Assembly (NCBI RefSeq): GCF_001661595.2
Contig: NZ_LYPF02000018.1
Location: 1 to 64,000, forward strand
Length of the DNA stretch: 64,000 bases
From: Crocinitomix algicola
GTDB taxonomy: Bacteria > Bacteroidota > Bacteroidia > Flavobacteriales_D > Crocinitomicaceae
Direction: 5' to 3'
Both the position numbers and the translations under genes were made by a program. The notes below the pieces were generated by a model. It was not told the origin of the DNA and did not search any database. It saw only the letters and a program-made list of their open reading frames with translations. This document shows positions 1 to 64,000 of this stretch, piece after piece; the stretch's first letter is position 1, and every line of letters starts with the position of its first letter.

Positions 1-15
1 AGAGTTGAACACTTC

Positions 16-126
16 GCGTTAGGGATTGGAGCAATTGTTTGAGCTCTCCGTCCGTCTGAGACGGACGGAAGCGAGTGCGAAAAGCCCGCCACCCACAGTT
101 GCAAACTGTTGGGGTGGAACGCCCAA
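16..126 (+). ncRNA. Structured repeat element, possibly a Flavo-1-like RNA
   Basis: This gene-free edge folds into a multi-branched structure. GCGTT (16-20) pairs with AACGC (118-122) as a closing stem, and GGG (22-24) can pair with CCC (85-87). GAGC (29-32) pairs with GCTC (43-46). A near-perfect palindrome with 10-bp arms lies at 48-68, and ACAGTT-GCA-AACTGT at 95-109 is extended by ACCC (91-94) with GGGT (112-115). Sequence starting GCGTTAGGGATTGGAG and ending near AACGCCC resembles an element I recall as recurring in flavobacterial genomes, possibly the Rfam Flavo-1 motif. The Rfam identity is inference. The opposite strand would fold equally, so the strand is taken from the remembered orientation. 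Confidence 0.45.
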
Positions 127-149
127 AATAAAGAGCAAATGCACTCGAA

Positions 150-614
150 TTATATACCTTTCGTTTTATTCCCCAAAATATTTAAAAGCTTAAAAAGTGT
201 TTGCTGAAAAATTACAATTTCTTGCTCTGATATAGTATTATCTTGAAATGAACTGAGAATTTTGGCAGGAACTTCACTAGCCTTCTTTTTTAAAGTTGTA
301 CCTTTTTTTGTTAGAGAAATCACAACTGTACGTTCATCTTTAGAAGATCTTTTTCGTTCAATAAGACCTTTTTTTTCTAATCTTTTGAGCAGCGGAGTAA
401 GTGTATTTGACTCTAAGAATAATCGCTCGCCAATGCTATTGACTCGTTGATTGTTGTTTTCCCAAAGCGCCATTAAAACCAAGTACTGAGGATAGGTGAT
501 ATCCAAGGATTTTAAAAATGGCGTATAAATTTTTGTGGTAAGTCTAGAAGTTGCGTAGAGCGGGAAGCAGAGCTGATTCTTCAAATACAATTCTGGAAAT
601 TCGGTTTGTTTCAT
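150..614 (-). CDS. ohrR: OhrR-type MarR family peroxide-sensing repressor
   Basis: This 154-residue winged-helix protein has the MarR layout: an N-terminal dimerisation helix, an HTH around residues 55-80 (containing ESNTLTPLLKRLEKKG) and a wing with the DERTV motif near residues 90-95. The N-terminal motif NQLCFPLYATSR contains Cys16, the position of the redox-sensing cysteine in OhrR, which separates it from generic MarR proteins. Known OhrR proteins repress organic-hydroperoxide resistance genes until this cysteine is oxidised. Its ATG overlaps the stop codon of the upstream peroxidase fusion by 4 bp, so the two are co-transcribed and it probably autoregulates the pair. No classical ohr gene is present in the window. 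Confidence 0.88.
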   Translation of the reverse strand: MKQTEFPELYLKNQLCFPLYATSRLTTKIYTPFLKSLDITYPQYLVLMALWENNNQRVNSIGERLFLESNTLTPLLKRLEKKGLIERKRSSKDERTVVISLTKKGTTLKKKASEVPAKILSSFQDNTISEQEIVIFQQTLFKLLNILGNKTKGI

Positions 615-1540
615 GTCAAAAGATTTTTGATATAATCTTCCATTTTTTCTGGTGCGGTGGTTGGAGAAAATCTTTTTGCCGGCTTTCCTTCTTTATCGAA
701 AACAAATTTGGTAAAATTCCATTTTACATTATTTCCAAACAGTCCCCCAGGCAGTGCTGATTTCATATACTTATAGAGCGGGTGCGCATTATTCCCATTC
801 ACTTCAATTTTTTCAAACATTTGAAATGAAACTCCATAATTAACCTGGCAAAACTCACTTATTTCGTTTGAATTACCTTTTTCTTGGTTTCCAAATTGAT
901 TACATGGAAACCCTAGGATTACTAGGCCTTTATCTTTATATTTTTGATACAGATTTTCAAGTCCTTCATATTGCGGTGTTAGTCCGCATTTACTCGCGGT
1001 ATTTACGACTATAATTGTTTTACCCTTAAACTCATTTAATTTTAATTGCTGACCATTTAAGGTTTTCGCTTCAAAATCATAAATTGATTGATTTGATTCA
1101 GCCTGTTTTGATGGACGTTTTACTAAATAACTTAAAGCACCAGTTGACCACAATGCCCATAGTATAAGTACCGGTTGAAAAAACAAACGAAGAAGTCGTT
1201 TTTGATCAGTATCAAGGCCAAAAGCATCAATTTCATTTGTATATTGCGAGATATTGCCTGGAAAAATTAAGACGAAGAAAAGCGCCAATGCCAGTCCGAC
1301 TTTTACTTTATGTTTCCATAAAAAAATCATGGCCAAACCTAAGCCAATTTCGACAAATCCGGACGCCAGAACTACAAAATCCATAAACCCTTCATTAGAA
1401 GGCAGCCATCGTGGTACTTGCGCTAAAAATTCTTGCCGTTGAAAAGTTAGGTGCCCTATTCCGGCAATGGTCATAAAGAGACCTAATACTATTCTAAAAA
1501 TGTTTTGAATCATTGGTTTTATCGTATTCATATCGTTCAT
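611..1540 (-). CDS. DoxX-like membrane domain fused to glutathione/thioredoxin peroxidase
   Basis: This is a two-domain fusion. Residues about 1-140 are a DoxX-like four-helix membrane domain. The rest is a complete glutathione peroxidase-fold domain with the peroxidatic Cys in NTASKCGLTPQYEG, the Gln motif GFPCNQFGNQE, and the Trp/Asn motif VKWNFTKF. A second cysteine in ISEFCQVNYGVSF matches the resolving Cys of thioredoxin-dependent members, so thioredoxin is the likelier reductant. The domain order puts peroxidase activity at the inner face of the cytoplasmic membrane. The start is ATG 1540 or ATG 1531; both lie just after a TATATTTG box, which rules out the upstream in-frame ATG at 1579. 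It is the first gene of an operon with ohrR, which fits induction by organic peroxides. Confidence 0.88.
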   Translation of the reverse strand: MNDMNTIKPMIQNIFRIVLGLFMTIAGIGHLTFQRQEFLAQVPRWLPSNEGFMDFVVLASGFVEIGLGLAMIFLWKHKVKVGLALALFFVLIFPGNISQYTNEIDAFGLDTDQKRLLRLFFQPVLILWALWSTGALSYLVKRPSKQAESNQSIYDFEAKTLNGQQLKLNEFKGKTIIVVNTASKCGLTPQYEGLENLYQKYKDKGLVILGFPCNQFGNQEKGNSNEISEFCQVNYGVSFQMFEKIEVNGNNAHPLYKYMKSALPGGLFGNNVKWNFTKFVFDKEGKPAKRFSPTTAPEKMEDYIKNLLT

Positions 1541-1559
1541 GATTAAATCGTGCACGACA

Positions 1560-1567
1560 CAAATATA
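1560..1567 (-). promoter_or_regulatory. Predicted -7 box of the peroxidase-ohrR operon
   Basis: On the minus strand the sequence reads TATATTTG, matching the Bacteroidota -7 consensus TAnnTTTG. It sits about 20 to 30 bases before the two candidate start codons (1540 and 1531). No clear -33 TTG was found at the usual distance. Confidence 0.55.
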
Positions 1568-1614
1568 CAAATAAAACACAATCGTCTTTAAACTACTGGT
1601 ATTTTTTTATGAAA

Positions 1615-1956
1615 TCAACATTCTTCCAGTATACTCGTACCCCTAGAATAATCTCCTGAGGTCCATTCCCACGTTTCAAGCAATCTTAATTTTCCATTTT
1701 CAAGAATTTCGGGACGGGATGAACATTTTCCGGTCATAAGTTCCCCTTTATTATTAATTTGGTGGTAACACATTTCAATATTACCGCATTCATCAACCTT
1801 ACCGAGTAGCTGTCCTATTTCAATTAATCCTCCTTTGTAAGTTGCGGTAATGATATTTTTAGTTTGCTTGTATAAAAAATGTGTTTCATTTGTAACTTCA
1901 CCATTCGCTGAGCTTGAAACAGGCTTAAAAATTCGATTATTATAATTTATTTTCAT
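1615..1956 (-). CDS. Small conserved cytosolic protein, function unknown
   Basis: This protein has about 113 residues when started at the internal ATG (MKINYNNRIFKPVSSS), which matches the usual N-terminus of a widespread family of about 105 residues. An in-frame ATG at 1998 would add 14 residues and is less likely. Conserved family stretches are visible: GQLLGKVDECGNIEMCYHQ, GELMTGKCSSRPEIL, and the C-terminal WEWTSGDYSRGTSILEE. The protein looks like a small beta-rich fold with no signal peptide or membrane segment. Database entries of this family are often called N-acetylglutamate synthase. I see no acetyltransferase motif and regard that name as unsupported. It stands alone, with a long gene-free stretch upstream. 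Confidence 0.75.
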   Translation of the reverse strand: MKINYNNRIFKPVSSSANGEVTNETHFLYKQTKNIITATYKGGLIEIGQLLGKVDECGNIEMCYHQINNKGELMTGKCSSRPEILENGKLRLLETWEWTSGDYSRGTSILEEC

Positions 1957-2365
1957 TTCGGATAATTTAATTTGGTACTTACTCATTGACTTATTCAACC
2001 ATCAAAGAGCTTCTTCTTTTAAGACTTCCTAATACAGTTTATAGCGTGTTTTTCCTTCACCCGTATATTATAAATTGGGTTGCCAATTAATTCAGGCAAA
2101 TGATTTAAAGATAACAAGCATAAGCTTTTATTTTCATATTAAAATACTCATAATTGACACTTAAGCTTACTTGAGGAAACAGTTTACGTTTAAATTTTGT
2201 TCTATCAGCTAGCTCTCAATCTATGCGATCAATTTTTTAGGGCGTAATGCTCTTATTGGTTGTTCGATTTGGTTTGATCGTTTGATTTTTAAACACGGAA
2301 TTATGACCAATTAAATAATCAGTCAGGTAGAAAGTTCAAACTCCTATTTGTTCATTTACCGCAAT
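1957..2365. other. Gene-free stretch between two minus-strand genes
   Basis: About 400 bases without a convincing reading frame. It holds the 5' region of the small conserved gene and the 3' side of the photolyase operon. A small inverted repeat AATTGG-GTTG-CCAATT lies at 2073-2088 but has no T-tract. No recognisable RNA gene, strong terminator or consensus promoter was found. Confidence 0.5.
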
Positions 2366-3844
2366 TTAACCATTTAAATTACTTATAAAGTTATTGGCCC
2401 GTTCAAAATGAAGTTTTTGTTTATCAGGTTCCATTTTATTTAGTGTGTGCACCATCATTGACGAGCGCGGATTATTTTTAAAGAACCCTTGATGTTCGGC
2501 TATAAACCGCCAGAATAAACCATCCCAAATCGCCTCCCAACTTCCTCCTTTATAGTTACTCATTTTTTTTATATAGTTTGAGCTACTGATATAGGGTTTT
2601 GTTGCAAAAGTTCCTCCATCTGCAAATTGACTCATACCATAAACATTGGGCACCATTACCCAGTCGTACGCATCAATGAACATCTCCATGAACCAACGAT
2701 AAACTTCGTTTGGATTAAACTCGCAGAGAAGCATAAAGTTTCCGAGAATCATCAATCGTTCAATATGATGACAATATCCCGTTTTTAAGACTTTTTTTAT
2801 TGTTTCATCAACAGGAAGGATCCCAGTTGTCCCCTCATAAAAAGAAGATGGGATTTTTCGATTAAAATTCCAAAAATTTCTCGTTCTTGAAAACGTTCCT
2901 TTACATTCGTACATACCCCGAACAAACTCTCTCCATCCTATAATTTGACGAATAATACCTTCAACAGAATTTAATTGAATTTCTTCTCTACAGGCAAAAG
3001 CTATCAATTTTTGAACTACATCATTTGGTAATAAAAGGCCAACATTCATAAGAGGAGACAACAAACTATGATTAAGCAGTAAATGCTCCTTAACAATAGC
3101 ATCTTCGTATGGTCCAAACTCAGCAAACCTATTTATTAAAAATTCGTCTAGCCATTGACTTGCAGCATGATGGGATATAGGGAAAATAGGATCAATTGTT
3201 ATCGTCCCAGGATTATCCTTAAAGTTTTTTTGTGCATAGTTATATGCCTCTGTCCAGGCTTTATTTCGACTTGGGAATCGAACTGGTGGCGGAATTTTTC
3301 CTTTTGGGAATTTTTTCCTGTTTTCCTGATCAAATGTCCATTTTCCGCCAGTTGGTTTATTTTCATCGTCAATTAAGATCTTTCTTTTTTTTCGCTCCTG
3401 TTTATAGAAAGTAGTTTGGAAATAAAATTTTTTAGAAGGTTTAAAAAAATGAGCTAAGTCTCTCGAGGTATTTAAGAATTGAGGACTTTCCAATCTGTTT
3501 AAGCTACAATTTTCACCAATTGTTTGGATGCGTTCATCTAACCATTGATCTGTAGGATCGATATAATTTATGACCTGAATATTTTTAGCTTTAATTTCAA
3601 TATTAAAATTGCGTATATCTGCTCGTGGATCATCTGCCTCAACATAAAAAACTTTGAGGTTGTGATTTTTTAGAGCCCTTTCGTACGCCTTCATAGTCGC
3701 ACGATGAAAGGCAATTTTTTGCTTATGAAATTTATACTGTTTGAAAAATAAAAACTCCTCAATTAGGTAAGTATCCTTTCCATTCTCTAAAAGAGCATTT
3801 GACTCATATAGCTGATGAGGAAAAATTAAATTGACTTCTTTCAT
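2366..3844 (-). CDS. PhrB-like cryptochrome/photolyase family protein lacking Fe-S cysteines
   Basis: This 492-residue protein belongs to the deoxyribodipyrimidine photolyase-related family (PhrB/CryB, the prokaryotic 6-4 photolyase clade). It starts with the [16 protein letters not shown] Rossmann domain. The C-terminal FAD domain carries [36 protein letters not shown] and [17 protein letters not shown]. Classical members have four cysteines for a [4Fe-4S] cluster. Here the position after NEV is Tyr (NEVYRWF), and the Cys-x2-Cys...Cys segment after MS(D/N)Y is replaced by [16 protein letters not shown], so I see no ligands. It is probably a blue-light FAD enzyme repairing 6-4 photoproducts or acting as a photoreceptor. 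It is the last gene of the operon, and its ATG overlaps the upstream DUF2256 stop codon. Confidence 0.88.
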
Positions 3845-3978
3845 CTGTTATTTTTATTTTGCCTACACCGTTGACTACAATATTTTACCTGTTCCCAGTT
3901 CTTTTCCCATTTTTTTCTCCAGGTAAAAGGTTTTTTACAAACGTGGCAATACTTAATTTCATGATTAATTTTTGACAT
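3841..3978 (-). CDS. DUF2256 zinc-finger-like mini-protein (45 aa)
   Basis: This short gene reads [20 protein letters not shown] from its ATG at 3978 and ends [15 protein letters not shown] before TGA at 3841-3843. It has two Cys pairs, CHVC (residues 11-14) and CSQRC (34-38), separated by the FTWRKKW...NWEQVKYC core typical of DUF2256. This suggests a single zinc knuckle. DUF2256 genes are commonly neighbours of photolyase-related genes. It overlaps the flavin reductase upstream by 14 bp and the PhrB-like gene downstream by 4 bp (ATGA), so translation should be coupled on both sides. Its function is unknown; nucleic-acid or partner binding is plausible from the fold only. Confidence 0.9.
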
Positions 3979-4603
3979 TAAAGTGAGGAATTTCATTTAT
4001 TCGTACGTAAGGGTAATTGGCTACTGGCGTCAAAGCATAATAATTGTTCAATCCTCCAATTCCAACCGCCTCATAAGCTGTCAAGTTTAATTGTCCTTTT
4101 TCATTTAACAAATCATCAGGTAAATCCACTAACACGACTTCACCAACTACAAAAATGCATCCATTAGGTAAGTTTATACTTTCAAGAAATTTCATACCAA
4201 TTTTAACTTTACTTTCACCAACGAATGGTGCAAAAAAACCATCAATAAAACTCCGTTTTAGATTCATTCTATCAAACTCTGATTGAGCTTTTGGAAGCTT
4301 TGCAGAGGTGTAGTGCGCTTTTTCAATAAAACTCTCAGTAATATGATTAATGGTGTAAAACTCAGTTTCTAAAATGTTCGCATAGGTATCTTTAAGTCCG
4401 TCATTTTGTGGACGCATGACCATTCCAATTTGAGCAGGATATGAACCCAAATGCACCACAGAAGAGAAAATAGCCACATTATCTTCCCCGATTTTTGAGC
4501 GTGTACCAATTAAATTAGCAGGTTTTATGCCTGTAATTGAATTAATTAAATTCAACCTAAACTTTCGATCAAGGTTATTGATTTCTTCTTTTTTTAGTTG
4601 CAT
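3965..4603 (-). CDS. Flavin reductase-like FMN-binding split-barrel protein
   Basis: This 212-residue protein resembles the flavin reductase/flavoredoxin (DIM6/NTAB) family. Recognisable segments are the substrate/FMN loop [22 protein letters not shown], the MVMRP segment, the TEFYTINHI strand and the C-terminal [14 protein letters not shown]. No signal peptide or membrane segment is present. Members reduce or bind FMN using NAD(P)H. Its position between photolyase genes suggests that it supplies reduced flavin or keeps the photolyase FAD reduced; that is inference from context. Its 5' end overlaps the photolyase upstream by 29 bp and its 3' end overlaps the DUF2256 gene by 14 bp. Confidence 0.83.
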
Positions 4604-6050
4604 TATTTCGTGTATGAGTATAAATTATTCGTTGATTTTCTTTCTGTACTAATGGATTTTTACGATGACTCCATATTTTATTTCGTGCTTTTTTACCTGC
4701 ATTTTCAATATCAATAATAGGCTCAGGATAACCCAAATTAAGTTTTAAGAATTGCTTTTCAATTGGGGGAATTTTCCATGGTTCATGAATGAGATGAGCT
4801 GGCACAGCCTCTAGTTCTGGCACCCATTTTTTTATAAATATCCCATTCGGGTCATGATCTTGAGATTGTTTGATTGGATTATACATTCGAATTGTATTGA
4901 TTCCAGTAGTTCCTGCTTGCATTTGAATTTGCGGATAATGAATACCGGGTTCATAATCCAGGAATAATTGAGCCAAATGATACGCACCGCTTTTCCAGTT
5001 GCAATCAAAGTGATGACAAAAGACGGATACAAGCATGGCTCTCATTCGAAAGTTTATCCATCCGGTTTGCTGCAAACAACGCATGCAGGCATCAACTAAC
5101 GGAAAACCTGTTTGTCCACTTTTCCATGCCTCAATAAGTTTTGGGTCATTCGAAAACTCTAATATTTCGTACCCTTTATTGATGCATCTCAGCTCATATT
5201 GGCATTCAACCTCAAATTTTTGTATGAAATGACAATGCCAAATCAACCGAGTCAACATGCCATTAAAACCGCGTTTATAGCGTTTATAATTTTCGTGAGA
5301 TTTCACAAACTGATAAGCTTGTTTTATACTTAAATTACCCCAAGCTAAATAAGGTGAAATTCTACTACAAGATTTTCTACTTTCTGAAGGCTTTGAGATA
5401 TATCTACTATAGTTCTTTCCACGATCTTCGCAAAAAGATCTTAAATAAGCCCAAGCCTGATTCTCTCCTGGTTTTTGGAAGGATTCGGGATATTTTTCTA
5501 ACTCATTTTTTATTTCATCTGGAAAGTTGAATGGATGCACTACTCGCTTTCTTTGAGTCCTCGAAAAAAAATTTTGAATGACCGGTTTCGAGACTTCATT
5601 CATCCATCTTTTATCCCAATCTGTCCTACTTTTTAATCCTCGAATAATACCATCTCGCTGGAATTCTATCCAATTTACTTGATGCTTTCGACATAACTTA
5701 GCAATTGCTTTGTCTCTGACCCAAGTTTTTTCAATTCCTGACTCTTGATATGAAAAGATTTTTTGTACTGTATAATTTTCGAATAGAAAATCAAATACAG
5801 GAACGGCATCACCATAACAAACCACAATTTCACGTCTAAATTTTTTAAGCTTTTCATTCATTTCAATTACCGCGTGATAATTAAATTGGTGATGCCGTAA
5901 TGAATTGTCTGGAGCGGCCATTAAAGTTGGCTCAAACAAATAGATGATTAAATAATCAACCTCATCCTTTTCTGCGTAAAATAAAGGTTGATGGTCTTGC
6001 GTTCTTAAATCTCGCTTTAACCAAACCAGGTTGATTTTTTCTTTTACCAT
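4575..6050 (-). CDS. Full-length photolyase/cryptochrome family protein, divergent active site
   Basis: This 491-residue protein has the photolyase N-terminal alpha/beta domain ([20 protein letters not shown], residues 1-150) and a C-terminal FAD domain with [20 protein letters not shown]. At the FAD site, ordinary CPD photolyases have DLAxNN..WQW. This protein has [19 protein letters not shown], so the Asn equivalent to E. coli N378 is His and the Trp equivalents to W382 and W384 are Ile and Met. The motif continues [17 protein letters not shown], which is orderly and suggests a distinct subfamily rather than decay. It could be a photoreceptor or an unusual repair enzyme. It starts 7 bp inside the end of the FAD-domain-only gene upstream. 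Confidence 0.88.
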
Positions 6051-7135
6051 TCTAACTGTTTTTTACATTTCTTCCAAAAAGCAAAAAAGGACGAATAATC
6101 GTCATTCAAATCCGATAACCAATCTCGCGGGTGTTCAATTCCTCTGTAACTTTTATTTAAAGGATGCTCTTTGTAATTTAGGTTTTCTACATCGATTGAT
6201 TCGAGCAAAGATTCAAATTCTTGAACAACACATATAATTCCAGGAATATGCCTTGCGAGTTTAACGGCAAAATCTAAACAATGAGGTGCTATTGGGAATT
6301 GTTCAAAAACACTCGGTTCTAACAATAAAATTCGTTGAGCGTCTTCATGAGTTTCCCAGAAATGGTCAAGGTTATAATAATTATAAACGAAAGTTTTTTT
6401 ATTCTGTAAAATGGTCGTTTCAGCGTATGATCCCAAATCAACTTTCAATTGAAAATTCGACAAATTGGTAAGCGATTTAGGTATTGGTAAGTTTGGCAAT
6501 TCATCGTACGAAAAATCAAGAAACGTATTTTTTTGTTTATCATAAAAATAACGGTTGATATTGTCCTGATTGGCGAAGTATTTTTTTTTCGAATTTGTTC
6601 CAGCAACCCATTGCCAACTTAAGTGGTTACTGGCTAAATCACCATCCAACAAGTGAGCATACATCCAATTGGCTGGCATCAGCCAATGAGAATGAGCAAT
6701 ATTTGTGATAATTGAAGCAATATACATGCGCATATGGTTGTGCATTTGTCCCGTTTCATAGAGTCTTTTTATTGCTTTATCTATTTGATAAATACCCGTA
6801 TCTCCTTCTAATAAATCTTTGGGGATTTGATAATTGGATACGGGATTTTGGGGTGTTTTTAAATCAAAAAAAATTAAATGATCCTTTTTTCGCCATTGGA
6901 TTTGCCAATAATCTCGCCATGCCAATTCTTGGATTAATTTTTCAGCATCTTTCCACTTTACGCCAGTCTGTTTGACCCATTGATAGATCTGCCTCGTTGA
7001 AATTATACCTCGCGAAATATAGGGACCAAGATTTGTAACTGCTCCATCAACATAATTACGAGTTTGGGCATAGGTAATCGGGTCGATTGCCAACAATAAC
7101 TTATTCAGCTCTTCTATTTTTGTTGGAAAAACTAT
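6044..7135 (-). CDS. Photolyase FAD-domain-only protein with apparent non-ATG start
   Basis: The protein holds the C-terminal photolyase FAD-binding domain without the N-terminal alpha/beta antenna domain. Visible motifs are [29 protein letters not shown] and [20 protein letters not shown]. The catalytic Asn and the Trp pair of ordinary photolyases are retained. Family members normally begin with a short segment containing FPT before this. Here the frame upstream reads [19 protein letters not shown] but contains no ATG or GTG. The best start is ATA at 7135, overlapping the TAG stop of the upstream gene (ATAG); TTG at 7096 would cut the conserved start. With ATA the protein has 363 residues. 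The C-terminal 120 residues resemble no domain that I can name with confidence. Confidence 0.85.
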
Positions 7136-7401
7136 CGCTTTGAAATTTTATTTTGGGAAATACTCTTTTGTCGTGAACACTTGAACCGCTTTATCTGAGC
7201 AGAACGTTTCGCAAGATGTTTACTACTAACGCCACTATTCACTCGTTTTCTCCAAAGTTTAAAAGAACTTGGCTTAAGTTCTTTTCGCATTATTTTTATG
7301 ACCTTACTTTCTGATAAACCAAACTGAAATTCAATGGCTTCAAAAGGTGTTCGATCTTCCCAGGCCATCTCTATTACTCGACTCACTTCTGACTCTGTCA
7401 T
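7132..7401 (-). CDS. DUF2805 / TIGR03643 family small protein
   Basis: This 89-residue protein has the family core WEDRTPFEAIEFQFGLSESK followed by VIKIMRKELKPSSFKLWRKR, then a very basic tail. The core looks like a helix-turn-helix (residues about 5-45) and the protein is strongly positively charged, so nucleic-acid binding is plausible. The family has no established function, but its genes are often neighbours of photolyases and cryptochromes, as here. It is the first gene of the six-gene minus-strand photolyase operon, and its TAG stop overlaps the apparent ATA start of the next gene. No clear TAnnTTTG box was found in the 130 bases upstream. Confidence 0.83.
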   Translation of the reverse strand: MTESEVSRVIEMAWEDRTPFEAIEFQFGLSESKVIKIMRKELKPSSFKLWRKRVNSGVSSKHLAKRSAQIKRFKCSRQKSISQNKISKR

Positions 7402-7531
7402 GGATTAAACTGTTTTGATATAATCGTTTTTTGAAGAATACTTTTCTCCCTGCTGAGCAGCACAAAAGCTCCTTTACAAAATTCAAACAGTTTTCCGCGT
7501 TATTTTGTTCGAACAAGTTGACGATTTAACC

Positions 7532-8035
7532 CTAATCAACCCTATCTAATCGACTTAAGTAATTCACTTGTTTTAAATCGAGTTTCTCCCCTATCTCGAG
7601 CAGAAACGCTTTTGCTTGTTTATAATCTCGAAACTCTTTTAACTCTATTTTCTCTTTTTGGTTTTGGATCAAAAATATGGAATAAGATTTTACGTTTATT
7701 GAGCTAGAAACACTACGGTAATGAAAGGTCTGCGAATTACTTTGCCCGCGTAGTTCAACCCTTGAAAATTGATCTAAACTCTTCCATGTACCAACCCTAA
7801 AGAACAGTATATTAAAATAATGTTTTACTTTTCTTTGCTCAACGTCAATCACAGTTCCGTTAATAGATAGAAATAGAAAAACACCGAATAAAAATAACAG
7901 TGTGGAGAGGTAGTTATTTAAATTAAAATAGCTGTATATACCACATGCTATTGCCGTCAATCCTATATAAAAAAAGCGAAACGTTGGACCATTTATAACA
8001 TTCAACTTTCGTTTAGCAATCTTTGATTTAAACAT
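7532..8035 (-). CDS. Hypothetical membrane protein with two N-terminal helices
   Basis: I do not recognise a named family. The 167-residue protein has two hydrophobic segments in tandem (residues about 20-36, FRFFYIGLTAIACGIYS, and 43-60), then a soluble domain of about 105 residues. The soluble part begins GTVIDVEQRKVKHYFNILFF and looks like the bacterial PH-like domains found in small Bacteroidota membrane proteins. It follows a RidA-family gene with only a 3-base gap, so the two are probably co-transcribed with the 340-residue membrane protein further upstream. The function is unknown. Confidence 0.65.
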   Translation of the reverse strand: MFKSKIAKRKLNVINGPTFRFFYIGLTAIACGIYSYFNLNNYLSTLLFLFGVFLFLSINGTVIDVEQRKVKHYFNILFFRVGTWKSLDQFSRVELRGQSNSQTFHYRSVSSSINVKSYSIFLIQNQKEKIELKEFRDYKQAKAFLLEIGEKLDLKQVNYLSRLDRVD

Positions 8036-8038
8036 TAT

Positions 8039-8494
8039 TTACAACAAAGTAAAACTAGCCGTTAAACCAACACTAAAATTTCTTGGTAGCTGCTGAACAC
8101 CGAAAATTGCTCTGGTATGTTTTCCTTTTTCTTCAAGAAGATTCACAAATAAATCAGAAGCACCGTTCACTACTTCAGGCGAGTCGTCCCAACCTTCTAC
8201 ACTTTGATAATAGGCATCAATGTGATTTAAACCTTCAATCCGTTCGAGTCCAACTTTGCCATGAACTTGGGCAAGCACGTTTAACGCGCAAATTTCCATG
8301 GCTTTATACCCTTCCTTTGTAGATAAATCTTGTCCCAATCTTCCTTGAAACAAAAACTCGTTATTTACAATTGGAAACTGAATAGCAATATAAGCTATAC
8401 TCCCACGAATATTTACAGAAACATAATTACCTCCTGGCGTTGAGACAGCCGGTAAGTCGTGACCTAATTTTATTAACTTATCTTTAAAATTCAT
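8039..8494 (-). CDS. RidA/YjgF-YER057c-UK114 family protein
   Basis: This 151-residue protein belongs to the larger YjgF subfamily (about 150 residues) often described as chorismate-mutase-like. Family-type segments are LPAVSTPGGNYVSVNIRGSI, FLFQGRLGQDLSTKEGYKAM, ALNVLAQVHGKVGLERIEG and the C-terminal RAIFGVQQLPRNFSVGL. RidA proteins hydrolyse reactive enamines and imines, but this subfamily lacks the arginine signature of true RidA, so its substrate is unknown. It is cytosolic and trimeric by family knowledge. It sits between two membrane-protein genes with 3- and 15-base gaps, which suggests one transcript. Confidence 0.83.
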   Translation of the reverse strand: MNFKDKLIKLGHDLPAVSTPGGNYVSVNIRGSIAYIAIQFPIVNNEFLFQGRLGQDLSTKEGYKAMEICALNVLAQVHGKVGLERIEGLNHIDAYYQSVEGWDDSPEVVNGASDLFVNLLEEKGKHTRAIFGVQQLPRNFSVGLTASFTLL

Positions 8495-8509
8495 GAAAAA
8501 AATTATCTT

Positions 8510-9532
8510 TTAAACATTCTTATCTTCAAGAGCTCGCTCTAGATCTCTTTTAAAGTCAACCGGTTTATCAACATGAAATGCTATTTTTTGATATTGTTTT
8601 TTAATCCCATAAATACCAATTAAAGTAGTTGGTTCACTCAAAGTCAAAATAATATTATGGCTTTCCAAATCACCTAAAGGAGATAGTTTTTTCGAATTTT
8701 GATCCTTCTCCAAATCAGTATTTGTCAGTTCAATTTTTAGAATATGTTTTAAGGGAATAAGACTCTCGTTCATGAAACTGTAGCGTAGACGTAGAATATC
8801 ATTTTCAATTTGAATTGGTCGTTTACTTAGCCCTCGAGCAAATCCAAAAAATTGTAAAGCAGTGTACAAACTCAACCCACTTAGAACCCATGTAAAAACA
8901 GGACTCCAATCATACAAAAGAAAATGGAGGGCAACGGTTTCAACCAGAATCACCATGATTAAAGCCCCAAATAAAGCTGGTGCTCCATTTTCTTTGTGAT
9001 AAGAATATGACCTCTCATTATCCCCTTGTTTATGCCAATTAATAAAACCATAATAAAAAACAGCGATTTCAGTGGCGAATGGTGAAACCAATCTCTTAGG
9101 AAGAATTTGGGAGCAAGCCATCTTTAGTGCATCAAAAAAGTCAGGAGAATGACCTGCAAAATGCTTAAAAGTTTTAATGGTCTTTCTTACTTTGATTATT
9201 ACAAAGGAGAGCAGAAAAAGCTCGATAAAAGGCAAAGCCCATGTTTTAAATAAAGAAAGGTAGAACTGGTTTGCATCAGGTAAAAAATAAGAACCCACAA
9301 CGAGTCCAATAATCATTACTGGAACAACTGTGGTTTTTGGAATAGATGATTTTCGGATTAGAAGAAAATAGACCAAAGGGATTGTTATCAAAAGATCAAT
9401 GGTAACCGCCAAATCAAGGTAATTAGTTGTTTCAATCGTTTTGGAATTGCTCATAAAAATAGTACAAACCAATAATAGAATTGGCAACCCAAAAACCAAG
9501 AAGCTACGATTAATTCCTATTGTTTTTCCCAT
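8510..9532 (-). CDS. Hypothetical multi-pass membrane protein
   Basis: This is a 340-residue protein of a family I cannot name. Hydrophobic segments are visible at residues about 10-28, 42-60, 68-85, 97-113, 190-210 and 215-232. They are followed by a cytosolic C-terminal region of about 100 residues containing a beta-rich stretch (NDILRLRYSFMNESLIPLKH). Similar Bacteroidota proteins are sometimes labelled beta-carotene monooxygenase, but no iron-ligand histidine pattern of that enzyme is visible here. It is the first gene of a likely three-gene minus-strand unit with the RidA-family and two-helix membrane proteins. Confidence 0.65.
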   Translation of the reverse strand: MGKTIGINRSFLVFGLPILLLVCTIFMSNSKTIETTNYLDLAVTIDLLITIPLVYFLLIRKSSIPKTTVVPVMIIGLVVGSYFLPDANQFYLSLFKTWALPFIELFLLSFVIIKVRKTIKTFKHFAGHSPDFFDALKMACSQILPKRLVSPFATEIAVFYYGFINWHKQGDNERSYSYHKENGAPALFGALIMVILVETVALHFLLYDWSPVFTWVLSGLSLYTALQFFGFARGLSKRPIQIENDILRLRYSFMNESLIPLKHILKIELTNTDLEKDQNSKKLSPLGDLESHNIILTLSEPTTLIGIYGIKKQYQKIAFHVDKPVDFKRDLERALEDKNV

Positions 9533-9633
9533 GATTTAAATGTTAAATATCCATTCATAATTTCCTTAATAAAGGTAAACATTAATCACCAAAAGTCATC
9601 AAAAAAACAAAAGTCTTTGTGCAGAAAACTGGT

Positions 9634-10107
9634 TCAATATGTCAATTGTTTTTCTAATAAAATCATATGTCTACATTGAATTCCGTTTTCATAGATTGGT
9701 GATGGGTAATTCTTAGTGAAAAAGTGATGAAAAACATCTTTTATTTCGAACCCCATTTTCTGATATAAAGCTAATTGATTGATACTGGAGTTTCCAGTGC
9801 CGATTTGCAATTTTTCATATTTTTGTTTGATCGCTTGTTTTTCTGCGAATCTCAATAATAATTTACCTAAACCTCTACCTTGCACTGATTCTTCAACCGC
9901 AATATTTACGATTTCCAACACTCTTTCTGTTCGCTGCTCTAAAACTATTACACCTTTAACTTTATTCTGAATTTTTAGAACATAACATTCTCCTGACATT
10001 AAATAATCTTCAATTTTAGTTCTGTTTGGGTCAGCTGTTAGCAATAAATCAAAGGGAGCCAATTGATTTTTCTCCAAAATGGAAATATGTATATCTTCAT
10101 TTATCAA
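9634..10107 (-). CDS. GNAT family N-acetyltransferase
   Basis: This protein of about 157 residues has the GNAT fold. Strand beta-4 (EIVNIAVEESVQGRGLGKLL) carries the acetyl-CoA pyrophosphate loop Q-G-R-G-L-G, and motif B appears as NQLALYQKMGFEI. The reading frame has no ATG near its start; TTG at 10107 is the only ordinary candidate after the in-frame stop and gives MINEDIHISILEKNQ. It begins 14 bases after the AraC-type regulator stop, so the two are co-transcribed. The substrate cannot be told from the sequence. Confidence 0.82.
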   Translation of the reverse strand: MINEDIHISILEKNQLAPFDLLLTADPNRTKIEDYLMSGECYVLKIQNKVKGVIVLEQRTERVLEIVNIAVEESVQGRGLGKLLLRFAEKQAIKQKYEKLQIGTGNSSINQLALYQKMGFEIKDVFHHFFTKNYPSPIYENGIQCRHMILLEKQLTY

Positions 10108-10121
10108 CTTTCACTAGATTA

Positions 10122-11039
10122 TTAATTATCGAAAGAATTCCTGAACTCTTTGGGAGTCATCGCAGTTTTTTTCTTAAAGAGTTTATTAAAAGATGCTGGA
10201 TATTCAAACCCTAAATCATAAGCTATTTCACCAATCGACAACTTACTGATGACAAGCCGCTCTTTTGCTTTTTCAATCAGTTTATCGTGAATATGCTGCT
10301 GTGTGCTCTTACCGGTTAAAATGTTTAGCATATTACTCAAGTAATTCGACGAAATTCCAAGTTCACTCGCTATATATTCAACCGTAGGCAGACCCTGTTT
10401 GATGCCATCTGCATTATTAAAATGCGCTATTAACAATCTTTCAACTCTACCCAACAGTTCGTGGTTAGGTTTATCACGAGTTAAAAACTGTCGTTGATAA
10501 AACCTTTCTGTATAATTCAACAATAACTCTATTTGAGAATGGATAATTTTTTGGCTGAATTTATCCATATTTCCTTTACATTCATGTTCAATATTTTTCA
10601 AAATTTCCACCATTTTCATTTCCTCATGATGGGACAAGAAAAGAGCTTCATGCAGGGTGTATCCAAAAAAGCCACAGGATTTAAACTTGTTAGCCAAAGT
10701 TGAATTCCAAATAAAATCAGGATGAATGTGCAGCAAATAACCAGAAGGCTTGGCAAATGATTTTATATTTGGATTTTCCTTCAAACTTATGATCTGGTTT
10801 GGTGCAATAAAAGTCATTAAGCCTTCATCAAAATCATATTCGTTTTGTCCATAATAAAATTTATGCTTGACATTTTTTTTAAGTCCAATTGTATAATAAG
10901 CGTGTGTGATTTTCATCTCTTTCGCTATTGGAGGGTATTTGACTCTACCATAATCAATTAAACTAATTAGTGGATGGAGAGGCGGGGGCAAATCCACAAA
11001 CTTATGATATTCACTAATATTCGAAAAATGCTTCAACAT
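10122..11039 (-). CDS. AraC family transcriptional regulator
   Basis: This 305-residue protein has an N-terminal cupin-like sensing region (residues about 1-170) and a C-terminal double helix-turn-helix. The first HTH is VEYIASELGISSNYLSNMLN and the second is IGEIAYDLGFEYPASFNKLF, followed by KKKTAMTPKEFRNS, the classical AraC ending. In Bacteroidota this subtype is often next to a short-chain dehydrogenase or other small redox enzyme, and here an SDR gene lies 35 bases upstream on the same strand. It probably regulates that SDR or the downstream acetyltransferase. The effector is unknown. Confidence 0.88.
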   Translation of the reverse strand: MLKHFSNISEYHKFVDLPPPLHPLISLIDYGRVKYPPIAKEMKITHAYYTIGLKKNVKHKFYYGQNEYDFDEGLMTFIAPNQIISLKENPNIKSFAKPSGYLLHIHPDFIWNSTLANKFKSCGFFGYTLHEALFLSHHEEMKMVEILKNIEHECKGNMDKFSQKIIHSQIELLLNYTERFYQRQFLTRDKPNHELLGRVERLLIAHFNNADGIKQGLPTVEYIASELGISSNYLSNMLNILTGKSTQQHIHDKLIEKAKERLVISKLSIGEIAYDLGFEYPASFNKLFKKKTAMTPKEFRNSFDN

Positions 11040-11073
11040 TGAGGTAAAATTACAGTAGCAAGATAAGAAATAA

Positions 11074-11832
11074 TCAGACTAACATCCCGCCCGAAACTTC
11101 AATTCGTTGTCCGTTAATCCAACCAGCATCTTCATGACATAAAAAAGCAACAACTCCACCTATGTCGAATGCTTCTCCTATTCTGCCAAGAGCTGTAAGA
11201 TTAGTTATAACCTTTCTTTTGGTTTCATCGTCCCGATTTGTTCCTCCTCCAAAATCTGTTGCAATTGCACCAGGCGCAATAACATTTGCAGTAATTTTTT
11301 TCGTCCCAAGCTCCTTGGCCAAGTACCTTGTAAATACTTCAACACCTCCTTTCATGATCGCATAGGCCGATGCCCCCGGAAAACTGAAACGCGTTAGACC
11401 GCTGGAAATATTAATAATTCTACCGCCTTCATTCATATTAGGTAAGAATTTTTGCGTCAAAAAATAGACACTTTTTAAATGAATATTTATCAGTTGGTCA
11501 AAATCGCTCGGTGTTGTATTTTCTATTGTATTAAACAAACCTGTGCCTGCGTTATTAATTAAATAATCAATTTTTTCCTCCTGCCATTCATGCTTCAAAT
11601 AATTAGTTATCCTTTCACAAAAAAAATCAAGTTTTTCTGGCCGTGACGCGTCATATTGAAAGGCTTTTGCTCGTGCTCCTATATCTTCAATTTCCCTTTC
11701 AACTAATTTTGCACTACGCTCATCTGTGTGATACGTAAACAATACATTCACCCCATGCTTGGCAAGTCTTAATGCCATTTCTTTACCTAAACCTTTGCTT
11801 GCACCTGTTATTAATGCTATTTTTTTATCCAT
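11074..11832 (-). CDS. Short-chain dehydrogenase/reductase, FabG-like
   Basis: This classical SDR has about 252 residues when started at MDKKIALITGASKGLGKEMA. The cofactor motif TGASKGLG is near residue 10, NNAG (in LINNAGTGLF) follows at about residue 95, and the catalytic Ser-Tyr-Lys set appears as IINISSG and SAYAIMKGG. The ending INGQRIEVSGGML is typical of 3-oxoacyl reductase-like enzymes. Basic residues after the glycine motif suggest NADPH. The seven-codon extension to 11853 is unlikely because MDKK matches family starts. It lies just upstream of an AraC-type regulator. Its substrate is unknown; no fatty-acid genes surround it. Confidence 0.87.
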   Translation of the reverse strand: MDKKIALITGASKGLGKEMALRLAKHGVNVLFTYHTDERSAKLVEREIEDIGARAKAFQYDASRPEKLDFFCERITNYLKHEWQEEKIDYLINNAGTGLFNTIENTTPSDFDQLINIHLKSVYFLTQKFLPNMNEGGRIINISSGLTRFSFPGASAYAIMKGGVEVFTRYLAKELGTKKITANVIAPGAIATDFGGGTNRDDETKRKVITNLTALGRIGEAFDIGGVVAFLCHEDAGWINGQRIEVSGGMLV

Positions 11833-11925
11833 AACTTGTCTTTTATAATACATTACAAATTACGGACTTAATACTCGGCTAAACTTTTCCAAATCTCTGG
11901 ATTAGTTTGCCAAAACAAGGATTAC

Positions 11926-13881
11926 CTATTTAATCAAGTTAATGTGGGTAATGTTTTTCATTACTTCTATTCGATTGATAATTGAATCTATTATTAACTG
12001 ATAAAGTTGATCACCTAATATCTGATCTTCAACACCGTTATCAATATTCGGATTATCATTAACTTCAATAACATATACTTGACCGTCAACATATTTTAAG
12101 TCAACACCATACAAACCATCACCAATTAGTGACGTTGCTTTAAGTGCTATATTAATTACCTTTTCTGGGACCATATTAATTGAAACGGTTTTGTGGCTAC
12201 CGGATTTATCTTCTTCTTCACTTTCCCAGTTATAAATTTGCCAGTGACCTTTCTTCATGTAATACTTACACGCATAAATTGCTTTGTTATCGAGGACGCC
12301 AATTCGCCAATCAAAATTTGAGTATAAAAACTCCTGACAGATTACCATATCTGTTTTTCTAAAAAGCCTGTTCAGTTTCTTTTTTGCCTCGCGTTTGTCA
12401 TTAACCTTTATAACACCGAGTGAAAAGGCACTATCTGGTTGTTTTAAAACGGTAGGATATTTAATTGAATCTAAGAGTTTTTCATTCAACATGTTTTTAG
12501 CCAACGCGAGTGTGTTAGGCGTTTTAATTTTGTGTTTTTTGAACAGCTCATGCTGATAAATCTTATTGGAACACTTCAAAATTGACCAAGGATCGTCGAT
12601 AACCACAAGACCTTCGGCAAATGCTAGGCGCGAAAGCTCATAAGTGTAATGATTTACATTGGTTGTTGCACGTATAAACAATGCATCGAATTCGTTAATT
12701 TTATTAGCATCATTTTTGGATATAAATTCAACATAAACCCCTTTTTTATTCGCAATTTTTCGAAATTTTTCAAGCGCTTCTCGGTCAGAAGGAGGGTGTT
12801 CTTCAAAAGGGTTTACCAGTATTGCTAAATCATACTTGTAATTATTCAGCTTTGGGATATTATACCGCTTCTTATTAAAATGTTTGTAGGCTGCTTGATA
12901 AAAAAAATCCTTTTGCTCATTGGAAACCTCATTAAAAGTAACGACCTTGATATTTTTAATAAGCCATGTTTCTGCTTTTACAAAATTCACGTTAAACATG
13001 GGTATTTCGAATAGTTGAAAAAGTTTTAGAGCTAAACTTTTATAGGATTTATTAGACGATTGCCCGAAGTAAATATCCAACGATAATTTACTATCTTTCA
13101 CTTTAGCCAACAAGTTATTTACTTGTTCGCTTAACTCCGCATATAGCGACTGAACGACATGTGCAATTTGTACATCTTTTATCGTTGATGAACTTGGAAT
13201 TACGCGTTGACCACGCGCAGAAGCTAGCAATGAAATATAATAACCGTAACTCTGGTATTTATATGAGCTACATAAATTAAAAATTCGAAAATTTGCGTTG
13301 TTTTGATATAATGGGTCATTAATATAATCTTTAACAGAAACAACCTTCGCTTTGATAGTGGAATCTTGCCATATATATGGTTGATCTATAACAATCAGGT
13401 TACTTCTTTCTGGAGAGACATATTGAGCGCCTATTTTGAGTCCCATTTTAAAAGCATCCTCTCCGTTTGAATAATAGGATTTCAAAGTTTTTATAACAGA
13501 AAAACCCTTAGATTGATACCATTCCACCAATTTAAAATCTTTCGTTCTTACTTCTAACGATAGGCTCGAAAACAAATTTGTTATCGCATAGTTTTTAATA
13601 TATGTTAGCAAATCACTTCCAACACCCAACTTTTGGTACTCACGCAATAGACCAATAGAATAGATACGAATCATGTGTTTATATTTGAAGAGAATCGCAG
13701 CACCAATAGGCTGATTATTTTCTAACGCGTTCTCCGCTATTACAATTTCTTGAAAAGTACTGTGGATACTATTTTTTAAATTTTGTTTTGAATTTTGTTG
13801 AAAAACTGGGAATGCAGATTTTTCCAAGTGTAAAAGAAATGCTAAATCGGATTGTTCAGCATTTCGAAAGTTTATTTTCAT
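11926..13881 (-). CDS. GNAT-RLAN-ATP-grasp fusion (RimK-like ligase)
   Basis: This 651-residue protein has three parts. Residues 1-150 are a GNAT acetyltransferase domain (IYSIGLLREYQKLGVGSDLL). Residues about 155-360 resemble the RLAN domain that precedes some RimK-like ATP-grasps (SNLIVIDQPYIWQ, NFRIFNLCSSYKYQSYGYYI). Residues about 430-640 are an ATP-grasp ligase with YPTVLKQPDSAFSLGV, GLYGVDLKYVDGQVYVIEVN and the metal-binding end VNDNPNIDNG. RimK relatives join amino acids to carboxylates, so it probably makes an amide-linked, possibly acetylated, product. No partner ligase or peptidase gene is adjacent. It is cytosolic and appears monocistronic. Confidence 0.85.
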   Translation of the reverse strand: MKINFRNAEQSDLAFLLHLEKSAFPVFQQNSKQNLKNSIHSTFQEIVIAENALENNQPIGAAILFKYKHMIRIYSIGLLREYQKLGVGSDLLTYIKNYAITNLFSSLSLEVRTKDFKLVEWYQSKGFSVIKTLKSYYSNGEDAFKMGLKIGAQYVSPERSNLIVIDQPYIWQDSTIKAKVVSVKDYINDPLYQNNANFRIFNLCSSYKYQSYGYYISLLASARGQRVIPSSSTIKDVQIAHVVQSLYAELSEQVNNLLAKVKDSKLSLDIYFGQSSNKSYKSLALKLFQLFEIPMFNVNFVKAETWLIKNIKVVTFNEVSNEQKDFFYQAAYKHFNKKRYNIPKLNNYKYDLAILVNPFEEHPPSDREALEKFRKIANKKGVYVEFISKNDANKINEFDALFIRATTNVNHYTYELSRLAFAEGLVVIDDPWSILKCSNKIYQHELFKKHKIKTPNTLALAKNMLNEKLLDSIKYPTVLKQPDSAFSLGVIKVNDKREAKKKLNRLFRKTDMVICQEFLYSNFDWRIGVLDNKAIYACKYYMKKGHWQIYNWESEEEDKSGSHKTVSINMVPEKVINIALKATSLIGDGLYGVDLKYVDGQVYVIEVNDNPNIDNGVEDQILGDQLYQLIIDSIINRIEVMKNITHINLIK

Positions 13882-14004
13882 TTTAAAGTTTTAAGTCCAT
13901 TATCGAATGTAAACTTCGTTATCTAGACCGCAGTTATAATTGGGCGAAAGGTAATTCTTTTTTAAATATTCCATCACTATTTAAAAAAAAATTTAGAGCC
14001 ATCA

Positions 14005-14027
14005 AAAACACTGTAAAACAGTGTTTT
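14005..14027 (-). terminator. Hairpin terminator after the minus-strand outer-membrane gene
   Basis: AAAACACTGT (14005-14014) and ACAGTGTTTT (14018-14027) form a perfect 10-bp stem with a 3-base loop. On the minus strand it lies 17 bases after the stop codon of the gene at 14045, and its arms end in a T-run. It can act for either strand. Confidence 0.6.
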
Positions 14028-14044
14028 AAATCGAAATAAAAAAA

Positions 14045-14668
14045 TCAATGATTGGCTTTTTTATTTTGGAAACTATTCCATATTGTGCCGACTGCTAGGC
14101 TCGCTCCAACCTTATAATAAAAACCATCCAAATCATGTTCCTTATCCAATAATACAAACCTATAACCAGCACCCGTTTTAAATTTTAACCTATCATAAAT
14201 TCGCAAAGAACCATGCACACCTAATTCTACAGGACTTATGAGCTCATCGTAAAACTGATGTTCGTGCGGCAAAGTTAGATTTCTATAAGAGGCAAAGCCA
14301 ACACCAATGTGAATATAGGATACAAATTCGAAACGTCCAACCGAATAAAACGTATACTCTTCTGCAAACCCTAAGAATTGCACACGAACTTGTTCGTTAT
14401 TTCCGGCCCAAAACAAATTATTGTTATAAGTTATGACATGTTTTAATCGCTCACCGTATTGAATTCCAAAATAAACTCCATAGATTGTGCTTGGGTCTCC
14501 TAAAAGATAAGTCCGTCGGTTATTTAAACCATAGGTTAATGATTTTTTCTCTTTTAACGGAGCAATTAATAAGCTATCAATCTGCGCATTAACATCTGCA
14601 TCAACACATAGAAAAGCAACAAACACATGGAGTATCAGCAATTTACCTTTGAACACACGAGACAACAT
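14045..14668 (-). CDS. Secreted beta-barrel-like hypothetical protein
   Basis: This protein of about 207 residues starts with a signal peptide (MLSRVFKGKLLILHVFVAFL, cleaved near VNAQ). An upstream ATG at 14686 would add six residues. The mature part shows alternating hydrophobic/aromatic strands and glycine-rich turns (YGVYFGIQYGERL, YIHIGVGFASYRN, KFKTGAGYRFVLL, YYKVGASLAVGTIWN). This fits a small outer-membrane barrel of about eight strands. The last strand does not end in the usual aromatic residue, so an outer-membrane location is inference. I do not recognise a family. Confidence 0.65.
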   Translation of the reverse strand: MLSRVFKGKLLILHVFVAFLCVDADVNAQIDSLLIAPLKEKKSLTYGLNNRRTYLLGDPSTIYGVYFGIQYGERLKHVITYNNNLFWAGNNEQVRVQFLGFAEEYTFYSVGRFEFVSYIHIGVGFASYRNLTLPHEHQFYDELISPVELGVHGSLRIYDRLKFKTGAGYRFVLLDKEHDLDGFYYKVGASLAVGTIWNSFQNKKANH

Positions 14669-14737
14669 AAATAGTATTGCTTGCAAGATTGAATTAAATC
14701 AACAAATTTTAACAGCAAGATCGCAATTAAATCTAAA

Positions 14738-15082
14738 CTAGCCGATTCTCATCCCATTTTCGACCTTGAGGTCTGGAGAAATGATTGTTACCTCCCCTTC
14801 ATTTCCAACAACTCCCATTACCAAGCACTCTGACATCATTGTAGCAATCTGTTTAGGAGGGAAGTTTACAACGGCCACAATCTGTTTCCCAATTAACTCT
14901 TCCGGTTGATATTTTTTTGTGATTTGAGCAGAAGTCTTTCTTGTTCCAAATTCTCCAAAGTCAATTGTCATTTTATAGGCTGGATTTCGGACTTCTTTAA
15001 AAACCTCAGCCGTTAGTATAGTTCCTACACGCATTTCAACCTTTGTAAAATCAGACCATTCAATTTCCGTTATCTTTCCCAT
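14738..15082 (-). CDS. csaA: CsaA-like tRNA-binding domain protein
   Basis: This 114-residue protein is the stand-alone Trbp111/CsaA OB-fold domain. Segments are WSDFTKVEMRVGTILTAEVF, DFGEFGTRKTSAQITKKYQP, LIGKQIVAVVNFPPKQIATM and SECLVMGV. In Bacillus CsaA has chaperone and secretion-linked activity. The fold also binds tRNA in synthetase C-termini. The length matches the family. It starts 17 bases before the end-adjacent GT2 gene's stop-side region and may be co-transcribed with it, though there is no functional tie. Confidence 0.88.
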   Translation of the reverse strand: MGKITEIEWSDFTKVEMRVGTILTAEVFKEVRNPAYKMTIDFGEFGTRKTSAQITKKYQPEELIGKQIVAVVNFPPKQIATMMSECLVMGVVGNEGEVTIISPDLKVENGMRIG

Positions 15083-15099
15083 ATTTCTTTAAATACTCA

Positions 15100-16113
15100 T
15101 CAAGCGAAAAACCAATAATCATTGACTGGCTTTTTGTTCCAACTGTTTAATTTTTCTTTTATTTCTATTTTCCCATCTGGCGAAGCCACTACAATGATTA
15201 TTTGAGGATTTTTTAGGGAAGCAACAGTATTGTAATGTTCCATTTTGACACCATAAATATCCTTCCCTATTTTTCGTTCATTATCACAAACCCAATGAAA
15301 GTTATCCTTGTAACTTTGAAGAAGTTTTGCCATATCTTTCCCATTCCTACCCGCACCCCAGAGTACCAAGGGACGATTTTGATCTCGATCAATTTCGTAA
15401 AAAAAACGCAATTTCATTTCAAAATATCGATTATCTTCATATTCCTCCCAAGTTCTAGAAATTCGGTTAGATCGATCACGCCAATAATGTAAGATTTTAT
15501 CAATTCCAATAACTTTCAGTTTAGCCCGATACATTCGAAAACATAAATCATAATCTTCGGGGTAGATGATGGGATTGAATGCATCAATAGCATCTAAATC
15601 ATCCTTATGAATAATCCAACAATGAGAAGGAATCACACACTCTTTATAAATTTCCTGATAATGCGAACTTGTTCGTGCCACCTCATTCAGCCATTTCTCA
15701 TAGCGTAAAAAGCCATCCCCAACTACGCCTTCATCAACAAAATGTTTTGTTCCGCCCGCTATAACATGTCCTTTTCCATATTTTAACCATTCATCTACTA
15801 AAATTTGCAACTTATAATCGGGCATTTTATCGTCAGAATCCATTCGATTTATTAACGAACCTTTTGCACGAGCATAACCATACTGCAAAGTAGGAATTAA
15901 CTTAGGTTGATCACTATTTAAAAATTTAATTCGCTTATCCTTTTGGGCATACGCATTTATGATAGCTGGCGTATCATCAGTTGAATGATCATTAATTGCC
16001 AAAAGCTCCCAATTGGTGTAAGTTTGATTCAAAACAGAATCCAAACAAGCTTCTAAAAATGGACCGGTATTCTTTGCAGCTAATATTATTGAGACTAAAG
16101 GTTCTTTTTCCAT
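15100..16113 (-). CDS. Family 2 glycosyltransferase
   Basis: This 337-residue GT-A glycosyltransferase begins VSIILAAKNTGPFLEACLDS, the nucleotide-sugar binding start of GT2, and has the metal-binding motif NRMDSDDKMPD near residue 95. The C-terminal third (residues about 250-335) has RPLVLWGAGRNGKDMAKLLQ, a nucleotide-binding-like segment found in some sugar enzymes fused to GT2s. There is no membrane segment. Its start overlaps the upstream epimerase gene by 19 bp, so both should act on the same glycan. The acceptor is unknown. Confidence 0.86.
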   Translation of the reverse strand: MEKEPLVSIILAAKNTGPFLEACLDSVLNQTYTNWELLAINDHSTDDTPAIINAYAQKDKRIKFLNSDQPKLIPTLQYGYARAKGSLINRMDSDDKMPDYKLQILVDEWLKYGKGHVIAGGTKHFVDEGVVGDGFLRYEKWLNEVARTSSHYQEIYKECVIPSHCWIIHKDDLDAIDAFNPIIYPEDYDLCFRMYRAKLKVIGIDKILHYWRDRSNRISRTWEEYEDNRYFEMKLRFFYEIDRDQNRPLVLWGAGRNGKDMAKLLQSYKDNFHWVCDNERKIGKDIYGVKMEHYNTVASLKNPQIIIVVASPDGKIEIKEKLNSWNKKPVNDYWFFA

Positions 16114-17096
16114 GCAGACGGGAGTTTTTTTTCTATTTCTATTGCTGTAAAATCTTTCGTTATTTGCGCTCCAAACAGGTAAGCATGTTGAGCCATTTCC
16201 TGCAAAGCTTCTTTTAAAGGTTGACTGGATATTGGTTTGAAAAACTGCTTAAACTTATCATGATTTGCGTAGGCATGTTTCATTTCATTTCTTGCAGGAA
16301 CATGATTGATCGAAACTTCTTTACCCATTACTTCCATAACAGCTAAAGCCAGTTGATTAACGGAATAAACATCATCTGCCCCAATATCAAAAATCTCATT
16401 ATATGCCGCTGAACAATTAACCGACTTTGCGATGTATGGTGCAATAGACGAAATGGGTGTAAATGCCCTGGTTTGTTCACCATCGCCAAAAATAGTTAGT
16501 GCTTGATTTTTCATTATTTGGTTCATAAATATACCAATTACATTCCTATACTTATCACCAATATTTTGCCCAGGTCCATACACATTATGTGGCCTAAAAA
16601 TAATCGAATTCAAACCAAAATGGTTATGTGCCATTTCCAAATCTTTTTCAACTGCAAACTTAGCCATTCCGTAAGGATCTTCTGGCTGCGGTATTTGCCC
16701 TTCGTGATGTGGTAAATCATTTTTTCCATACACAGCAATGGAAGAGGCGAAAACAAAACACTTTATATTATGATTAACAGCTGCATTGATCAAGTTCACA
16801 CTCCCTATTAAGTTGTTTTGATAATTGAACCGTCGAATAAAATGACTTAAGCCTTCCGCAGCATATGCGGCCATGTGATAAACGTAATCAAATTTATATG
16901 TTTCGAACAACTTTTCAATCAATTCAAAATCAAGGATTGACCCTTCAATAAATACACAACCATTCGGTATATTATGTTTAAAACCACCTGATAAATCATC
17001 GAGTATAACTACTTTATGTTTTAACTGAATCAGTTCTTTTGCTATGTGCGATCCAATAAAACCTGCTCCACCGGTAACCAAAGATTTTTTTGACAT
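16095..17096 (-). CDS. NAD-dependent sugar epimerase/dehydratase (extended SDR)
   Basis: This 333-residue extended SDR has the NAD motif VTGGAGFIGSHIAKEL at the N-terminus, the SSIAVYGK strand with the catalytic Ser region, and catalytic Tyr/Lys in PYGMAKFAVEK. The Asn-rich substrate motif HNVYGPGQN is typical of UDP-sugar 4-epimerases. Members interconvert or modify nucleotide-sugars in the cytosol. A TAGTTTTG -7 box lies just upstream, and the gene is followed with overlap by a GT2, so the pair probably makes and transfers one sugar. UDP-glucose or UDP-GlcNAc 4-epimerase is likeliest, but the substrate is not fixed by sequence. Confidence 0.86.
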   Translation of the reverse strand: MSKKSLVTGGAGFIGSHIAKELIQLKHKVVILDDLSGGFKHNIPNGCVFIEGSILDFELIEKLFETYKFDYVYHMAAYAAEGLSHFIRRFNYQNNLIGSVNLINAAVNHNIKCFVFASSIAVYGKNDLPHHEGQIPQPEDPYGMAKFAVEKDLEMAHNHFGLNSIIFRPHNVYGPGQNIGDKYRNVIGIFMNQIMKNQALTIFGDGEQTRAFTPISSIAPYIAKSVNCSAAYNEIFDIGADDVYSVNQLALAVMEVMGKEVSINHVPARNEMKHAYANHDKFKQFFKPISSQPLKEALQEMAQHAYLFGAQITKDFTAIEIEKKLPSAWKKNL

Positions 17097-17100
17097 AATG

Positions 17101-17108
17101 CAAAACTA
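17101..17108 (-). promoter_or_regulatory. Predicted -7 box for the epimerase-GT2 pair
   Basis: The minus strand reads TAGTTTTG, matching TAnnTTTG, immediately upstream of the epimerase ATG (17096). The distance is very short, so the transcript would be nearly leaderless if this box is used. Confidence 0.35.
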
Positions 17109-17139
17109 GTGGATTTTAAATAGAAACCATCTTTAGTTT

Positions 17140-17880
17140 TCATTCATTCAGGTTCCAATTGTAAGGCAAATAAGAAATCTCTGCTTTATCACTTATTGGT
17201 GCTGGGGCGTATTTATTAATGAAGGCTAAAACCGAAGATGTACCTTGTTTGAAATCTCCCGAATACCATTTAAATAATTTTGACAATTCAACCTTATTTG
17301 AGGAGATTTTATTTTTTTTAGTATCCCGAAGAAAAGCTTGAGTTTGATCAGTTAATTGAGCATCAAGTTTACTTCCAATATAAGCTTCATTCCTTAATTT
17401 AGGACATGATTGAGCGGCACAATTCACCGCAAAATGAATACGAGGCTCATTAAATTCTTTACGAATTATACCGTGTTCGATATTATTCAAATCATATGTT
17501 TCGTTCCCAATTCTAATGAACTTTATATCCCAGGGCGTATTCACTTTATAGATTCCACCACCTAATTCTTTAATACTTTTTACTGGATAATTTTTGACAA
17601 TTAATTTTACTGTAAAAGCATTGTAAGCATTAATCCAAAAGGCGAGTTGATTCTCTTTTGACCAAGATTTTTGAGGATGGTTTTGTGACAACTCAGTTAA
17701 ATATTCATCCAATCGTGCAACGTCCTTTTTAAACCCTTTATAATTTACCTTACCATCGACAGAAACATATTTTTTAGTTAAATTGTTCCATATACTGTGG
17801 TCATGAATAGTTTGAGAAAATGCCGTTGAATAAATCCCGACTATAAAAATTAGCGTAAGTAATTGAAAAATTTTCGTCAT
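17140..17880 (-). CDS. Secreted DUF547 domain protein
   Basis: This 246-residue protein has a signal peptide (MTKIFQLLTLIFIVGIYSTA) and then a DUF547 domain with WINAYNAFTVKLIVKNYPV, LNNIEHGIIR, FAVNCAAQSCPKLRNEAY and KLFKWYSGDF. The conserved Cys pair and His suggest a catalytic papain-like site, but no activity is established for the family. It is predicted to be periplasmic. It faces, with only 22 bases between start codons, a GT2 of the type found in arsenosugar clusters. I recall DUF547 genes as members of such clusters, but no arsM or arsS gene is seen here. Confidence 0.85.
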   Translation of the reverse strand: MTKIFQLLTLIFIVGIYSTAFSQTIHDHSIWNNLTKKYVSVDGKVNYKGFKKDVARLDEYLTELSQNHPQKSWSKENQLAFWINAYNAFTVKLIVKNYPVKSIKELGGGIYKVNTPWDIKFIRIGNETYDLNNIEHGIIRKEFNEPRIHFAVNCAAQSCPKLRNEAYIGSKLDAQLTDQTQAFLRDTKKNKISSNKVELSKLFKWYSGDFKQGTSSVLAFINKYAPAPISDKAEISYLPYNWNLNE

Positions 17881-17902
17881 TATACTAAAGTTGATTTACA
17901 TT

Positions 17903-18589
17903 GTGAAGCTATCGATAATTATACCAACATTAAACGAGGCTCGACTAATTGGTCGACTTCTAGATCGTTTACTTACAGAACCTGCTGAAAAACTCGACAT
18001 TATTGTTGTTGATGGCGGTAGTAAAGATGAAACCCTAAAAATTGTACAGTCTTATCCCGTGCGTATTTTTAAGTCTGCTCCATCACGTGCTAAACAGATG
18101 AATTTGGGGGTTGAAAAAGCTAAATTTGAAAATCTTTATTTTGTTCATGCCGATACTTTACCACCACTTAACTATCTAGAAGACTGGAAGGAATTGGTTT
18201 CGCATCCAGCAATTAAAGCTGCCTGTTATAGAAGTAAGTTCGAATGCGATAAACGTGTTTTAAAAATCAATGAATATTTTACTCGTTTTTACTGGTTAGC
18301 GGCGCGGGGTGGAGACCAGTCCTTATTTATATCCAAGACCTATTTTCAAGACCTAAAAGGCTTTAATCCAACTCATGAAATAATGGAAGAATACCCTTTA
18401 ATTGAAAAAATGTTAGCGGATAAAACGCTTAAAATTATTCCAAAAACAATTTTAATTTCAACGCGAAAATACGATTCAAGATCTTGGTTCAAGGTCAACC
18501 GAGCAAATTTTGTTGCTTTCCAGATGTTCCGGAATGGAGCTTCAAATAAAAAGATAAAAGAACGATATAAACAATTATTATCGGATTAA
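17903..18589 (+). CDS. TIGR04283-type family 2 glycosyltransferase
   Basis: This protein of about 228 residues is a short GT-A domain beginning KLSIIIPTLNEARLIGRLLD, with IIVVDGGSKDETLKIV and the acceptor-metal motif FVHADTLPP. The length and the AARGGDQSLFISKTYF motif match the TIGR04283 group, named for arsenosugar biosynthesis though not all members need do this. The probable start is GTG at 17903 (MKLSII); a TTG at 17891 would add four residues. It converges with the outer-membrane gene that follows, overlapping it by 4 bp. Confidence 0.84.
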   Translation: MKLSIIIPTLNEARLIGRLLDRLLTEPAEKLDIIVVDGGSKDETLKIVQSYPVRIFKSAPSRAKQMNLGVEKAKFENLYFVHADTLPPLNYLEDWKELVSHPAIKAACYRSKFECDKRVLKINEYFTRFYWLAARGGDQSLFISKTYFQDLKGFNPTHEIMEEYPLIEKMLADKTLKIIPKTILISTRKYDSRSWFKVNRANFVAFQMFRNGASNKKIKERYKQLLSD

Positions 18590-19665
18590 AAAGCCTCTCC
18601 AATCGTCATGTAAAATTGTAAACCTTCAAATCCTCGAGCAATATCCAACCGTAGATGACTCATTTGTTTTTTACTTAATTGAAACCGTAATCCACCACCA
18701 TATGACCATAATTGTCGGTTAGTAAATACGTCACTATACGTATTTCCTACTGATCCAATTGACGAAAAAACAGTACCTCTTAACCGCTTGTAAATAGGAA
18801 ATCGATATTCCATTTGCAACATTCCAATATTACGGTCAATGAATCGTCGATCATTGAATCCTCTCCCCTTTTTACCTGAAGAGAAGTAGTAATAGGTAAA
18901 AAATGGAGAATTTCCAATTGTGGTTCCTGTGTATAAATTTGTTGCAATGGTGTGTTTATCCTTCAGCGTAAAATAATGTGTCACATCTAATTGCATCAAT
19001 CCATAACTAAAATCGGCAAGGGTATAATCACCACTCGTTTCTGCAATAAAATTAGCCAATACTCCTTTTCTCGGGTAAAAAATATCATCACGCGTATCGT
19101 ACGACATTGAAATTCCAACCGTACTAACCACTCCGCCTTCACTGCCAATTGGATTATTTAAAGTCAATAAGGAATCCATTCGTGGTATTTCGAAATAATC
19201 AAAACGATACTGAAATCCCACTAAAAAAGTAGGTTTAACTCGGTAAGACAATGTAGCTAATAACCGAGGAAAATTCGCATCATAGGTCTCTAAATCAACC
19301 TCTTTCGAGTCAATTCCAATTCCGAAATAGTTAAAAAAATAGCGATAGTACCCCAATTCTCCATGAATTTTCCATTTTTGTTTCAAGTACAATTCATAGG
19401 GTAAAAAAAACAAGATTTGATTTTTGAGGGTATAAGCCGAACCTAAGCTAATCTGAGATTTTCTCCAAGCTTTTTCTTTTCCGGCATTAAACACCATAAT
19501 TCCTGCAGCACCAAATGACAAGCTAGTTTCTGGAAGAAAAAAGACAACGGGAAAACCTGTTAGACTAAAATCATTTTTAGCATCATAGTTAGTCGTATCA
19601 TTGGAAGACTGGGCAAAACTAAAACAATATAACAGACTGAGGAGCAATGAAAAAAAACGTATCAT
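18586..19665 (-). CDS. Omp85/BamA-like outer-membrane barrel without POTRA domains
   Basis: This 359-residue protein has a signal peptide (MIRFFSLLLSLLYCFSFAQS) and then only the C-terminal 16-strand surface-antigen (D15) barrel. Family features are SYDTRDDIFYPRKG (the strand entering the barrel), the KGRGFNDRRFIDRN loop resembling the conserved VRGF/Y motif, and a C-terminal strand ending in Phe (FYMTIGEAF). With no POTRA region it is not BamA itself; similar Bacteroidota proteins are often next to patatin or phosphoesterase genes, which are absent here. It is likely an outer-membrane channel or passenger translocator. A TAAATTTG box lies 36 bases upstream. Confidence 0.85.
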   Translation of the reverse strand: MIRFFSLLLSLLYCFSFAQSSNDTTNYDAKNDFSLTGFPVVFFLPETSLSFGAAGIMVFNAGKEKAWRKSQISLGSAYTLKNQILFFLPYELYLKQKWKIHGELGYYRYFFNYFGIGIDSKEVDLETYDANFPRLLATLSYRVKPTFLVGFQYRFDYFEIPRMDSLLTLNNPIGSEGGVVSTVGISMSYDTRDDIFYPRKGVLANFIAETSGDYTLADFSYGLMQLDVTHYFTLKDKHTIATNLYTGTTIGNSPFFTYYYFSSGKKGRGFNDRRFIDRNIGMLQMEYRFPIYKRLRGTVFSSIGSVGNTYSDVFTNRQLWSYGGGLRFQLSKKQMSHLRLDIARGFEGLQFYMTIGEAF

Positions 19666-19700
19666 AACAGTATGATAGTCGTAAAAAGGATAAAACCTTA

Positions 19701-19708
19701 CAAATTTA
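19701..19708 (-). promoter_or_regulatory. Predicted -7 box for the Omp85-like gene
   Basis: The minus strand reads TAAATTTG (TAnnTTTG consensus) about 36 bases upstream of the ATG at 19665. It overlaps the stop codon of the preceding RNase Z gene, so the barrel gene may be transcribed separately from ffh-rnz. Confidence 0.4.
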
Positions 19709-20617
19709 ATTCACAATGAAAACATCGCCATCCTTAACGCACGAGACCGATGGAAAAATTGATTTTGCCTCTTCAAGAAGTGGGTCAATGTTTTTATATC
19801 GCGATGAAAAATGTCCGAGTAATAATTGCCCTACTTGGGCTTGAGAGGCAATTTCTGCTGCTTGGGCAGCTGTAGAATGACCTGTTGCTTTAGCACGATC
19901 CAAATGTTCTTGTGTGAATGTTGCTTCATGATACAGCAAATCTGCTCCTTTTATCCAATCGGGTAGTTTAGTATAAAATTTTGTATCTGTACAATACGCA
20001 TAAGATTTTAACTTTTCTTTTGGAAAAACAAGGTCTTTAAAAGGTAAAGTCACATTAATTCTCTTCACATCTTCCCCTCTTTTTGCGGACAAAATTTCAG
20101 TCAAACTGAGCTTATACTTCTCAATTTTTTCAGGATTCACACGGTATTCTTTTTCCTTTTCTTGAAATAAAAATCCATGGCATTTAATCCTATGCTTTAA
20201 GGGAAAGGCAAAAACTTCAATGGAATTATCTTCAAAAATCCGTGTTTTTTCTTTCACGTCAACTGGATAAAAGTTGAGTTGATAGGAAAGATAAACTTGT
20301 GCTAATTTAAAATTATGCCTTATGATTTCCTCTAATTCTGGAGGTCCATAAATTGCAAGTTCTTGTGTTCTCCCCCAAAGACTCATTGAAGTTAGTAATC
20401 CGAAAATCCCGAAATAATGGTCTCCGTGTAAATGAGAAATGAAAATCATTTGAATACGCTGAAACTTCACCTTGAATTTGCGCATTTGTAATTGGGTTCC
20501 TTCTCCACAATCAATTAAAATACGACGTTCGTTGAAATTTAGATATTGGGCTGTGACACCACGATGCAGAACTGGCACTGCAGATCCCGAGCCCAATATG
20601 GTCAAGTTGATTGGCAT
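19706..20617 (-). CDS. rnz: Ribonuclease Z (tRNA 3'-end processing)
   Basis: This 303-residue metallo-beta-lactamase-fold enzyme starts INLTILGSGSAVPVLHRG and carries the di-zinc motif FISHLHGDHYFGIFGL near residue 65. It also has the late metal ligands CTDTKFY, LLYHEATFTQEH and the LLLGHFSSRY ending typical of short RNase Z. It cleaves tRNA precursors after the discriminator base in the cytosol. The length matches the short (RNase ZS) form. It follows ffh by 27 bases on the same strand and may share its transcript. Confidence 0.93.
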   Translation of the reverse strand: MPINLTILGSGSAVPVLHRGVTAQYLNFNERRILIDCGEGTQLQMRKFKVKFQRIQMIFISHLHGDHYFGIFGLLTSMSLWGRTQELAIYGPPELEEIIRHNFKLAQVYLSYQLNFYPVDVKEKTRIFEDNSIEVFAFPLKHRIKCHGFLFQEKEKEYRVNPEKIEKYKLSLTEILSAKRGEDVKRINVTLPFKDLVFPKEKLKSYAYCTDTKFYTKLPDWIKGADLLYHEATFTQEHLDRAKATGHSTAAQAAEIASQAQVGQLLLGHFSSRYKNIDPLLEEAKSIFPSVSCVKDGDVFIVN

Positions 20618-20644
20618 GAATACGAAGATAGGAAAAATAGGGGA

Positions 20645-21997
20645 TTACATTCCTGGTAATCCTCCTCCTCTCATTCCCTTCATCTGACGCATCATATTTG
20701 CCATGTTCTTTTTATTTGACATCATATGCATCACTTTCTTAGTCTCGTTAAATTGTTTCAGAAGTTTGTTTACATCCTGGATTGATGTTCCTGACCCGGC
20801 CGCAATTCTTTTCTTTCTCGAACCATTTAGGACAGCTGGTTCGGCTCTCTCTTTTGGTGTCATCGATTGAATTATTGCTTCGATTCCTTTAAATGCATCA
20901 TCATCAATTTCAACACCTTTCATGGCTTTACCCATACCCGGAATCATTCCCATCAAATCTTTCACATTCCCCATCTTCTTTATCTGTTGAAGTTGTGAAT
21001 AAAAGTCGTCAAAATCAAATTTATTTTGAGCGATTTTCTTTTGAAGTTTCTTGGCTTCCTTTTCGTCAAATTGTTCTTGAGCTTTTTCTACTAAGGATAC
21101 AACATCTCCCATCCCTAATATTCGGTCAGCCATACGTTTTGGGTAAAACAGATCTAAAGCATCCATTTTTTCCCCTGTACCAACAAATTTAATTGGTTTG
21201 TTGACTACAGATTTAATAGATAATGCTGCACCACCTCGTGTATCACCATCTAATTTAGTAAGAACAACACCATCAAAATCAATTCGCTCATCAAAGGCTT
21301 TTGCAGTATTTACGGCATCTTGCCCTGTCATGGAATCTACAACAAATAATGTTTCAGTTGGATTAATAGCGTTCTTAACCGCCGCTATTTCTGTCATCAT
21401 TTCTTCATCTACGGCCAAACGACCAGCGGTATCAATAATAACTACGTTAAAACCGTTACTTTTAGCATGACTGATTGCTGCTTCAGCAATTTTAACTGGA
21501 TTTTTCTCTTCACGATTAGAATAAACCTCAACGCCTAACTGCTCTCCTAAGACGTGAATCTGATCAATCGCTGCCGGTCGATAAACATCACAAGCCACCA
21601 ATAGCGGATTTTTTCGTTGTTTATTCTTCAACCAATTTGCAAGCTTTCCAGAGAAAGTTGTTTTACCTGATCCTTGCAGACCAGACATTAAAATAACGCC
21701 AGGATTTCCTTTAAAGTTAATGTCCTCTTGCTCACTTCCCATTAACTCCACTAATTCCTCATGGCAAATTTTGGTAAGGAGTTGGCCGGGAGAAATGGTC
21801 GTTAAAACATTTCTACCAATTGCTTTTTCTTTAACCGTTTTGGTAAATTCCTTTGCGGTTTTATAACTAACATCGGCATCTAACAGGGCTCTACGAACCT
21901 CTTTCAAGGTTTCCGCAACATTTACTTCCGTAATTTGTCCATGTCCTTTTAAAACTTTAAAAGCTCTATCAAATTTTTCGGTCAAATTTTCAAACAT
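20645..21997 (-). CDS. ffh: Signal recognition particle GTPase Ffh
   Basis: This protein of about 450 residues has the N domain (MFENLTEKFDRAFKVLKGHG), the G domain with GLQGSGKTTFSGKLA, ACDVYRPAAIDQ, DTAGRLAVDEEM and TKLDGDTRGGAALS, and the methionine-rich M domain ending MRQMKGMRGGGLPGM. Ffh binds signal sequences with the 4.5S RNA and docks to FtsY. The ATG at 21997 is used because it begins the canonical MFENL and lies downstream of a TATCTTTG box; the frame extends nine codons further to 22024 with no family support. It is followed by rnz. Confidence 0.96.
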   Translation of the reverse strand: MFENLTEKFDRAFKVLKGHGQITEVNVAETLKEVRRALLDADVSYKTAKEFTKTVKEKAIGRNVLTTISPGQLLTKICHEELVELMGSEQEDINFKGNPGVILMSGLQGSGKTTFSGKLANWLKNKQRKNPLLVACDVYRPAAIDQIHVLGEQLGVEVYSNREEKNPVKIAEAAISHAKSNGFNVVIIDTAGRLAVDEEMMTEIAAVKNAINPTETLFVVDSMTGQDAVNTAKAFDERIDFDGVVLTKLDGDTRGGAALSIKSVVNKPIKFVGTGEKMDALDLFYPKRMADRILGMGDVVSLVEKAQEQFDEKEAKKLQKKIAQNKFDFDDFYSQLQQIKKMGNVKDLMGMIPGMGKAMKGVEIDDDAFKGIEAIIQSMTPKERAEPAVLNGSRKKRIAAGSGTSIQDVNKLLKQFNETKKVMHMMSNKKNMANMMRQMKGMRGGGLPGM

Positions 21998-22021
21998 CTT
22001 CTTAACTTTATTTTTGGATAG

Positions 22022-22029
22022 CAAAGATA
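22022..22029 (-). promoter_or_regulatory. Predicted -7 box for ffh
   Basis: The minus strand reads TATCTTTG, matching TAnnTTTG, 25 bases before the ffh ATG at 21997. This placement supports that ATG over the one at 22024. Confidence 0.45.
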
Positions 22030-22072
22030 ATAATTTTATAGCGCCTTATAACGCTGAATACAATCGGATTTC

Positions 22073-22606
22073 ATGATGGATATAAAAAAACAGTTACTGA
22101 TAGAAAACTCAAAAGCCAATTGGCAGTGCGTTTCAGTTTATGTAGGTTCCGACCCAAGACGATTTTCCGAATTAATGGATTGCTTTTTTAGCAAAGACGT
22201 TCGAATTGTGCAACGCTCTAGTCAGCCTGTTGGTGCTATTGGCGCTAAACACCCTCATTTACTCCTACCTTATCTTCAACCTTTACTCGATTATTTAAAC
22301 CAAAACCCAATTGATGCAGTTCAACGAAATGTAATGCGCGCCCTGCAATACTTGGATATACCAGAAGAGTTTGAAGGACCTTACTTTGATCAAGCCTTGG
22401 TTTACTTAAAATCACCCCATTCAGCAATTGCCGTTAAAGCCTTTGCCATGACAGTTCTTGCTAATATCTGCGAAAAATATCCCGAATTAAGTCACGAAGT
22501 TATCGCACAACTTGAAATCCTCATTCGCGAAGAAGTTTCAAAAGGTGTAACTGCTCGCGGAAAAAAAGAGTTGAAAAAACTCCGAAAACTGGTAAAATTG
22601 AATTAA
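22073..22606 (+). CDS. HEAT-repeat-like helical protein
   Basis: I do not recognise a named family. The 177-residue protein is wholly alpha-helical, with repeated helix pairs of about 35-40 residues (for example DVRIVQRSSQPVGAIGAKHP, QRNVMRALQYLDIPEEFEG, AIAVKAFAMTVLANICEKYP) that look like HEAT/ARM repeats. The C-terminus is strongly basic (ARGKKELKKLRKLVKLN). It is cytosolic with no signal peptide. It is divergent from ffh and converges with lysA by a 4-bp overlap. HEAT-repeat proteins usually bind other proteins; nothing more can be said. Confidence 0.72.
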   Translation: MMDIKKQLLIENSKANWQCVSVYVGSDPRRFSELMDCFFSKDVRIVQRSSQPVGAIGAKHPHLLLPYLQPLLDYLNQNPIDAVQRNVMRALQYLDIPEEFEGPYFDQALVYLKSPHSAIAVKAFAMTVLANICEKYPELSHEVIAQLEILIREEVSKGVTARGKKELKKLRKLVKLN

Positions 22607-23760
22607 GCCGTTCTAATCATCCTAAGACTCGTATTAACCTTACGTTTTAAATTATTCCCAACTTCTTGTCGACCATTGTATCTCAATGACATTGACTCGG
22701 CATATGCTCCACAAGAACGAATCGTTAAAATATCGCCTCGCTTGAGTTCAGCCAATTCAATTTCATTCCCAAAACTATCACTCGACTCACAAATAGGCCC
22801 TACAACATCATATTTATGACGATCAGCATCAACATGCGCAACACCAAAACGCTCTATTTTATGTTTTGCTCCATACAAGGCAGGTCGCATAAGTTCTGTC
22901 ATTCCTGCATCAACTACTGCAAAATTCTTTTGGTCAGATTTTTTAACATACAATACTCGAGTCCTCAAACTACCGCACTGTCCCACTATCGATCGACCAA
23001 GCTCAAAATGAACAGGTAAATCGAGTTGTCGCAATCCCCATCTAAACACATCAAAATAAGATTCAAAGTCAGGAATAAGTCCGTGATCAGGATTTTCATA
23101 ATTAATGCCTAAACCACCACCAACATTCAGATAAGAAATTGGTCCAATCATTTTCACGAACTGAGGCACAATTTCAGTAATTCGTTCACACAATTCCTCA
23201 AACACCCGCATATTGGTAATCTGAGAACCGATATGAAAGTGCAAACCTATAATATTAACGCTATTTAAATCAGTCAATTTATTGACAAGCTCTTCGAACT
23301 CTATAACTGTAAGTCCAAATTTATTTTCGGACATACCGGTTGAAATTTTTGCATGAGTAAGTGCATTCACATTTGGATTTAAACGCAGTGCAATTTTAGG
23401 ATAAAAACCTAACTCATGGGCCATTGCATTTATTACCTCAATTTCTTCAAGACTTTCACAATGAATAACTCCAATTTCGTGTTTAAGGGCGATTGCTATC
23501 TCCTCATCTGTCTTACCTACTCCAGCAAAAGCAATGGAATTTGGAGAAAAACCAGCATCGATAGCCGCTAAGATTTCCCATCCGCTAACACAATCTGCAC
23601 CTAACCCCTTCTTTGCTATCTCTTGAAGAATCTTTTTATTATTATTTGCCTTTATTGCATAATGTACATGAAAATCATCATGCATTGTTTCTGCAGAAAC
23701 GGCATCCAACGTTTGATTTAAAACGTCTAGATCATAAAAATAAAAAGGTGTGTTTTCCAT
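22603..23760 (-). CDS. lysA: Diaminopimelate decarboxylase
   Basis: This PLP enzyme has about 385 residues and fold-type III decarboxylase motifs. HYAIKANNNKKILQ contains the PLP lysine; others are HFHIGSQ, NVGGGLGINYE and the phosphate-binding GRSIVGQCG. CESSD and CGAYAESMSLRYN lie near the C-terminus. It makes lysine from meso-diaminopimelate in the last step of the pathway. ATG 23760 is preferred over the TTG three codons upstream. It lies back-to-back with an ACT-domain gene across about 100 bases containing a box on each strand. Confidence 0.93.
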   Translation of the reverse strand: MENTPFYFYDLDVLNQTLDAVSAETMHDDFHVHYAIKANNNKKILQEIAKKGLGADCVSGWEILAAIDAGFSPNSIAFAGVGKTDEEIAIALKHEIGVIHCESLEEIEVINAMAHELGFYPKIALRLNPNVNALTHAKISTGMSENKFGLTVIEFEELVNKLTDLNSVNIIGLHFHIGSQITNMRVFEELCERITEIVPQFVKMIGPISYLNVGGGLGINYENPDHGLIPDFESYFDVFRWGLRQLDLPVHFELGRSIVGQCGSLRTRVLYVKKSDQKNFAVVDAGMTELMRPALYGAKHKIERFGVAHVDADRHKYDVVGPICESSDSFGNEIELAELKRGDILTIRSCGAYAESMSLRYNGRQEVGNNLKRKVNTSLRMIRTA

Positions 23761-23780
23761 CGTAATCAATTTTTTTTTTT

Positions 23781-23788
23781 CAAATTTA
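23781..23788 (-). promoter_or_regulatory. Predicted -7 box for lysA
   Basis: The minus strand reads TAAATTTG about 21 bases before the lysA ATG, matching TAnnTTTG. It is paired with a divergent box at 23820-23827. Confidence 0.45.
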
Positions 23789-23819
23789 AGACAGAAAGTC
23801 GTGCAAAAGTTATTTTAAT

Positions 23820-23827
23820 TATATTTG
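23820..23827 (+). promoter_or_regulatory. Predicted -7 box for the ACT-domain gene
   Basis: TATATTTG matches TAnnTTTG and lies 34 bases before the ATG at 23862. It is the plus-strand half of a divergent promoter region shared with lysA. Confidence 0.5.
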
Positions 23828-23861
23828 TATTGCATTTTTAACAAACTGTTTATATTTTAAC

Positions 23862-24542
23862 ATGGATAGACTTAGTAAAGTAATTGAGCGGTTAATCAAC
23901 CAATCCCCTTTCATTCAGGAAGCCATTTCTGAAGGCCTCATTAATATCAGCTCCCTTGCCAGAAAACTGAATCCGGACATTCGAAAAATCACTGGAAAAG
24001 ATGTGTCCGACAGTGCAATTATCATGGCAATAAAGCGTATGCCACCTGGTACGAATCAGAAAATCGAACATCGAATTAAAAATTTCATGGCCGATTTAGG
24101 AGACTTGATTGTTCGAAGTAACCTCGTTAAATGTACCTTCAACAACTATATCGGAATATCACAAGATCAAGCAAAATTCTTAAATCAAATTAAAGATATA
24201 AGCGATAATTTTTACACCGTTTCTCGAGGAGTTGCTGAAACCACAATAATAACCAATGAGCAATTTAAAAAGGATATTGTTGAAATATTCTCTCAAAACC
24301 AACTCATTTCGGAGTCTGAAAATTTATCCTCTATCACAATGAAACTTCCTCAGGTAAACACGGAAATTTCAGGGGTATATTATTACTTACTCAAAAAATT
24401 AGCTTGGGAAGGAATTAATTTGTCAGAGGTTATATCAACAACGAATGAGTTCACAATTGTTGTGGACACTAAATTAGTCAGCAAAGCTTTTACGGTATTG
24501 ATGGACTTAAAATCAGAAACACTTCAAGGAACGGAAGTTTAA
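23862..24542 (+). CDS. ACT-like domain protein, possibly aspartate-kinase-related
   Basis: This 226-residue protein has an N-terminal helical region (residues 1-90, FIQEAISEGLINISSLARKL then DVSDSAIIMAIKRMPPGT) that looks like a degenerate helix-turn-helix. A C-terminal ACT-like fold runs from about residue 150 (SSITMKLPQVNTEISGVYYY, LAWEGINLSEVISTTNEFTI). ACT domains of aspartate kinases bind lysine, and the gene is divergent from lysA, so it may sense lysine and regulate that operon. That role is inference; no kinase domain is present. Confidence 0.7.
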   Translation: MDRLSKVIERLINQSPFIQEAISEGLINISSLARKLNPDIRKITGKDVSDSAIIMAIKRMPPGTNQKIEHRIKNFMADLGDLIVRSNLVKCTFNNYIGISQDQAKFLNQIKDISDNFYTVSRGVAETTIITNEQFKKDIVEIFSQNQLISESENLSSITMKLPQVNTEISGVYYYLLKKLAWEGINLSEVISTTNEFTIVVDTKLVSKAFTVLMDLKSETLQGTEV

Positions 24543-24590
24543 CTCTTTTCTGCCCTACTTCTTTTCGTTTTTTTAACACGTGAAAAAAGA

Positions 24591-24618
24591 TTGACTGCTG
24601 TATAATTACCTATATTTG
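24591..24618 (+). promoter_or_regulatory. Bacteroidota-type promoter (TTG and TATATTTG) of the glycan cluster
   Basis: TTG at 24591-24593 and TATATTTG at 24611-24618 are separated by 17 bases, which fits the -33/-7 promoter arrangement of this phylum. The start codon of the first glycan gene is 12 bases further on (24631). It is the best-formed promoter pair that I found in the window. Confidence 0.6.
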
Positions 24619-24630
24619 ACGGCTTAGATT

Positions 24631-25587
24631 ATGACCGAAAAAGAAAATAAAGCCATTTCGATTGTCGTGCCCTTGTTCAACGAGGACGAATCATTGCCTG
24701 AGCTACATGCATGGATCCAAAAAGTTATGCTAGACAATGGATTTACCTATGAAATACTTTTCATTAACGATGGAAGTACAGATAACTCTTGGAAGGTAAT
24801 AGAAACATTACAATCTAAAGACCAAAATGTCCGGGGCATAAAATTTCAGCGGAATTACGGAAAATCTGCCGCTTTGCATGTAGGTTTTCAAGCTTGTGTT
24901 GGTCAGGTCGTAATTACAATGGATGCTGATTTACAAGATAGTCCCGATGAGATTCCAGAATTGTACAGCATGATAACTGAGGGGCAATATGATTTAGTAT
25001 CAGGATGGAAAAAGAAACGGCATGATCCTTTGAGCAAAACAATACCGACAAAAATATACAATGGCGTTAACCGTTGGATGTCAGGTATTAAATTGCACGA
25101 CATGAATTGCGGATTAAAAGCATACCGTAGAGAAGTGGTCAAATCAATTGAAATTTTCGGAGAAATGCACCGTTACATTCCTGTTATAGCACGCGCTGCA
25201 GGCTTTGGCAAAATTGGGGAGAAAGTTGTTCAACATCAAGAAAGAAAATACGGTAAGTCAAAATTTGGACTCAACCGATTTATCAATGGTTTTCTTGATA
25301 TGTTTACCATCACATTCATTACTCGATTTGGTAAAAAACCAATGCACTTTTTTGGCCTTTTAGGCACACTCATGTTTCTACTCGGATTTATTGTAACCAC
25401 TTGGCTTATTATCGATAAATTATTTATTGACACAACAGGAAGGCTGATCGCTGAAAGACCAGAGTTTTACATTGCTTTGACGTCAATAATAGTTGGTACT
25501 CAATTATTTTTAGCCGGATTTATTGCGGAATTAATTGGTCGAAATTCTACAACAAGAAACAACTACTTGATTGAAAAAGAAATTTAA
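24631..25587 (+). CDS. GtrB/DPM1-like polyprenyl-phosphate glycosyltransferase
   Basis: This 318-residue family 2 glycosyltransferase begins ISIVVPLFNEDESLPELHAW with ILFINDGSTDNSW and the DxD motif VITMDADLQDSPDEI. Two C-terminal membrane segments (residues about 235-258, and about 277-300) anchor it to the inner membrane, typical of enzymes that load a sugar onto undecaprenyl phosphate. The motif RGIKFQRNYGKSAALHVGFQ is common to this subgroup. It starts the glycan cluster and is followed after 6 bases by a GT4, so both contribute to one surface polymer. Confidence 0.88.
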   Translation: MTEKENKAISIVVPLFNEDESLPELHAWIQKVMLDNGFTYEILFINDGSTDNSWKVIETLQSKDQNVRGIKFQRNYGKSAALHVGFQACVGQVVITMDADLQDSPDEIPELYSMITEGQYDLVSGWKKKRHDPLSKTIPTKIYNGVNRWMSGIKLHDMNCGLKAYRREVVKSIEIFGEMHRYIPVIARAAGFGKIGEKVVQHQERKYGKSKFGLNRFINGFLDMFTITFITRFGKKPMHFFGLLGTLMFLLGFIVTTWLIIDKLFIDTTGRLIAERPEFYIALTSIIVGTQLFLAGFIAELIGRNSTTRNNYLIEKEI

Positions 25588-25593
25588 TTTTTC

Positions 25594-26751
25594 ATGTCAA
25601 TCTCTACTTCTACAAAACATAAAAAAATAATAATCATTTCACCTGCCTTCCCCTATCGTGGAGGAATAGCAGCTACAACCGATCGACTTGCCAAAGAATA
25701 TACAAGCAGAGGCGAAACGGTAGAAGTTTGGACATACAAAGTATTGTATCCCAAACTCATTTTTCCCGGAAAAAGTCAATTATTAGATCTAACCAAACAT
25801 AAAGCTCCAACTAACTTAACAATACATCGAAAAATTGTTTCATTCAATCCTCTAAATTGGTTTAAAGTTGGAAAGGAACTAAAAAAAGAAAACCCTTCAA
25901 AAATAATTCTTCGCTATTGGCTCCCTTTTCTAGGTCCTTGTCTAGGCACTTTAGCACGAATTGCCAAAAAAAATAAAAACAAAGTTGCCATTGGATTGAT
26001 TGATAATGTCAAACCCCACGAAAGTCGATTTGGCGATAAAATTTTATCCAATCTTTTTTACAAACAGCTCGACGGTTTTTTAGTGATGTCAAAAAAAGGT
26101 GTGAAAGAATTAGAACATGATTTTGGAATAACTAAACCCATAGCCTATACACCTCATCCTATTTTTGATATTTATGGATCGAAGTTGGATAAAGTAGAAG
26201 CTATTAAGCACCTTGGTCTATCTGAGGACTTTAAATATATTTTATCTTTTGGTCTAATTCGTAAATACAAGGGGGTTGACCTGTTAATTAAAGCCTTTAA
26301 ACAATTCAACAAAACAAATCCCAATTACAAACTCCTAGTGGTAGGAGAATGCTACGAAAACTGGGACACCTATCAAGACCTAATAAAATCGCTTAATTTG
26401 GAACATGAAATTATTCGCTTCGATCAATTTGTTCCGGACGACGAGGTGAAATATTATTTCTCAGCAGCCGAATTCCTCGCGCTCACCTACCGATCAGCAA
26501 CCCAAAGTGGTGTTACCCAAATTTCATATAGCATGGAACTTCCAATGCTTGTCACTAAAGTTGGTGATCTTGCGACAATGGTGCCACATGGAAAAGTTGG
26601 TCTAGTAAGTGGCGTATCAAATGAGGAAATTGAAATGTCGTTAAATGAAATGGCTAATCCACAACAACTCGAAAAATTCCGAGAAGGAATAAAAGAAGAA
26701 AAAAAGCGTTTTCAATGGTCAGTACTATGTGATAAACTTGATCAATTATAA
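25594..26751 (+). CDS. Family 4 glycosyltransferase (GT-B)
   Basis: This 385-residue GT-B enzyme has an N-terminal acceptor domain starting IIIISPAFPYRGGIAATTDR and a C-terminal donor domain with YILSFGLIRKYKGVDLLIKA, where Arg/Lys contact the donor phosphates. The late acidic motif of GT4 is weak; YRSATQSGVTQISYSMELPM occupies the place of the usual E-x7-E. It lacks a signal peptide and is a peripheral cytosolic enzyme. It sits 6 bases after the GtrB-like gene and 47 bases before hddA, so it may transfer a heptose or another sugar to the glycan. Confidence 0.87.
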   Translation: MSISTSTKHKKIIIISPAFPYRGGIAATTDRLAKEYTSRGETVEVWTYKVLYPKLIFPGKSQLLDLTKHKAPTNLTIHRKIVSFNPLNWFKVGKELKKENPSKIILRYWLPFLGPCLGTLARIAKKNKNKVAIGLIDNVKPHESRFGDKILSNLFYKQLDGFLVMSKKGVKELEHDFGITKPIAYTPHPIFDIYGSKLDKVEAIKHLGLSEDFKYILSFGLIRKYKGVDLLIKAFKQFNKTNPNYKLLVVGECYENWDTYQDLIKSLNLEHEIIRFDQFVPDDEVKYYFSAAEFLALTYRSATQSGVTQISYSMELPMLVTKVGDLATMVPHGKVGLVSGVSNEEIEMSLNEMANPQQLEKFREGIKEEKKRFQWSVLCDKLDQL

Positions 26752-26798
26752 GCGTAATTAGGCGATTTCTTTATCTTTATACGATTAATTTTTGGGAA

Positions 26799-27821
26799 AT
26801 GATAGTTAAGAGTAAAGCTCCTTTTAGGCTTGGATTAGCAGGCGGTGGAACAGATGTCAGTCCGTATTCTGATAAATATGGAGGCGCTGTATTTAACGCT
26901 ACTGTAAACTTATATGCCTATGCCACAATTATCCCAAAAAATGACGGCAAAATTACGCTAAATGCCAAAAACAATAAAATTGAGACTTTAAAAGCTGAAG
27001 AGCAGCTAGAAATAACGGGGCATCTCGATCTACAAAAAGGTATTTATAATCGAATAGTTAAAGACTATACGAAAAAACCACTATCATTTGAATTAATTAC
27101 CGAAATGGATGTTCCCTCAGGATCAGGACTGGGAACCTCTTCAACACTTGTAGTATCAATACTTGGAGCTTTTTTAACTTGGCTAGACATACCGTTAACA
27201 ACACATGAAATTGCTCGTTTAGCCTATCAAATTGAACGTGAGGATTTGCAGATGGCCGGAGGCAAACAGGATCAATATGCCGCTAGTTTTGGAGGCATAA
27301 ATTTAATTGAATTCCAAGGTCAAAACGTAACTGTTAACCCCGTAAACATTCCACAAAACAGGATTAAATCACTCGAAAAGAGTATCCTTCTTTATTACAC
27401 TAAAACAAGTCGTAAATCTGCAAAAATAATTGAAATACAAGCCGATAACGTCATCCGAAAATTAGAAAAACCTATTCAGGCGATGCACTTCTTAAAAAAA
27501 CAAGCCTACCAATTAGAAGCAGCTCTAAAAGGAGGGGATCTACATGAAATAGGGGCCATCCTTGATAAAGGGTGGGAACACAAAAAACAAATGGCAATTG
27601 GTATTTCAAATCCCACAATCGACGAAATATACTCAACAGCTCTAATGGCTGGAGCTTATGGAGGCAAAATATCTGGAGCCGGTGGTGGTGGTTTTATGCT
27701 CTTTTATGTTGATGAAAATCATCGCGATTCAGTAATCAAAGCTTTGGCTAAATTTGACGGTAATTTTCGTGATTTTCACTTCGAAAAAAACGGATTAACA
27801 ACGTGGATAGAAAATGCTTAA
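26799..27821 (+). CDS. hddA: D-glycero-alpha-D-manno-heptose 7-phosphate kinase
   Basis: This 340-residue GHMP kinase has the N-terminal motif LGLAGGGTDVSPYSDKYGGA, the ATP-binding motif 2 VPSGSGLGTSSTLVVSILGA and motif 3 GGKISGAGGGGFMLFYV. In the GDP-heptose pathway this enzyme phosphorylates D-glycero-D-manno-heptose 7-phosphate at O1. The identity is supported by the following genes, a nucleotidyltransferase (8-bp overlap) and a heptose bisphosphate phosphatase-like HAD. Fucokinase-type kinases share the fold, so the substrate rests on the neighbourhood. Confidence 0.88.
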   Translation: MIVKSKAPFRLGLAGGGTDVSPYSDKYGGAVFNATVNLYAYATIIPKNDGKITLNAKNNKIETLKAEEQLEITGHLDLQKGIYNRIVKDYTKKPLSFELITEMDVPSGSGLGTSSTLVVSILGAFLTWLDIPLTTHEIARLAYQIEREDLQMAGGKQDQYAASFGGINLIEFQGQNVTVNPVNIPQNRIKSLEKSILLYYTKTSRKSAKIIEIQADNVIRKLEKPIQAMHFLKKQAYQLEAALKGGDLHEIGAILDKGWEHKKQMAIGISNPTIDEIYSTALMAGAYGGKISGAGGGGFMLFYVDENHRDSVIKALAKFDGNFRDFHFEKNGLTTWIENA

Positions 27822-28542
27822 ACAGTTAGAGATAGACGAAATTATTATTTTAGCAGGAGGTCTTGGGACTCGCCTTAGGTCTGAAATAGGTGCAATACCT
27901 AAACCACTTGCACCTGTATGTGAAAAGCCATTTATCGTTCATCTACTCGATTATCTAGCCCATCAACAACTAAAAACAGTCATACTTTCAGTAGGTTACA
28001 AATGGGAAATGATCAAGAACGTGATTGGAGACGCTTACAAAGGAATGAAAATCCTTTATTCGGTAGAAAAAGAACCTTTAGGAACGGGAGGTGCTATTAA
28101 ATTAGCACTAAACCAAACCAAAAGAAAACATGTACTGGCGTGTAATGGAGACACTTTATTTACAATCAATCTAAACGATTTAAAGAAGATACACCTTGAA
28201 AACAACTCCCTATGTACACTTGCTTTAAAACCCATTAAAAATACAGATAGATACGGTAGCGTACAAATAAATGAAAAGCAAAAAATTATTGGTTTTACCG
28301 AAAAACAATTCCAAGATACAGCATTAATAAATGGCGGAATATATTGCCTTAACAAAAGCCATTTCAATAAAATAACTCCCCAAAAAGAATTCTCATTTGA
28401 AAAAGAATTTCTTGAAATTCATTGCAATGAAAATTTATACGGATCCGTTCAAAACACCTACTTCATAGATATTGGCATTCCTAAAGACTTTAAACAGTTA
28501 AACACCGACCTAAAAAATAAAACCATACATGAACTTAAATAA
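27814..28542 (+). CDS. hddC: Heptose 1-phosphate guanylyl/nucleotidyltransferase
   Basis: This 242-residue protein is a sugar-phosphate nucleotidyltransferase with IIILAGGLGTRLRSEIGAIP (the pyrophosphorylase signature), KPLAPVCEKPFIVHLL and the metal motif ACNGDTLF. In GDP-heptose synthesis it would join GMP to D-glycero-alpha-D-manno-heptose 1-phosphate. The size is that of the short HddC/RmlA-like form. It overlaps hddA by 8 bp and gmhB by 14 bp, which fixes the three as one translational unit. Other nucleotide donors are possible on sequence alone. Confidence 0.87.
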   Translation: MLKQLEIDEIIILAGGLGTRLRSEIGAIPKPLAPVCEKPFIVHLLDYLAHQQLKTVILSVGYKWEMIKNVIGDAYKGMKILYSVEKEPLGTGGAIKLALNQTKRKHVLACNGDTLFTINLNDLKKIHLENNSLCTLALKPIKNTDRYGSVQINEKQKIIGFTEKQFQDTALINGGIYCLNKSHFNKITPQKEFSFEKEFLEIHCNENLYGSVQNTYFIDIGIPKDFKQLNTDLKNKTIHELK

Positions 28543-29074
28543 ACTAAAAATCGACAGTACTTGGACACTATTTTTAGACCGTGACGGTGTAATCAACACG
28601 CGATTGATTAATGATTATGTTAAAGCATTAAATGAATTAAAAATCATCGCCGGTGTACCAGAAGCCATTTCGCAATTCACAAAATTATTTGGCAGAATAG
28701 TGGTGGTGACCAATCAACAAGGAATAGGCAAAGGAATAATGACAACAGAAGATCTAAGTATAATTCACGGTTTTATTGCTGATGTCGTCAAACAAGCAGG
28801 AGGGCATATTAATCAATTTTACTTTGCTCCTCAATTAAAATCCGAAAATAGCGAGTTTCGCAAACCTAATCCGGGAATGGGCTATGCAGCGAAAAACGAC
28901 TATCCTGAAATTGATTTCGAAAAATCTTTGATGATAGGGGATACTGAAAGTGACATTGAGTTTGGCATAAATTTGGGAATGAAAACGATTATGTTAACAA
29001 CTGAACGTAACGTTAAGACAAAAGCTGATTATATTTTTGAAAATTTGCATGAGGTTGCAAAAAATTTAAAATAA
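28529..29074 (+). CDS. gmhB: D,D-heptose 1,7-bisphosphate phosphatase, HAD family
   Basis: This 181-residue HAD phosphatase has motif I LFLDRDGVINTRLIND, motif II VVVTNQQGIGKGIM and motif III/IV KPNPGM...LMIGDTESDIEFG. These match GmhB, which removes the C7 phosphate during heptose synthesis. The zinc-loop cysteines of the E. coli enzyme are not evident, as in many Bacteroidota homologues. It overlaps hddC by 14 bp. No GmhA (sedoheptulose 7-phosphate isomerase) gene is seen in the window, so the first step must be encoded elsewhere. Confidence 0.86.
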   Translation: MNLNKLKIDSTWTLFLDRDGVINTRLINDYVKALNELKIIAGVPEAISQFTKLFGRIVVVTNQQGIGKGIMTTEDLSIIHGFIADVVKQAGGHINQFYFAPQLKSENSEFRKPNPGMGYAAKNDYPEIDFEKSLMIGDTESDIEFGINLGMKTIMLTTERNVKTKADYIFENLHEVAKNLK

Positions 29075-29078
29075 CAAG

Positions 29079-29825
29079 ATGAAGTACTTATTCTCGCTAT
29101 TCATATTTATCGTTGGATTTACATCAGTTGGGTTAGGTCAAGTTAACCAAAAAGACAGTCAAGGACGTAAGCAAGGAGTTTGGAAAAAAGCGCATCCAAA
29201 TAATGCTGTGTTTAAATATGAAGGCCAATTTAAGGATGACAAACCATATGGTAGGTTTACTTATTACTACGAATCTGGCAAAGTCAAAGCCATTATGGAC
29301 TATACGAATAATGGTAAAACAAGCTATGCCCAAATGTACCATGAAACAGGGTATTTAATGGCTCGTGGCAAATATATCAACCAGCAAAAAGACAGTACTT
29401 GGGTACAATACGACGATCGTGGTGTTATTAGCTATCAAGAAGATTATAAAAACGGTAAACTCAATGGGCAACGTGTTATTTTCTATGAACCTCAAGCAGG
29501 ACAATATCGTGTTATGGAATATTCTTACTGGGAAAATGGTATTCAACATGGAGAATACAAAAAATTTCACCCTAATACGAAAGTAAAAGAAGAAGGAAAA
29601 TATGTAGATGGAAACAAACATGGCGAGGTAAAACATTATCATCCTAATGGAAAAATTGCCATGATACAACGTTATAAATATGCCGTTAAACACGGATACC
29701 ATATTGTGTACAACGAAAGTGGGCAGCAAGTTGGATTTAAACTTTATTGGGAAGGAGTTGAATTAAAAGGCAAAGCACTAGAAGAAAAAATTGCAGAATT
29801 AAAAGCTGCTCGAGAAGGCAATTAA
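29079..29825 (+). CDS. Secreted YwqK/MORN-repeat protein
   Basis: This 248-residue protein has a signal peptide (MKYLFSLFIFIVGFTSVGLG) followed by at least six MORN-like repeats of about 22 residues. Examples are QGRKQGVWKKAHPNN, DDKPYGRFTYYYESGK, NGKLNGQRVIFYEPQ and DGNKHGEVKHYHPNGK. This is the toxin-antitoxin YwqK-type repeat, abundant in secreted Bacteroidota proteins and structural rather than catalytic. It lies 4 bases after gmhB and could be the end of that transcript, but has no known link with heptose synthesis. Confidence 0.82.
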   Translation: MKYLFSLFIFIVGFTSVGLGQVNQKDSQGRKQGVWKKAHPNNAVFKYEGQFKDDKPYGRFTYYYESGKVKAIMDYTNNGKTSYAQMYHETGYLMARGKYINQQKDSTWVQYDDRGVISYQEDYKNGKLNGQRVIFYEPQAGQYRVMEYSYWENGIQHGEYKKFHPNTKVKEEGKYVDGNKHGEVKHYHPNGKIAMIQRYKYAVKHGYHIVYNESGQQVGFKLYWEGVELKGKALEEKIAELKAAREGN

Positions 29826-29886
29826 TAAAATCAGGTTTAATTTTTGAAACCTTATTCTTCGAAAATGAGTATAATCCAAATAAATT

Positions 29887-29893
29887 AAGGAGA
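29887..29893 (+). promoter_or_regulatory. Unusually strong Shine-Dalgarno sequence before the SiaC-like gene
   Basis: AAGGAGA lies 5 bases before ATG 29899. Most genes in this window lack any Shine-Dalgarno match, as usual in Bacteroidota, so this one stands out. It fixes the start of the SiaC-like gene. Confidence 0.6.
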
Positions 29894-29898
29894 TATTT

Positions 29899-30279
29899 AT
29901 GCCATTTTTGATTGAAGGAGATAAAAGAAGCCCAAAAATTGAAGCCCATTTTGAACGTGGATTCATCGAAATTTCGGGAATTTCTTTGCCTGAGAATCCC
30001 TATAATTTTTATCTTCCCTTACAAAAAGAAATTGAAAATTACGTAGCTAAACCTCAAACTAAAACACTGCTTTCAATCAAATTAGAGTATTTTAATACAG
30101 GGTCCGCTTTAGCGCTCCGAAACACCATTCAAAAACTTCATGATAATCTGCCAAAGGAATCATTCACAATTAAATGGTACTACGAAAAAGACGACACAGA
30201 TATGTTTGATTCTGGTGAGGAATTTTCAGCACTGTTTGAAGACTCCAATTTTGAAATCATCGAAGTAGACGAATTTTAA
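29899..30279 (+). CDS. DUF1987 / SiaC-family regulatory phosphoprotein
   Basis: This 126-residue protein matches the SiaC (DUF1987) fold. Segments are TLLSIKLEYFNTGSALALRN (residues about 55-75), where the Thr/Ser in FNTGS corresponds to the phosphorylated residue of Pseudomonas SiaC, and the acidic end SNFEIIEVDEF. In Pseudomonas SiaC binds the cyclase SiaD when dephosphorylated by SiaA and is phosphorylated by SiaB. No such partner gene is present here. The gene stands alone and converges with rsmG by a 4-bp overlap. Confidence 0.82.
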   Translation: MPFLIEGDKRSPKIEAHFERGFIEISGISLPENPYNFYLPLQKEIENYVAKPQTKTLLSIKLEYFNTGSALALRNTIQKLHDNLPKESFTIKWYYEKDDTDMFDSGEEFSALFEDSNFEIIEVDEF

Positions 30280-30908
30280 GCCATATTAATGTAAATCACC
30301 TTTTTAGTTTCAAAAAAAGGTTCATCAAACACTTTACTTAATTCCATTTCTTCCCAAAAACGTTTTACATTTTTAAATTCTTCCGATAAATCACCGCCTT
30401 TTAGATAAAAAATTCCATTTGGATAAGCATTTTTTTGTTTGGGATAAAATTTATTTTGAACCCAAGGTAAAAAACGGTCTATTTGAGTCACAGCACGGCT
30501 GACAACAAAATCATATTTCTCTTTAATTTGCTCTGCACGCGAATGACTTGCGCGAACATTCTGCAGCCCTAATGCCTCTGCTGCTCCTTGAACAACTTTA
30601 ATTTTTTTTCCAATTGAATCCACTAAATGAAACTTTACTTTAGGAAATAAAATGGCCAATGGTATACCCGGAAATCCTCCCCCCGTTCCTACATCCAATA
30701 TTGAAGTACCTGGTTTAAAAGAAACCATTTTTGCAATTCCAAGTGAATGTAAAACATGTCGCTCGTAAAATGAATCAAAATCTTTACGGCTAACGACGTT
30801 TATTTGTTCATTCCACTCTTTATACACAGCATAAAGCTGCTCAAACTGTTTTTTCTGCTCCTGTGTTAAAGCTGGGAAATAGTGAAAAATACGATCAACT
30901 GTCATCAT
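30276..30908 (-). CDS. rsmG: 16S rRNA (guanine527-N7)-methyltransferase RsmG
   Basis: This 210-residue methyltransferase has the SAM-binding motif SILDVGTGGGFPGIPLAILF, the HVLHSLGIAK motif before it, and FVVSRAVTQIDRFLPWVQ after, as expected for RsmG/GidB. It methylates G527 of 16S rRNA. Its ATG overlaps the stop of the sigma factor upstream by 4 bp, and a second ATG one codon later could be used. It is the last gene of a minus-strand unit with the sigma factor and a GT2. Confidence 0.93.
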   Translation of the reverse strand: MMTVDRIFHYFPALTQEQKKQFEQLYAVYKEWNEQINVVSRKDFDSFYERHVLHSLGIAKMVSFKPGTSILDVGTGGGFPGIPLAILFPKVKFHLVDSIGKKIKVVQGAAEALGLQNVRASHSRAEQIKEKYDFVVSRAVTQIDRFLPWVQNKFYPKQKNAYPNGIFYLKGGDLSEEFKNVKRFWEEMELSKVFDEPFFETKKVIYINMA

Positions 30909-31510
30909 ATAGTATCGCGCGTATGTTTAATCATATCTGCCAAAAATGCTCTTGCTCTAAAAAGTTGGGCTTTTACTGTACCTAGAGGTAAACCCATATC
31001 TTGTGCAATCTCATCGTAAGACAATTCTTGGAAATACCGCTTTTCAATTAGGTCACGATATCGTGGTTTTAACTTCTTAACAATTTCTCTCATCACCCCC
31101 ACCTTTTCTAGGTGCATTGTCTCTTGCTCAGGATTTTTCTCAGTACTCTTTACATCTATTCCAACTTTCTCTCCGTCATCGTTGGTGAAAGCTGTATCCA
31201 TCGAAGTCACTTTAATCCGTTTTTTACGAATAAAGTCGATAGCATTGTTTGAAGCTATTTTAAACAACCAAGTGCTAAACGCATAACTAGGTGAATATTG
31301 ATGCAAACGGTTAAATGCTTTGCCAAATGCTTCAATAGTCAAATCTTCAGCATCATCTTCCGAACGAACCATTTTTAACATCATAAAATAAATAGATTCG
31401 CGATACATTTCCATTAAATCGCCGTATGCAAGTTGATCGCCGTTCAGCGCTTTTTCTACTAAGGCTAAATCTCGTTTCCCTTTGTCTGATAAGTTATTAT
31501 TTTCTACCAT
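30905..31510 (-). CDS. ECF-like sigma-70 family RNA polymerase sigma factor
   Basis: This 201-residue protein has sigma region 2 (residues about 25-100, with RSEDDAEDLTIEAFGKAFNR and YSPSYAFSTWLFKIASNNAI) and region 4 near 140-195 (QELSYDEIAQDMGLPLGTVK, AQLFRARAFL). There is no region 3, so it is of the ECF/group 4 type. No anti-sigma gene is adjacent, which is less common and suggests regulation at another level. It overlaps the GT2 upstream by 7 bp and rsmG downstream by 4 bp. Its acidic linker (TNDDGEKVGIDVKSTEKNPE) is visible between the regions. Confidence 0.9.
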   Translation of the reverse strand: MVENNNLSDKGKRDLALVEKALNGDQLAYGDLMEMYRESIYFMMLKMVRSEDDAEDLTIEAFGKAFNRLHQYSPSYAFSTWLFKIASNNAIDFIRKKRIKVTSMDTAFTNDDGEKVGIDVKSTEKNPEQETMHLEKVGVMREIVKKLKPRYRDLIEKRYFQELSYDEIAQDMGLPLGTVKAQLFRARAFLADMIKHTRDTI

Positions 31511-32634
31511 TTACTCCTTTCAGTTCGTTCAGATGAGTAATAAACAAATGGCATCATAAAAAAGTGTAACAATTCTAAAAACGGAAAAATTAAAATCAAA
31601 TCTCCTGCTTTATATTTTTTAAGAAGAAATCCATTGACTATCCAATACAATAGAAATCTAACTCCAAATATCACTGTTACGATTGGCCACCACTTGTAAT
31701 TAAACAGTAAAATAAAGAAAGAAACTAGCATCAAAAACATCGTTGCCGGAAATATTCCTAAAACCAACTTGTTAATAAGTCTATATTTTGGAGCAGTTGT
31801 ATAGTGCCTTTGCTTCTGTTTATACCAGTCTTTCCAAGATTTTTGCGGCGCCGAACAAACGAACGAATTCGGATTCATTTCGATGGCTACATTTTTTCGT
31901 GTAGCAGCTTCTTGCATAAACAAATCGTCATCACCTGATTGTATATGATAATGGTTTTTAAAGCCATCTACTTTAAAAAACAACTCTTTTTTATAACTTA
32001 TATTCCTTCCAACACCCATATACGGCATACCTAACCGTGCCATTCCAAAATACGTTGTAGCAATGGAATTTGTATCGAAGCGAATGAGCTTATTTAACAG
32101 TCCTTTCTTTTTTTCATAAGGACCATAACCAATAACGATTTCTTTACCTTCAGTATAATTACTCACCATCTCTCTTAACCATTGCGTAGATTGTGGAATA
32201 CAATCAGCATCAGTCATTAATAAATGCTCATATTTAGCTCCTTTAATTCCAATTGTTAGCGGAACTTTTTTACCAAATTTTCGATGTTTGTTTCGTTCTA
32301 ACTCAATCAGCTTTAAATTCGAATGCGTTTTTTGATAAGCCTTTATAATATGCCTTGAATCATCAAAACTCTGGTCATTTACGACGATTACCTCAAACTC
32401 CGGATATTCTTGCGCCAAGATTTTTGGCAAATTTTTAAAAAGGTTATCCTCTTCGTTTCGCGCGCAAATAATAATTGAAACTGGGAATTCAGGGGAAATC
32501 GATTTCTTTTTCCGATAAAACAACACATTTAAATGAACTAAAAACAAATAAATCAGCTGAATGGCGACTGCACCACTAAAAACGAGAAATAAAATCCCCA
32601 TTAAATCGAATCGTATTGAAGGCAATAATTCCAT
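31504..32634 (-). CDS. Membrane-anchored family 2 glycosyltransferase
   Basis: This protein of about 376 residues has one N-terminal membrane segment, a GT2 domain with FPVSIIICARNEEDNLFKNL, VIVVNDQSFDDS and LMTDADCIPQS, and two C-terminal membrane segments (residues about 290-335) of the NdvB/chlorobactene-type layout. The W-x-QKQRHYT motif (DWYKQKQRHYTTAPKYR) corresponds to the processive QxxRW motif. The start is ATG 32634 (MELLPSIRFDLMG); the upstream in-frame codons to 32673 are unsupported. It is the first gene of the unit with the sigma factor and rsmG. Confidence 0.86.
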   Translation of the reverse strand: MELLPSIRFDLMGILFLVFSGAVAIQLIYLFLVHLNVLFYRKKKSISPEFPVSIIICARNEEDNLFKNLPKILAQEYPEFEVIVVNDQSFDDSRHIIKAYQKTHSNLKLIELERNKHRKFGKKVPLTIGIKGAKYEHLLMTDADCIPQSTQWLREMVSNYTEGKEIVIGYGPYEKKKGLLNKLIRFDTNSIATTYFGMARLGMPYMGVGRNISYKKELFFKVDGFKNHYHIQSGDDDLFMQEAATRKNVAIEMNPNSFVCSAPQKSWKDWYKQKQRHYTTAPKYRLINKLVLGIFPATMFLMLVSFFILLFNYKWWPIVTVIFGVRFLLYWIVNGFLLKKYKAGDLILIFPFLELLHFFMMPFVYYSSERTERSKW

Positions 32635-32643
32635 AATTATACT

Positions 32644-32659
32644 TGACACAAAGGTGTCA
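32644..32659. other. Inverted repeat in the divergent GT2/tgt promoter region
   Basis: TGACAC-AAAG-GTGTCA is a perfect 6-bp dyad with a 4-base centre, placed between the two divergent start regions. It is operator-like in position and symmetry, but no regulator can be assigned. Confidence 0.3.
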
Positions 32660-32674
32660 TAATTTAATATCATG

Positions 32675-32682
32675 TATATTTG
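32675..32682 (+). promoter_or_regulatory. Predicted -7 box for tgt
   Basis: TATATTTG matches TAnnTTTG, 25 bases before the tgt ATG at 32707. It supports that ATG over an earlier in-frame TTG at 32680. Confidence 0.5.
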
Positions 32683-32706
32683 TCACGACTAATTTTTATC
32701 AACAAA

Positions 32707-33837
32707 ATGAACTTTATATTAGAGGCTGAGGACGAAAAGTCGCGTGCAAGAACTGGCACCATTGAAACGGATCACGGAAAAATTAAAACCCCTATATTTA
32801 TGCCTGTGGGTACTGCTGGAACCGTTAAAGGAGTTCATCAACACGAATTAGATCAAGACATCAAAGCGCAAATCATTTTGGGCAACACCTATCACTTATA
32901 CCTTCGACCAGGTCTTGAAGTCATTGAAAATGCTGGCGGATTACACCAGTTTAATGGTTGGAACAAGCCTATGTTAACAGACAGCGGCGGATACCAAGTT
33001 TATTCTCTATCAGGAACTCGAAAAATTCAAGAAGAAGGTGTTGAATTTCGCTCTCATATTGATGGATCAGCTCATTTTTTCACCCCTGAAAAGGCAATTG
33101 ATATTCAAAGAATTATTGGAGCTGATATTATAATGGCGTTTGATGAGTGCACCCCTTACCCGTGCGAATATAACTATGCGAAAGACTCCATGCATATGAC
33201 TCATCGTTGGTTAAAGCGATGTGTTGAACATATTAATAAAACTGAAGGACTTTATGGTCATTCGCAAGCATTGTTTCCTATTGTTCAAGGCAGCACCTAC
33301 AAGGACCTTCGCATCAAAAGTGCGGAAACGATAGCTTCCTTCGACCTTCCTGGTAATGCAATAGGAGGCTTATCAGTAGGAGAACCGGCCGAAGAATTAT
33401 ATGCAATGACCGACCTTGTATGCAATGTTCTCCCAAAGGATAAACCACGATATTTAATGGGAGTTGGAACTCCAGCAAACATCCTTGAATGCATTGCATT
33501 AGGTGTAGACATGTTTGATTGTGTTATGCCTACGCGAAATGCTCGTCATGGTATGCTGTTTACCAGAAACGGAATTATGAACATGAAAAATGCAAAATGG
33601 AAAAACGACTTTTCAAAACTTGATGAATTTGGAACATCCTATGTTGATTCTGCATACTCCAAAAGCTATGTTCGGCATTTGTTTCATGCAAAGGAATACC
33701 TGGCACTTCAAATTGCAAGCATTCATAATTTAGCATTTTATTTATGGCTAGTTGACGAAGCACGCAATCAAATTGAAAAAGGTACGTTTAGTGCTTGGAA
33801 AGATGAAATGGTACCAAAGCTCAGCCAAAAACTATAA
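32707..33837 (+). CDS. tgt: tRNA-guanine transglycosylase (queuine tRNA-ribosyltransferase)
   Basis: This protein of about 376 residues has the TGT barrel motifs TDSGGYQVYSLS (catalytic Asp region), MAFDECTPYP, AIGGLSVGEPAEE and MGVGTPANILE, with DCVMPTRNARHGMLF, where the nucleophilic Asp precedes CVMPTR. The usual zinc-site CXCXXC segment is not evident; the C-terminus instead reads FGTSYVDSAYSKSYVRHLFH. It exchanges guanine 34 for preQ1 in the four GUN tRNAs. ATG 32707 begins the conserved MNFILEAEDEKSRARTG. LptG follows after 2 bases. Confidence 0.93.
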   Translation: MNFILEAEDEKSRARTGTIETDHGKIKTPIFMPVGTAGTVKGVHQHELDQDIKAQIILGNTYHLYLRPGLEVIENAGGLHQFNGWNKPMLTDSGGYQVYSLSGTRKIQEEGVEFRSHIDGSAHFFTPEKAIDIQRIIGADIIMAFDECTPYPCEYNYAKDSMHMTHRWLKRCVEHINKTEGLYGHSQALFPIVQGSTYKDLRIKSAETIASFDLPGNAIGGLSVGEPAEELYAMTDLVCNVLPKDKPRYLMGVGTPANILECIALGVDMFDCVMPTRNARHGMLFTRNGIMNMKNAKWKNDFSKLDEFGTSYVDSAYSKSYVRHLFHAKEYLALQIASIHNLAFYLWLVDEARNQIEKGTFSAWKDEMVPKLSQKL

Positions 33838-33839
33838 GT

Positions 33840-34916
33840 GTGATATTGACAAAGCTTGATCGATTTATAATGAAAAAGTTCTTAGGAACTTTCGTGTTCA
33901 TGCTGATCCTGCTCATGTCTATTAGTATCGTGTTTGACTTATCTGAAAAACTCAATGACTTCATTGGAAATGGTGCGCCTTGGAACGAAATAATCTTCAC
34001 CTATTACACCAACTTTTTCTTATACTACGGCGCCCAATTTAGCTATTTACTCAATTTCATATCCGTTATTTGGTTCACCTCTAAAATGGCTGGAAACACG
34101 GAAATTGTACCTATCTTAAGTGCTGGCGTTAGTTTTAAACGATTTTTGAGACCCTATTTTTACTCCTCTGCAATACTTGTGATAGTAACAATCCTTGTAT
34201 ACAACTTTGTTCTACCTGGCTCAAACCATGAACGAATCATCTTTGAAGAAACCTATTACAGGGACAAGAATAACCGCATTGATGTTCGAATGCAAATCTC
34301 AGAAAATGAAATTCTCTTTTTTCATCATTATGATGGAACAAAAAAAATCATTTCGGACTTTTCCTTTCAACGTTTAAATGGCACTCGTTTAGAATATGAA
34401 CTACATGCGGACAAAGCTGTCGGAGACACAACAAACAACAATTGGTCTTTTCAAAATGTTGCTATTCGCGAATTCGGCGATAAAAATGATCAACTGACCT
34501 ATACGAAGAAACTTGACACAACATTGAGTTTTAGTGTTTCAGATTTAGTTTTTCGATCAAATATTATTGAAGCTATGGACGCAAAAGAATTGGACGAATT
34601 CATCGAGAAGCAACGACTAAGTGGATCGGAAGATGTCCCTTTTTATCTCATAGAAAAACATAAAAGGTGGGCCTCCCCTTTTGCCATTTTCATTCTCACT
34701 TTAATTGGCGTTTCCGTTTCAAGCAAAAAAACACGCGGCGGTTTAGGAATCAACATCGCTATCGGACTAGGTGTATGTGTGGTTTATATTTTTGCCATGC
34801 AGATGACTACTGTTGCAGCTATAAACGTAGGATTCACCCCTTTCCTGGCAGTTTGGCTTCCAAACATCATTTTTAGTTTTGTTGCCTATTACCTTTATCT
34901 GAAAGCACCTAAATAA
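33840..34916 (+). CDS. lptG: LptF/LptG family lipopolysaccharide export permease
   Basis: This 358-residue YjgP/YjgQ permease has an N-terminal pair of membrane segments (KKFLGTFVFMLILLMSISIV and YLLNFISVIWFTSKMAGNTE), the motif TEIVPILSAGVSFKRFLRPY typical of LptF/G, a periplasmic domain of about 170 residues and three C-terminal helices (SPFAIFILTLIGVSVSSKKT onwards). It moves LPS from the inner membrane to the Lpt bridge with LptB. The start codon is GTG at 33840 (MILTKLDRFIMKK), 2 bases after the tgt stop. Confidence 0.9.
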   Translation: MILTKLDRFIMKKFLGTFVFMLILLMSISIVFDLSEKLNDFIGNGAPWNEIIFTYYTNFFLYYGAQFSYLLNFISVIWFTSKMAGNTEIVPILSAGVSFKRFLRPYFYSSAILVIVTILVYNFVLPGSNHERIIFEETYYRDKNNRIDVRMQISENEILFFHHYDGTKKIISDFSFQRLNGTRLEYELHADKAVGDTTNNNWSFQNVAIREFGDKNDQLTYTKKLDTTLSFSVSDLVFRSNIIEAMDAKELDEFIEKQRLSGSEDVPFYLIEKHKRWASPFAIFILTLIGVSVSSKKTRGGLGINIAIGLGVCVVYIFAMQMTTVAAINVGFTPFLAVWLPNIIFSFVAYYLYLKAPK

Positions 34917-34923
34917 AAGCACT

Positions 34924-35340
34924 ATGATAAACACGAATGTACCTATCACTAAACTAAATGAGATCTCAAAAAACACTTTACTCGAACATTTAGGCATTGA
35001 AATCACGAAAGTTGGGGAAGATTTCATTTCAGGCGTGATGCCTGTCGACAATAGGACTCATCAACCTGCAGGATTATTACATGGTGGTGCAAGTGCCGCT
35101 TTAATTGAAAGCCTCGGCTCCCTTGGCTCTTCACTTATTGTCGATTTAAAAAAGCAAAGTATTGTAGGAATAGAAATCAATACCAATCACATTCGCGGTG
35201 TTAAAGAAGGAACAGTCTATGGTACAGCGAAAATCGTTCATGCAGGACGAAGAACCCATGTATGGCAGGCAGAAATAAGAGATTATAACAATAAGTTAGT
35301 CGCTACAGGACGACTAACCGTAATGGTAATTGAAAAATAA
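34924..35340 (+). CDS. Hotdog-fold thioesterase (MenI/PaaI-like)
   Basis: This 138-residue acyl-CoA thioesterase has the hotdog motif HQPAGLLHGGASAALIESLG with the catalytic HGG region, and VGIEINTNHIRGVKEGTVYG. It resembles 1,4-dihydroxy-2-naphthoyl-CoA thioesterase (MenI) and the following gene is menF, so menaquinone synthesis is the likelier role; PaaI-type activity is the alternative. Its stop TAA overlaps the apparent ATA start of menF. It lies 7 bases after lptG. Confidence 0.87.
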   Translation: MINTNVPITKLNEISKNTLLEHLGIEITKVGEDFISGVMPVDNRTHQPAGLLHGGASAALIESLGSLGSSLIVDLKKQSIVGIEINTNHIRGVKEGTVYGTAKIVHAGRRTHVWQAEIRDYNNKLVATGRLTVMVIEK

Positions 35341-36308
35341 AAACTTCACTCACATATCGATTCCCAAACGCCACTACCGCATTCTGTTTAGTTGGAGATG
35401 CCGTATGGACTGATGATTGGAAGGAAGTTCCTGAAAACGCCTTTATAATCCACCCATTTACCGGAAAAAAATTCATCTATGTTCACAATCTAAAAGAAGT
35501 TAAATCTGCGTCTGATTTAACATTTCATTTCTCGGAAGATCAAACGAATCCAACTCCACGAGATAGTTATAATGCCCAATTCACTCGTTTACACGAAAAA
35601 CTAAAAAGCAGAGAATGTTCAAAAATTATCTTGTCGCGAATCAAAAGAGTTGAGCACTCGATTCAGCCAAATGAGTTATTTCAAAAATTGAACGAAACCT
35701 ATACAAACACCTTTAATTATGTGATTTCAAATGCAGAAATTGGCACCTGGATTGGCGCTACCCCCGAACGGTTAATTCATGTAAATAGGGATAAAATTGA
35801 AACAATGTCTCTTGCAGGAACTAAAACAGAATTCGATAACTGGACAAAAAAAGAATATGACGAACAAGCCTTCGTTACCCATCAAATTCATAAGGAACTT
35901 GAAAAATATTGTCACAACATCCAATTAGATGGTCCCCAAACAATTACCGCTGGACCTGTACAACATTTACAAACGACAATCAAAGCGCAATTAATAAACC
36001 CACATGATTGGTCATCCTTAACCCAAGGACTACATCCTACACCTGCGGTTTGCGGGACACCGACTGACGCTGCTCGAGCATTCATTTTAAAAAATGAAAA
36101 ACATGACCGTCAATTTTATACTGGTTTTATTGGCTTTGTTCAAAAAGACACTAAATCTCTCTTTGTTAATTTAAGGTGTTTGCAATTTTATGAAAAATAT
36201 GCCAACCTATACGTTGGAGGAGGAATAATTATTGATTCAACTCAAGAATCTGAATGGATAGAAACAGAAAGAAAAGCAAACACACTTTCAGCCTTGCTTA
36301 AAAGCTAG
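35337..36308 (+). CDS. menF: Isochorismate synthase with no canonical start codon
   Basis: This protein is about 323 residues with the chorismate-binding core: SLAGTKTEFDNWTKKEYDEQ, LHPTPAVCGTPTDAARAFI, RQFYTGFIGFV and NLYVGGGIIIDSTQESEWIE. It converts chorismate to isochorismate for menaquinone. The frame upstream of a TTG at 35631 is open to 35334 and reads like the family N-terminus (TYRFPNATTAFCLVGDAVW), but contains no ATG, GTG or TTG. The best start is ATA at 35337, overlapping the upstream TAA stop (ATAA). Starting at TTG 35631 would lose about 98 residues. It converges with the OmpA-family gene by a 4-bp overlap. Confidence 0.88.
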   Translation: MKTSLTYRFPNATTAFCLVGDAVWTDDWKEVPENAFIIHPFTGKKFIYVHNLKEVKSASDLTFHFSEDQTNPTPRDSYNAQFTRLHEKLKSRECSKIILSRIKRVEHSIQPNELFQKLNETYTNTFNYVISNAEIGTWIGATPERLIHVNRDKIETMSLAGTKTEFDNWTKKEYDEQAFVTHQIHKELEKYCHNIQLDGPQTITAGPVQHLQTTIKAQLINPHDWSSLTQGLHPTPAVCGTPTDAARAFILKNEKHDRQFYTGFIGFVQKDTKSLFVNLRCLQFYEKYANLYVGGGIIIDSTQESEWIETERKANTLSALLKS

Positions 36309-37183
36309 ATAAACTCAAAATCTACCCTTCTATTTAAACGCTTACCGTCAGCCGTTTTATTGGATGTTGCCGGGTCTCGTTCCCCCCTAAATTCTATTAC
36401 AATTTTATCTGGATGCACACCAACACCTTTTAAAAAGGCTTCAATCCGAGCTGCACGTCTAGCAGACAAATCAACATTGTACTCATCAGTTCCGTTGGAG
36501 TCAGTGTGTCCAATAATCTTCACCCTTAAATCTGAATGAGAATTAATGATCTTAGCCATACGATTTAAATAATCTTCAAACTCAACCTTTAACACATCTT
36601 TGTCATGATCAAAATAAACCGGTACAAACTCAAAGTTTCTCATCTCCGCGTCACGGACATAATATGCGTTCCATCCTCTATTTAAATCACTAACCATATT
36701 ATTAAACCAACTGTGATACATTGTTAAAGTGTCCGTGTGAGACATTTCATATTTAGAACGGTATAATATAATTTTTCCAGACTTTCGATTACAATCTGTC
36801 GACTGCCATTCGCCACTCAAATAACCCGTAGAATCGTTATATGATAATTTTCCTTCGTTCATACACCAAACATTGGCCCCTGTATTCTTTTGTTTACCAA
36901 TCATAAACTCCTCAAATTCGAGCACATTTTTACTTTTGGAATCTCCTCTTATAGTTTTGTAGGCGAAATATTCTGTAAAAGGAGTTTCTGTTCTCGAACT
37001 ACCAGTTAAGGACCCGGAACTTGGATCAATTTTAAAATCGAACCAAATGGCTTTACCTTTTTTGTAGGGTTGATTAAAGTCGGTTAAAATCCCTTGCCAG
37101 CTCCCTTCCAAAAAAGAATTTTGACAAAGTATATTGCCCCCCCAAAACAAGAACAAGAATAAAACCGAATTAATTTTTATCAT
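36305..37183 (-). CDS. OmpA-family outer-membrane protein
   Basis: This protein of about 292 residues has a signal peptide (MIKINSVLFLFLFWGGNILC), an N-terminal region of beta character (residues about 20-165) and a C-terminal OmpA domain. The peptidoglycan-binding motif is KIIGHTDSNGTDEYNVDLSA with RRAARIEAFLKGVGV, and the ending is GKRLNRRVDFEF. It probably tethers the outer membrane to peptidoglycan. ATG 37183 is chosen because MIKINS starts the signal peptide; an ATG six codons upstream is unlikely. The N-terminal region is not one I can name. Confidence 0.85.
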   Translation of the reverse strand: MIKINSVLFLFLFWGGNILCQNSFLEGSWQGILTDFNQPYKKGKAIWFDFKIDPSSGSLTGSSRTETPFTEYFAYKTIRGDSKSKNVLEFEEFMIGKQKNTGANVWCMNEGKLSYNDSTGYLSGEWQSTDCNRKSGKIILYRSKYEMSHTDTLTMYHSWFNNMVSDLNRGWNAYYVRDAEMRNFEFVPVYFDHDKDVLKVEFEDYLNRMAKIINSHSDLRVKIIGHTDSNGTDEYNVDLSARRAARIEAFLKGVGVHPDKIVIEFRGERDPATSNKTADGKRLNRRVDFEFI

Positions 37184-37287
37184 ATAACTACTACCAAACA
37201 AGTATTGTACCGATTATACGCAGCTTACAAAATAAGTTACATTACAATTTAAGGGCTTTACTCTAGGACTTTTTTTATCTTTATTCT

Positions 37288-37941
37288 ATGAATTACCCTC
37301 ATCACCCCATCGTACACAGCTTATTCGGAAATGTATTTGAAGCGGAGCTAATTGAAGACATCCTGAAAACCAGCGAATACTGCAATCACAAACGAAATGA
37401 AATACTTTTGGAAGTAGGTTCTCAAGTGGACTTCATTCCTTTAATGACTGCTGGAGCGATTAAAATAATGAGAGAAGATAATGAGGATAAGGAAATCTTT
37501 CTTTACTATGTAGAAGCCGGACAAACTTGCGCAGCCTCACTCACGTGTTGTTTGAATAATCATCGGAGTAATATTTTAGCAATTGTTGAAGAAGATGCCA
37601 GTTTTATGGCTATACCCGTTGGTGTAATGGATGAATGGATGGTGAAATATAAATCGTGGCGCCATTTCATATTAAACAATTATTCTAGTCGTTATGAGGA
37701 GCTTCTTTTTGTAGTTGATTTGTTAGCCTTTAAAAAGATGGACGATCGAATTTCAAATTATTTAAAAGACAAAGCGGCTGTGCATAACTCGGAAATTATC
37801 CAAAGTTCGCATCAAGAAATAGCTTATGATTTAAACACATCTAGAGAGGTTGTTTCGCGAATTCTAAAACAAATGGAAGTCGCAGGTAAGATAGAGCTTA
37901 AACGGGGTAAAATAATTTTAAAACCTTCTAAAACTAATTAG
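37288..37941 (+). CDS. Crp/Fnr family transcriptional regulator
   Basis: This 217-residue protein has an N-terminal cyclic-nucleotide-binding-type beta-barrel (residues about 15-125, FIPLMTAGAIKIMREDNEDK, FLYYVEAGQTCAASLTCCL) and a C-terminal winged helix-turn-helix with SHQEIAYDLNTSREVVSRIL. The Bacteroidota Crp type with the CAASLTCC motif is common. The cAMP-contacting Arg/Ser pair is not evident, and the cysteines could bind a metal cluster or sense redox; this is inference. It converges with porQ by an 8-bp overlap. Confidence 0.88.
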   Translation: MNYPHHPIVHSLFGNVFEAELIEDILKTSEYCNHKRNEILLEVGSQVDFIPLMTAGAIKIMREDNEDKEIFLYYVEAGQTCAASLTCCLNNHRSNILAIVEEDASFMAIPVGVMDEWMVKYKSWRHFILNNYSSRYEELLFVVDLLAFKKMDDRISNYLKDKAAVHNSEIIQSSHQEIAYDLNTSREVVSRILKQMEVAGKIELKRGKIILKPSKTN

Positions 37942-38977
37942 AGCGCCTCGTCCATTTCGAGAAATTAGTTGTGATACCAAAAACATTTGAAGCTCCAGCC
38001 ACCGAATAAAAAGCAAGACCATAGTTAAAGTCGAACTTATTTGTTTTTAGACCAAAACCAAAAGAAAAACCGCTTGCTCCTTTACGGTCTATTATACCTA
38101 AACCGTGTCGACGTTGATAATTAAATCCAACCCGAAAATACAAATTGTCATTAGGAACAATTTCCACCCCAAAATTTGTGTGATACGCTAATTTTTGTGC
38201 AAAACTCGCGGAAGGCACTGGAATAGTATCTTGTGTAAGCTCATCAACTCTTGGCTCCCAGCTTGGATCATTATAGGTTAAATCCCAAGTTGTTAAATCT
38301 GTTCCAACAATACTAAACCGAAAAGGTGCATGATGAAATTTATAACTTACGCCGGCCAATACTTCTATCGGCAATGACTCATGATTTCCGGGAGTGTAGC
38401 CCACCACTTGATAACCGATATTTCTTGCCACCACAGTTGCAGTAATATTCGACTCTTCATCATAAAAACTTGTAGCCACATCAACCCCAAACCCAAAAGA
38501 AGTATAAGTTTCTAAATGGGAGAAAATTAAATTTAAGTTAGCCCCTAGTGAAAAATATTTGTTCAACGCTTTCCCATACCCAATTCCTAATGAATAATCG
38601 CCAGCTGTAAAACTACCCTGATCATTACCGAACTCATCCGTGCGTCGAAATTTACCGTAAGACACATAACGTAGATGCCCAACAAAACTACCAATTCCGT
38701 CATACGATTTACCATAAGCCAATTGACCATAGTTTATTCCAGAAGGATAAATAAAATGATTCAATGAAAGATTGTTGTTCATTTTATCTGATATGGCCGC
38801 TGGATTTGCAACGGCTAGATTGACATCTCCATCCTTTAAAGCGATAAAATCACCTCCTAAACCTAATGATCGTGCATTAAAATCTAAATCTAGAAACTGA
38901 TAAGTAGACTGCCCTCCTGTTTGCGTTTGTCCAATCAAACTAGTGACAATAACTGTAATTAAAAGAATATATTTCAT
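37934..38977 (-). CDS. porQ: Type IX secretion system protein PorQ
   Basis: This 347-residue protein has a signal peptide (MKYILLITVIVTSLIGQTQT) and the PorQ start GGQSTYQFLDLDFNARSLGL, then a FadL-like barrel with LAYGKSYDGIGSFVGHLRYV, FGFGVDVATSFYDE and KTNKFDFNYGLAFYSVAGAS. PorQ is an outer-membrane partner of the type IX system of Bacteroidota and is needed for attachment or processing of secreted proteins. No other por/spr gene is present in the window. A TAAATTTG box lies upstream at 39036-39043. Confidence 0.88.
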   Translation of the reverse strand: MKYILLITVIVTSLIGQTQTGGQSTYQFLDLDFNARSLGLGGDFIALKDGDVNLAVANPAAISDKMNNNLSLNHFIYPSGINYGQLAYGKSYDGIGSFVGHLRYVSYGKFRRTDEFGNDQGSFTAGDYSLGIGYGKALNKYFSLGANLNLIFSHLETYTSFGFGVDVATSFYDEESNITATVVARNIGYQVVGYTPGNHESLPIEVLAGVSYKFHHAPFRFSIVGTDLTTWDLTYNDPSWEPRVDELTQDTIPVPSASFAQKLAYHTNFGVEIVPNDNLYFRVGFNYQRRHGLGIIDRKGASGFSFGFGLKTNKFDFNYGLAFYSVAGASNVFGITTNFSKWTRRSN

Positions 38978-39035
38978 CCAAGTTTTTTAGCGTTGAGCAC
39001 AATAACTGCTCAAAATCACACCTTCTTAACGCAAT

Positions 39036-39043
39036 CAAATTTA
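39036..39043 (-). promoter_or_regulatory. Predicted -7 box for porQ
   Basis: The minus strand reads TAAATTTG (TAnnTTTG) with a leader of about 55 bases before the porQ ATG at 38977. No good -33 element was found. Confidence 0.4.
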
Positions 39044-39074
39044 ATTTATTTTGTCGAAAAAGTGATTTATCAGT

Positions 39075-39575
39075 TTAAATACTTTTAGGTCCTAATTCAA
39101 TTGCTTCCATGTTTTGAACTTTACCTTGCTCAATTTCAAAACGGAGAATGGTTTTCACCTTATGAAACCCTTTGTATCCACATGCCCCAGGATTTAACCA
39201 CAAGGCATTTATATTTTTATCGTATTGAACAAGAAGAATATGCGAATGCCCACAAACAAAAACAGTAGGTTGCTCAATATCAATCACCTCCTTCGCATCT
39301 TTGACATAACGATAGGGTTTACCTGCAATATGAGTAATCACAACTTTAGCACCTTCACATTCAAAAGTGTTCACCTTAGGCCATGCAGCACGTATGACAT
39401 GGTCATCAATATTTCCATAGACTCCTCTCACCGGTTTAAAACCTTCCAAATCATCAACTACCGAAATATCTCCCACATCACCTGCGTGCCAAATCTCGTC
39501 CACATCCTTAAAGTAATCATATATTTTTGGATCAATATACCCATGCGTATCCGACATCAAGCCTATCTTTTTCAT
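39075..39575 (-). CDS. YfcE/MJ0936-like metallophosphoesterase
   Basis: This 166-residue protein is a calcineurin-like phosphoesterase with motifs GLMSDTHGYID, IWHAGDVGD, GVYGNIDDHV, ITHIAGKP and VFCGHSHI (VFVCGHSHILLV), the complete di-metal set (Asp-His, Asp, Asn, His, His). Members such as YfcE hydrolyse simple phosphodiesters; the natural substrate is unknown. The length matches the family. It is divergent from truA and about 100 bases upstream of porQ on the same strand. Confidence 0.92.
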   Translation of the reverse strand: MKKIGLMSDTHGYIDPKIYDYFKDVDEIWHAGDVGDISVVDDLEGFKPVRGVYGNIDDHVIRAAWPKVNTFECEGAKVVITHIAGKPYRYVKDAKEVIDIEQPTVFVCGHSHILLVQYDKNINALWLNPGACGYKGFHKVKTILRFEIEQGKVQNMEAIELGPKSI

Positions 39576-39608
39576 TTTTCCTCAATTTATCTTTTGTAAA
39601 TTCGCATC

Positions 39609-40370
39609 GTGGAACTAAATCGATACTTTATACAACTTTCCTACAAAGGAACGGATTTTTTTGGTTGGCAAATTCAACCAAACGCTATTTCAGTTCAAGA
39701 ATCTATTAATAATGCTCTAACTAAAATTAACAGTGACATTCCAATAAAAACAATGGGATGTGGAAGGACAGACACCGGAGTGCATGCTTCAAATTTCTAT
39801 GCACATTTTGACACTGAAAATGATTTAAATACGGAAGAAATCACATTTAAATTAAACTGCATGCTTCATAAAGACATCGCAGTTCATCGTCTTTTCAAGG
39901 TTCCAAATGATTTGCACGCAAGATTTAGCGCCACAAGTCGAACATATCATTACCATATTCACACTGCTAAAAATGCATTCATTAATGAAACTTCTTGGCA
40001 TCTTAACCGACCGATTGACATAGTTTTAATGAATAATGCAGCCAAAAACCTTATTGGTTCACACGACTTTAGGTCATTTAGTAAAAAAATGACAAATATA
40101 AATAGCTTTACATGTACTGTAACTAAGGCAGAATGGACGATTACTGAAACGGGGTATCAATTTACGATTTCAGCAAATCGTTTTCTAAGAAACATGGTTC
40201 GCGCAATAGTTGGAACACTTGTCCAATTGGGTGAAGGTAAGTTGACACATCAAGAATTTCTTGAAATTTTATCCGCTCATAAAAGAGAAGCTGCCGGAAT
40301 TTCCGCGCCTGCCCACGGCCTTTTTCTTGCGACTATTCTTTATGAAAATGACATACCTTATTTTGAATGA
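39609..40370 (+). CDS. truA: tRNA pseudouridine(38-40) synthase TruA
   Basis: This 253-residue synthase begins ELNRYFIQLSYKGTDFFGWQ and carries the catalytic motif MGCGRTDTGVHASNFYAHFD, with SATSRTYHYHI and the NRFLRNMVRAIVGTLVQLG motif. It isomerises uridines 38-40 of the tRNA anticodon arm. The start is GTG at 39609. It lies back-to-back with the phosphoesterase and its 3' end overlaps a small membrane-protein gene by 13 bp. Confidence 0.93.
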   Translation: MELNRYFIQLSYKGTDFFGWQIQPNAISVQESINNALTKINSDIPIKTMGCGRTDTGVHASNFYAHFDTENDLNTEEITFKLNCMLHKDIAVHRLFKVPNDLHARFSATSRTYHYHIHTAKNAFINETSWHLNRPIDIVLMNNAAKNLIGSHDFRSFSKKMTNINSFTCTVTKAEWTITETGYQFTISANRFLRNMVRAIVGTLVQLGEGKLTHQEFLEILSAHKREAAGISAPAHGLFLATILYENDIPYFE

Positions 40371-40609
40371 CTGGGAGTCAAGAGTTTTTTAAGTTGAGCA
40401 ACTAACGCAATTATCAATAATAACCATGGCGTCCCATGCATCACTAAGTCAAACCAATCTATCAGCGCCATTGGATGCTCACCATTAATTGCTCCACCTC
40501 CAATCAACCACTTTAATTTACCTAGTATGTGAGGATCTCCATAAGGCATCAACCCCAAAGTGATTGACCCTAATAAAAAGACTAAAGTATTCTTCCTAAA
40601 CCATTCCAT
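40358..40609 (-). CDS. Small two-helix membrane protein, function unknown
   Basis: This 83-residue protein has two hydrophobic helices (residues about 8-24, TLVFLLGSITLGLMPYG, and 58-73) separated by a conserved-looking loop with GDPHILGKLKWLIGGGAING. Similar small proteins occur in Bacteroidota, some named RND transporter, for which I see no support at this size. The function is unknown. Its C-terminal end overlaps truA by 13 bp tail-to-tail. Confidence 0.68.
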   Translation of the reverse strand: MEWFRKNTLVFLLGSITLGLMPYGDPHILGKLKWLIGGGAINGEHPMALIDWFDLVMHGTPWLLLIIALVAQLKKLLTPSHSK

Positions 40610-40729
40610 AGTGCAATATTAACATTATTTAAACCGTTTTTATGTATCATTTATTACAGAAGTTTTCACACCATCAATAATATTCTAGATTCATACTCGT
40701 TGTACTATGGTACATTGATATATTTCAGC

Positions 40730-40737
40730 TATTTTTG
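40730..40737 (+). promoter_or_regulatory. Predicted -7 box for def
   Basis: TATTTTTG matches TAnnTTTG, 22 bases before the def ATG at 40759. A TTG codon at the box itself (40735) should not be used as the start. Confidence 0.45.
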
Positions 40738-40758
40738 TACCAAAATGAAGTGCAATAT

Positions 40759-41358
40759 ATGATACTACCAATTGTGGCTTACGGATCAACCGTACTAAAA
40801 AAAGAAGCTGAAGAAATTGAGCAGAACTACGAAGGATTAAATGAGTTAATTGACAATATGTTCGAAACCATGTATGCTGCTAGCGGTGTTGGATTAGCAG
40901 CTCCTCAAATCGGAAAGTCTATTCGCGTTTTTGTAGTTGATGCATCTCCTTTTGCAGAGGTTGAGGAAGGGGAAGATCCAGATCCAAAGGCAGAAGGATT
41001 AGAGGATTTTAAAAAAGTATTCATTAACCCAATTATTGAAGAAGAAGAAGGAAATGAATGGGCTTTTGCTGAAGGCTGTTTGAGTATACCTGGAATTCGA
41101 GAAGAGGTTATGCGAAAACCAACAATCAAAATTTCATATTACGATCAAGATTGGAATTATTTGGAAGAAGAATACGATGGATATGCCGCACGAATCATTC
41201 AACACGAATATGATCATGTTGATGGAGTCCTATTCACCGATTATTTAAGTCCCCTAAAAAAACGAATGCTTAAAAAGAAGCTAGTAAACATTTCCAAAGG
41301 GGATGTTGATGTAGCTTACCGCATGAATTTCCCAAGTATTAAAAGAGGTAAAAAATAA
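40759..41358 (+). CDS. def: Peptide deformylase
   Basis: This protein of about 199 residues has the three deformylase motifs: GVGLAAPQIG, EGCLSIPGI (Cys metal ligand) and QHEYDHVDGV (HExxH-type with two His ligands). It removes the formyl group from nascent proteins. The start at ATG 40759 (MILPIVAYGSTVLKKEAEEI) matches the family and lies after a TATTTTTG box. A TPR-like lipoprotein gene follows after 6 bases. Confidence 0.95.
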   Translation: MILPIVAYGSTVLKKEAEEIEQNYEGLNELIDNMFETMYAASGVGLAAPQIGKSIRVFVVDASPFAEVEEGEDPDPKAEGLEDFKKVFINPIIEEEEGNEWAFAEGCLSIPGIREEVMRKPTIKISYYDQDWNYLEEEYDGYAARIIQHEYDHVDGVLFTDYLSPLKKRMLKKKLVNISKGDVDVAYRMNFPSIKRGKK

Positions 41359-41364
41359 ACACAC

Positions 41365-41943
41365 ATGAAAAAATTTAAAATACTCACGGTCGCTTTTGTT
41401 AGTTTGTTCATGTTAGCGGCTTGTAATAACAATGAAAGTTCTGCTGATATTAAAACGGAATCAGTTGTAGACACGACCAAATTTTTAGCAGATTTAGAAG
41501 CCTTGCAAAATCGGATAAATAATAGTCAAGGAATTCCAAACGAAAAAGACTTAAAAGAAGCTGTTACGTCTTATCAGGACTATGCAGTTATATTTCCAAA
41601 CGACCCGAAATCACCTGACTACATGCTCCAAGCTTCTGATTTCGCGCATACGCTCGGAAATTATAAGAAAAGCGTTTACATCCTGGATAACATTATAGAA
41701 CAATACCCCAATTATTCGAAAATGGAAAGCGTAAAATATAATCGTGCGAGTCATTTAGATTTCGAAATAAGAGATACAACTCGTGCTAAAGAAGCTTACC
41801 AAGATTTTATAAATACATACCCTAATTCTCCTTTAGTTGCCGACTGTCAATCTAGAATTAAAAACATTAAATATTCCTTGGAAGAATTAACTGAAAAGTT
41901 TTTAAAAGACCTAGAGAACCAAGAATCAGCAGCGACAAATTAA
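41365..41943 (+). CDS. Lipoprotein with tetratricopeptide-like repeats
   Basis: This 192-residue protein has a lipoprotein signal ending in LAAC (Cys at about residue 20), followed by helical repeats of TPR type (KSPDYMLQASDFAHTLGNYK, SVYILDNIIEQYPNYSKMES, TTRAKEAYQDFINTYPNSPL). This resembles YbgF/BamD-like assembly lipoproteins but is shorter. It is predicted to be anchored in the outer or inner membrane. It follows def after 6 bases; the functional connection is unclear. Confidence 0.78.
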   Translation: MKKFKILTVAFVSLFMLAACNNNESSADIKTESVVDTTKFLADLEALQNRINNSQGIPNEKDLKEAVTSYQDYAVIFPNDPKSPDYMLQASDFAHTLGNYKKSVYILDNIIEQYPNYSKMESVKYNRASHLDFEIRDTTRAKEAYQDFINTYPNSPLVADCQSRIKNIKYSLEELTEKFLKDLENQESAATN

Positions 41944-41963
41944 TCGCAAAAAATTAACTTACC

Positions 41964-42956
41964 ATGAAACTGTTTTTAACTTATGACTATGAGCTGTTTT
42001 TTGGTGAGCCAACAGGATCGGTTGAAAAATGCATTATTCAACCCACAAATCATTTACGGGAAATTGCGAATAGAACCGGGATTAAAATGGTATTTTTCAT
42101 TGATGTGGGATACCTAAAAAAATTGGAAGAATATCGAGAAACCTATTCGAAGGTTAATCACGAGTTTCTATTAATTAAAAATCAAATTCATGACTTGGTC
42201 CGTGAAGGTCACGATTGTCAACTACACATCCATCCGCATTGGGAAGATGCCAAACACGACGGTAAAAAATGGTTGATGAACACCTCCCGCTACAAACTTG
42301 ATGATTTTTCTAACACCGAAATAGAACGTATATTAATCGAATACCATTCAATTCTTGAGAGGTGGACTGGAAAAACTGTTCATAGTTATCGAGCAGGTGG
42401 TTGGTGCTTACAACCGTTTGATCGCATTGAAAATGGTTTCCGAAAAATTGGAATTAAAATTGATTCGACTGTATTTCCGAAAGGAAAGTTTACGGCTGGT
42501 AATTATTACTATGACTTTACAAAAACTCCAAATAAGTCGAAGTGGAAATTCCAAAACGACCTGTGCAAAGAAAACGTTGAGGGTTCGTTTTGGGAGTATC
42601 CTATTTCAAACTACAACTACTCTCCTCTTTTCTTTTGGAGACTCTTTATTTTAGGCAGGTTAAAACCAAAATATCACAAACCCATGGGGGATGGTTACCC
42701 GATGTCTTCTCCAGGATTGAGAAAAGAAATGTTGACCAAAGGTAAAGTATTGTCCGCGTCTGTTGATGGTTATTTTGTCACAAAATTAAACGCCGTCTTG
42801 AAAAGAAATCAGCAAAAAAAATTTCAAGAAACCGTTATTATTGGACATCCTAAAGCATGCACTTTATTTGCATTAAAACAACTTGAAAAATTTATTCGAA
42901 AAAACAAAAATAAACACCAGTTTCTAACGTTTTCAGACCTTGAGCTCAACAAATGA
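41964..42956 (+). CDS. Polysaccharide deacetylase-like protein (NodB fold)
   Basis: This 330-residue protein has a degenerate NodB fold: start LFLTYDYELFFGEPTGSVEK (with the Asp motif), the His motif HDCQLHIHPHWEDAKHDGKK and the SYRAGGWCLQPFDRIENGF strand. The HxxxH-type metal triad seems present in LHIHPH. It is cytosolic by sequence, with no signal peptide. Its stop overlaps the next gene by ATGA. It probably acts on a nucleotide- or lipid-linked sugar, with the following acyltransferase-like gene. Confidence 0.8.
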   Translation: MKLFLTYDYELFFGEPTGSVEKCIIQPTNHLREIANRTGIKMVFFIDVGYLKKLEEYRETYSKVNHEFLLIKNQIHDLVREGHDCQLHIHPHWEDAKHDGKKWLMNTSRYKLDDFSNTEIERILIEYHSILERWTGKTVHSYRAGGWCLQPFDRIENGFRKIGIKIDSTVFPKGKFTAGNYYYDFTKTPNKSKWKFQNDLCKENVEGSFWEYPISNYNYSPLFFWRLFILGRLKPKYHKPMGDGYPMSSPGLRKEMLTKGKVLSASVDGYFVTKLNAVLKRNQQKKFQETVIIGHPKACTLFALKQLEKFIRKNKNKHQFLTFSDLELNK

Positions 42957-43846
42957 AAATCCTACAACGAAAAGACATAGATGTTAAAAAATGGAATGAA
43001 CGTATTTTTACAGACCATACGCAAAACATCTTCTCATACAGCTGGTATTTAGACGCTGTGGCACCGAATTGGATTGCACTTGTCGACTCAGAAAACTATC
43101 ATACAATCGTGCCAATCACAATTTCTAAAAAATTAGGCGTTAAACGAATGTACCAAGCGCCATTTACAAGAGAATTTCAAATTTTTGGCAATGACTTCAA
43201 CTGGGCAGATGTTATCGCATTTTTAAAAGAAAATAAAATTGCGCGTGGATTTGATTTCCGGGTTGCTTTAGCCAATTTACCCTATAAAAAAGAAGAACGC
43301 ACACATCAAATTCTCGAATTAAAGCACAATATTGAAGAGAGTTTTAGTAAAAATGGTAAAAGACTAATTAAAAAAGCTCATAAACATTTTACCATTGAGG
43401 AAAACCTCGACACAACAATCTTGCTTGAACTCTTCGAAAAACATCTTTCTCATAAAATAAATACCATCTCAAAAAATGAAGTTAAGCTGCTCAACCAATT
43501 GATGCAACAGGCACTTGAAAATGATCAAGGCAAATTATATATCGCGAAAAACCAAACGAACGAAATTGTAGCTAGTGCATTTTTCCTTTATGACAACCAA
43601 CATATCACATATCTTAAAGGGGTATCTACAGAAAAAGCAAAAAAAGAAGGGGCCATGTACGGCATACTCAATAAAATAATAACCGAAAATATCGAAAAAT
43701 ATACACATCTAGATTTTGGAGGTTCTGACATCGAATCAATTGCTACCTTCTTTAAAAAATTTGGAGCTATTGATCGAAAGTATTATCATTATAAAATAGA
43801 TTATACACCTTTTTGGTTCAAACAGTTAAAAAAATTAAAATCATAA
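42953..43846 (+). CDS. GNAT/FemAB-like acyltransferase
   Basis: This 297-residue protein resembles the BtrH/FemAB-type acyltransferase fold: N-terminal NIFSYSWYLDAVAPNWIALV and a C-terminal GNAT-like unit with KLYIAKNQTNEIVASAFFLY, ITYLKGVSTEKAKKEGAMYG and HLDFGGSD. It lacks a clear acetyl-CoA loop, so the donor may be an aminoacyl-tRNA or acyl carrier. Its start overlaps the deacetylase-like gene by 4 bp. Its 3' end lies 2 bases before the SDR start. Confidence 0.78.
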   Translation: MKILQRKDIDVKKWNERIFTDHTQNIFSYSWYLDAVAPNWIALVDSENYHTIVPITISKKLGVKRMYQAPFTREFQIFGNDFNWADVIAFLKENKIARGFDFRVALANLPYKKEERTHQILELKHNIEESFSKNGKRLIKKAHKHFTIEENLDTTILLELFEKHLSHKINTISKNEVKLLNQLMQQALENDQGKLYIAKNQTNEIVASAFFLYDNQHITYLKGVSTEKAKKEGAMYGILNKIITENIEKYTHLDFGGSDIESIATFFKKFGAIDRKYYHYKIDYTPFWFKQLKKLKS

Positions 43847-43848
43847 CA

Positions 43849-44559
43849 ATGACTGCAAAAACGATTTTACTCATTGGAAGTTCAGGAGGATTGGGCAGCG
43901 AATTGGTGAAATATTATAAAGATAAAAACTACAATCTAGCGCTACATTATCACCAACATCCGAATATGGAGCCTTCGGACCGAATTAAAACATATCAAGC
44001 AGATATTACGATTGAAAGTGAAGTGAGTAGAATGATTACTCAAGTAAAAACTGATTTTGGCCGAATAGATGTCGTCATCCATAATGCTGGCGTTAGTAAA
44101 AACAGTATATCTTGGAAGTTAAATGTGAACGATTGGAACGAGACGATAGCCGTAAATTTAACCGGGCCATTTCTTGTCACAAAATTCGTGACTCCTATAA
44201 TGCGCTCCCAAAATTTTGGTCGCATCATCTTTATGTCATCTGTTGTAGCGCAAACTGGTTTCGTGGGCACTGCAGCATATGCAGCATCCAAAGCAGGCCT
44301 TTTAGGTCTTACTAAAACGTTAGCAAAAGAACTTGCAAATAAAAACATTACAGTAAATGCGATAGCTTTAGGGTATTTTAATGTAGGAATGATCCATGAC
44401 GTTCCAGCAGAGATGCAAGAAGAATTGAAGAAAAAAATCCCTATGGCAACATTAGGCTCACCCCAACAATTAGCAGCATTAATCGAATATATAAGTTCTG
44501 AACAGGCCAACTATTTGACAGGTCAAACGTTAAATTTAAACGGAGGTTTACACAGCTAG
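43849..44559 (+). CDS. Short-chain dehydrogenase/reductase, FabG-like
   Basis: This protein of about 236 residues has the cofactor motif LLIGSSGGLGSELV at residues 6-20, NAG in VVIHNAGVSKN, the catalytic Ser in IIFMSSV and Tyr/Lys in TAAYAASKAGLLG. The ending LTGQTLNLNGGLHS is typical of 3-oxoacyl-ACP reductases. ATG 43849 (MTAKTILLIG) is preferred to a start 12 codons earlier inside the preceding gene. It follows the acyltransferase-like gene and may reduce a carrier-bound intermediate of that path. Confidence 0.85.
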   Translation: MTAKTILLIGSSGGLGSELVKYYKDKNYNLALHYHQHPNMEPSDRIKTYQADITIESEVSRMITQVKTDFGRIDVVIHNAGVSKNSISWKLNVNDWNETIAVNLTGPFLVTKFVTPIMRSQNFGRIIFMSSVVAQTGFVGTAAYAASKAGLLGLTKTLAKELANKNITVNAIALGYFNVGMIHDVPAEMQEELKKKIPMATLGSPQQLAALIEYISSEQANYLTGQTLNLNGGLHS

Positions 44560-44562
44560 CCA

Positions 44563-45216
44563 ATGATACATATAAGCACAAAATACAATTCCATTCTCAA
44601 CCATTATATTGCTGAGATTAGGGACATCAACATTCAAAATGATCCTTTAAGATTCAGACGAAATCTTGAAAGAGTCGGTGAAATAATTGGCTATGAAATC
44701 AGTAAGTCGTTTGATTACGAAACAACTGAAATAACCACACCTCTGGGAACAGCAACTGGACAACTTATGGTGGGACAACCTGTGATAGCATCAATATTAA
44801 GAGCCGGATTAACAATGCACAATGGCTTATTAAATGTTTTTGACAGAGCAGAAAACGCATTTATTTCGGCCTACCGAAGACCAATTGGAAAAGACAGCTT
44901 TGACGTCCAAGTAGAATATAAAGCATGTCCAGATCTGAAAGATAAAACACTAATTATCGCGGACCCAATGCTAGCAACTGGACAATCTATGCTATTGGTA
45001 TTTGAAGCCTTATTAAAGCATGGTACGCCCAAAATGATTCATATTGTATCTGCAATAGCTAGTCAAAATGCACTAGATATGTTGGAAAAAAACCTACCGA
45101 TTCCAGCAGATATTTGGGTGGGTGCTGTTGACCCTATTATTAACGACAAATCATACATTGTTCCGGGACTCGGTGATGCTGGCGACTTAGCTTATGGTGA
45201 GAAAGAAACTTTATGA
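44563..45216 (+). CDS. upp: Uracil phosphoribosyltransferase
   Basis: This 217-residue protein has the PRPP-binding motif LIIADPMLATGQSMLLVFEA and the Upp signature KTIHVVSAIAS-like segment (PKMIHIVSAIASQNALDM), ending in LGDAGDLAYGEKE, with the uracil-contacting GDAGD motif. It makes UMP from uracil and PRPP. The length matches the Upp family. It follows the SDR by 3 bases, but their functions seem unrelated. A small membrane-protein gene overlaps its stop by 4 bp. Confidence 0.93.
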   Translation: MIHISTKYNSILNHYIAEIRDINIQNDPLRFRRNLERVGEIIGYEISKSFDYETTEITTPLGTATGQLMVGQPVIASILRAGLTMHNGLLNVFDRAENAFISAYRRPIGKDSFDVQVEYKACPDLKDKTLIIADPMLATGQSMLLVFEALLKHGTPKMIHIVSAIASQNALDMLEKNLPIPADIWVGAVDPIINDKSYIVPGLGDAGDLAYGEKETL

Positions 45217-45695
45217 GGTTTACCTATTTTTACTTACCAGCCTTTATTTTAGGAACGTTCAAATTTTTATTCTCTCATTGGACCATACACTTTACCGCTC
45301 TGCAACTGGATGACCGACTTAACTTCTTCGAACTTTTCACTCCAGCTACCATGGGTGCACTCATTACTATGCTCTTTTTTTATACGGCTAGCGAAAAACT
45401 AATGAATAGGGCTCTACTGAAAAGAATTGAAAAAATAAAAAAAGCCCAAAAATCAGGAAAATCAATAAAACCTAAAAAAAACTTCACTCGAATGAATAAA
45501 TTAATCGTTCGAACAAAAAGAAAACTGGGTCTTAAAGGCGTCGTTATAATTGCTCCTTTATTTTTATCCATTCCAATTGGTTCGATTATTTGCGCAAAAT
45601 TTTATCGCCACCATAAAAAAACTTTACCACTAATGATGACAGTTGTCATAACATACAGCTTGTTAATGTCAACTATAATTACCTTGTTTGCCTAA
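45213..45695 (+). CDS. Small basic membrane protein, function unknown
   Basis: This 160-residue protein has hydrophobic segments near residues 5-20, 45-62, 108-125 and 135-155, with a highly basic middle (LLKRIEKIKKAQKSGKSIKP). No family is recognised. The pattern suggests a small inner-membrane protein with a cytosolic basic loop. Its start overlaps upp by 4 bp and its TAA overlaps the next ATG (TAATG), so it is translated with its neighbours. Confidence 0.65.
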   Translation: MRFTYFYLPAFILGTFKFLFSHWTIHFTALQLDDRLNFFELFTPATMGALITMLFFYTASEKLMNRALLKRIEKIKKAQKSGKSIKPKKNFTRMNKLIVRTKRKLGLKGVVIIAPLFLSIPIGSIICAKFYRHHKKTLPLMMTVVITYSLLMSTIITLFA

Positions 45696-46387
45696 TGAAG
45701 AAATTTGAACATATTTTTTTTGATTTGGACCACACACTTTGGGACTTTGATAAAAACTCGGAAGAAGCTCTGAATGAACTCTTCTACGCTATGGATTTAC
45801 ATAAGACTATTGAAGATTTCAACGATTTTATAGCAACCTATAAAACAATCAATGCCAAATACTGGTCCTTATATAATTATGGAAAAGTAAATAAGAAAGA
45901 GGTAAGAGTAAACCGCTTTATTGACGTTTTCGAAAAGTATAACATACCTAGCCCCAAAAAAAAGGCAGAAGAAATTAGCATTCGTTATCTCGAAATCAGT
46001 CCATATAAAACAAACCTTTTTCCAAATACGCATGAAACATTACAATATTTAAAAGAACGTTACAAATTGCATATTATCACCAACGGTTTTCATGAAGTTC
46101 AACACATAAAGTTAAACCATTCCAATTTATCTCAATATTTTGATCTGATTCTTTGCTCTGAAGAAGTTGGTGTCAACAAACCCAACCCTCTAGTTTTCAA
46201 CACAGCCCTAAAGAAAACGAACGCAAATGCTCACCAATCAATTATGGTTGGCGATAATTTAGAAACCGATATTCAAGGAGCTAGAAACTGTGGTATTCAT
46301 ACCGTACATTTCAACCCACTTTTAAAAAAATCAAGCGAAAAATTATCTGAAATTCAAGACCTAAAAGATTTAACCAATTTTTTATAG
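45695..46387 (+). CDS. YjjG-family HAD hydrolase (pyrimidine nucleotidase-like)
   Basis: This 230-residue HAD has motif I FFDLDHTLWDFDKNSEEALN, motif II LHIITNGFHEVQH, motif III EVGVNKPNPLVF and motif IV MVGDNLETDIQGARNCGI. The segment LDHTLWDF and the HEVQHIKL strand match YjjG, which removes phosphate from non-canonical pyrimidine nucleotides. Its position after upp, in a uracil-salvage neighbourhood, fits. The length is typical. It is the last gene before the nqr operon, after which 127 bases are gene-free. Confidence 0.88.
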   Translation: MKKFEHIFFDLDHTLWDFDKNSEEALNELFYAMDLHKTIEDFNDFIATYKTINAKYWSLYNYGKVNKKEVRVNRFIDVFEKYNIPSPKKKAEEISIRYLEISPYKTNLFPNTHETLQYLKERYKLHIITNGFHEVQHIKLNHSNLSQYFDLILCSEEVGVNKPNPLVFNTALKKTNANAHQSIMVGDNLETDIQGARNCGIHTVHFNPLLKKSSEKLSEIQDLKDLTNFL

Positions 46388-46475
46388 GATGTTGAGTTTT
46401 TATCACATCTTATTTAGAACCATTCTAAACTAGCATTTTGCTGACAAAAAGGTTTCAAATAAATCAATCGATTTC

Positions 46476-46483
46476 TAAATTTG
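46476..46483 (+). promoter_or_regulatory. Predicted -7 box for the nqr operon
   Basis: TAAATTTG matches TAnnTTTG and lies 31 bases before the nqrA ATG at 46515. It is in the only sizeable gap before the operon, so it is probably the main promoter. Confidence 0.45.
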
Positions 46484-46514
46484 CCACTTATTCTAAACAA
46501 ATTCCATATAAGAT

Positions 46515-47876
46515 ATGTCAAGGACTATCAAATTAAGGAAAGGACTGGATATTAAATTGCATGGTGAAGCTGAAAAGGTAAAATCTACCGCTGAAGCCAA
46601 AGCTTTTGCAATTAAGCCACCTGACTTCCACGGCTTAGTGCCAAAAATGACCGTAAAGGTTGGAGACAAAGTGAAAACCGGTTCGGTTATCTTCTTTAAT
46701 AAATATCAAGAAGAAATAAAATTCGTATCACCTGTTTCTGGTGAAATAACTGAAATTGTTCGTGGAGAAAAGCGAAGAATCTTAGAAGTACGAATTAAAG
46801 CCGATGCTGAAAATTCTAGCGAAGAATTTGGAGCAGTTAATCCGGATAACTTAGATGAAGCTCAAGCGAAAGAAATTCTACTGAAAAGCGGACTTTGGCC
46901 ATTTATAAAAATGAGACCATTGGACGTTGTAGCTAATCCAAACGATAAGCCAAAAGCTATTTTCGTTTCTGGATTTGACTCTGCCCCCCTTGCCCCGGAC
47001 TTCGATTATGTTCTCCACGGAGAAAGTGAAGCTTTTCAAGCGGGAATTACAGCTTTGTCTAAATTAACTAACGGAAAGGTTCATCTTACCAATCGTGCTA
47101 ATGCCGCACATGATGAAGCTTTGAAGGGTGTTAAAGGTGTACAAAACAACACAATTGCTGGTAAACACCCAGCTGGAAATGTCGGTACTCAAATCCACCA
47201 TATAGACCCTATCAATAAAGGTGAGATTGTGTGGACTGTAAATGCATTAGATGTTGCGCTAATTGGTCGTTCACTTCTTGCAGGTAAAATTGACACTTCT
47301 CGTTTGGTGGCATTGACAGGATCAGAGGTTAAGAAAACTAAATATATCAAAACGACTCTTGGTGCTGAAATTGCCGCATTAATTGAGGACAATATTGAGG
47401 GTGAAAATTATCGTGTAATCAGTGGTAATGTGCTTACTGGTGATAAGGTAGATCCTAAAGATGGTTATTTAGGTTTTTACCATAATCAAATTACAGTAAT
47501 TCCGGAAGGTGATGAACCAAAATTCGTTATAACGAAAGGTTGGATGGGTCCTGGAACAGGTAAATTTTCAATCAACAGAACTTATTTCTCATGGTTAACA
47601 CCAAACAAAAAGAGAAAGCTTGATACCAACCTTAATGGTGAGGTACGTGCGTTTGTTGTCACTGGTGAAATGGAAAAAGTATTCCCTTTCGATATATACC
47701 CAATGCAACTCGTAAAAGCGACTATCTATAATGATATCGACTTAATGGAGAATCTTGGAATCTACGAAGTAGCACCTGAAGACTTTGCTTTGTGTGAATT
47801 CGTATGTACCTCAAAGATTAACATCCAAGAGAAAATTAGAAAAGGTTTGGATGTCATTCAAGAAGAATGCATGTAA
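46515..47876 (+). CDS. nqrA: Na+-translocating NADH:quinone reductase subunit A
   Basis: This 453-residue subunit starts MSRTIKLRKGLDIKLHGEAE, the NqrA signature, with KPPDFHGLVPKMTVKVGDKV and KTGSVIFFNKYQEEIKFVSP (barrel-sandwich domain), then LWPFIKMRPLDVVANPNDKP. It is a peripheral cytosolic subunit that contacts quinone in the complex. It is the first gene of the six-gene set, 27 bases before nqrB. The complete complex pumps sodium with electron transfer from NADH to quinone. Confidence 0.95.
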   Translation: MSRTIKLRKGLDIKLHGEAEKVKSTAEAKAFAIKPPDFHGLVPKMTVKVGDKVKTGSVIFFNKYQEEIKFVSPVSGEITEIVRGEKRRILEVRIKADAENSSEEFGAVNPDNLDEAQAKEILLKSGLWPFIKMRPLDVVANPNDKPKAIFVSGFDSAPLAPDFDYVLHGESEAFQAGITALSKLTNGKVHLTNRANAAHDEALKGVKGVQNNTIAGKHPAGNVGTQIHHIDPINKGEIVWTVNALDVALIGRSLLAGKIDTSRLVALTGSEVKKTKYIKTTLGAEIAALIEDNIEGENYRVISGNVLTGDKVDPKDGYLGFYHNQITVIPEGDEPKFVITKGWMGPGTGKFSINRTYFSWLTPNKKRKLDTNLNGEVRAFVVTGEMEKVFPFDIYPMQLVKATIYNDIDLMENLGIYEVAPEDFALCEFVCTSKINIQEKIRKGLDVIQEECM

Positions 47877-47903
47877 TTTGAATTATAAAACTCAACTATT
47901 ATA

Positions 47904-49118
47904 ATGAAGTCATTAGAAAAATTCATGCGCAAAATAGAGCCCACTCATGAGAGTAAATGGGCGAAATTTCACCCAGTTTGGGATGCGCTTTATACATTCG
48001 CCTTTACACCAGGCGAAACGACTAAAAAAGGAGCACATATCCGTGACGGAATCGATCTTAAAAGAACGATGTTCACCGTAATTGTTGCTCTAATTCCTTG
48101 TTTACTCTTCGGAATCTACAACACCGGTCATTGGCATTTTGTAGCAGAGGGAACAGCGGGAGAATTCATGGATAACTTCGGAGACAAACTCGTTTACGGT
48201 TTAATCCAAGTTTTACCAATTGTTATTGTTTCTTATGCTGTCGGTTTAGGAGTAGAATTTATATTCTGTATCAAAAATCAACATGCGATTCAAGAAGGAT
48301 TCTTAGTAACCGGAATGCTTATTCCTTTAATTGTACCTGCTGATATTCCTCTATGGATGGTTGCAGTAGCTACTATTTTTGCTGTTGTACTCGGTAAAGA
48401 AGTATTCGGAGGAACAGGAATGAACATCGTAAATATTGCATTAACTGCTCGTGCTTTCCTATTCTTTGGTTATCCAACAAAGATGTCTGGGGATAAAGTA
48501 TGGATGAGTGGCATTTCAGATGTCCCAAAAGAAACACTTGACGTAAATGGGGTTACTGGAGCAACTCAATTAGGCGAACTTGCTACCTTCACTGGTCCTC
48601 AAGAAGATTGGACCTATCAAGGAGGAATCAAAGCTTTTGAATCTGCTTGGTCTATTTGGGATTCATTTGTAGGAATTATACCTGGATCTATCGGAGAAAC
48701 TTCTGTTATTGCTATTTTAATTGGAGCGGCATTACTTTTATACACAGGTATTGCGAGTTGGAAAGTAATGACGTCTTTTGTTATTGGAGGACTCTTTGTT
48801 GGATTTTTAGCAAATGCATTTGCCGTTAACGAGTACATGATGCTTCAACCATTGAATCACCTTGTGATCGGTGGATTCGCATTCGGGGCCGTTTTTATGA
48901 TTACCGACCCCGTAACAGCAGCACAAACTAGCACAGGTAAATTCATTTATGGATTCTTAGGTGGCGCTTTATCTATTGTAATTCGTGTTTTCAACGGGGC
49001 ATACCCTGAAGGAGTTATGATGGCAATTCTATTCATGAATGTAATGGCGCCTATGATTGATCACTACGTGATTCAAGCGAATATTAAACGAAGATTAAAA
49101 AGATTAAAAACAGCATAA
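47904..49118 (+). CDS. nqrB: Na+-translocating NADH:quinone reductase subunit B
   Basis: This 404-residue integral subunit has nine to ten membrane helices. The motif GVTGATQLGELATFTGPQ holds Thr221, equivalent to the threonine carrying covalent FMN in NqrB. MITDPVTAAQTSTGKFIYGF is another family motif. It belongs to the RnfD/NqrB fold. It has the usual extended length and an N-terminal cytosolic part with KKGAHIRDGIDLKRTMFTVI. It precedes nqrC by 2 bases. Confidence 0.95.
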   Translation: MKSLEKFMRKIEPTHESKWAKFHPVWDALYTFAFTPGETTKKGAHIRDGIDLKRTMFTVIVALIPCLLFGIYNTGHWHFVAEGTAGEFMDNFGDKLVYGLIQVLPIVIVSYAVGLGVEFIFCIKNQHAIQEGFLVTGMLIPLIVPADIPLWMVAVATIFAVVLGKEVFGGTGMNIVNIALTARAFLFFGYPTKMSGDKVWMSGISDVPKETLDVNGVTGATQLGELATFTGPQEDWTYQGGIKAFESAWSIWDSFVGIIPGSIGETSVIAILIGAALLLYTGIASWKVMTSFVIGGLFVGFLANAFAVNEYMMLQPLNHLVIGGFAFGAVFMITDPVTAAQTSTGKFIYGFLGGALSIVIRVFNGAYPEGVMMAILFMNVMAPMIDHYVIQANIKRRLKRLKTA

Positions 49119-49120
49119 TC

Positions 49121-49855
49121 ATGGCAGTGAATAAAGATAAAAACAGTTATACCTTCATATTTGCCATAATCATGGTTGTAGTGGTAGGTGCTGGTCTAGC
49201 AGCAATTTCCACTGGTTTGAAGGATCGACAACTTAAGAATTTAGATGTCAAAAAGAAAATGGACATTCTAAATGCTCTCAAAATTAAAGAGATCAAAGGA
49301 AGTGATACTTTAGATGTTTCCCGTAAAAATGCAGAAGATCTTTATGCTCAATACATCATGACTGATGAGTGTCTAGTATTAAATGCTGACGGTGAAGAAA
49401 TCCCTGGTAAAGTTGCGTTTGATGTTGATATTAAACAACAATATAGAGACAAAACAAGACCTGTTGAAGAACGTGAATACCCACTCTATATAGCATCTAT
49501 TGATGGCTCAACTAAGTACGTAATTCCTGTAGTAGGTTCTGGATTATGGGGGCCAATTTGGGGTTATATCGCAGTAGATGAAGATCAGTCTTCAATCTAT
49601 GGTGCTGCTTTTGATCACAAAGGTGAAACACCTGGTCTTGGGGCTGAAATTAAACAAGCTTTCTTTTACGAGCAATACGAATCTGAAGTAATTTCTGTGG
49701 ATGGAAAATACAAGAAGATTAAAATTGTTAAAGATGGAACAGGTAGCGATTTACATAAAGTAGATGGTATCACTGGAGGAACAATTACCTCAAAAGGAGT
49801 TGAAGAAATGGTAGACCGTACTTTACAGGTTTACGTATCATATTTTAATAAATAA
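49121..49855 (+). CDS. nqrC: Na+-translocating NADH:quinone reductase subunit C
   Basis: This 244-residue subunit has one N-terminal membrane segment (residues about 10-28) and a periplasmic FMN-binding domain. The motif DGITGGTITSKGVEEM carries Thr221, in the position of the FMN-bearing threonine; the usual motif is S/T-G-A-T and here GGT replaces GAT, as known for some Bacteroidota. LWGPIWGYIAVDEDQSSIYG is family-typical. FMN is attached by the flavinyl-transferase ApbE, which is not encoded in this window. Confidence 0.94.
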   Translation: MAVNKDKNSYTFIFAIIMVVVVGAGLAAISTGLKDRQLKNLDVKKKMDILNALKIKEIKGSDTLDVSRKNAEDLYAQYIMTDECLVLNADGEEIPGKVAFDVDIKQQYRDKTRPVEEREYPLYIASIDGSTKYVIPVVGSGLWGPIWGYIAVDEDQSSIYGAAFDHKGETPGLGAEIKQAFFYEQYESEVISVDGKYKKIKIVKDGTGSDLHKVDGITGGTITSKGVEEMVDRTLQVYVSYFNK

Positions 49856-49859
49856 TTGA

Positions 49860-50549
49860 TTGATCATGAGTGAAAATCAAGATAAAATAAAAGCACCAAA
49901 AGAGCCGCTATTCTCGAAGAAGAATAAGCGCTTAGTAACTGAACCATTGGATGATAATAACCCAGTTACACTGCAAGTATTAGGTATTTGTTCGGCATTG
50001 GCTATTACCGTTTCTATCGAACAAGCATTGGTAATGACAGGATCTGTTTTATTCGTTCTCGGAGCGGGTAACGTAGTTGTTTCTTTACTTCGAAACTTAA
50101 TACCATCTCGAATTCGTATTATAGTGCAACTAGTTGTGGTTGCAGCATTAGTTATTATTGTAAACGAAGTTCTAAAAGCTTTCTTGCCGGATATGGCTGA
50201 AAAACTTTCTGTATTTGTTGGATTGATCATTACCAACTGTATCATTATGGGACGTTTTGAAGCATTCGCGATGGCAAATGGTCCTTGGCCTTCTTTCTTA
50301 GATGCCGTAGGAAATACACTTGGCTATGGATTAGTATTAGTTATAGTTTCTGTAATCCGAGAAGTATTTGGCTCTGGAAAATTCTTCGGGGTTGAACTAT
50401 TCGGAGATCGAATTGCAGGTACAGGACTTTACAAATACGGCTATATGGATAACAACTTTATCATCTTAGCTCCATTTGCACTCTTCGCCGTTGCCCTTGT
50501 AATTTGGGTACAGCGCGCTAGAAACAAATCTTTAATTGAAGAACATTAA
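49860..50549 (+). CDS. nqrD: Na+-translocating NADH:quinone reductase subunit D
   Basis: This 229-residue subunit has an N-terminal cytosolic stretch and six membrane helices. Family motifs are [40 protein letters not shown] and [20 protein letters not shown] with a Cys (ITNCIIMGR) that takes part in the iron centre formed with NqrE. The start at 49860 reads [10 protein letters not shown]; a second ATG two codons later could serve. It follows nqrC by 4 bases. Confidence 0.95.
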
Positions 50550-50560
50550 TAAATAAGGAC

Positions 50561-51178
50561 ATGGTAGATTATATTAATATAGCCTTAAAAGGTATTTTTA
50601 TTGAGAACATGATTTTTGCCTATTTCTTAGGTATGTGTTCTTATTTGGCAGTATCAAAAACAGTTAAAACAGCGGCAGGTTTAGGCGCAGCCGTAATTTT
50701 TGTACTTGTCGTAACTATTCCAGTAAACTGGTTACTCGAAAACTATATTCTTCAAGCTGGCGCTTTGTCATGGTTAGGTGAGGAATACGCAGGATTAGAT
50801 TTAAGTTTCTTATCCTTCATTATGTTCATTGCTGTCATCGCTTCAATTGTTCAGTTGGTTGAAATGTTGGTTGAAAAATTTGCGCCTGCACTTTACGGTG
50901 CATTAGGAATTTTCCTTCCACTCATCGCTGTAAACTGCTCAATTCTTGGAGGTGCCCTATTTATGCAAGAACGTCAATATTCAACAATTGGTGAAGCAAC
51001 AACATTTGCTGTTGGTTCCGGAATAGGATGGTTCTTAGCGGTTGTGGCTATCGCAGCAATTAGAGAAAAAATCAAATACTCAAATGTCCCTGCTCCTTTA
51101 AGAGGGCTAGGAATCACTTTCATCATCACTGGTTTGATGGGTATTGCATTTATGAGTTTTAGTGGAATTAGTTTATAA
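50561..51178 (+). CDS. nqrE: Na+-translocating NADH:quinone reductase subunit E
   Basis: This 205-residue subunit has six membrane helices and the family motifs [37 protein letters not shown] and [20 protein letters not shown], with the cysteines (GMCSYL and VNCSILGG) that, with NqrD, hold the membrane-embedded iron centre. It is homologous to NqrD and RnfA, facing the opposite way. It lies 11 bases after nqrD and 11 before nqrF. Confidence 0.95.
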
Positions 51179-51189
51179 TAGATAGAAGA

Positions 51190-52491
51190 ATGGTACAAGT
51201 TATAACAGTAACAGTCATTGTATTTACGATAATAACACTCCTTTTAGTGAGTCTATTATTATTTGTGAAAGCAAAAATTTCCCCGGCTGGTAAAATTAAA
51301 ATTACAATTAACGGGGAACACGAATTAGAAGTTGACGGAGGTGGAACGCTTTTAAGTACACTTGGTTCAAATGGTATTTTCTTACCTTCTGCCTGTGGTG
51401 GTGGAGGAACATGTGTTCAATGTGTTTGCCAAGTTAATTCTGGTGGTGGTGCAATACTACCAACTGAAGAACCGCACTTCTCAAGAAAAGAAATCGCAGA
51501 TAACTTTCGATTAGGTTGTCAAGTTAAGGTGAAAGAAGACATGGAAATTCATGTTGAAGAGGAAATCATGGGAATTAAAGAATGGGAAGCTAAAGTTGTT
51601 TCTAATTACAACGTTGCGACCTATATTAAAGAATTCATCGTGGAAATTCCTGAAGATATGGATTATAAAGCGGGTGGATATATCCAAATTAAAATACCAC
51701 CATGTGAGGTGAAATTTTCTGATATGGATATAACAGCTCATCCACAAGATCACCCAGGTGAGCCGAATAAATTTGAGAAGGATTGGGCGGAAGGTCCATT
51801 TGCTATGCGTCACTTAGTGATGAAAAATGATGAAGAAGTTGTACGTGCATACTCTATGGCTTCTTATCCTGCTGAAGGAAGAAGAATCATGCTCAACGTA
51901 CGTGTTGCTGCTCCACCTTTCGACCGTAAAACAGGTACTTGGATGAATGTGAATCCAGGTGTTGCTTCATCTTATATCTTTAACTTAAAGGTTGGTGACC
52001 CTGCAATTATTTCTGGTCCTTATGGTGAATTCTTTATCAACGAATCAGACGCAGAAATGTTATACGTTGGTGGTGGTGCAGGAATGGCTCCTATGCGATC
52101 ACACTTATACGAATTATTCAAAACACTTAAAACAGGTCGAAAAGTATCTTACTGGTATGGAGGTCGTTCTAGAGCAGAACTTTTCTATATCCACTACTTT
52201 AGAGATCTTGAAAAAGACTTTCCGAATTTTAAATTCTACATGGTATTGTCAGATGCCTTACCTGAAGATAATTGGAAAGAGATGAAAGACATCAACGACA
52301 CTGAGGGTGATGGTTTTGTTGGATTTGTTCATCAAGCAGTGATTGATCAATACCTGTCAAAACATGATGCTCCGGAAGATATAGAATTCTATTTCTGTGG
52401 CCCTCCTATGATGAACCAAGCGGTTATCAAAATGTGTGATGACTGGGGTGTACCACCTGAGAATGTAAGGTTTGATGATTTTGGTGGCTAA
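51190..52491 (+). CDS. nqrF: Na+-translocating NADH:quinone reductase subunit F
   Basis: This 433-residue NADH-oxidising subunit has one N-terminal membrane helix and a 2Fe-2S ferredoxin domain with Cys69, Cys75, Cys78 (PSACGGGGTCVQCVC) and a fourth Cys near residue 112 (RLGCQV). The FAD domain (RAYSMASYPAEGRRIMLNVR) and the NADH domain (YVGGGAGMAPMRSHLYELFK, YGGRSRAELFY, FYFCGPPMMNQAV) follow. It is the electron entry point of the complex. The operon ends here, followed by a strong hairpin terminator. Confidence 0.96.
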   Translation: MVQVITVTVIVFTIITLLLVSLLLFVKAKISPAGKIKITINGEHELEVDGGGTLLSTLGSNGIFLPSACGGGGTCVQCVCQVNSGGGAILPTEEPHFSRKEIADNFRLGCQVKVKEDMEIHVEEEIMGIKEWEAKVVSNYNVATYIKEFIVEIPEDMDYKAGGYIQIKIPPCEVKFSDMDITAHPQDHPGEPNKFEKDWAEGPFAMRHLVMKNDEEVVRAYSMASYPAEGRRIMLNVRVAAPPFDRKTGTWMNVNPGVASSYIFNLKVGDPAIISGPYGEFFINESDAEMLYVGGGAGMAPMRSHLYELFKTLKTGRKVSYWYGGRSRAELFYIHYFRDLEKDFPNFKFYMVLSDALPEDNWKEMKDINDTEGDGFVGFVHQAVIDQYLSKHDAPEDIEFYFCGPPMMNQAVIKMCDDWGVPPENVRFDDFGG

Positions 52492-52515
52492 AATCAACAC
52501 CATTACAAAATATAC

Positions 52516-52551
52516 AATCCCTTCAGTTTTGCAACTGAAGGGATTTTTTTT
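52516..52551 (+). terminator. Rho-independent terminator after the nqr operon
   Basis: AATCCCTTCAGTT (52516-52528) and AACTGAAGGGATT (52533-52545) form a perfect 13-bp stem with loop TTGC, followed by a T-run to 52551. It is the clearest terminator in the window and separates nqr from the H-NOX signalling block. Confidence 0.9.
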
Positions 52552-52637
52552 GCACTTTATCGATGATAATTGACTTATTAATATTATCTTATACAAACAA
52601 TTAAACATTCTTTGTAATTTAAAACCCAAACTAGAGT

Positions 52638-53975
52638 ATGAGAATATTCATAGTAGAAGATGACACTTGGTACGCGCAATTCCTAAAGCACCATATCTCA
52701 CTTAACCCAGACAACGAGGTGGAAACGTTTGAGAGTGGAAAAGAATACAAAAAAGCGCTGAAAAGAAAACCAGATGTTGTTTGCTTGGATTTTACTTTAC
52801 CCGATTCAAGCGGTGAAGAACTTCTAAAATTAACGAAAGCTCAATCACCAGAGACAGAAGTAATCATTGTTTCCGGTCAGGAAGATGTAAAAACCGCTAT
52901 TGGTTTACTTAAGCTAGGAGCCTATGATTATCTAACAAAAGATGAAGAAACTACTGAAAGAATTTGGAACCTACTCATTAAAATAAACGAAAAATCTAGC
53001 CTTGTCGAAGAAGTAAAAACCCTTCGTCAAGAAGTAAAAAAACAATACAAAGTTGATCACTCATTTATTGGAGAATCTCCTGCCATTCAAAATGTTAAAC
53101 ATTTAATCAATAAAGCAACAGAAACAACATTAACAATCAGTATAACTGGTGAAACTGGTACTGGTAAAGAAGTTGTGGCTAAATCAATTCACTATAATTC
53201 TAATTATAAAGGAAAATTCGTCGCCGTTAATGTCGCTGCAATACCAAAAGACCTCATAGAAAGTGAACTTTTTGGACATGAAAAAGGCGCCTTTACTGGT
53301 GCAAATAACAAACGTATTGGTAAGTTTGAAGAAGCAAATGAAGGAACACTCTTTTTGGATGAAATCGGTGAAATGGATTTAAATATGCAATCCAAATTGC
53401 TTCGTGTCCTCCAAGAAAGGGAAGTCGTGCGGGTCGGAGGTAACAAACCTATCAAAATCAAAACAAGAATCATAACGGCTACACATAAAAACCTCGCTGA
53501 CGAAGTTCACAAAGGTAATTTTAGGCAAGATTTGTACTTCCGTTTGTTAGGAATGCCCATTGATCTACCACCGCTAAGATCAAGAGGGAAAGATATCATT
53601 TTACTTGCCGATCACTTCTTAAAAGACTTTTGCGCTAAAAACAATCTTAATTGTAAAAAACTCAGTGATGCTGCTGCTGAAAAATTAATGTCACACGAAT
53701 TTTCAGGGAATGTCAGAGAACTTAAAGCACTAATGGATCTTGCAGCAGTGATGAGTGCAAGTGAAACCATTGAACCTCAAGATATCAATCTCAATGTTGC
53801 TGGAAAATCACTCGATGCTATAACAGACAAAGAAATGAGTCTGAAAGAATATAACGAGAAAATAATTAATCACTATATCAATAAATACGATAATAATATA
53901 GTACTCGCAGCTAAGGCTTTAAAAATTGGTAAGTCAACTATTTACCGAATGTTAAATAAAAACAAAGCGCTATGA
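52638..53975 (+). CDS. NtrC-type sigma-54-dependent response regulator
   Basis: This 445-residue protein has a receiver domain (residues 1-120; phosphoacceptor Asp51 in VVCLDFTLPDSSG, with Ser79 and Lys101), an AAA+ domain (Walker A GETGTGKE at 171-178, the sigma-54 contact GAFTGA at 217-222, LFLDEIGEMD) and a C-terminal Fis-type HTH (VLAAKALKIGKSTIYRMLNK). It activates sigma-54 promoters when phosphorylated. Its stop overlaps the H-NOX start by 4 bp (ATGA). It should be the output of the kinase two genes downstream; targets probably include the nearby polysaccharide genes, which is inference. Confidence 0.94.
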   Translation: MRIFIVEDDTWYAQFLKHHISLNPDNEVETFESGKEYKKALKRKPDVVCLDFTLPDSSGEELLKLTKAQSPETEVIIVSGQEDVKTAIGLLKLGAYDYLTKDEETTERIWNLLIKINEKSSLVEEVKTLRQEVKKQYKVDHSFIGESPAIQNVKHLINKATETTLTISITGETGTGKEVVAKSIHYNSNYKGKFVAVNVAAIPKDLIESELFGHEKGAFTGANNKRIGKFEEANEGTLFLDEIGEMDLNMQSKLLRVLQEREVVRVGGNKPIKIKTRIITATHKNLADEVHKGNFRQDLYFRLLGMPIDLPPLRSRGKDIILLADHFLKDFCAKNNLNCKKLSDAAAEKLMSHEFSGNVRELKALMDLAAVMSASETIEPQDINLNVAGKSLDAITDKEMSLKEYNEKIINHYINKYDNNIVLAAKALKIGKSTIYRMLNKNKAL

Positions 53976-54511
53976 AAGGAATAGTTTTTTCGGAGTTTTT
54001 AGAATTGGTTGAAGATAAGTTTGGACTTGAAACAGTCGAACAAATTATAAAGGAATGTGATTTAGCAACTGGTGGTTCATACACTTCAATCGGAACATAT
54101 GATCATAAAGAAATGTTTGAAATGGTTGGCGTCTTATCTGACATTCAAAACATCCCTGTTCAGCAATTATTGGAAATCTATGGCGAACATTTTTTTACAA
54201 TTCTCGCTAAAGGCTATCCACAATTCCTAGAAAAAAACGACTTATTTTCATTTTTAAATTCAATTGACAACTACATCCATCCAGAAGTATTAAAACTTTA
54301 TCCTGATGCAGAACTCCCAAAATTCGACGCAGCGATGAACAATGATAAAACTGAAATGATGCTCGTATACCGTTCAAGTAGAAAAATGTCGAGTTTTGCT
54401 ATTGGTTTATTAAAGGGGGCTGCTACCTTTTACAACCAAGAAACCAATATCTCAAAAATCAAAGAAGAAAACAACGGCGAAATTGTTACAATTAAAATTA
54501 CCTTAGTCTAG
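53972..54511 (+). CDS. H-NOX haem nitric-oxide sensor protein
   Basis: This 179-residue protein is an H-NOX domain: the proximal haem ligand is His103 (NYIHPEVLKLYPDAELPKF), and the propionate-binding Y-x-S-x-R motif is Tyr133-Ser135-Arg137 (LVYRSSRKMSSF). The length is that of stand-alone H-NOX proteins of facultative anaerobes and marine bacteria, which bind NO very tightly and inhibit a partner histidine kinase. It lies between a response regulator and a hybrid kinase, with a 4-bp overlap upstream and a stop that shares a base with the kinase GTG start. No distal Tyr typical of oxygen-binding forms was placed by eye. Confidence 0.93.
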   Translation: MKGIVFSEFLELVEDKFGLETVEQIIKECDLATGGSYTSIGTYDHKEMFEMVGVLSDIQNIPVQQLLEIYGEHFFTILAKGYPQFLEKNDLFSFLNSIDNYIHPEVLKLYPDAELPKFDAAMNNDKTEMMLVYRSSRKMSSFAIGLLKGAATFYNQETNISKIKEENNGEIVTIKITLV

Positions 54512-56928
54512 TGATTGATCCATCCATTTATAAAAAAGCCTTACAGCGCGAACGAGAAGCCAGAAAAGAAGCTGAGAAAATCTTAGAAGATAAAGCAGTT
54601 GAACTATACAACGCCAATCAGCGATTACAAAAACTGAACACAGAATTAGAAAAGGAACTCGAAGAAAGAATCGAGTCATTTAAACAATCTGAAATTCGTT
54701 TTTCTAAAGTAATATCTGAAGCAACCGACGTCATTTACAATTCGACACTAACAGGTGACTTTACCTTTGTCAATAAAAAAGCAACCATTTTAACTGAATA
54801 TACGGAGGAAGAGTTATTAACTATGAACTATTCTGAGCTTGTAACCTCCCCACCACTTGAAGAATTAAGAGAATTTTACCAAAATCAAGTAAAAAATGAT
54901 GTTCTAACAAGTTACGTCGAATTTCAGATTAAATCAAAAACAGGTAAAAAATATTGGCTTGGACAAAATGTTCAGCTGGTAAAAACGAAGGGGGAAACTA
55001 CTGGTTTCTTAGCCATCGCAAGAGACATTACAGAAAGGGTTAGAGCAAACGAAGAGTTGAGAAAAAGTGAAGAGAAATACCGTAAACTTCTGGAAAACAT
55101 GAATCTTGGAATGATAGAAGTTGGTAAAGAAGGTAGATTAACAAAAGTTTACGAGAGCTTTTGTGAACTTACGGGGTATTCGAGAGAAGAGCTATTGGAT
55201 GAAAATTCTGATATAAATCTACTAGCGCCTGAATCGTATAATACTGTAGAAGAACATATGAGGCTTAGAAAAGAAGGTAAAGCTACAGTTTATGAAGTAA
55301 AAATGATTCGTAAAGATGGCAAGGAAATTTGGGTCTTGATTTCTGGAGCTCCTTACTATGATGATGATGGAAATATTAATGGCAGCATAGCTGTACATCT
55401 TGATATCACAGCGAGAAAAGTGGCTGAGAATAATTTAAAGGATGCTAAAGAAATGGCCGAAGCTTCGAGTAGAGCGAAAGAGATATTCTTGGCCAACATG
55501 AGTCATGAAATTCGTACCCCGCTAAATGCCGTTATAGGTTTATCACAACTTTTAGCAAAATCAAAATTGGATAAATCGCAAATTAATTATGTCTCTACGA
55601 TAAAATCGTCTGCCACTACCCTACTCGGTTTAGTTAATAATATTCTTGATTTTTCAAAGATTGAGTCAGGTGAAATGCATTTGGAAAAAACACCATTTAA
55701 TATAAACGAACTTGGGGTAAATGTGGTTAAATTATTTAACTACCGAGCAAATGAAAAAAACATTCGTATTGAATTTAACACAAATTTACCCACAAATGCT
55801 AGCTTTAATTCGGATCAACTTCGCTTAAATCAAGTTTTAGTGAATTTGGTCAACAATGCAATTAAATTCACCAATCGAGGTACGGTAAAATTATGTATTA
55901 ACAAGCAAGACGATGGTGAGATTTTGTTTGAAGTAATTGATACAGGAATTGGAATATCAGAAGATAAAATTGAAACAATTTTTAGTGAATTTAAACAAGA
56001 AAACGAAAAAATTGTAAAACAATTTGGAGGAACAGGACTTGGGTTAAGTATTTCTAAAAGTTTAGTAGAACTGTTTGGTGGTGAACTAAAAGTTAAAAGT
56101 GTAAAAGGAGAAGGATCGACCTTCTATTTTAAAATCCATCTGAAGGCCTGTAATGATGAAAAAATTGAGGTTGAAGAACTAATTGATGAAAGTTTTGATT
56201 GGACAAAAGTTGATATTCTATTGGTGGAAGACAACGTAGTCAATCAATTTGTTGCCTCAAAATTTATCACAGATTGGGGAGCTAAATTAACAGTTTGTGA
56301 TAATGGCGAACGAGCTTTGAAAAAATTAAACGAACGAACAGATTTCTCACTTATTTTAATGGATATACAAATGCCTGTAATGAATGGTGTAGAATGTACC
56401 GAAGAAATTCGCAAAAACCTCAAATTAGAACTACCTATTATCGCTCTAACTGCGAATGCCGTTAAAGGAGATCGTGAAAAATTCATTGCCATAGGAATGG
56501 ATGATTATGTTTCAAAACCTTTTGATGAGCAGCAGCTCAAAAAAACAATAATTAAACAAATAAAAATTAACTCAATAAAAGGAACTCCCATGCCAAAAGA
56601 CTTACAAGACAGACAAATCTTCACTACAGAAAAGTTGGAATCAATGAGTCATAACAATCCTGACTTTATAAAAAAAATGCTTCAAATTTTCATGGAAGAA
56701 TCAGAAAAGCAAATTCCTTTAATGAAACTTTCAGAGGGTGAAGACAATGTATCAAAACTAGCGCATAAAATAAAACCTTCAATTGACACAGTTGCTGATA
56801 GTATTATGGCACAAGATGTTCGTAAAATTGAAAATAAAGAATTCATTGATGAACCTCAGATGATTGAAGAATTTGCAAAAGACTGGAAAGAACTGGTCCG
56901 ACAAATTAAAATTTATCTCTCAAATTGA
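54511..56928 (+). CDS. Hybrid histidine kinase with PAS, receiver and HPt domains (H-NOX partner)
   Basis: This 805-residue protein starts at GTG 54511. It has an N-terminal coiled coil (residues about 8-60), two PAS domains (about 60-180 and 185-305), a HisKA domain with His332 (ANMSHEIRTPLNAVIG), a HATPase (NLVNNAIKFTN, DTGIGIS, GGTGLGLSIS), a receiver with Asp618 (LILMDIQMPVMNG) and a C-terminal HPt-like domain with His752 (KLAHKIKPS). It has no membrane segment and so is cytosolic. The start shares a base with the H-NOX stop, so H-NOX is its likely input, and the sigma-54 regulator upstream is its likely output through a phosphorelay. Confidence 0.93.
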   Translation: MIDPSIYKKALQREREARKEAEKILEDKAVELYNANQRLQKLNTELEKELEERIESFKQSEIRFSKVISEATDVIYNSTLTGDFTFVNKKATILTEYTEEELLTMNYSELVTSPPLEELREFYQNQVKNDVLTSYVEFQIKSKTGKKYWLGQNVQLVKTKGETTGFLAIARDITERVRANEELRKSEEKYRKLLENMNLGMIEVGKEGRLTKVYESFCELTGYSREELLDENSDINLLAPESYNTVEEHMRLRKEGKATVYEVKMIRKDGKEIWVLISGAPYYDDDGNINGSIAVHLDITARKVAENNLKDAKEMAEASSRAKEIFLANMSHEIRTPLNAVIGLSQLLAKSKLDKSQINYVSTIKSSATTLLGLVNNILDFSKIESGEMHLEKTPFNINELGVNVVKLFNYRANEKNIRIEFNTNLPTNASFNSDQLRLNQVLVNLVNNAIKFTNRGTVKLCINKQDDGEILFEVIDTGIGISEDKIETIFSEFKQENEKIVKQFGGTGLGLSISKSLVELFGGELKVKSVKGEGSTFYFKIHLKACNDEKIEVEELIDESFDWTKVDILLVEDNVVNQFVASKFITDWGAKLTVCDNGERALKKLNERTDFSLILMDIQMPVMNGVECTEEIRKNLKLELPIIALTANAVKGDREKFIAIGMDDYVSKPFDEQQLKKTIIKQIKINSIKGTPMPKDLQDRQIFTTEKLESMSHNNPDFIKKMLQIFMEESEKQIPLMKLSEGEDNVSKLAHKIKPSIDTVADSIMAQDVRKIENKEFIDEPQMIEEFAKDWKELVRQIKIYLSN

Positions 56929-57044
56929 GGATTTATTCCCAAAATGGGAAAATATTGAATCTCTAAAAAACTCCAAACCCCCTATTAATAAAGAGATTTT
57001 AATGACTGGCATGATTTAGGTCTTACTTAGACCAAACGAAGATC
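56929..57044 (+). promoter_or_regulatory. Gap with a possible sigma-54 promoter at 57007-57021
   Basis: TGGCATGATTTAGGT (57007-57021) matches the -24 half of the sigma-54 consensus (TGGCA) and the GATTT spacer often seen in Bacteroidota. It has GT in place of the usual GC at -12. The next ATG is at 57045. An imperfect hairpin, TTCCCA-AAA-TGGGAA (56936-56950), lies just after the kinase stop without a T-tract. The call is tentative. Confidence 0.35.
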
Positions 57045-57428
57045 ATGGAAAACTTAACAATTTTAAAACTCAATACTTTCGACCAGTATTTCTGGTCTGC
57101 AAAGTTAGGATTTGACAAAACATTTACGCTACTCGATTATTCTGAAGAAAATCTCAATCAAACTGCAGCAGTAGCCCAATCTATCATTGTAGACTTTTAT
57201 TTTAGTCAAACTTCATTGGATGAAGAACAAGAAATAACGCTCAGCATACTCAACGCGCTTAGAAATTCCGGTAGAAAAACAACGCTTTTCTTATTAAGCC
57301 CTTCGTATGCAGGAGAGACAATTCGAAAGTTTACTGTCGATCGAACTGAAATCATTAAACATAATTTTTCAATGCAAATGATTGAAGAAATTACTCAAAA
57401 ATTAAACAACACTAATAAAGCATCATAA
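57045..57428 (+). CDS. Degenerate receiver-like domain protein
   Basis: I do not recognise a named family for this 127-residue protein. It follows the receiver topology: alternating strands and helices, with Asp50 in SIIVDFYFSQ in the place of the phosphoacceptor, a fourth strand KTTLFLLSPSYAGE, and a fifth strand EIIKHNFSMQ with a Lys. The N-terminal acidic pair is missing, so phosphorylation is doubtful. It could be a pseudo-receiver that binds the neighbouring regulators. It lies 16 bases before a genuine receiver gene. Confidence 0.65.
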   Translation: MENLTILKLNTFDQYFWSAKLGFDKTFTLLDYSEENLNQTAAVAQSIIVDFYFSQTSLDEEQEITLSILNALRNSGRKTTLFLLSPSYAGETIRKFTVDRTEIIKHNFSMQMIEEITQKLNNTNKAS

Positions 57429-57441
57429 AAAACACACCACC

Positions 57442-57876
57442 ATGAAAAATCACAAAGTATACATTATTGAAGACAACTTCTTTTACGGAAGTATCATTAA
57501 ATCAAGAATAGAAAATTTAGGTTATTTAGACGTAGAATTATTTACCACAGGTGAAGCGTTTATGGAGAACATACACGATCAACCAAGTGTTGTATTTATT
57601 GATCACGTGCTACCAGACTATGAAGGATTGACAATCTTAAAGGAAATTAAAAGCACTTATCCTCAAATTCAGTGCATAATGTTATCCGGACAAGAAGAAA
57701 TAAAAGTGGCCATTGATTCATTAAAATTTGGCGCAACAGATTACCTGGTAAAAAATGCCGATGATGGCGCACTTCGCATAAATGAGGTTATTAGGGACTG
57801 CATAAAAATTAATGAACTACAGAGCCAACCCAAAAAGAAAAGAAAGAGATTAGGTATTTTACCAAGCTTCCTATGA
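57442..57876 (+). CDS. Single-domain response regulator with basic tail
   Basis: This 144-residue protein is a complete receiver: acidic pair Glu10-Asp11 (VYIIEDNFFYG), phosphoacceptor Asp54 (VVFIDHVLPDYEG), Ser in MLSGQEE and Lys in YLVKNADD. The final 20 residues are basic (PKKKRKRLGILPSFL), with no output domain. It resembles the receiver of the upstream sigma-54 regulator (SGQED/E...GAxDYL). Its stop overlaps the Wza-like gene by 4 bp, which couples it translationally to the polysaccharide operon. It may compete for phosphate in the relay or bind a partner. Confidence 0.9.
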   Translation: MKNHKVYIIEDNFFYGSIIKSRIENLGYLDVELFTTGEAFMENIHDQPSVVFIDHVLPDYEGLTILKEIKSTYPQIQCIMLSGQEEIKVAIDSLKFGATDYLVKNADDGALRINEVIRDCIKINELQSQPKKKRKRLGILPSFL

Positions 57877-58595
57877 AAAAAATACTTTATATTATCATAC
57901 TCGTTCAATTAAGCAGCTGTGCCAATTACAACATGTTTAAAGGGAATAAACGAAGTAATGATGAAGATCTATTTGAATTGCTTAATGACAGCTATGCTCC
58001 AACAATCGCTCCTGACGATAAGCTATCTTTTAGTGTTTGGAATCATGATGATATGAGTGTCGGTTCTGCATACAGCATTTACAACACCAATGAAGCCTTT
58101 GGAAAATGGTTAATTGTTTCGAAAGACTCGCTCGTAAAAGTACCTCATCTAGGAGCAATCAACATTGTAGGTCTCACACTTTCAGAGGCCGAGCAGTTCA
58201 TTGAAAAGCAACTAAGTAAAACAATTAAAAATCCCATTGTAGAAATTAAGATTTTAAATGCAGAAGTGAGTATATTAGGAGAAGTTAAAAAACCAGGCAA
58301 ATACCTGATTGAAAAAGACCTAAACACCTTAGTTGAATTTATTGCTGAAGCACAAGGCCTGACCTCCTTTGCTCAAAAGAAAAAAATTCAAGTCATTCGT
58401 GACAATATTAGTTATAGAATTGATTTGACAAGAATACGGGATATTGATGCCAATAATATTTACCTTAAATCAGGAGACATTCTGTATGTTCCTGCAGTAA
58501 GAAGTAAAAAACTGCATGAAAGAGCCCCTACTTTAATTCCGTTCGCAACAATGCTTACATCCATTGGTGTGTTAGTGTCAGTACTTGGAGAATAA
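57873..58595 (+). CDS. Wza-like polysaccharide export lipoprotein
   Basis: This 240-residue protein has a lipoprotein signal ending LSSC (Cys16), a poly-export (Wza) domain from TIAPDDKLSFSVWNHDDMSV and SLBB-type ligand domains (AEVSILGEVKKPGKYLIEKD, GDILYVPAV). A hydrophobic C-terminal helix (LIPFATMLTSIGVLVSVLGE) probably crosses the outer membrane. It forms the export channel for surface polysaccharide, and works with the Wzc-like gene 7 bases downstream. Its start overlaps the single-domain receiver. Confidence 0.9.
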   Translation: MKKILYIIILVQLSSCANYNMFKGNKRSNDEDLFELLNDSYAPTIAPDDKLSFSVWNHDDMSVGSAYSIYNTNEAFGKWLIVSKDSLVKVPHLGAINIVGLTLSEAEQFIEKQLSKTIKNPIVEIKILNAEVSILGEVKKPGKYLIEKDLNTLVEFIAEAQGLTSFAQKKKIQVIRDNISYRIDLTRIRDIDANNIYLKSGDILYVPAVRSKKLHERAPTLIPFATMLTSIGVLVSVLGE

Positions 58596-58602
58596 TTAAA
58601 GT

Positions 58603-60849
58603 ATGTTAGAAATACATAAAATAAAAAACATTCTCATAACCCTAATTAAAGGTTCGCCGATAATTATTGGATGTTTGGCTATTGGCTTATTCATCGCCAA
58701 CCGGGTAATTCGTTATTCCACGCCAAAGTTTCAAAGCATGGCGAAAATAAAACTGGATGACTTTAAATATGGAATGTCCGGAAATAACCTATACGAAGAC
58801 TTTGATGTATTTACCTCCGAAAACAAAATAGAAACAGAAGCGGAAATTTTAAAGTCTCACTTACTGGTAGGACAAACATTAGATAAGTTAAATATTCAAT
58901 ATAAAATATGGCGTAAAGGTAGGCTCAAGACCACCTTACTTTACGAAGACTTTCCTTTTTCGGTCGAACTAAGCCCTGAATTTAACCTGCACAATGAGCC
59001 TTTTGAAATTTTAATCAGCGGAGATAAAATCAGCCTAAAATATCCCGATAGTGAAACAACATTAACCAGTGGAAAATTTAACTTACCAATTCAACTGGAT
59101 GAAGAAAATTATATCATTCTACGAAAAAATCTTAAATTACTGAAGAAAAGAAAATTAGATCTTAACGGAGTTTACCTATTTGAGGTCCCGTCTCGTTCTA
59201 AAGCAATTGCTGAAGCTCAAAAAGACCTGGATGTTAAAGCTATAGACAAAGAAATTGCTGTTATTCGAGTAGTTTATAAACATGAAAACCCCAAATTAGC
59301 AGCAGACTTTACTAACGCTTTGTGTGATGCCTACATCAATGACTACATTAGCTCGAAATCCAAAGCAGCTGAAAAAACCCTCACTTTCATTGAAGAAAGA
59401 ATGCAGTCCATTTCGAATAACTTATCAAAAGCGGAAAATAATTTAGAAGATTTCAAAATTCAAAATAGCGTTGTTAATACTTTACAAGAAACGGAAACAG
59501 GCTTAAGGGAGATTTCAAAACTTCGCCTACAACTGATCAACCTCGAAACCGAACAAGAAGCTACCAAAGATTTAGAAGCATATATCGCAACCGGAGATTA
59601 TTATGAAGGCACCGCAATTAATTTTGGGTTTGGTGACTTGGTTTTAACCGAGCTCGTTAAAAAATTAAAACTCTATACCGACCAAAAGAAAGATTTGTTG
59701 ATTAAGTACACCGAACAAGATGAGCAGGTAATCAATGTGAATGCAAAAATTGATGATATTGAAAACTACATCAAAGAAGCTGTTCGCAGAAATCTAATCA
59801 ACCTTGAAACCAAACAAAAAGAAATTAGTACAGCTTTAGCAGAATTGGAACAACAATTTGTAAACATCCCAACACGAGAAAAAGAAATGCGCGTTTTAGA
59901 ACGTGAATTCATGAATAATGAGATGATCTACAATTTCCTTTTTCAAAAAAGATTAGAAGCTCAAATAGCATCACAGGCATTGATGTCCTTTCACCGTATC
60001 ATTCAACCTGCTACCATCAGTAAAAAACCTGTTTCTCCCAACAAGACCTTAATCATATTTGTAACTGGGTTTTTGAGCATACTCATCGGAATTTTGTTTG
60101 TATTCACCAGAAAATCGGTCAGTGGAAAAATAATGACAAAAGCTGATGTTGAAAAACTATCTTCAATTCCGGTAATTGGAACAGTTAAAAGGAAAAGTCA
60201 AACTGAATTCCCTCAAATTGCCGCAAATTTAGTTGCAAAAACGAAAGAAAATCAACGCACCGTTCTCATCACATCTGCTGTAAAAAAGGAAGGCAAAACT
60301 TACCTCACTACTGCGTTAGCTGACAGCTTTAAAAAAATGGGATACACAGTAGCGGTATTAGACTTCAATGTACATCATTCCAATAAAAGATCAGATTTTT
60401 TTATTGAGGAGCTATTGCAAGAAAACAATCTTGAAGGAAAAGACAGTATTACAATAGGCTTTAAACCGAATACAGAAAATGCATCTTTTGTTTTGGCGCA
60501 TAAAAACTTTAAATCAGTGATTGAAGCAATTCAAAATAAATTTGATATCGTTTTAATTGATACACCTGGTTCTATTATTACTCCGGACGCCGAGGTACTC
60601 ATGCAATACGCTAACCTAGGATTATATATCGTTCGTTCAAATGTTTCAAAAGCGCAGTACACAAAAAGTGTAGACCTTTTACAAGAAGAAAACCCTAATT
60701 GTGAACTATATATTCTTTTAAACGGAGTTGATCGTTCAACTAATTTCTCAGGAACGTTTAATGGTTCTCGATTAAATTATAACAAAAGACCCAAAGGAAT
60801 TTTCAAATTGTTCAAATACTATTACAAAACATACATCAGTACCAAATAA
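58603..60849 (+). CDS. Wzc-like polysaccharide co-polymerase / tyrosine-autokinase-type protein
   Basis: This 748-residue protein has two membrane segments (residues about 15-35 and 483-503) flanking a large periplasmic coiled-coil region with two Wzz-type portions, then a cytosolic BY-kinase domain. Walker A is SAVKKEGKTYLTTALA (residues 558-573), Walker A' VAVLDFNVHHSNKR and Walker B FDIVLIDTPGS. The C-terminal tail has a tyrosine cluster (LFKYYYKTYISTK). Walker A is unusual (KEGKT with K-K instead of PGEGKS/T), so kinase activity is likely but not certain. It controls polymer length with Wza-like and Wzx/Wzy proteins. Confidence 0.88.
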   Translation: MLEIHKIKNILITLIKGSPIIIGCLAIGLFIANRVIRYSTPKFQSMAKIKLDDFKYGMSGNNLYEDFDVFTSENKIETEAEILKSHLLVGQTLDKLNIQYKIWRKGRLKTTLLYEDFPFSVELSPEFNLHNEPFEILISGDKISLKYPDSETTLTSGKFNLPIQLDEENYIILRKNLKLLKKRKLDLNGVYLFEVPSRSKAIAEAQKDLDVKAIDKEIAVIRVVYKHENPKLAADFTNALCDAYINDYISSKSKAAEKTLTFIEERMQSISNNLSKAENNLEDFKIQNSVVNTLQETETGLREISKLRLQLINLETEQEATKDLEAYIATGDYYEGTAINFGFGDLVLTELVKKLKLYTDQKKDLLIKYTEQDEQVINVNAKIDDIENYIKEAVRRNLINLETKQKEISTALAELEQQFVNIPTREKEMRVLEREFMNNEMIYNFLFQKRLEAQIASQALMSFHRIIQPATISKKPVSPNKTLIIFVTGFLSILIGILFVFTRKSVSGKIMTKADVEKLSSIPVIGTVKRKSQTEFPQIAANLVAKTKENQRTVLITSAVKKEGKTYLTTALADSFKKMGYTVAVLDFNVHHSNKRSDFFIEELLQENNLEGKDSITIGFKPNTENASFVLAHKNFKSVIEAIQNKFDIVLIDTPGSIITPDAEVLMQYANLGLYIVRSNVSKAQYTKSVDLLQEENPNCELYILLNGVDRSTNFSGTFNGSRLNYNKRPKGIFKLFKYYYKTYISTK

Positions 60850-60854
60850 TAATA

Positions 60855-62090
60855 ATGAGAGCCCAAATAAAAACATATTTCTATAAATCCTTGTCTTTTG
60901 CTGACCAGGGAATAGTGTCGGGTTCTAATTTTATTATCGCCATAATGATTTCTCATTTCGCTGGTGTTAAAACTTATGGTGAATTTTCGCTGTACTGGTT
61001 GTATTTTTTTCTCGTTCAAGCTATTCTTACATCATTCATAGGATTGCCTTTTCTGGTGCTTGGTAATAAAAAAAAAGATAATGAGCGCTATTTTAAGACG
61101 AACTTAGTCCTTTTAAATCGGCTAACGGTACTTGTGTTTATACTTGGAGTGATTGGTTTAGTTGCTTTACGCTCGATGAATTTCTTTCCGATTAACATTG
61201 ACCTTATTTTTAGCTTGCCTCTAGCAATCAGTTTATTTGTAATGCATGAACAGCATCGCAGGTATTTTTTGGCAAAGCACCAAAATAACCCACTATTAAT
61301 AATTGATATAATCGCTTATGGAGGCATTTGTTTAACGCTTCTTGTTCTAGGTGTAATTGGACAATTAGATCTTTCCACAATATTCATTGCGTATGGCTTC
61401 ATTGGACTTTTCGCTAATATCGCATTTCATATTCTCATTAAAAGTAATTTTGAATTAACCTCCACGACTGGTGTACCATTTAAAGAAAATTGGATTTTTT
61501 CGCGCCATTTAATCTTCACAAATATTATACAATGGTCTTCTACTAATTTTCTGCTGGTCAGTCTCTCGACCTTAGCCGGAACTAAAGTGGTAGGTACAGT
61601 TAAACTCATTCAAAATTTAATGGGAGTTCTTCATATTTTCTTCGCTACATTAGAGAATATTATTCCTCCAAAAGCCTCATTTCTTCTTCATCAGCATTCA
61701 AAGCAACATTTTCAACATTATTTTAAATCCATTTCTTTTAAAATGGGGGCCGTTATATTATCACTTTTAGGTCTTTTGTGGTTGTTCGATGAAGAAATTT
61801 TAACTTTTTTATATGGCCTGGAGTTAAAGTCTTCTACGGCTATTTTACAAATGTTTACACTCCTCTATCTCTTTATTTTTGTTGGCACGTTATTGCAGAT
61901 TTATCTCAAAACTTTAGAAATCAACGGAGGAATTTTAATTGCTTATTTATTGAGTCTACTCTTTTCTCTTACTTGCTCTAACTACTTAATTTCACAATTC
62001 TCAGTCATGGGCTATGTTTATGGGTTAATGATCCTACAAGTCATTGCTATCTCAACTTACCTCATCACACTAAAGTATAAAAAGACATGA
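60855..62090 (+). CDS. Wzx-like polysaccharide flippase
   Basis: This 411-residue protein has about 12 hydrophobic segments spread along its length, with the polysaccharide-flippase start SLSFADQGIVSGSNFIIAIM and MISHFAGVKTYGEFSLYWLY. It belongs to the MOP superfamily and is expected to flip undecaprenyl-linked repeat units across the inner membrane. It lies 5 bases after the Wzc-like gene and its stop overlaps the GT4 start (ATGA). No specific repeat-unit sugar can be inferred. Confidence 0.86.
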   Translation: MRAQIKTYFYKSLSFADQGIVSGSNFIIAIMISHFAGVKTYGEFSLYWLYFFLVQAILTSFIGLPFLVLGNKKKDNERYFKTNLVLLNRLTVLVFILGVIGLVALRSMNFFPINIDLIFSLPLAISLFVMHEQHRRYFLAKHQNNPLLIIDIIAYGGICLTLLVLGVIGQLDLSTIFIAYGFIGLFANIAFHILIKSNFELTSTTGVPFKENWIFSRHLIFTNIIQWSSTNFLLVSLSTLAGTKVVGTVKLIQNLMGVLHIFFATLENIIPPKASFLLHQHSKQHFQHYFKSISFKMGAVILSLLGLLWLFDEEILTFLYGLELKSSTAILQMFTLLYLFIFVGTLLQIYLKTLEINGGILIAYLLSLLFSLTCSNYLISQFSVMGYVYGLMILQVIAISTYLITLKYKKT

Positions 62091-63202
62091 CAAAAAAAAT
62101 TATTCATATAGCTCTTGGAAAAGCAAATCCAAATCGTATGAATGGTGTTAACAAGGTCATTCATAGTTTAATTTCAGCGCAAGTTGAAATGGGAGTTGAT
62201 GCAGAACTTTGGGGAATAACATTTAATACAACACATAATTATCCGACTAGAAACTTTAAAACGTATACTTTTTTAGACTATCGATTTAAATTTAAATTAG
62301 ATTATTCTTTAAAAGAAGCCATTAAAAGTCTTAAAAATAAAACCAATCATTGCTTCCATCTGCATGGTGCATTTACTCCTCAACTTTATAGTGTAGCGCG
62401 TTTATTAAAAAAGTATCGAATTCCTTACATTCATACTCCTCACGGAGGTTACAACCTTAAAGCTCTTGAAAAATCCAATCTTCGTAAAAAATTATACATC
62501 GTTTTTTTTGAACGTTTTTTGGTCAATAATGCACACGGAATTCAACTAATAGGTCAATCAGAAGTGGAAGGTTTAAACCGATATTTTAAACCAAAAAAAT
62601 ATGCTTTCATTCCAAATGGACAAGAGAAATTATTAGACAAAATTCCACCAAAAACAAAAGGTGAGCCTTTAAACCTTGGCTATCTAGGACGAATTGATAT
62701 TCATACGAAAGGATTAGACATTTTGTTTGAAGCATTAGCAATTGTAAAAGATACCGTCGAAATACGACTAAGTATTATCGGTGAAGGTGGAGAATTAATT
62801 GATTTAAAGACAAAAGCTGATGAACTAGGACTGTCAGAGTTTATAGATTTTAAAGGCGCTAAATTTGGAGAAGAAAAATATAAGTGTCTTGAGCAACTTG
62901 ATGTTTTTTGCTTAGTCTCTAGGAATGAAGGGTTACCTGGAGTCGTGTTGGAAGCTGCTGCCGTTGGAGTACCTTCGATTATATCGATAGGTACAAATAT
63001 GCGCCCTTATGTTGAGCCAAACAATGCAGGCTGGATTTTAACGAATTACAATGCTAAGGCTTTGGCTGAACACATAATAGACATCAACCAGGAAAAACAA
63101 AATCATACACTTTTAGAAAAATCTGAAAATGCGCTCTGTATGATAGACAAAGTCTTTTCATGGCGTAAAATTGCCGAAGAATTAGGAGATTTATATGCTT
63201 AA
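62087..63202 (+). CDS. Family 4 glycosyltransferase (GT-B)
   Basis: This 371-residue GT-B enzyme has the start ALGKANPNRMNGVNKVIHSL with the glycine-bearing acceptor loop, the donor-domain motif LGYLGRIDIHTKGLDILFEA, and the terminal E-x7-E region as SRNEGLPGVVLEAAAVGVPS. It lacks a signal peptide and is cytosolic. It overlaps the flippase by 4 bp and the following Wzy-like gene by 8 bp, so it should add a sugar to the repeat unit of this operon. Confidence 0.9.
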   Translation: MTKKIIHIALGKANPNRMNGVNKVIHSLISAQVEMGVDAELWGITFNTTHNYPTRNFKTYTFLDYRFKFKLDYSLKEAIKSLKNKTNHCFHLHGAFTPQLYSVARLLKKYRIPYIHTPHGGYNLKALEKSNLRKKLYIVFFERFLVNNAHGIQLIGQSEVEGLNRYFKPKKYAFIPNGQEKLLDKIPPKTKGEPLNLGYLGRIDIHTKGLDILFEALAIVKDTVEIRLSIIGEGGELIDLKTKADELGLSEFIDFKGAKFGEEKYKCLEQLDVFCLVSRNEGLPGVVLEAAAVGVPSIISIGTNMRPYVEPNNAGWILTNYNAKALAEHIIDINQEKQNHTLLEKSENALCMIDKVFSWRKIAEELGDLYA

Positions 63203-64000
63203 AAAGGAGCCATATTTTTTGCGTAATATTGAGTGGATACTCACCTTAATTTTGTTCATTAAAATTGCTGGTTATTTTTCGATTACAGACATTAAAATTA
63301 TAACCCAAATATTTAAAGTGATCAGTCGTGTGGGGATGACAGGAGTTATATTATTACTGTTAATGAAACTAAAAGCACTTGGCTGCATTAACATCTTACA
63401 AATAAGAAATAGTATGAGCGTTCTACTTTATCTCTTGTATTTAGGATTAGGTTTCGCGTCATTTACTTGGTCTACTGACCCAAAATACTCAGCTCTTCAA
63501 TGGTTTATGACTTTCGAAAGTTTTGTTTTTGTTTATATCTATTTTAAAGTAGTCTATACAATTAACCATTATTTTGACCATCATTTTATCGATTTGGTCA
63601 AAGTATTTACAAAAGCAACTTTTCCGATTTTAGTTATTTTTATCGTTGGATCTTTTGCCTTACCCGAATTCTTTTATCGGGAAATGAGAGGTGGTGAAGA
63701 AATTCGTTTGGGTGGATGGATAATGAACCCTAATGAATTAGGAATGCTTGCCAGTTTAAATGGTGCATTAGCTTATGTTTTATTAGAAAAAAAAACAGCC
63801 AAGACTCAACTTTACCCCATCTTATCAATTATTGCCGCTTTAGTGATTTTAGTCCTTACTTCTAGTCGTTCTTCGCTCATTGGATTTCTCTTAATAATTG
63901 GAATATTAGTTTTACAATCCGAGAATAAAAAATTGAAAATTTCCTTAATAGTTCTCACTGTATTAGCCGCGCCATTCGCCATTAAAACAATCATTTTTAA
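63195..64000 (+). CDS. Wzy/O-antigen ligase-like membrane protein (partial, runs off window)
   Basis: The frame opens at ATG 63195 (MLKKEPYFLRNIEWILTLIL), overlaps the preceding stop by 8 bp, and stays open to the end of the window (268 complete codons). Several membrane helices are visible, with the ligase/polymerase hallmark GGWIMNPNELGMLASLNGAL and then LVILVLTSSRSSLIGFLLII. These are the O-antigen ligase domain signatures. The rest of the gene lies outside. It probably polymerises the exopolysaccharide repeat units in the periplasm, with Wzx- and Wzc-like partners. Confidence 0.85.
   Translation, partial: MLKKEPYFLRNIEWILTLILFIKIAGYFSITDIKIITQIFKVISRVGMTGVILLLLMKLKALGCINILQIRNSMSVLLYLLYLGLGFASFTWSTDPKYSALQWFMTFESFVFVYIYFKVVYTINHYFDHHFIDLVKVFTKATFPILVIFIVGSFALPEFFYREMRGGEEIRLGGWIMNPNELGMLASLNGALAYVLLEKKTAKTQLYPILSIIAALVILVLTSSRSSLIGFLLIIGILVLQSENKKLKISLIVLTVLAAPFAIKTIIF

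Follow-up and report, generated by a model that had tools for sequence, protein, structure and literature searches.

The locus analysed here raises the question of whether, and by what route, a haem NO-binding (H-NOX) protein could control the polysaccharide export operon encoded a few genes downstream of it. Explanations of how NO controls biofilms often invoke c-di-GMP. Our main reading of the 64,000-nucleotide stretch of Crocinitomix algicola DNA that we analysed (the window), to which we give a probability of about 0.7, is that the locus would be a self-contained NO-gated phosphorelay that switches the polysaccharide locus through tandem sites of a sigma-54 response regulator (RR54), NO lowering the output without c-di-GMP.

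Signalling genes in front of the export operon

All genes described here lie on the forward strand. The set begins with RR54, an NtrC-type sigma-54 response regulator (52638..53975) called as an ORF with Pfam matches to Response_reg (66.6 bits) and Sigma54_activat (230.5 bits), and composed of REC, AAA+ with GAFTGA and a Fis-type HTH. By ORF coordinates, its gene overlaps by 4 bp that of a stand-alone H-NOX protein (53972..54511; ORF, Pfam and motif alignment), which in turn overlaps by 1 bp the directly adjoining gene of a hybrid histidine kinase (54511..56928; GTG start), an adjacency conserved in relatives. These genes are followed by a receiver-like protein that lacks the acidic pair (pseudo-receiver, 57045..57428; ORF, alignment and structure model) and a single-domain receiver (57442..57876; ORF, Response_reg 71.5 bits) whose phospho-acceptor residues are intact by eye. 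Then come a Wza-like outer-membrane polysaccharide export protein (57873..58595; ORF, Pfam Poly_export 53.8 bits plus SLBB_2), a Wzc-like chain-length/co-polymerase protein (58603..60849; ORF, Pfam), a Wzx-like membrane protein (60855..62090) that has no Pfam match and is named from its position and the conserved order, a GT4-type glycosyltransferase (62087..63202; ORF, Pfam), and the 5' part of a Wzy/O-antigen-ligase-like gene (63195..64000), which continues beyond the window (contig C10 63195-64496). The order given in the initial annotation, namely, RR54, H-NOX, hybrid kinase, receiver-like protein, receiver and Wza-like protein, is present in the ORFs and Pfam matches, and the 4-bp overlap of the receiver and wza genes that it reported, seen in the ORF coordinates, is confirmed at base level.

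The H-NOX protein scores 157.6 bits with HNOB (PF07700), whose cut-off is 25.5, and is the single HNOB match in the whole genome. His103 and the YxSxR motif (Y133, S135, R137), both claimed earlier, are present and invariant across the 12 aligned H-NOX proteins, and the protein matches the solved structure of the related H-NOX from Kordia algicida, a member of a Bacteroidota genus (6bdd, E 3e-39). Judged from these sequence features, the protein is a probable NO sensor. Viral contigs scanned with H-NOX gave no match.

In the adjoining kinase, Pfam recognises PAS (two stretches), HisKA, HATPase_c and Response_reg. The HPt scores 17.0 bits, under the Pfam cut-off of 24.6, and that of the relative L034 scores 37.7 bits, over the cut-off, with the motif AHKIKPS common to both, which bears out the previously proposed PAS-PAS-HK-receiver-HPt architecture. 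An N-terminal helix signature is present in the window kinase and, by a pattern that was written after reading the sequences and hence fitted after the fact, in 82 of the 92 ORFs adjoining H-NOX versus 2 of the 54 other kinase homologs from the same loci; this pattern replaced a stricter first one that matched 16/92. Seven of the ten misses (L037 and L043-L048) belong to a divergent H-NOX type, in L083 and L120 the ORF after H-NOX is not kinase-like, and in L122 the helix is outside the pattern and similar by eye.

The 127-aa pseudo-receiver matches no Pfam family over its cut-off. By eye, the acidic pair is absent in all ten aligned proteins, Asp is found at position 50 in nine of them, and Lys is lost in most. 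Its structure model is confidently alpha/beta (pLDDT 90.4), and a fold search returned weak matches that include receivers (the best at E 2.7e-3, none at or below 0.001), with TM values to receivers among the matches listed of about 0.42-0.58. This protein is likely, though not certainly, a degenerate receiver, the name it was first given.

In a gene-order survey of relatives, as proposed in the initial annotation, the complete order is found again in 7 of the 20 fetched relatives with H-NOX 39-64% identical, and in one more named contig, L055, across several genera of the family; therefore, the cluster is not a product of chance. Crocinitomix catalasitica ATCC 23190 (L057) also has this cluster. 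Before these counts, L054, L056 and L057 were dropped as repeats of L038, L033 and L032, their contigs being equal in length; neither the gene-order nor the signature counts include the short loci L001-L031, and L048 and L051 showed no H-NOX ORF in the survey at E 1e-5. A Wza match at least 39% identical occurs in nine family genomes, the window's own included, all of which have H-NOX, which overall is found in 83 of the 240 genomes (81 over the cut-off). Adjacency is observed in eight of the nine; in G045, the remaining one, both halves of the cluster lie against the ends of contigs. Moreover, in two sister genomes the module is kept with a different sensor kinase and H-NOX is missing, and thus H-NOX looks like a plugged-in input of the module. 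One might still suppose that H-NOX and the kinase are co-inherited passengers beside the polysaccharide cluster and control something else, as a wza homolog lies in the fetched flanks of only 2 of the 80 named H-NOX loci, some flanks ending at contig ends (the repeats L054, L056 and L057 are included in the 2/80 and 8/80 counts). However, we find this very doubtful in view of an order with overlapping genes conserved across several genera, of sister genomes that keep the module with a different sensor, and of the cis-sites linking the activator with the operon (next section). The sigma-54 activator output claimed at the outset accords with these data, in which the NO-type sensor, the phosphorelay and the activator are conserved as a single unit together with the export operon.

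Palindromes and putative sigma-54 promoters in the polysaccharide cluster

The gap between the kinase and receiver genes contains, on the forward strand, the palindrome TTCCCAAAATGGGAA (56936..56950), which we propose as an RR54 enhancer (UAS). A weaker palindrome, CTCTCAAATTGAGGA (56917..56931), agreeing at 10 of the 12 specified positions and overlapping the kinase gene at its 3' end, lies 19 bp upstream as a candidate partner UAS, and 56 bp downstream is the TGGCAT of a proposed sigma-54 promoter, TGGCATGATTTAGGTC (57007..57022), whose -24 part is good and whose -12 part is degenerate. The 3.7-Mb genome has three such composite sites, all of them in the polysaccharide cluster and on the operon strand, and the reversed composite pattern has no match genome-wide. 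The other two, at contig positions 64565 and 69752, precede putative downstream operons with glycosyltransferases; since the 64565 promoter falls inside a called ORF, a downstream start codon is needed there. The locus would hold several predicted enhancers and -24/-12 promoters, all three composite sites having tandem palindromes and a degenerate -12. Without mismatch, TTCCCANNNTGGGAA is found at two places in the genome, both in the polysaccharide cluster, and a palindrome with one mismatch, at C10 78281, falls within an ORF and has no promoter.

In relatives, TGGMAY follows the palindrome at 54-56 or 73-76 bp, and a partner palindrome is found near the alternative position, the second palindrome peaking at -19 for near sites and at +19/20 for far sites. 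Among the 32 TGG[CA]A[CT] matches after palindromes, 17 fall within 11 of the 141 offsets (binomial 3e-11), a value to be read knowing that the composite pattern and spacing bands were drawn up after viewing the sequences and that the relatives share ancestry. Because the patterns were set in this way, the enhancer, spacing and kinase-signature counts are not independent tests. At the canonical -12 place, G is found in 9 and C in 7 of the 17 promoters, and the window has GGTC. Owing to this degenerate -12 half, the element is visible only by comparing relatives, and a canonical sigma-54 scan of the window gave 87 matches versus a mean of 67 in base-shuffled sequences, with no clear excess. The palindrome with two mismatches has three matches in the window versus 3.45 expected, which is not significant. 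Elsewhere, the composite pattern has many matches outside such clusters (58 of the 240 genomes, some without H-NOX), some of them preceding secreted-looking genes, and the palindromes in a genome do not always outnumber the reversed control (10 vs 14 in G045).

As the palindrome closely follows the kinase stop codon, it could be taken for a terminator or RNA hairpin at the end of that gene, the TGGCAY element being coincidental. We rejected this reading as hardly credible, since the window palindrome has no T-run after it, recurs at two downstream operons, keeps a bimodal spacing to TGGMAY and has a partner about 19 bp away, and since L041 and L181 have, by eye, a separate CCCC/GGGG hairpin with a T-run between the palindrome and the promoter.

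The recognition segment GKS[TS][IVL]YR is shared by the window RR54 and 18 of its 20 orthologs, those in L174 and L175 having GKSKIYN instead; it was not found in the four paralogs of the same genome (G000) with an aligned HTH, and in the fifth no HTH was aligned. The genome has one rpoN match and, besides RR54, five more strong matches to sigma-54 activators. The palindromes are laid out as tandem enhancers would be for a sigma-54 activator, and they are similar to the SypG site of Vibrio fischeri, TTCTCANNNTG; we interpret them as candidate cis-sites that probably link RR54 with the export operon as well as with two more operons in the cluster. Alternatively, the main output might be post-translational, the receiver and pseudo-receiver acting on the export or chain-length proteins while RR54 mostly regulates elsewhere. 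The receiver/wza overlap is consistent with this, as are L172, L176, L177 and L178, where a receiver with residues intact by eye precedes wza with neither RR54 nor H-NOX alongside, and the precedent of V. fischeri SypE, which acts post-transcriptionally according to PMC10804989. However, the genome has its three composite enhancer-promoter sites all in the polysaccharide cluster, which speaks for transcription being an output, and we regard a mainly post-translational output as distinctly improbable. The initial annotation also suggested that a receiver is coupled directly to the export operon; what shows this is the 4-bp gene overlap, and contact of the receiver with the export proteins would be hypothetical.

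Predicted route from NO to polysaccharide

In the phosphorelay that we favour, H-NOX would bind NO and set the activity of the adjoining hybrid kinase, NO-bound H-NOX most likely switching it off, by analogy with studied H-NOX kinases. Judging from the domains, phosphate would pass from the kinase His to the Asp of its own receiver, to the HPt, and then to RR54 and the small receiver. Phosphorylated RR54 would bind the palindromes, whose tandem arrangement about 19 bp apart is observed, and with sigma-54 would fire the TGGCAY promoters of three putative operons, the one at 57007 driving the receivers, wza, wzc, wzx and the glycosyltransferase, and those at 64565 and 69752 driving two downstream glycosyltransferase operons. 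The receiver made from the first promoter would likely serve as a phosphate sink or feedback arm, or act on export. The net prediction is that NO would lead to less polysaccharide without c-di-GMP. The same relay and cis-sites might instead work with the opposite sign, NO-bound H-NOX raising RR54 phosphorylation, by turning the kinase on or a phosphatase off, such that NO induces a protective polysaccharide. No sequence feature fixes the sign, and the two PAS stretches of the kinase could set its basal state; however, in V. fischeri NO inhibits HahK and biofilm via HnoX (PMC12369376), and we consider the reversed polarity unlikely.

Neither GGDEF (control positive in 8 of 14 genomes) nor EAL (control positive in 6 of 14) has a match in the whole genome, which is 99.94% complete, so c-di-GMP is an unlikely output of the favoured relay, and the lack of such an enzyme, claimed earlier, applies beyond the window. 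With an H-NOX coupled to a polysaccharide locus in a genome without GGDEF/EAL matches, a route independent of c-di-GMP can be tested cleanly. At roughly even odds, the polysaccharide clusters of the family would carry a portable cassette of sigma-54 activator, hybrid kinase, receiver and tandem-enhancer promoters with an input exchangeable between species (H-NOX plus kinase in some, GAF/PAS kinase or HNOBA-type kinase in others). With the H-NOX input, NO would control a whole polysaccharide regulon in cells lacking c-di-GMP enzymes; NO-to-matrix control would then be possible without this second messenger, and Bacteroidota and Vibrio would have acquired or retained it in parallel, with almost identical enhancer sequences. 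The predicted enhancers make the hypothesis testable by one reporter and the regulon traceable across the family, and their likeness to the SypG enhancer raises the question of shared descent versus convergence.

Comparison with known systems

In Shewanella, the HnoX-HnoK-HnoB/HnoC/HnoD system also has H-NOX beside a kinase and links NO to biofilm behaviour, but its output includes c-di-GMP turnover, whereas the genome studied here has no GGDEF/EAL match. The PEP-CTERM system PrsK-PrsR-RpoN is similar in that a sigma-54 response regulator and a kinase lie among polysaccharide genes and that an enhancer motif and a -24/-12 promoter were found by comparison; however, it differs from the window system in its kinase PrsK, which is transmembrane, and in its targets, which are PEP-CTERM genes (PMC1569441, PMC9850573). 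We dropped the identification of the cluster as PrsK/PrsR because RR54 scores 354.9 against PrsR (TIGR02915), under the equivalog cut-off of 502.6. The Kordia algicida H-NOX (PDB 6BDD) is related to that of the window and its structure is solved, with no pathway described in the part of PMC7356049 available; likewise, no Bacteroidota H-NOX pathway was found in open-licence literature. The sigma-54 regulon of Flavobacterium psychrophilum (motif SM4) shows that -24/-12 promoters function in Bacteroidota, but most of its targets are genes for protein quality control, envelope stress and gliding (PMC9723704).

The closest parallel is V. fischeri, where, according to PMC12369376 and PMC10804989, HnoX-HahK signalling runs via SypF to SypG, a sigma-54 activator, and to the polysaccharide locus syp, contrary to the initial annotation, in which Vibrio H-NOX kinases work by c-di-GMP. 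Both systems have H-NOX beside a hybrid kinase, an HPt phosphorelay, a sigma-54 response regulator and several sigma-54 promoters with enhancers inside the polysaccharide locus (here predicted), and the SypG site TTCTCANNNTGMDWN is close to TTCYCANNNTGRGAA of the window (PMC12369376, PMC10804989 and PMC10162802). They differ in that the output of the V. fischeri hnoX-hahK operon goes to SypF, a separate kinase, and to LuxU, whereas the window has one kinase with its own HPt, in one cluster of a Bacteroidota genome without GGDEF/EAL matches. Since the HnoX-HahK-SypF-SypG route is known, the NO-to-polysaccharide route that had been called distinct is parallel rather than new in logic, set here in one compact locus in Bacteroidota.

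Gene order around the H-NOX gene

The genome bearing the window (3.7 Mb, 99.94% complete; window at the start of contig C10) encodes, in the order given by the initial annotation, an NtrC-type sigma-54 response regulator (RR54, 52638-53975), an H-NOX protein (53972-54511), a hybrid kinase (54511-56928), a probable degenerate receiver (pseudo-receiver, 57045-57428), a receiver (57442-57876) and a Wza-like protein (from 57873). The domain make-up of the window proteins is as described there, and the 4-bp overlap of receiver and wza was also confirmed; in addition, RR54 and H-NOX overlap by 4 bp, H-NOX and kinase by 1 bp, and a gap of 116 bp separates the kinase and pseudo-receiver genes. Upstream of the locus, the genes at 46515-52491 resemble an nqrA-F operon for a sodium-pumping NADH:quinone reductase; a hairpin with a T-run at about 52520-52550 closes this operon. 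The proximal His103 and the YxSxR motif are present in the H-NOX, whose best relatives of solved structure include 6bdd and 6bde, the former being the H-NOX of Kordia algicida (PMC7356049).

HNOB was found in 83 of the 240 family genomes, over the cut-off in 81. Among the 20 loci fetched for the gene-order survey, the row RR54-H-NOX-kinase-(pseudo-receiver)-receiver-wza-wzc-wzx-GT is present in seven (L032, L034, L035, L036, L039, L041 and L049), with the pseudo-receiver absent and one extra gene ahead of GT in L039 and L041. RR54-H-NOX-kinase occurs with the wza ortholog absent from the fetched stretch in L033 (whose stretch stops at the contig end), L038, L040, L044, L045, L046 and L050, and the fetched stretches of L037, L042 (a contig of only 3,952 bases), L043, L047, L048 and L051 hold neither wza nor an RR54 gene directly upstream. 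A Wza match that reaches 39% identity or more is found in nine genomes, and H-NOX is present in all of them. Among the matches listed in a wider scan, an RR54 homolog lies within 2.1 kb upstream of eight of the 80 named H-NOX loci and a wza homolog is near two (L055 and L057), both counts including repeat loci, which argues that the RR54-H-NOX-kinase-wza arrangement characterises this lineage rather than H-NOX loci generally. In other Flavobacteriales (L058-L062 and L064), H-NOX proteins 57-63% identical sit in a different neighbourhood, near several kinase-like ORFs.

Two family genomes, G002 (L174) and G004 (L175), lack an HNOB match, yet keep the row RR54-kinase-receiver-wza-wzc-wzx-GT; their kinases are about 1,210 aa long, that of L174 has GAF and PAS domains, and the H-NOX-type helix signature is absent from both. 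Kinase, receiver and wza with neither RR54 nor H-NOX alongside are found in G032 (L172), G033 (L176) and G031 (L177, where a large reverse ORF separates kinase from receiver), all three of which carry an HNOB match elsewhere in the genome. The L176 kinase, the one tested of these three, starts with a segment matching HNOBA (27.7 bits against a cut-off of 23.4), the domain that partners H-NOX in guanylate cyclase. Since the same module occurs with other kinases where H-NOX is absent, we infer that the control module seems to predate the H-NOX input within the family.

Candidate enhancer and promoter elements

Comparison of the kinase-receiver gaps of relatives revealed a shared layout, the palindrome TTCCCA-N3-TGGGAA (proposed RR54 enhancer) and a TGGCAY element (proposed -24 part of a sigma-54 promoter). 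The genome bearing the window (G000) has two exact copies of TTCCCANNNTGGGAA, at C10 56936 and 64475, and 14 places match it with at most one mismatch, versus five for the reversed pattern; those on C10 lie at 56936, 64475, 69661 and 78281. The first three precede TGGCAY by 56, 75 and 76 bp, respectively, and the fourth is inside an ORF with no TGGCAY found after it. The composite pattern TTCYCRNNNYGRGAA-N50..80-TGGMAY matches the first three sites and nothing else in this genome, where its reversed form has no match. In the palindrome search extended to 14 further genomes (site counts being those listed up to G045), two of six palindromes in G039 and four of 10 in G045 are on cluster contigs, totals not always exceeding the reversed control (10 versus 14 in G045); in G040, G043 and G044, genus members without H-NOX, they are mostly on separate contigs.

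Across the family, the composite pattern is matched in 58 of 240 genomes and its reverse in six (hand count of the table). By reading, the match is inside the fetched RR54-H-NOX-kinase cluster in nine of the 58 (G000, G045, G046, G066, G101, G109, G123, G134 and G143), the strict pattern missing the cluster sites of G039 and G065, which have one mismatch. Judged by position, the G104 match falls where the post-kinase gap of L003 is expected, and the remaining genomes have matches elsewhere. In genus g16 (L199, L200, L201, L207 and L208), the same palindrome with TGGMAY stands ahead of genes for products that look secreted by eye in five of the 12 regions fetched, so there may be a wider regulon for this enhancer type there.

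When TGG[CA]A[CT] was counted within 140 bp of palindromes with at most one mismatch to TTCYCANNNTGRGAA, 17 of 32 matches in the 20 cluster loci fell at offsets 53-57 or 72-77, versus none of six in 12 control loci. Assuming independence, 17 of 32 matches would land in 11 of 141 offsets with a probability of 3e-11, which overstates the case because the bands were picked after a first look at the spacing and the sequences are related. A second palindrome, scored around each of the 17 sites out of 12 positions (overall mean 3.7), peaks at -19 in the 54-56 class (mean 8.3) and at +19/20 in the 73-76 class (means 6.9 and 6.6). These peaks indicate that most promoters have a pair of predicted palindromes, a strong and a weak one, lying some 55 and 74 bp ahead of TGG. 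Such pairs have the look of tandem enhancer sites for an NtrC-type activator.

RR54 is the activator encoded at the locus. Its recognition segment, GKS[TS][IVL]YR, is found in 18 of the 20 orthologs compared (GKSKIYN in L174 and L175). Each of the four G000 paralogs with an aligned HTH has another sequence there, the nearest being GQTTVYR. The genome has rpoN, and working -24/-12 promoters are known in the phylum from F. psychrophilum (PMC9723704). A weak point of the promoter reading is the -12 half, which is canonical in at most about half of the promoters (G in nine and C in seven of 17). A short inverted repeat, GGTCTTACTTAGACC, lies at 57019-57033, the expected -12/start region.

The downstream cluster

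Beyond the window, the cluster encodes a Wzy/ligase-like protein, a 910-aa protein with an APH-like domain, three glycosyltransferases and a Glycos_transf_4 (WecA/MraY-type) protein. The second composite site is at the 910-aa gene and the third before a DUF1972-type glycosyltransferase gene. The called 910-aa ORF (L052 1522, C10 64522) has the proposed promoter 43 bp within it, and its in-frame Met at residue 28 is likely the true start. The third operon, and with it the cluster, closes with a gene for a 159-aa protein (L052 9089-9568, C10 72089-72568) that matches no Pfam family over the cut-off; by eye it resembles a pseudo-receiver as well, one carrying a membrane helix at its C terminus.

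Predicted relay and its counterpart in Vibrio fischeri

The observed genes, their conservation and the site geometry form the basis of a relay in which NO would bind H-NOX and most likely turn down the kinase, from which phosphate would pass via HPt to RR54, which would then bind at the three promoters. The initial annotation reported no c-di-GMP enzyme, and this holds for the whole genome, where GGDEF and EAL searches gave no match (positive controls in 8/14 and 6/14 genomes, respectively). Titles and abstract openings in the open-licence literature (H-NOX with Bacteroidetes, biofilm kinases, Kordia, sigma54 with polysaccharide, Flavobacter exopolysaccharide) yielded no H-NOX-to-polysaccharide route in Bacteroidota. 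In V. fischeri, HnoX inhibits HahK, which acts via SypF and LuxU on SypG (PMC12369376); SypG, a sigma-54 activator, turns on four syp promoters (PMC10804989). For SypG, PMC10162802 quotes the published site TTCTCANNNTGMDWN, which closely resembles TTCTCANNNTGAGAA in L039, L041, L044 and L181. The HnoX-HahK-SypF-SypG pathway has the same logic as that predicted for the present locus, which differs in being compact, in the phylum of its host, in its built-in HPt and in the absence of c-di-GMP enzymes.
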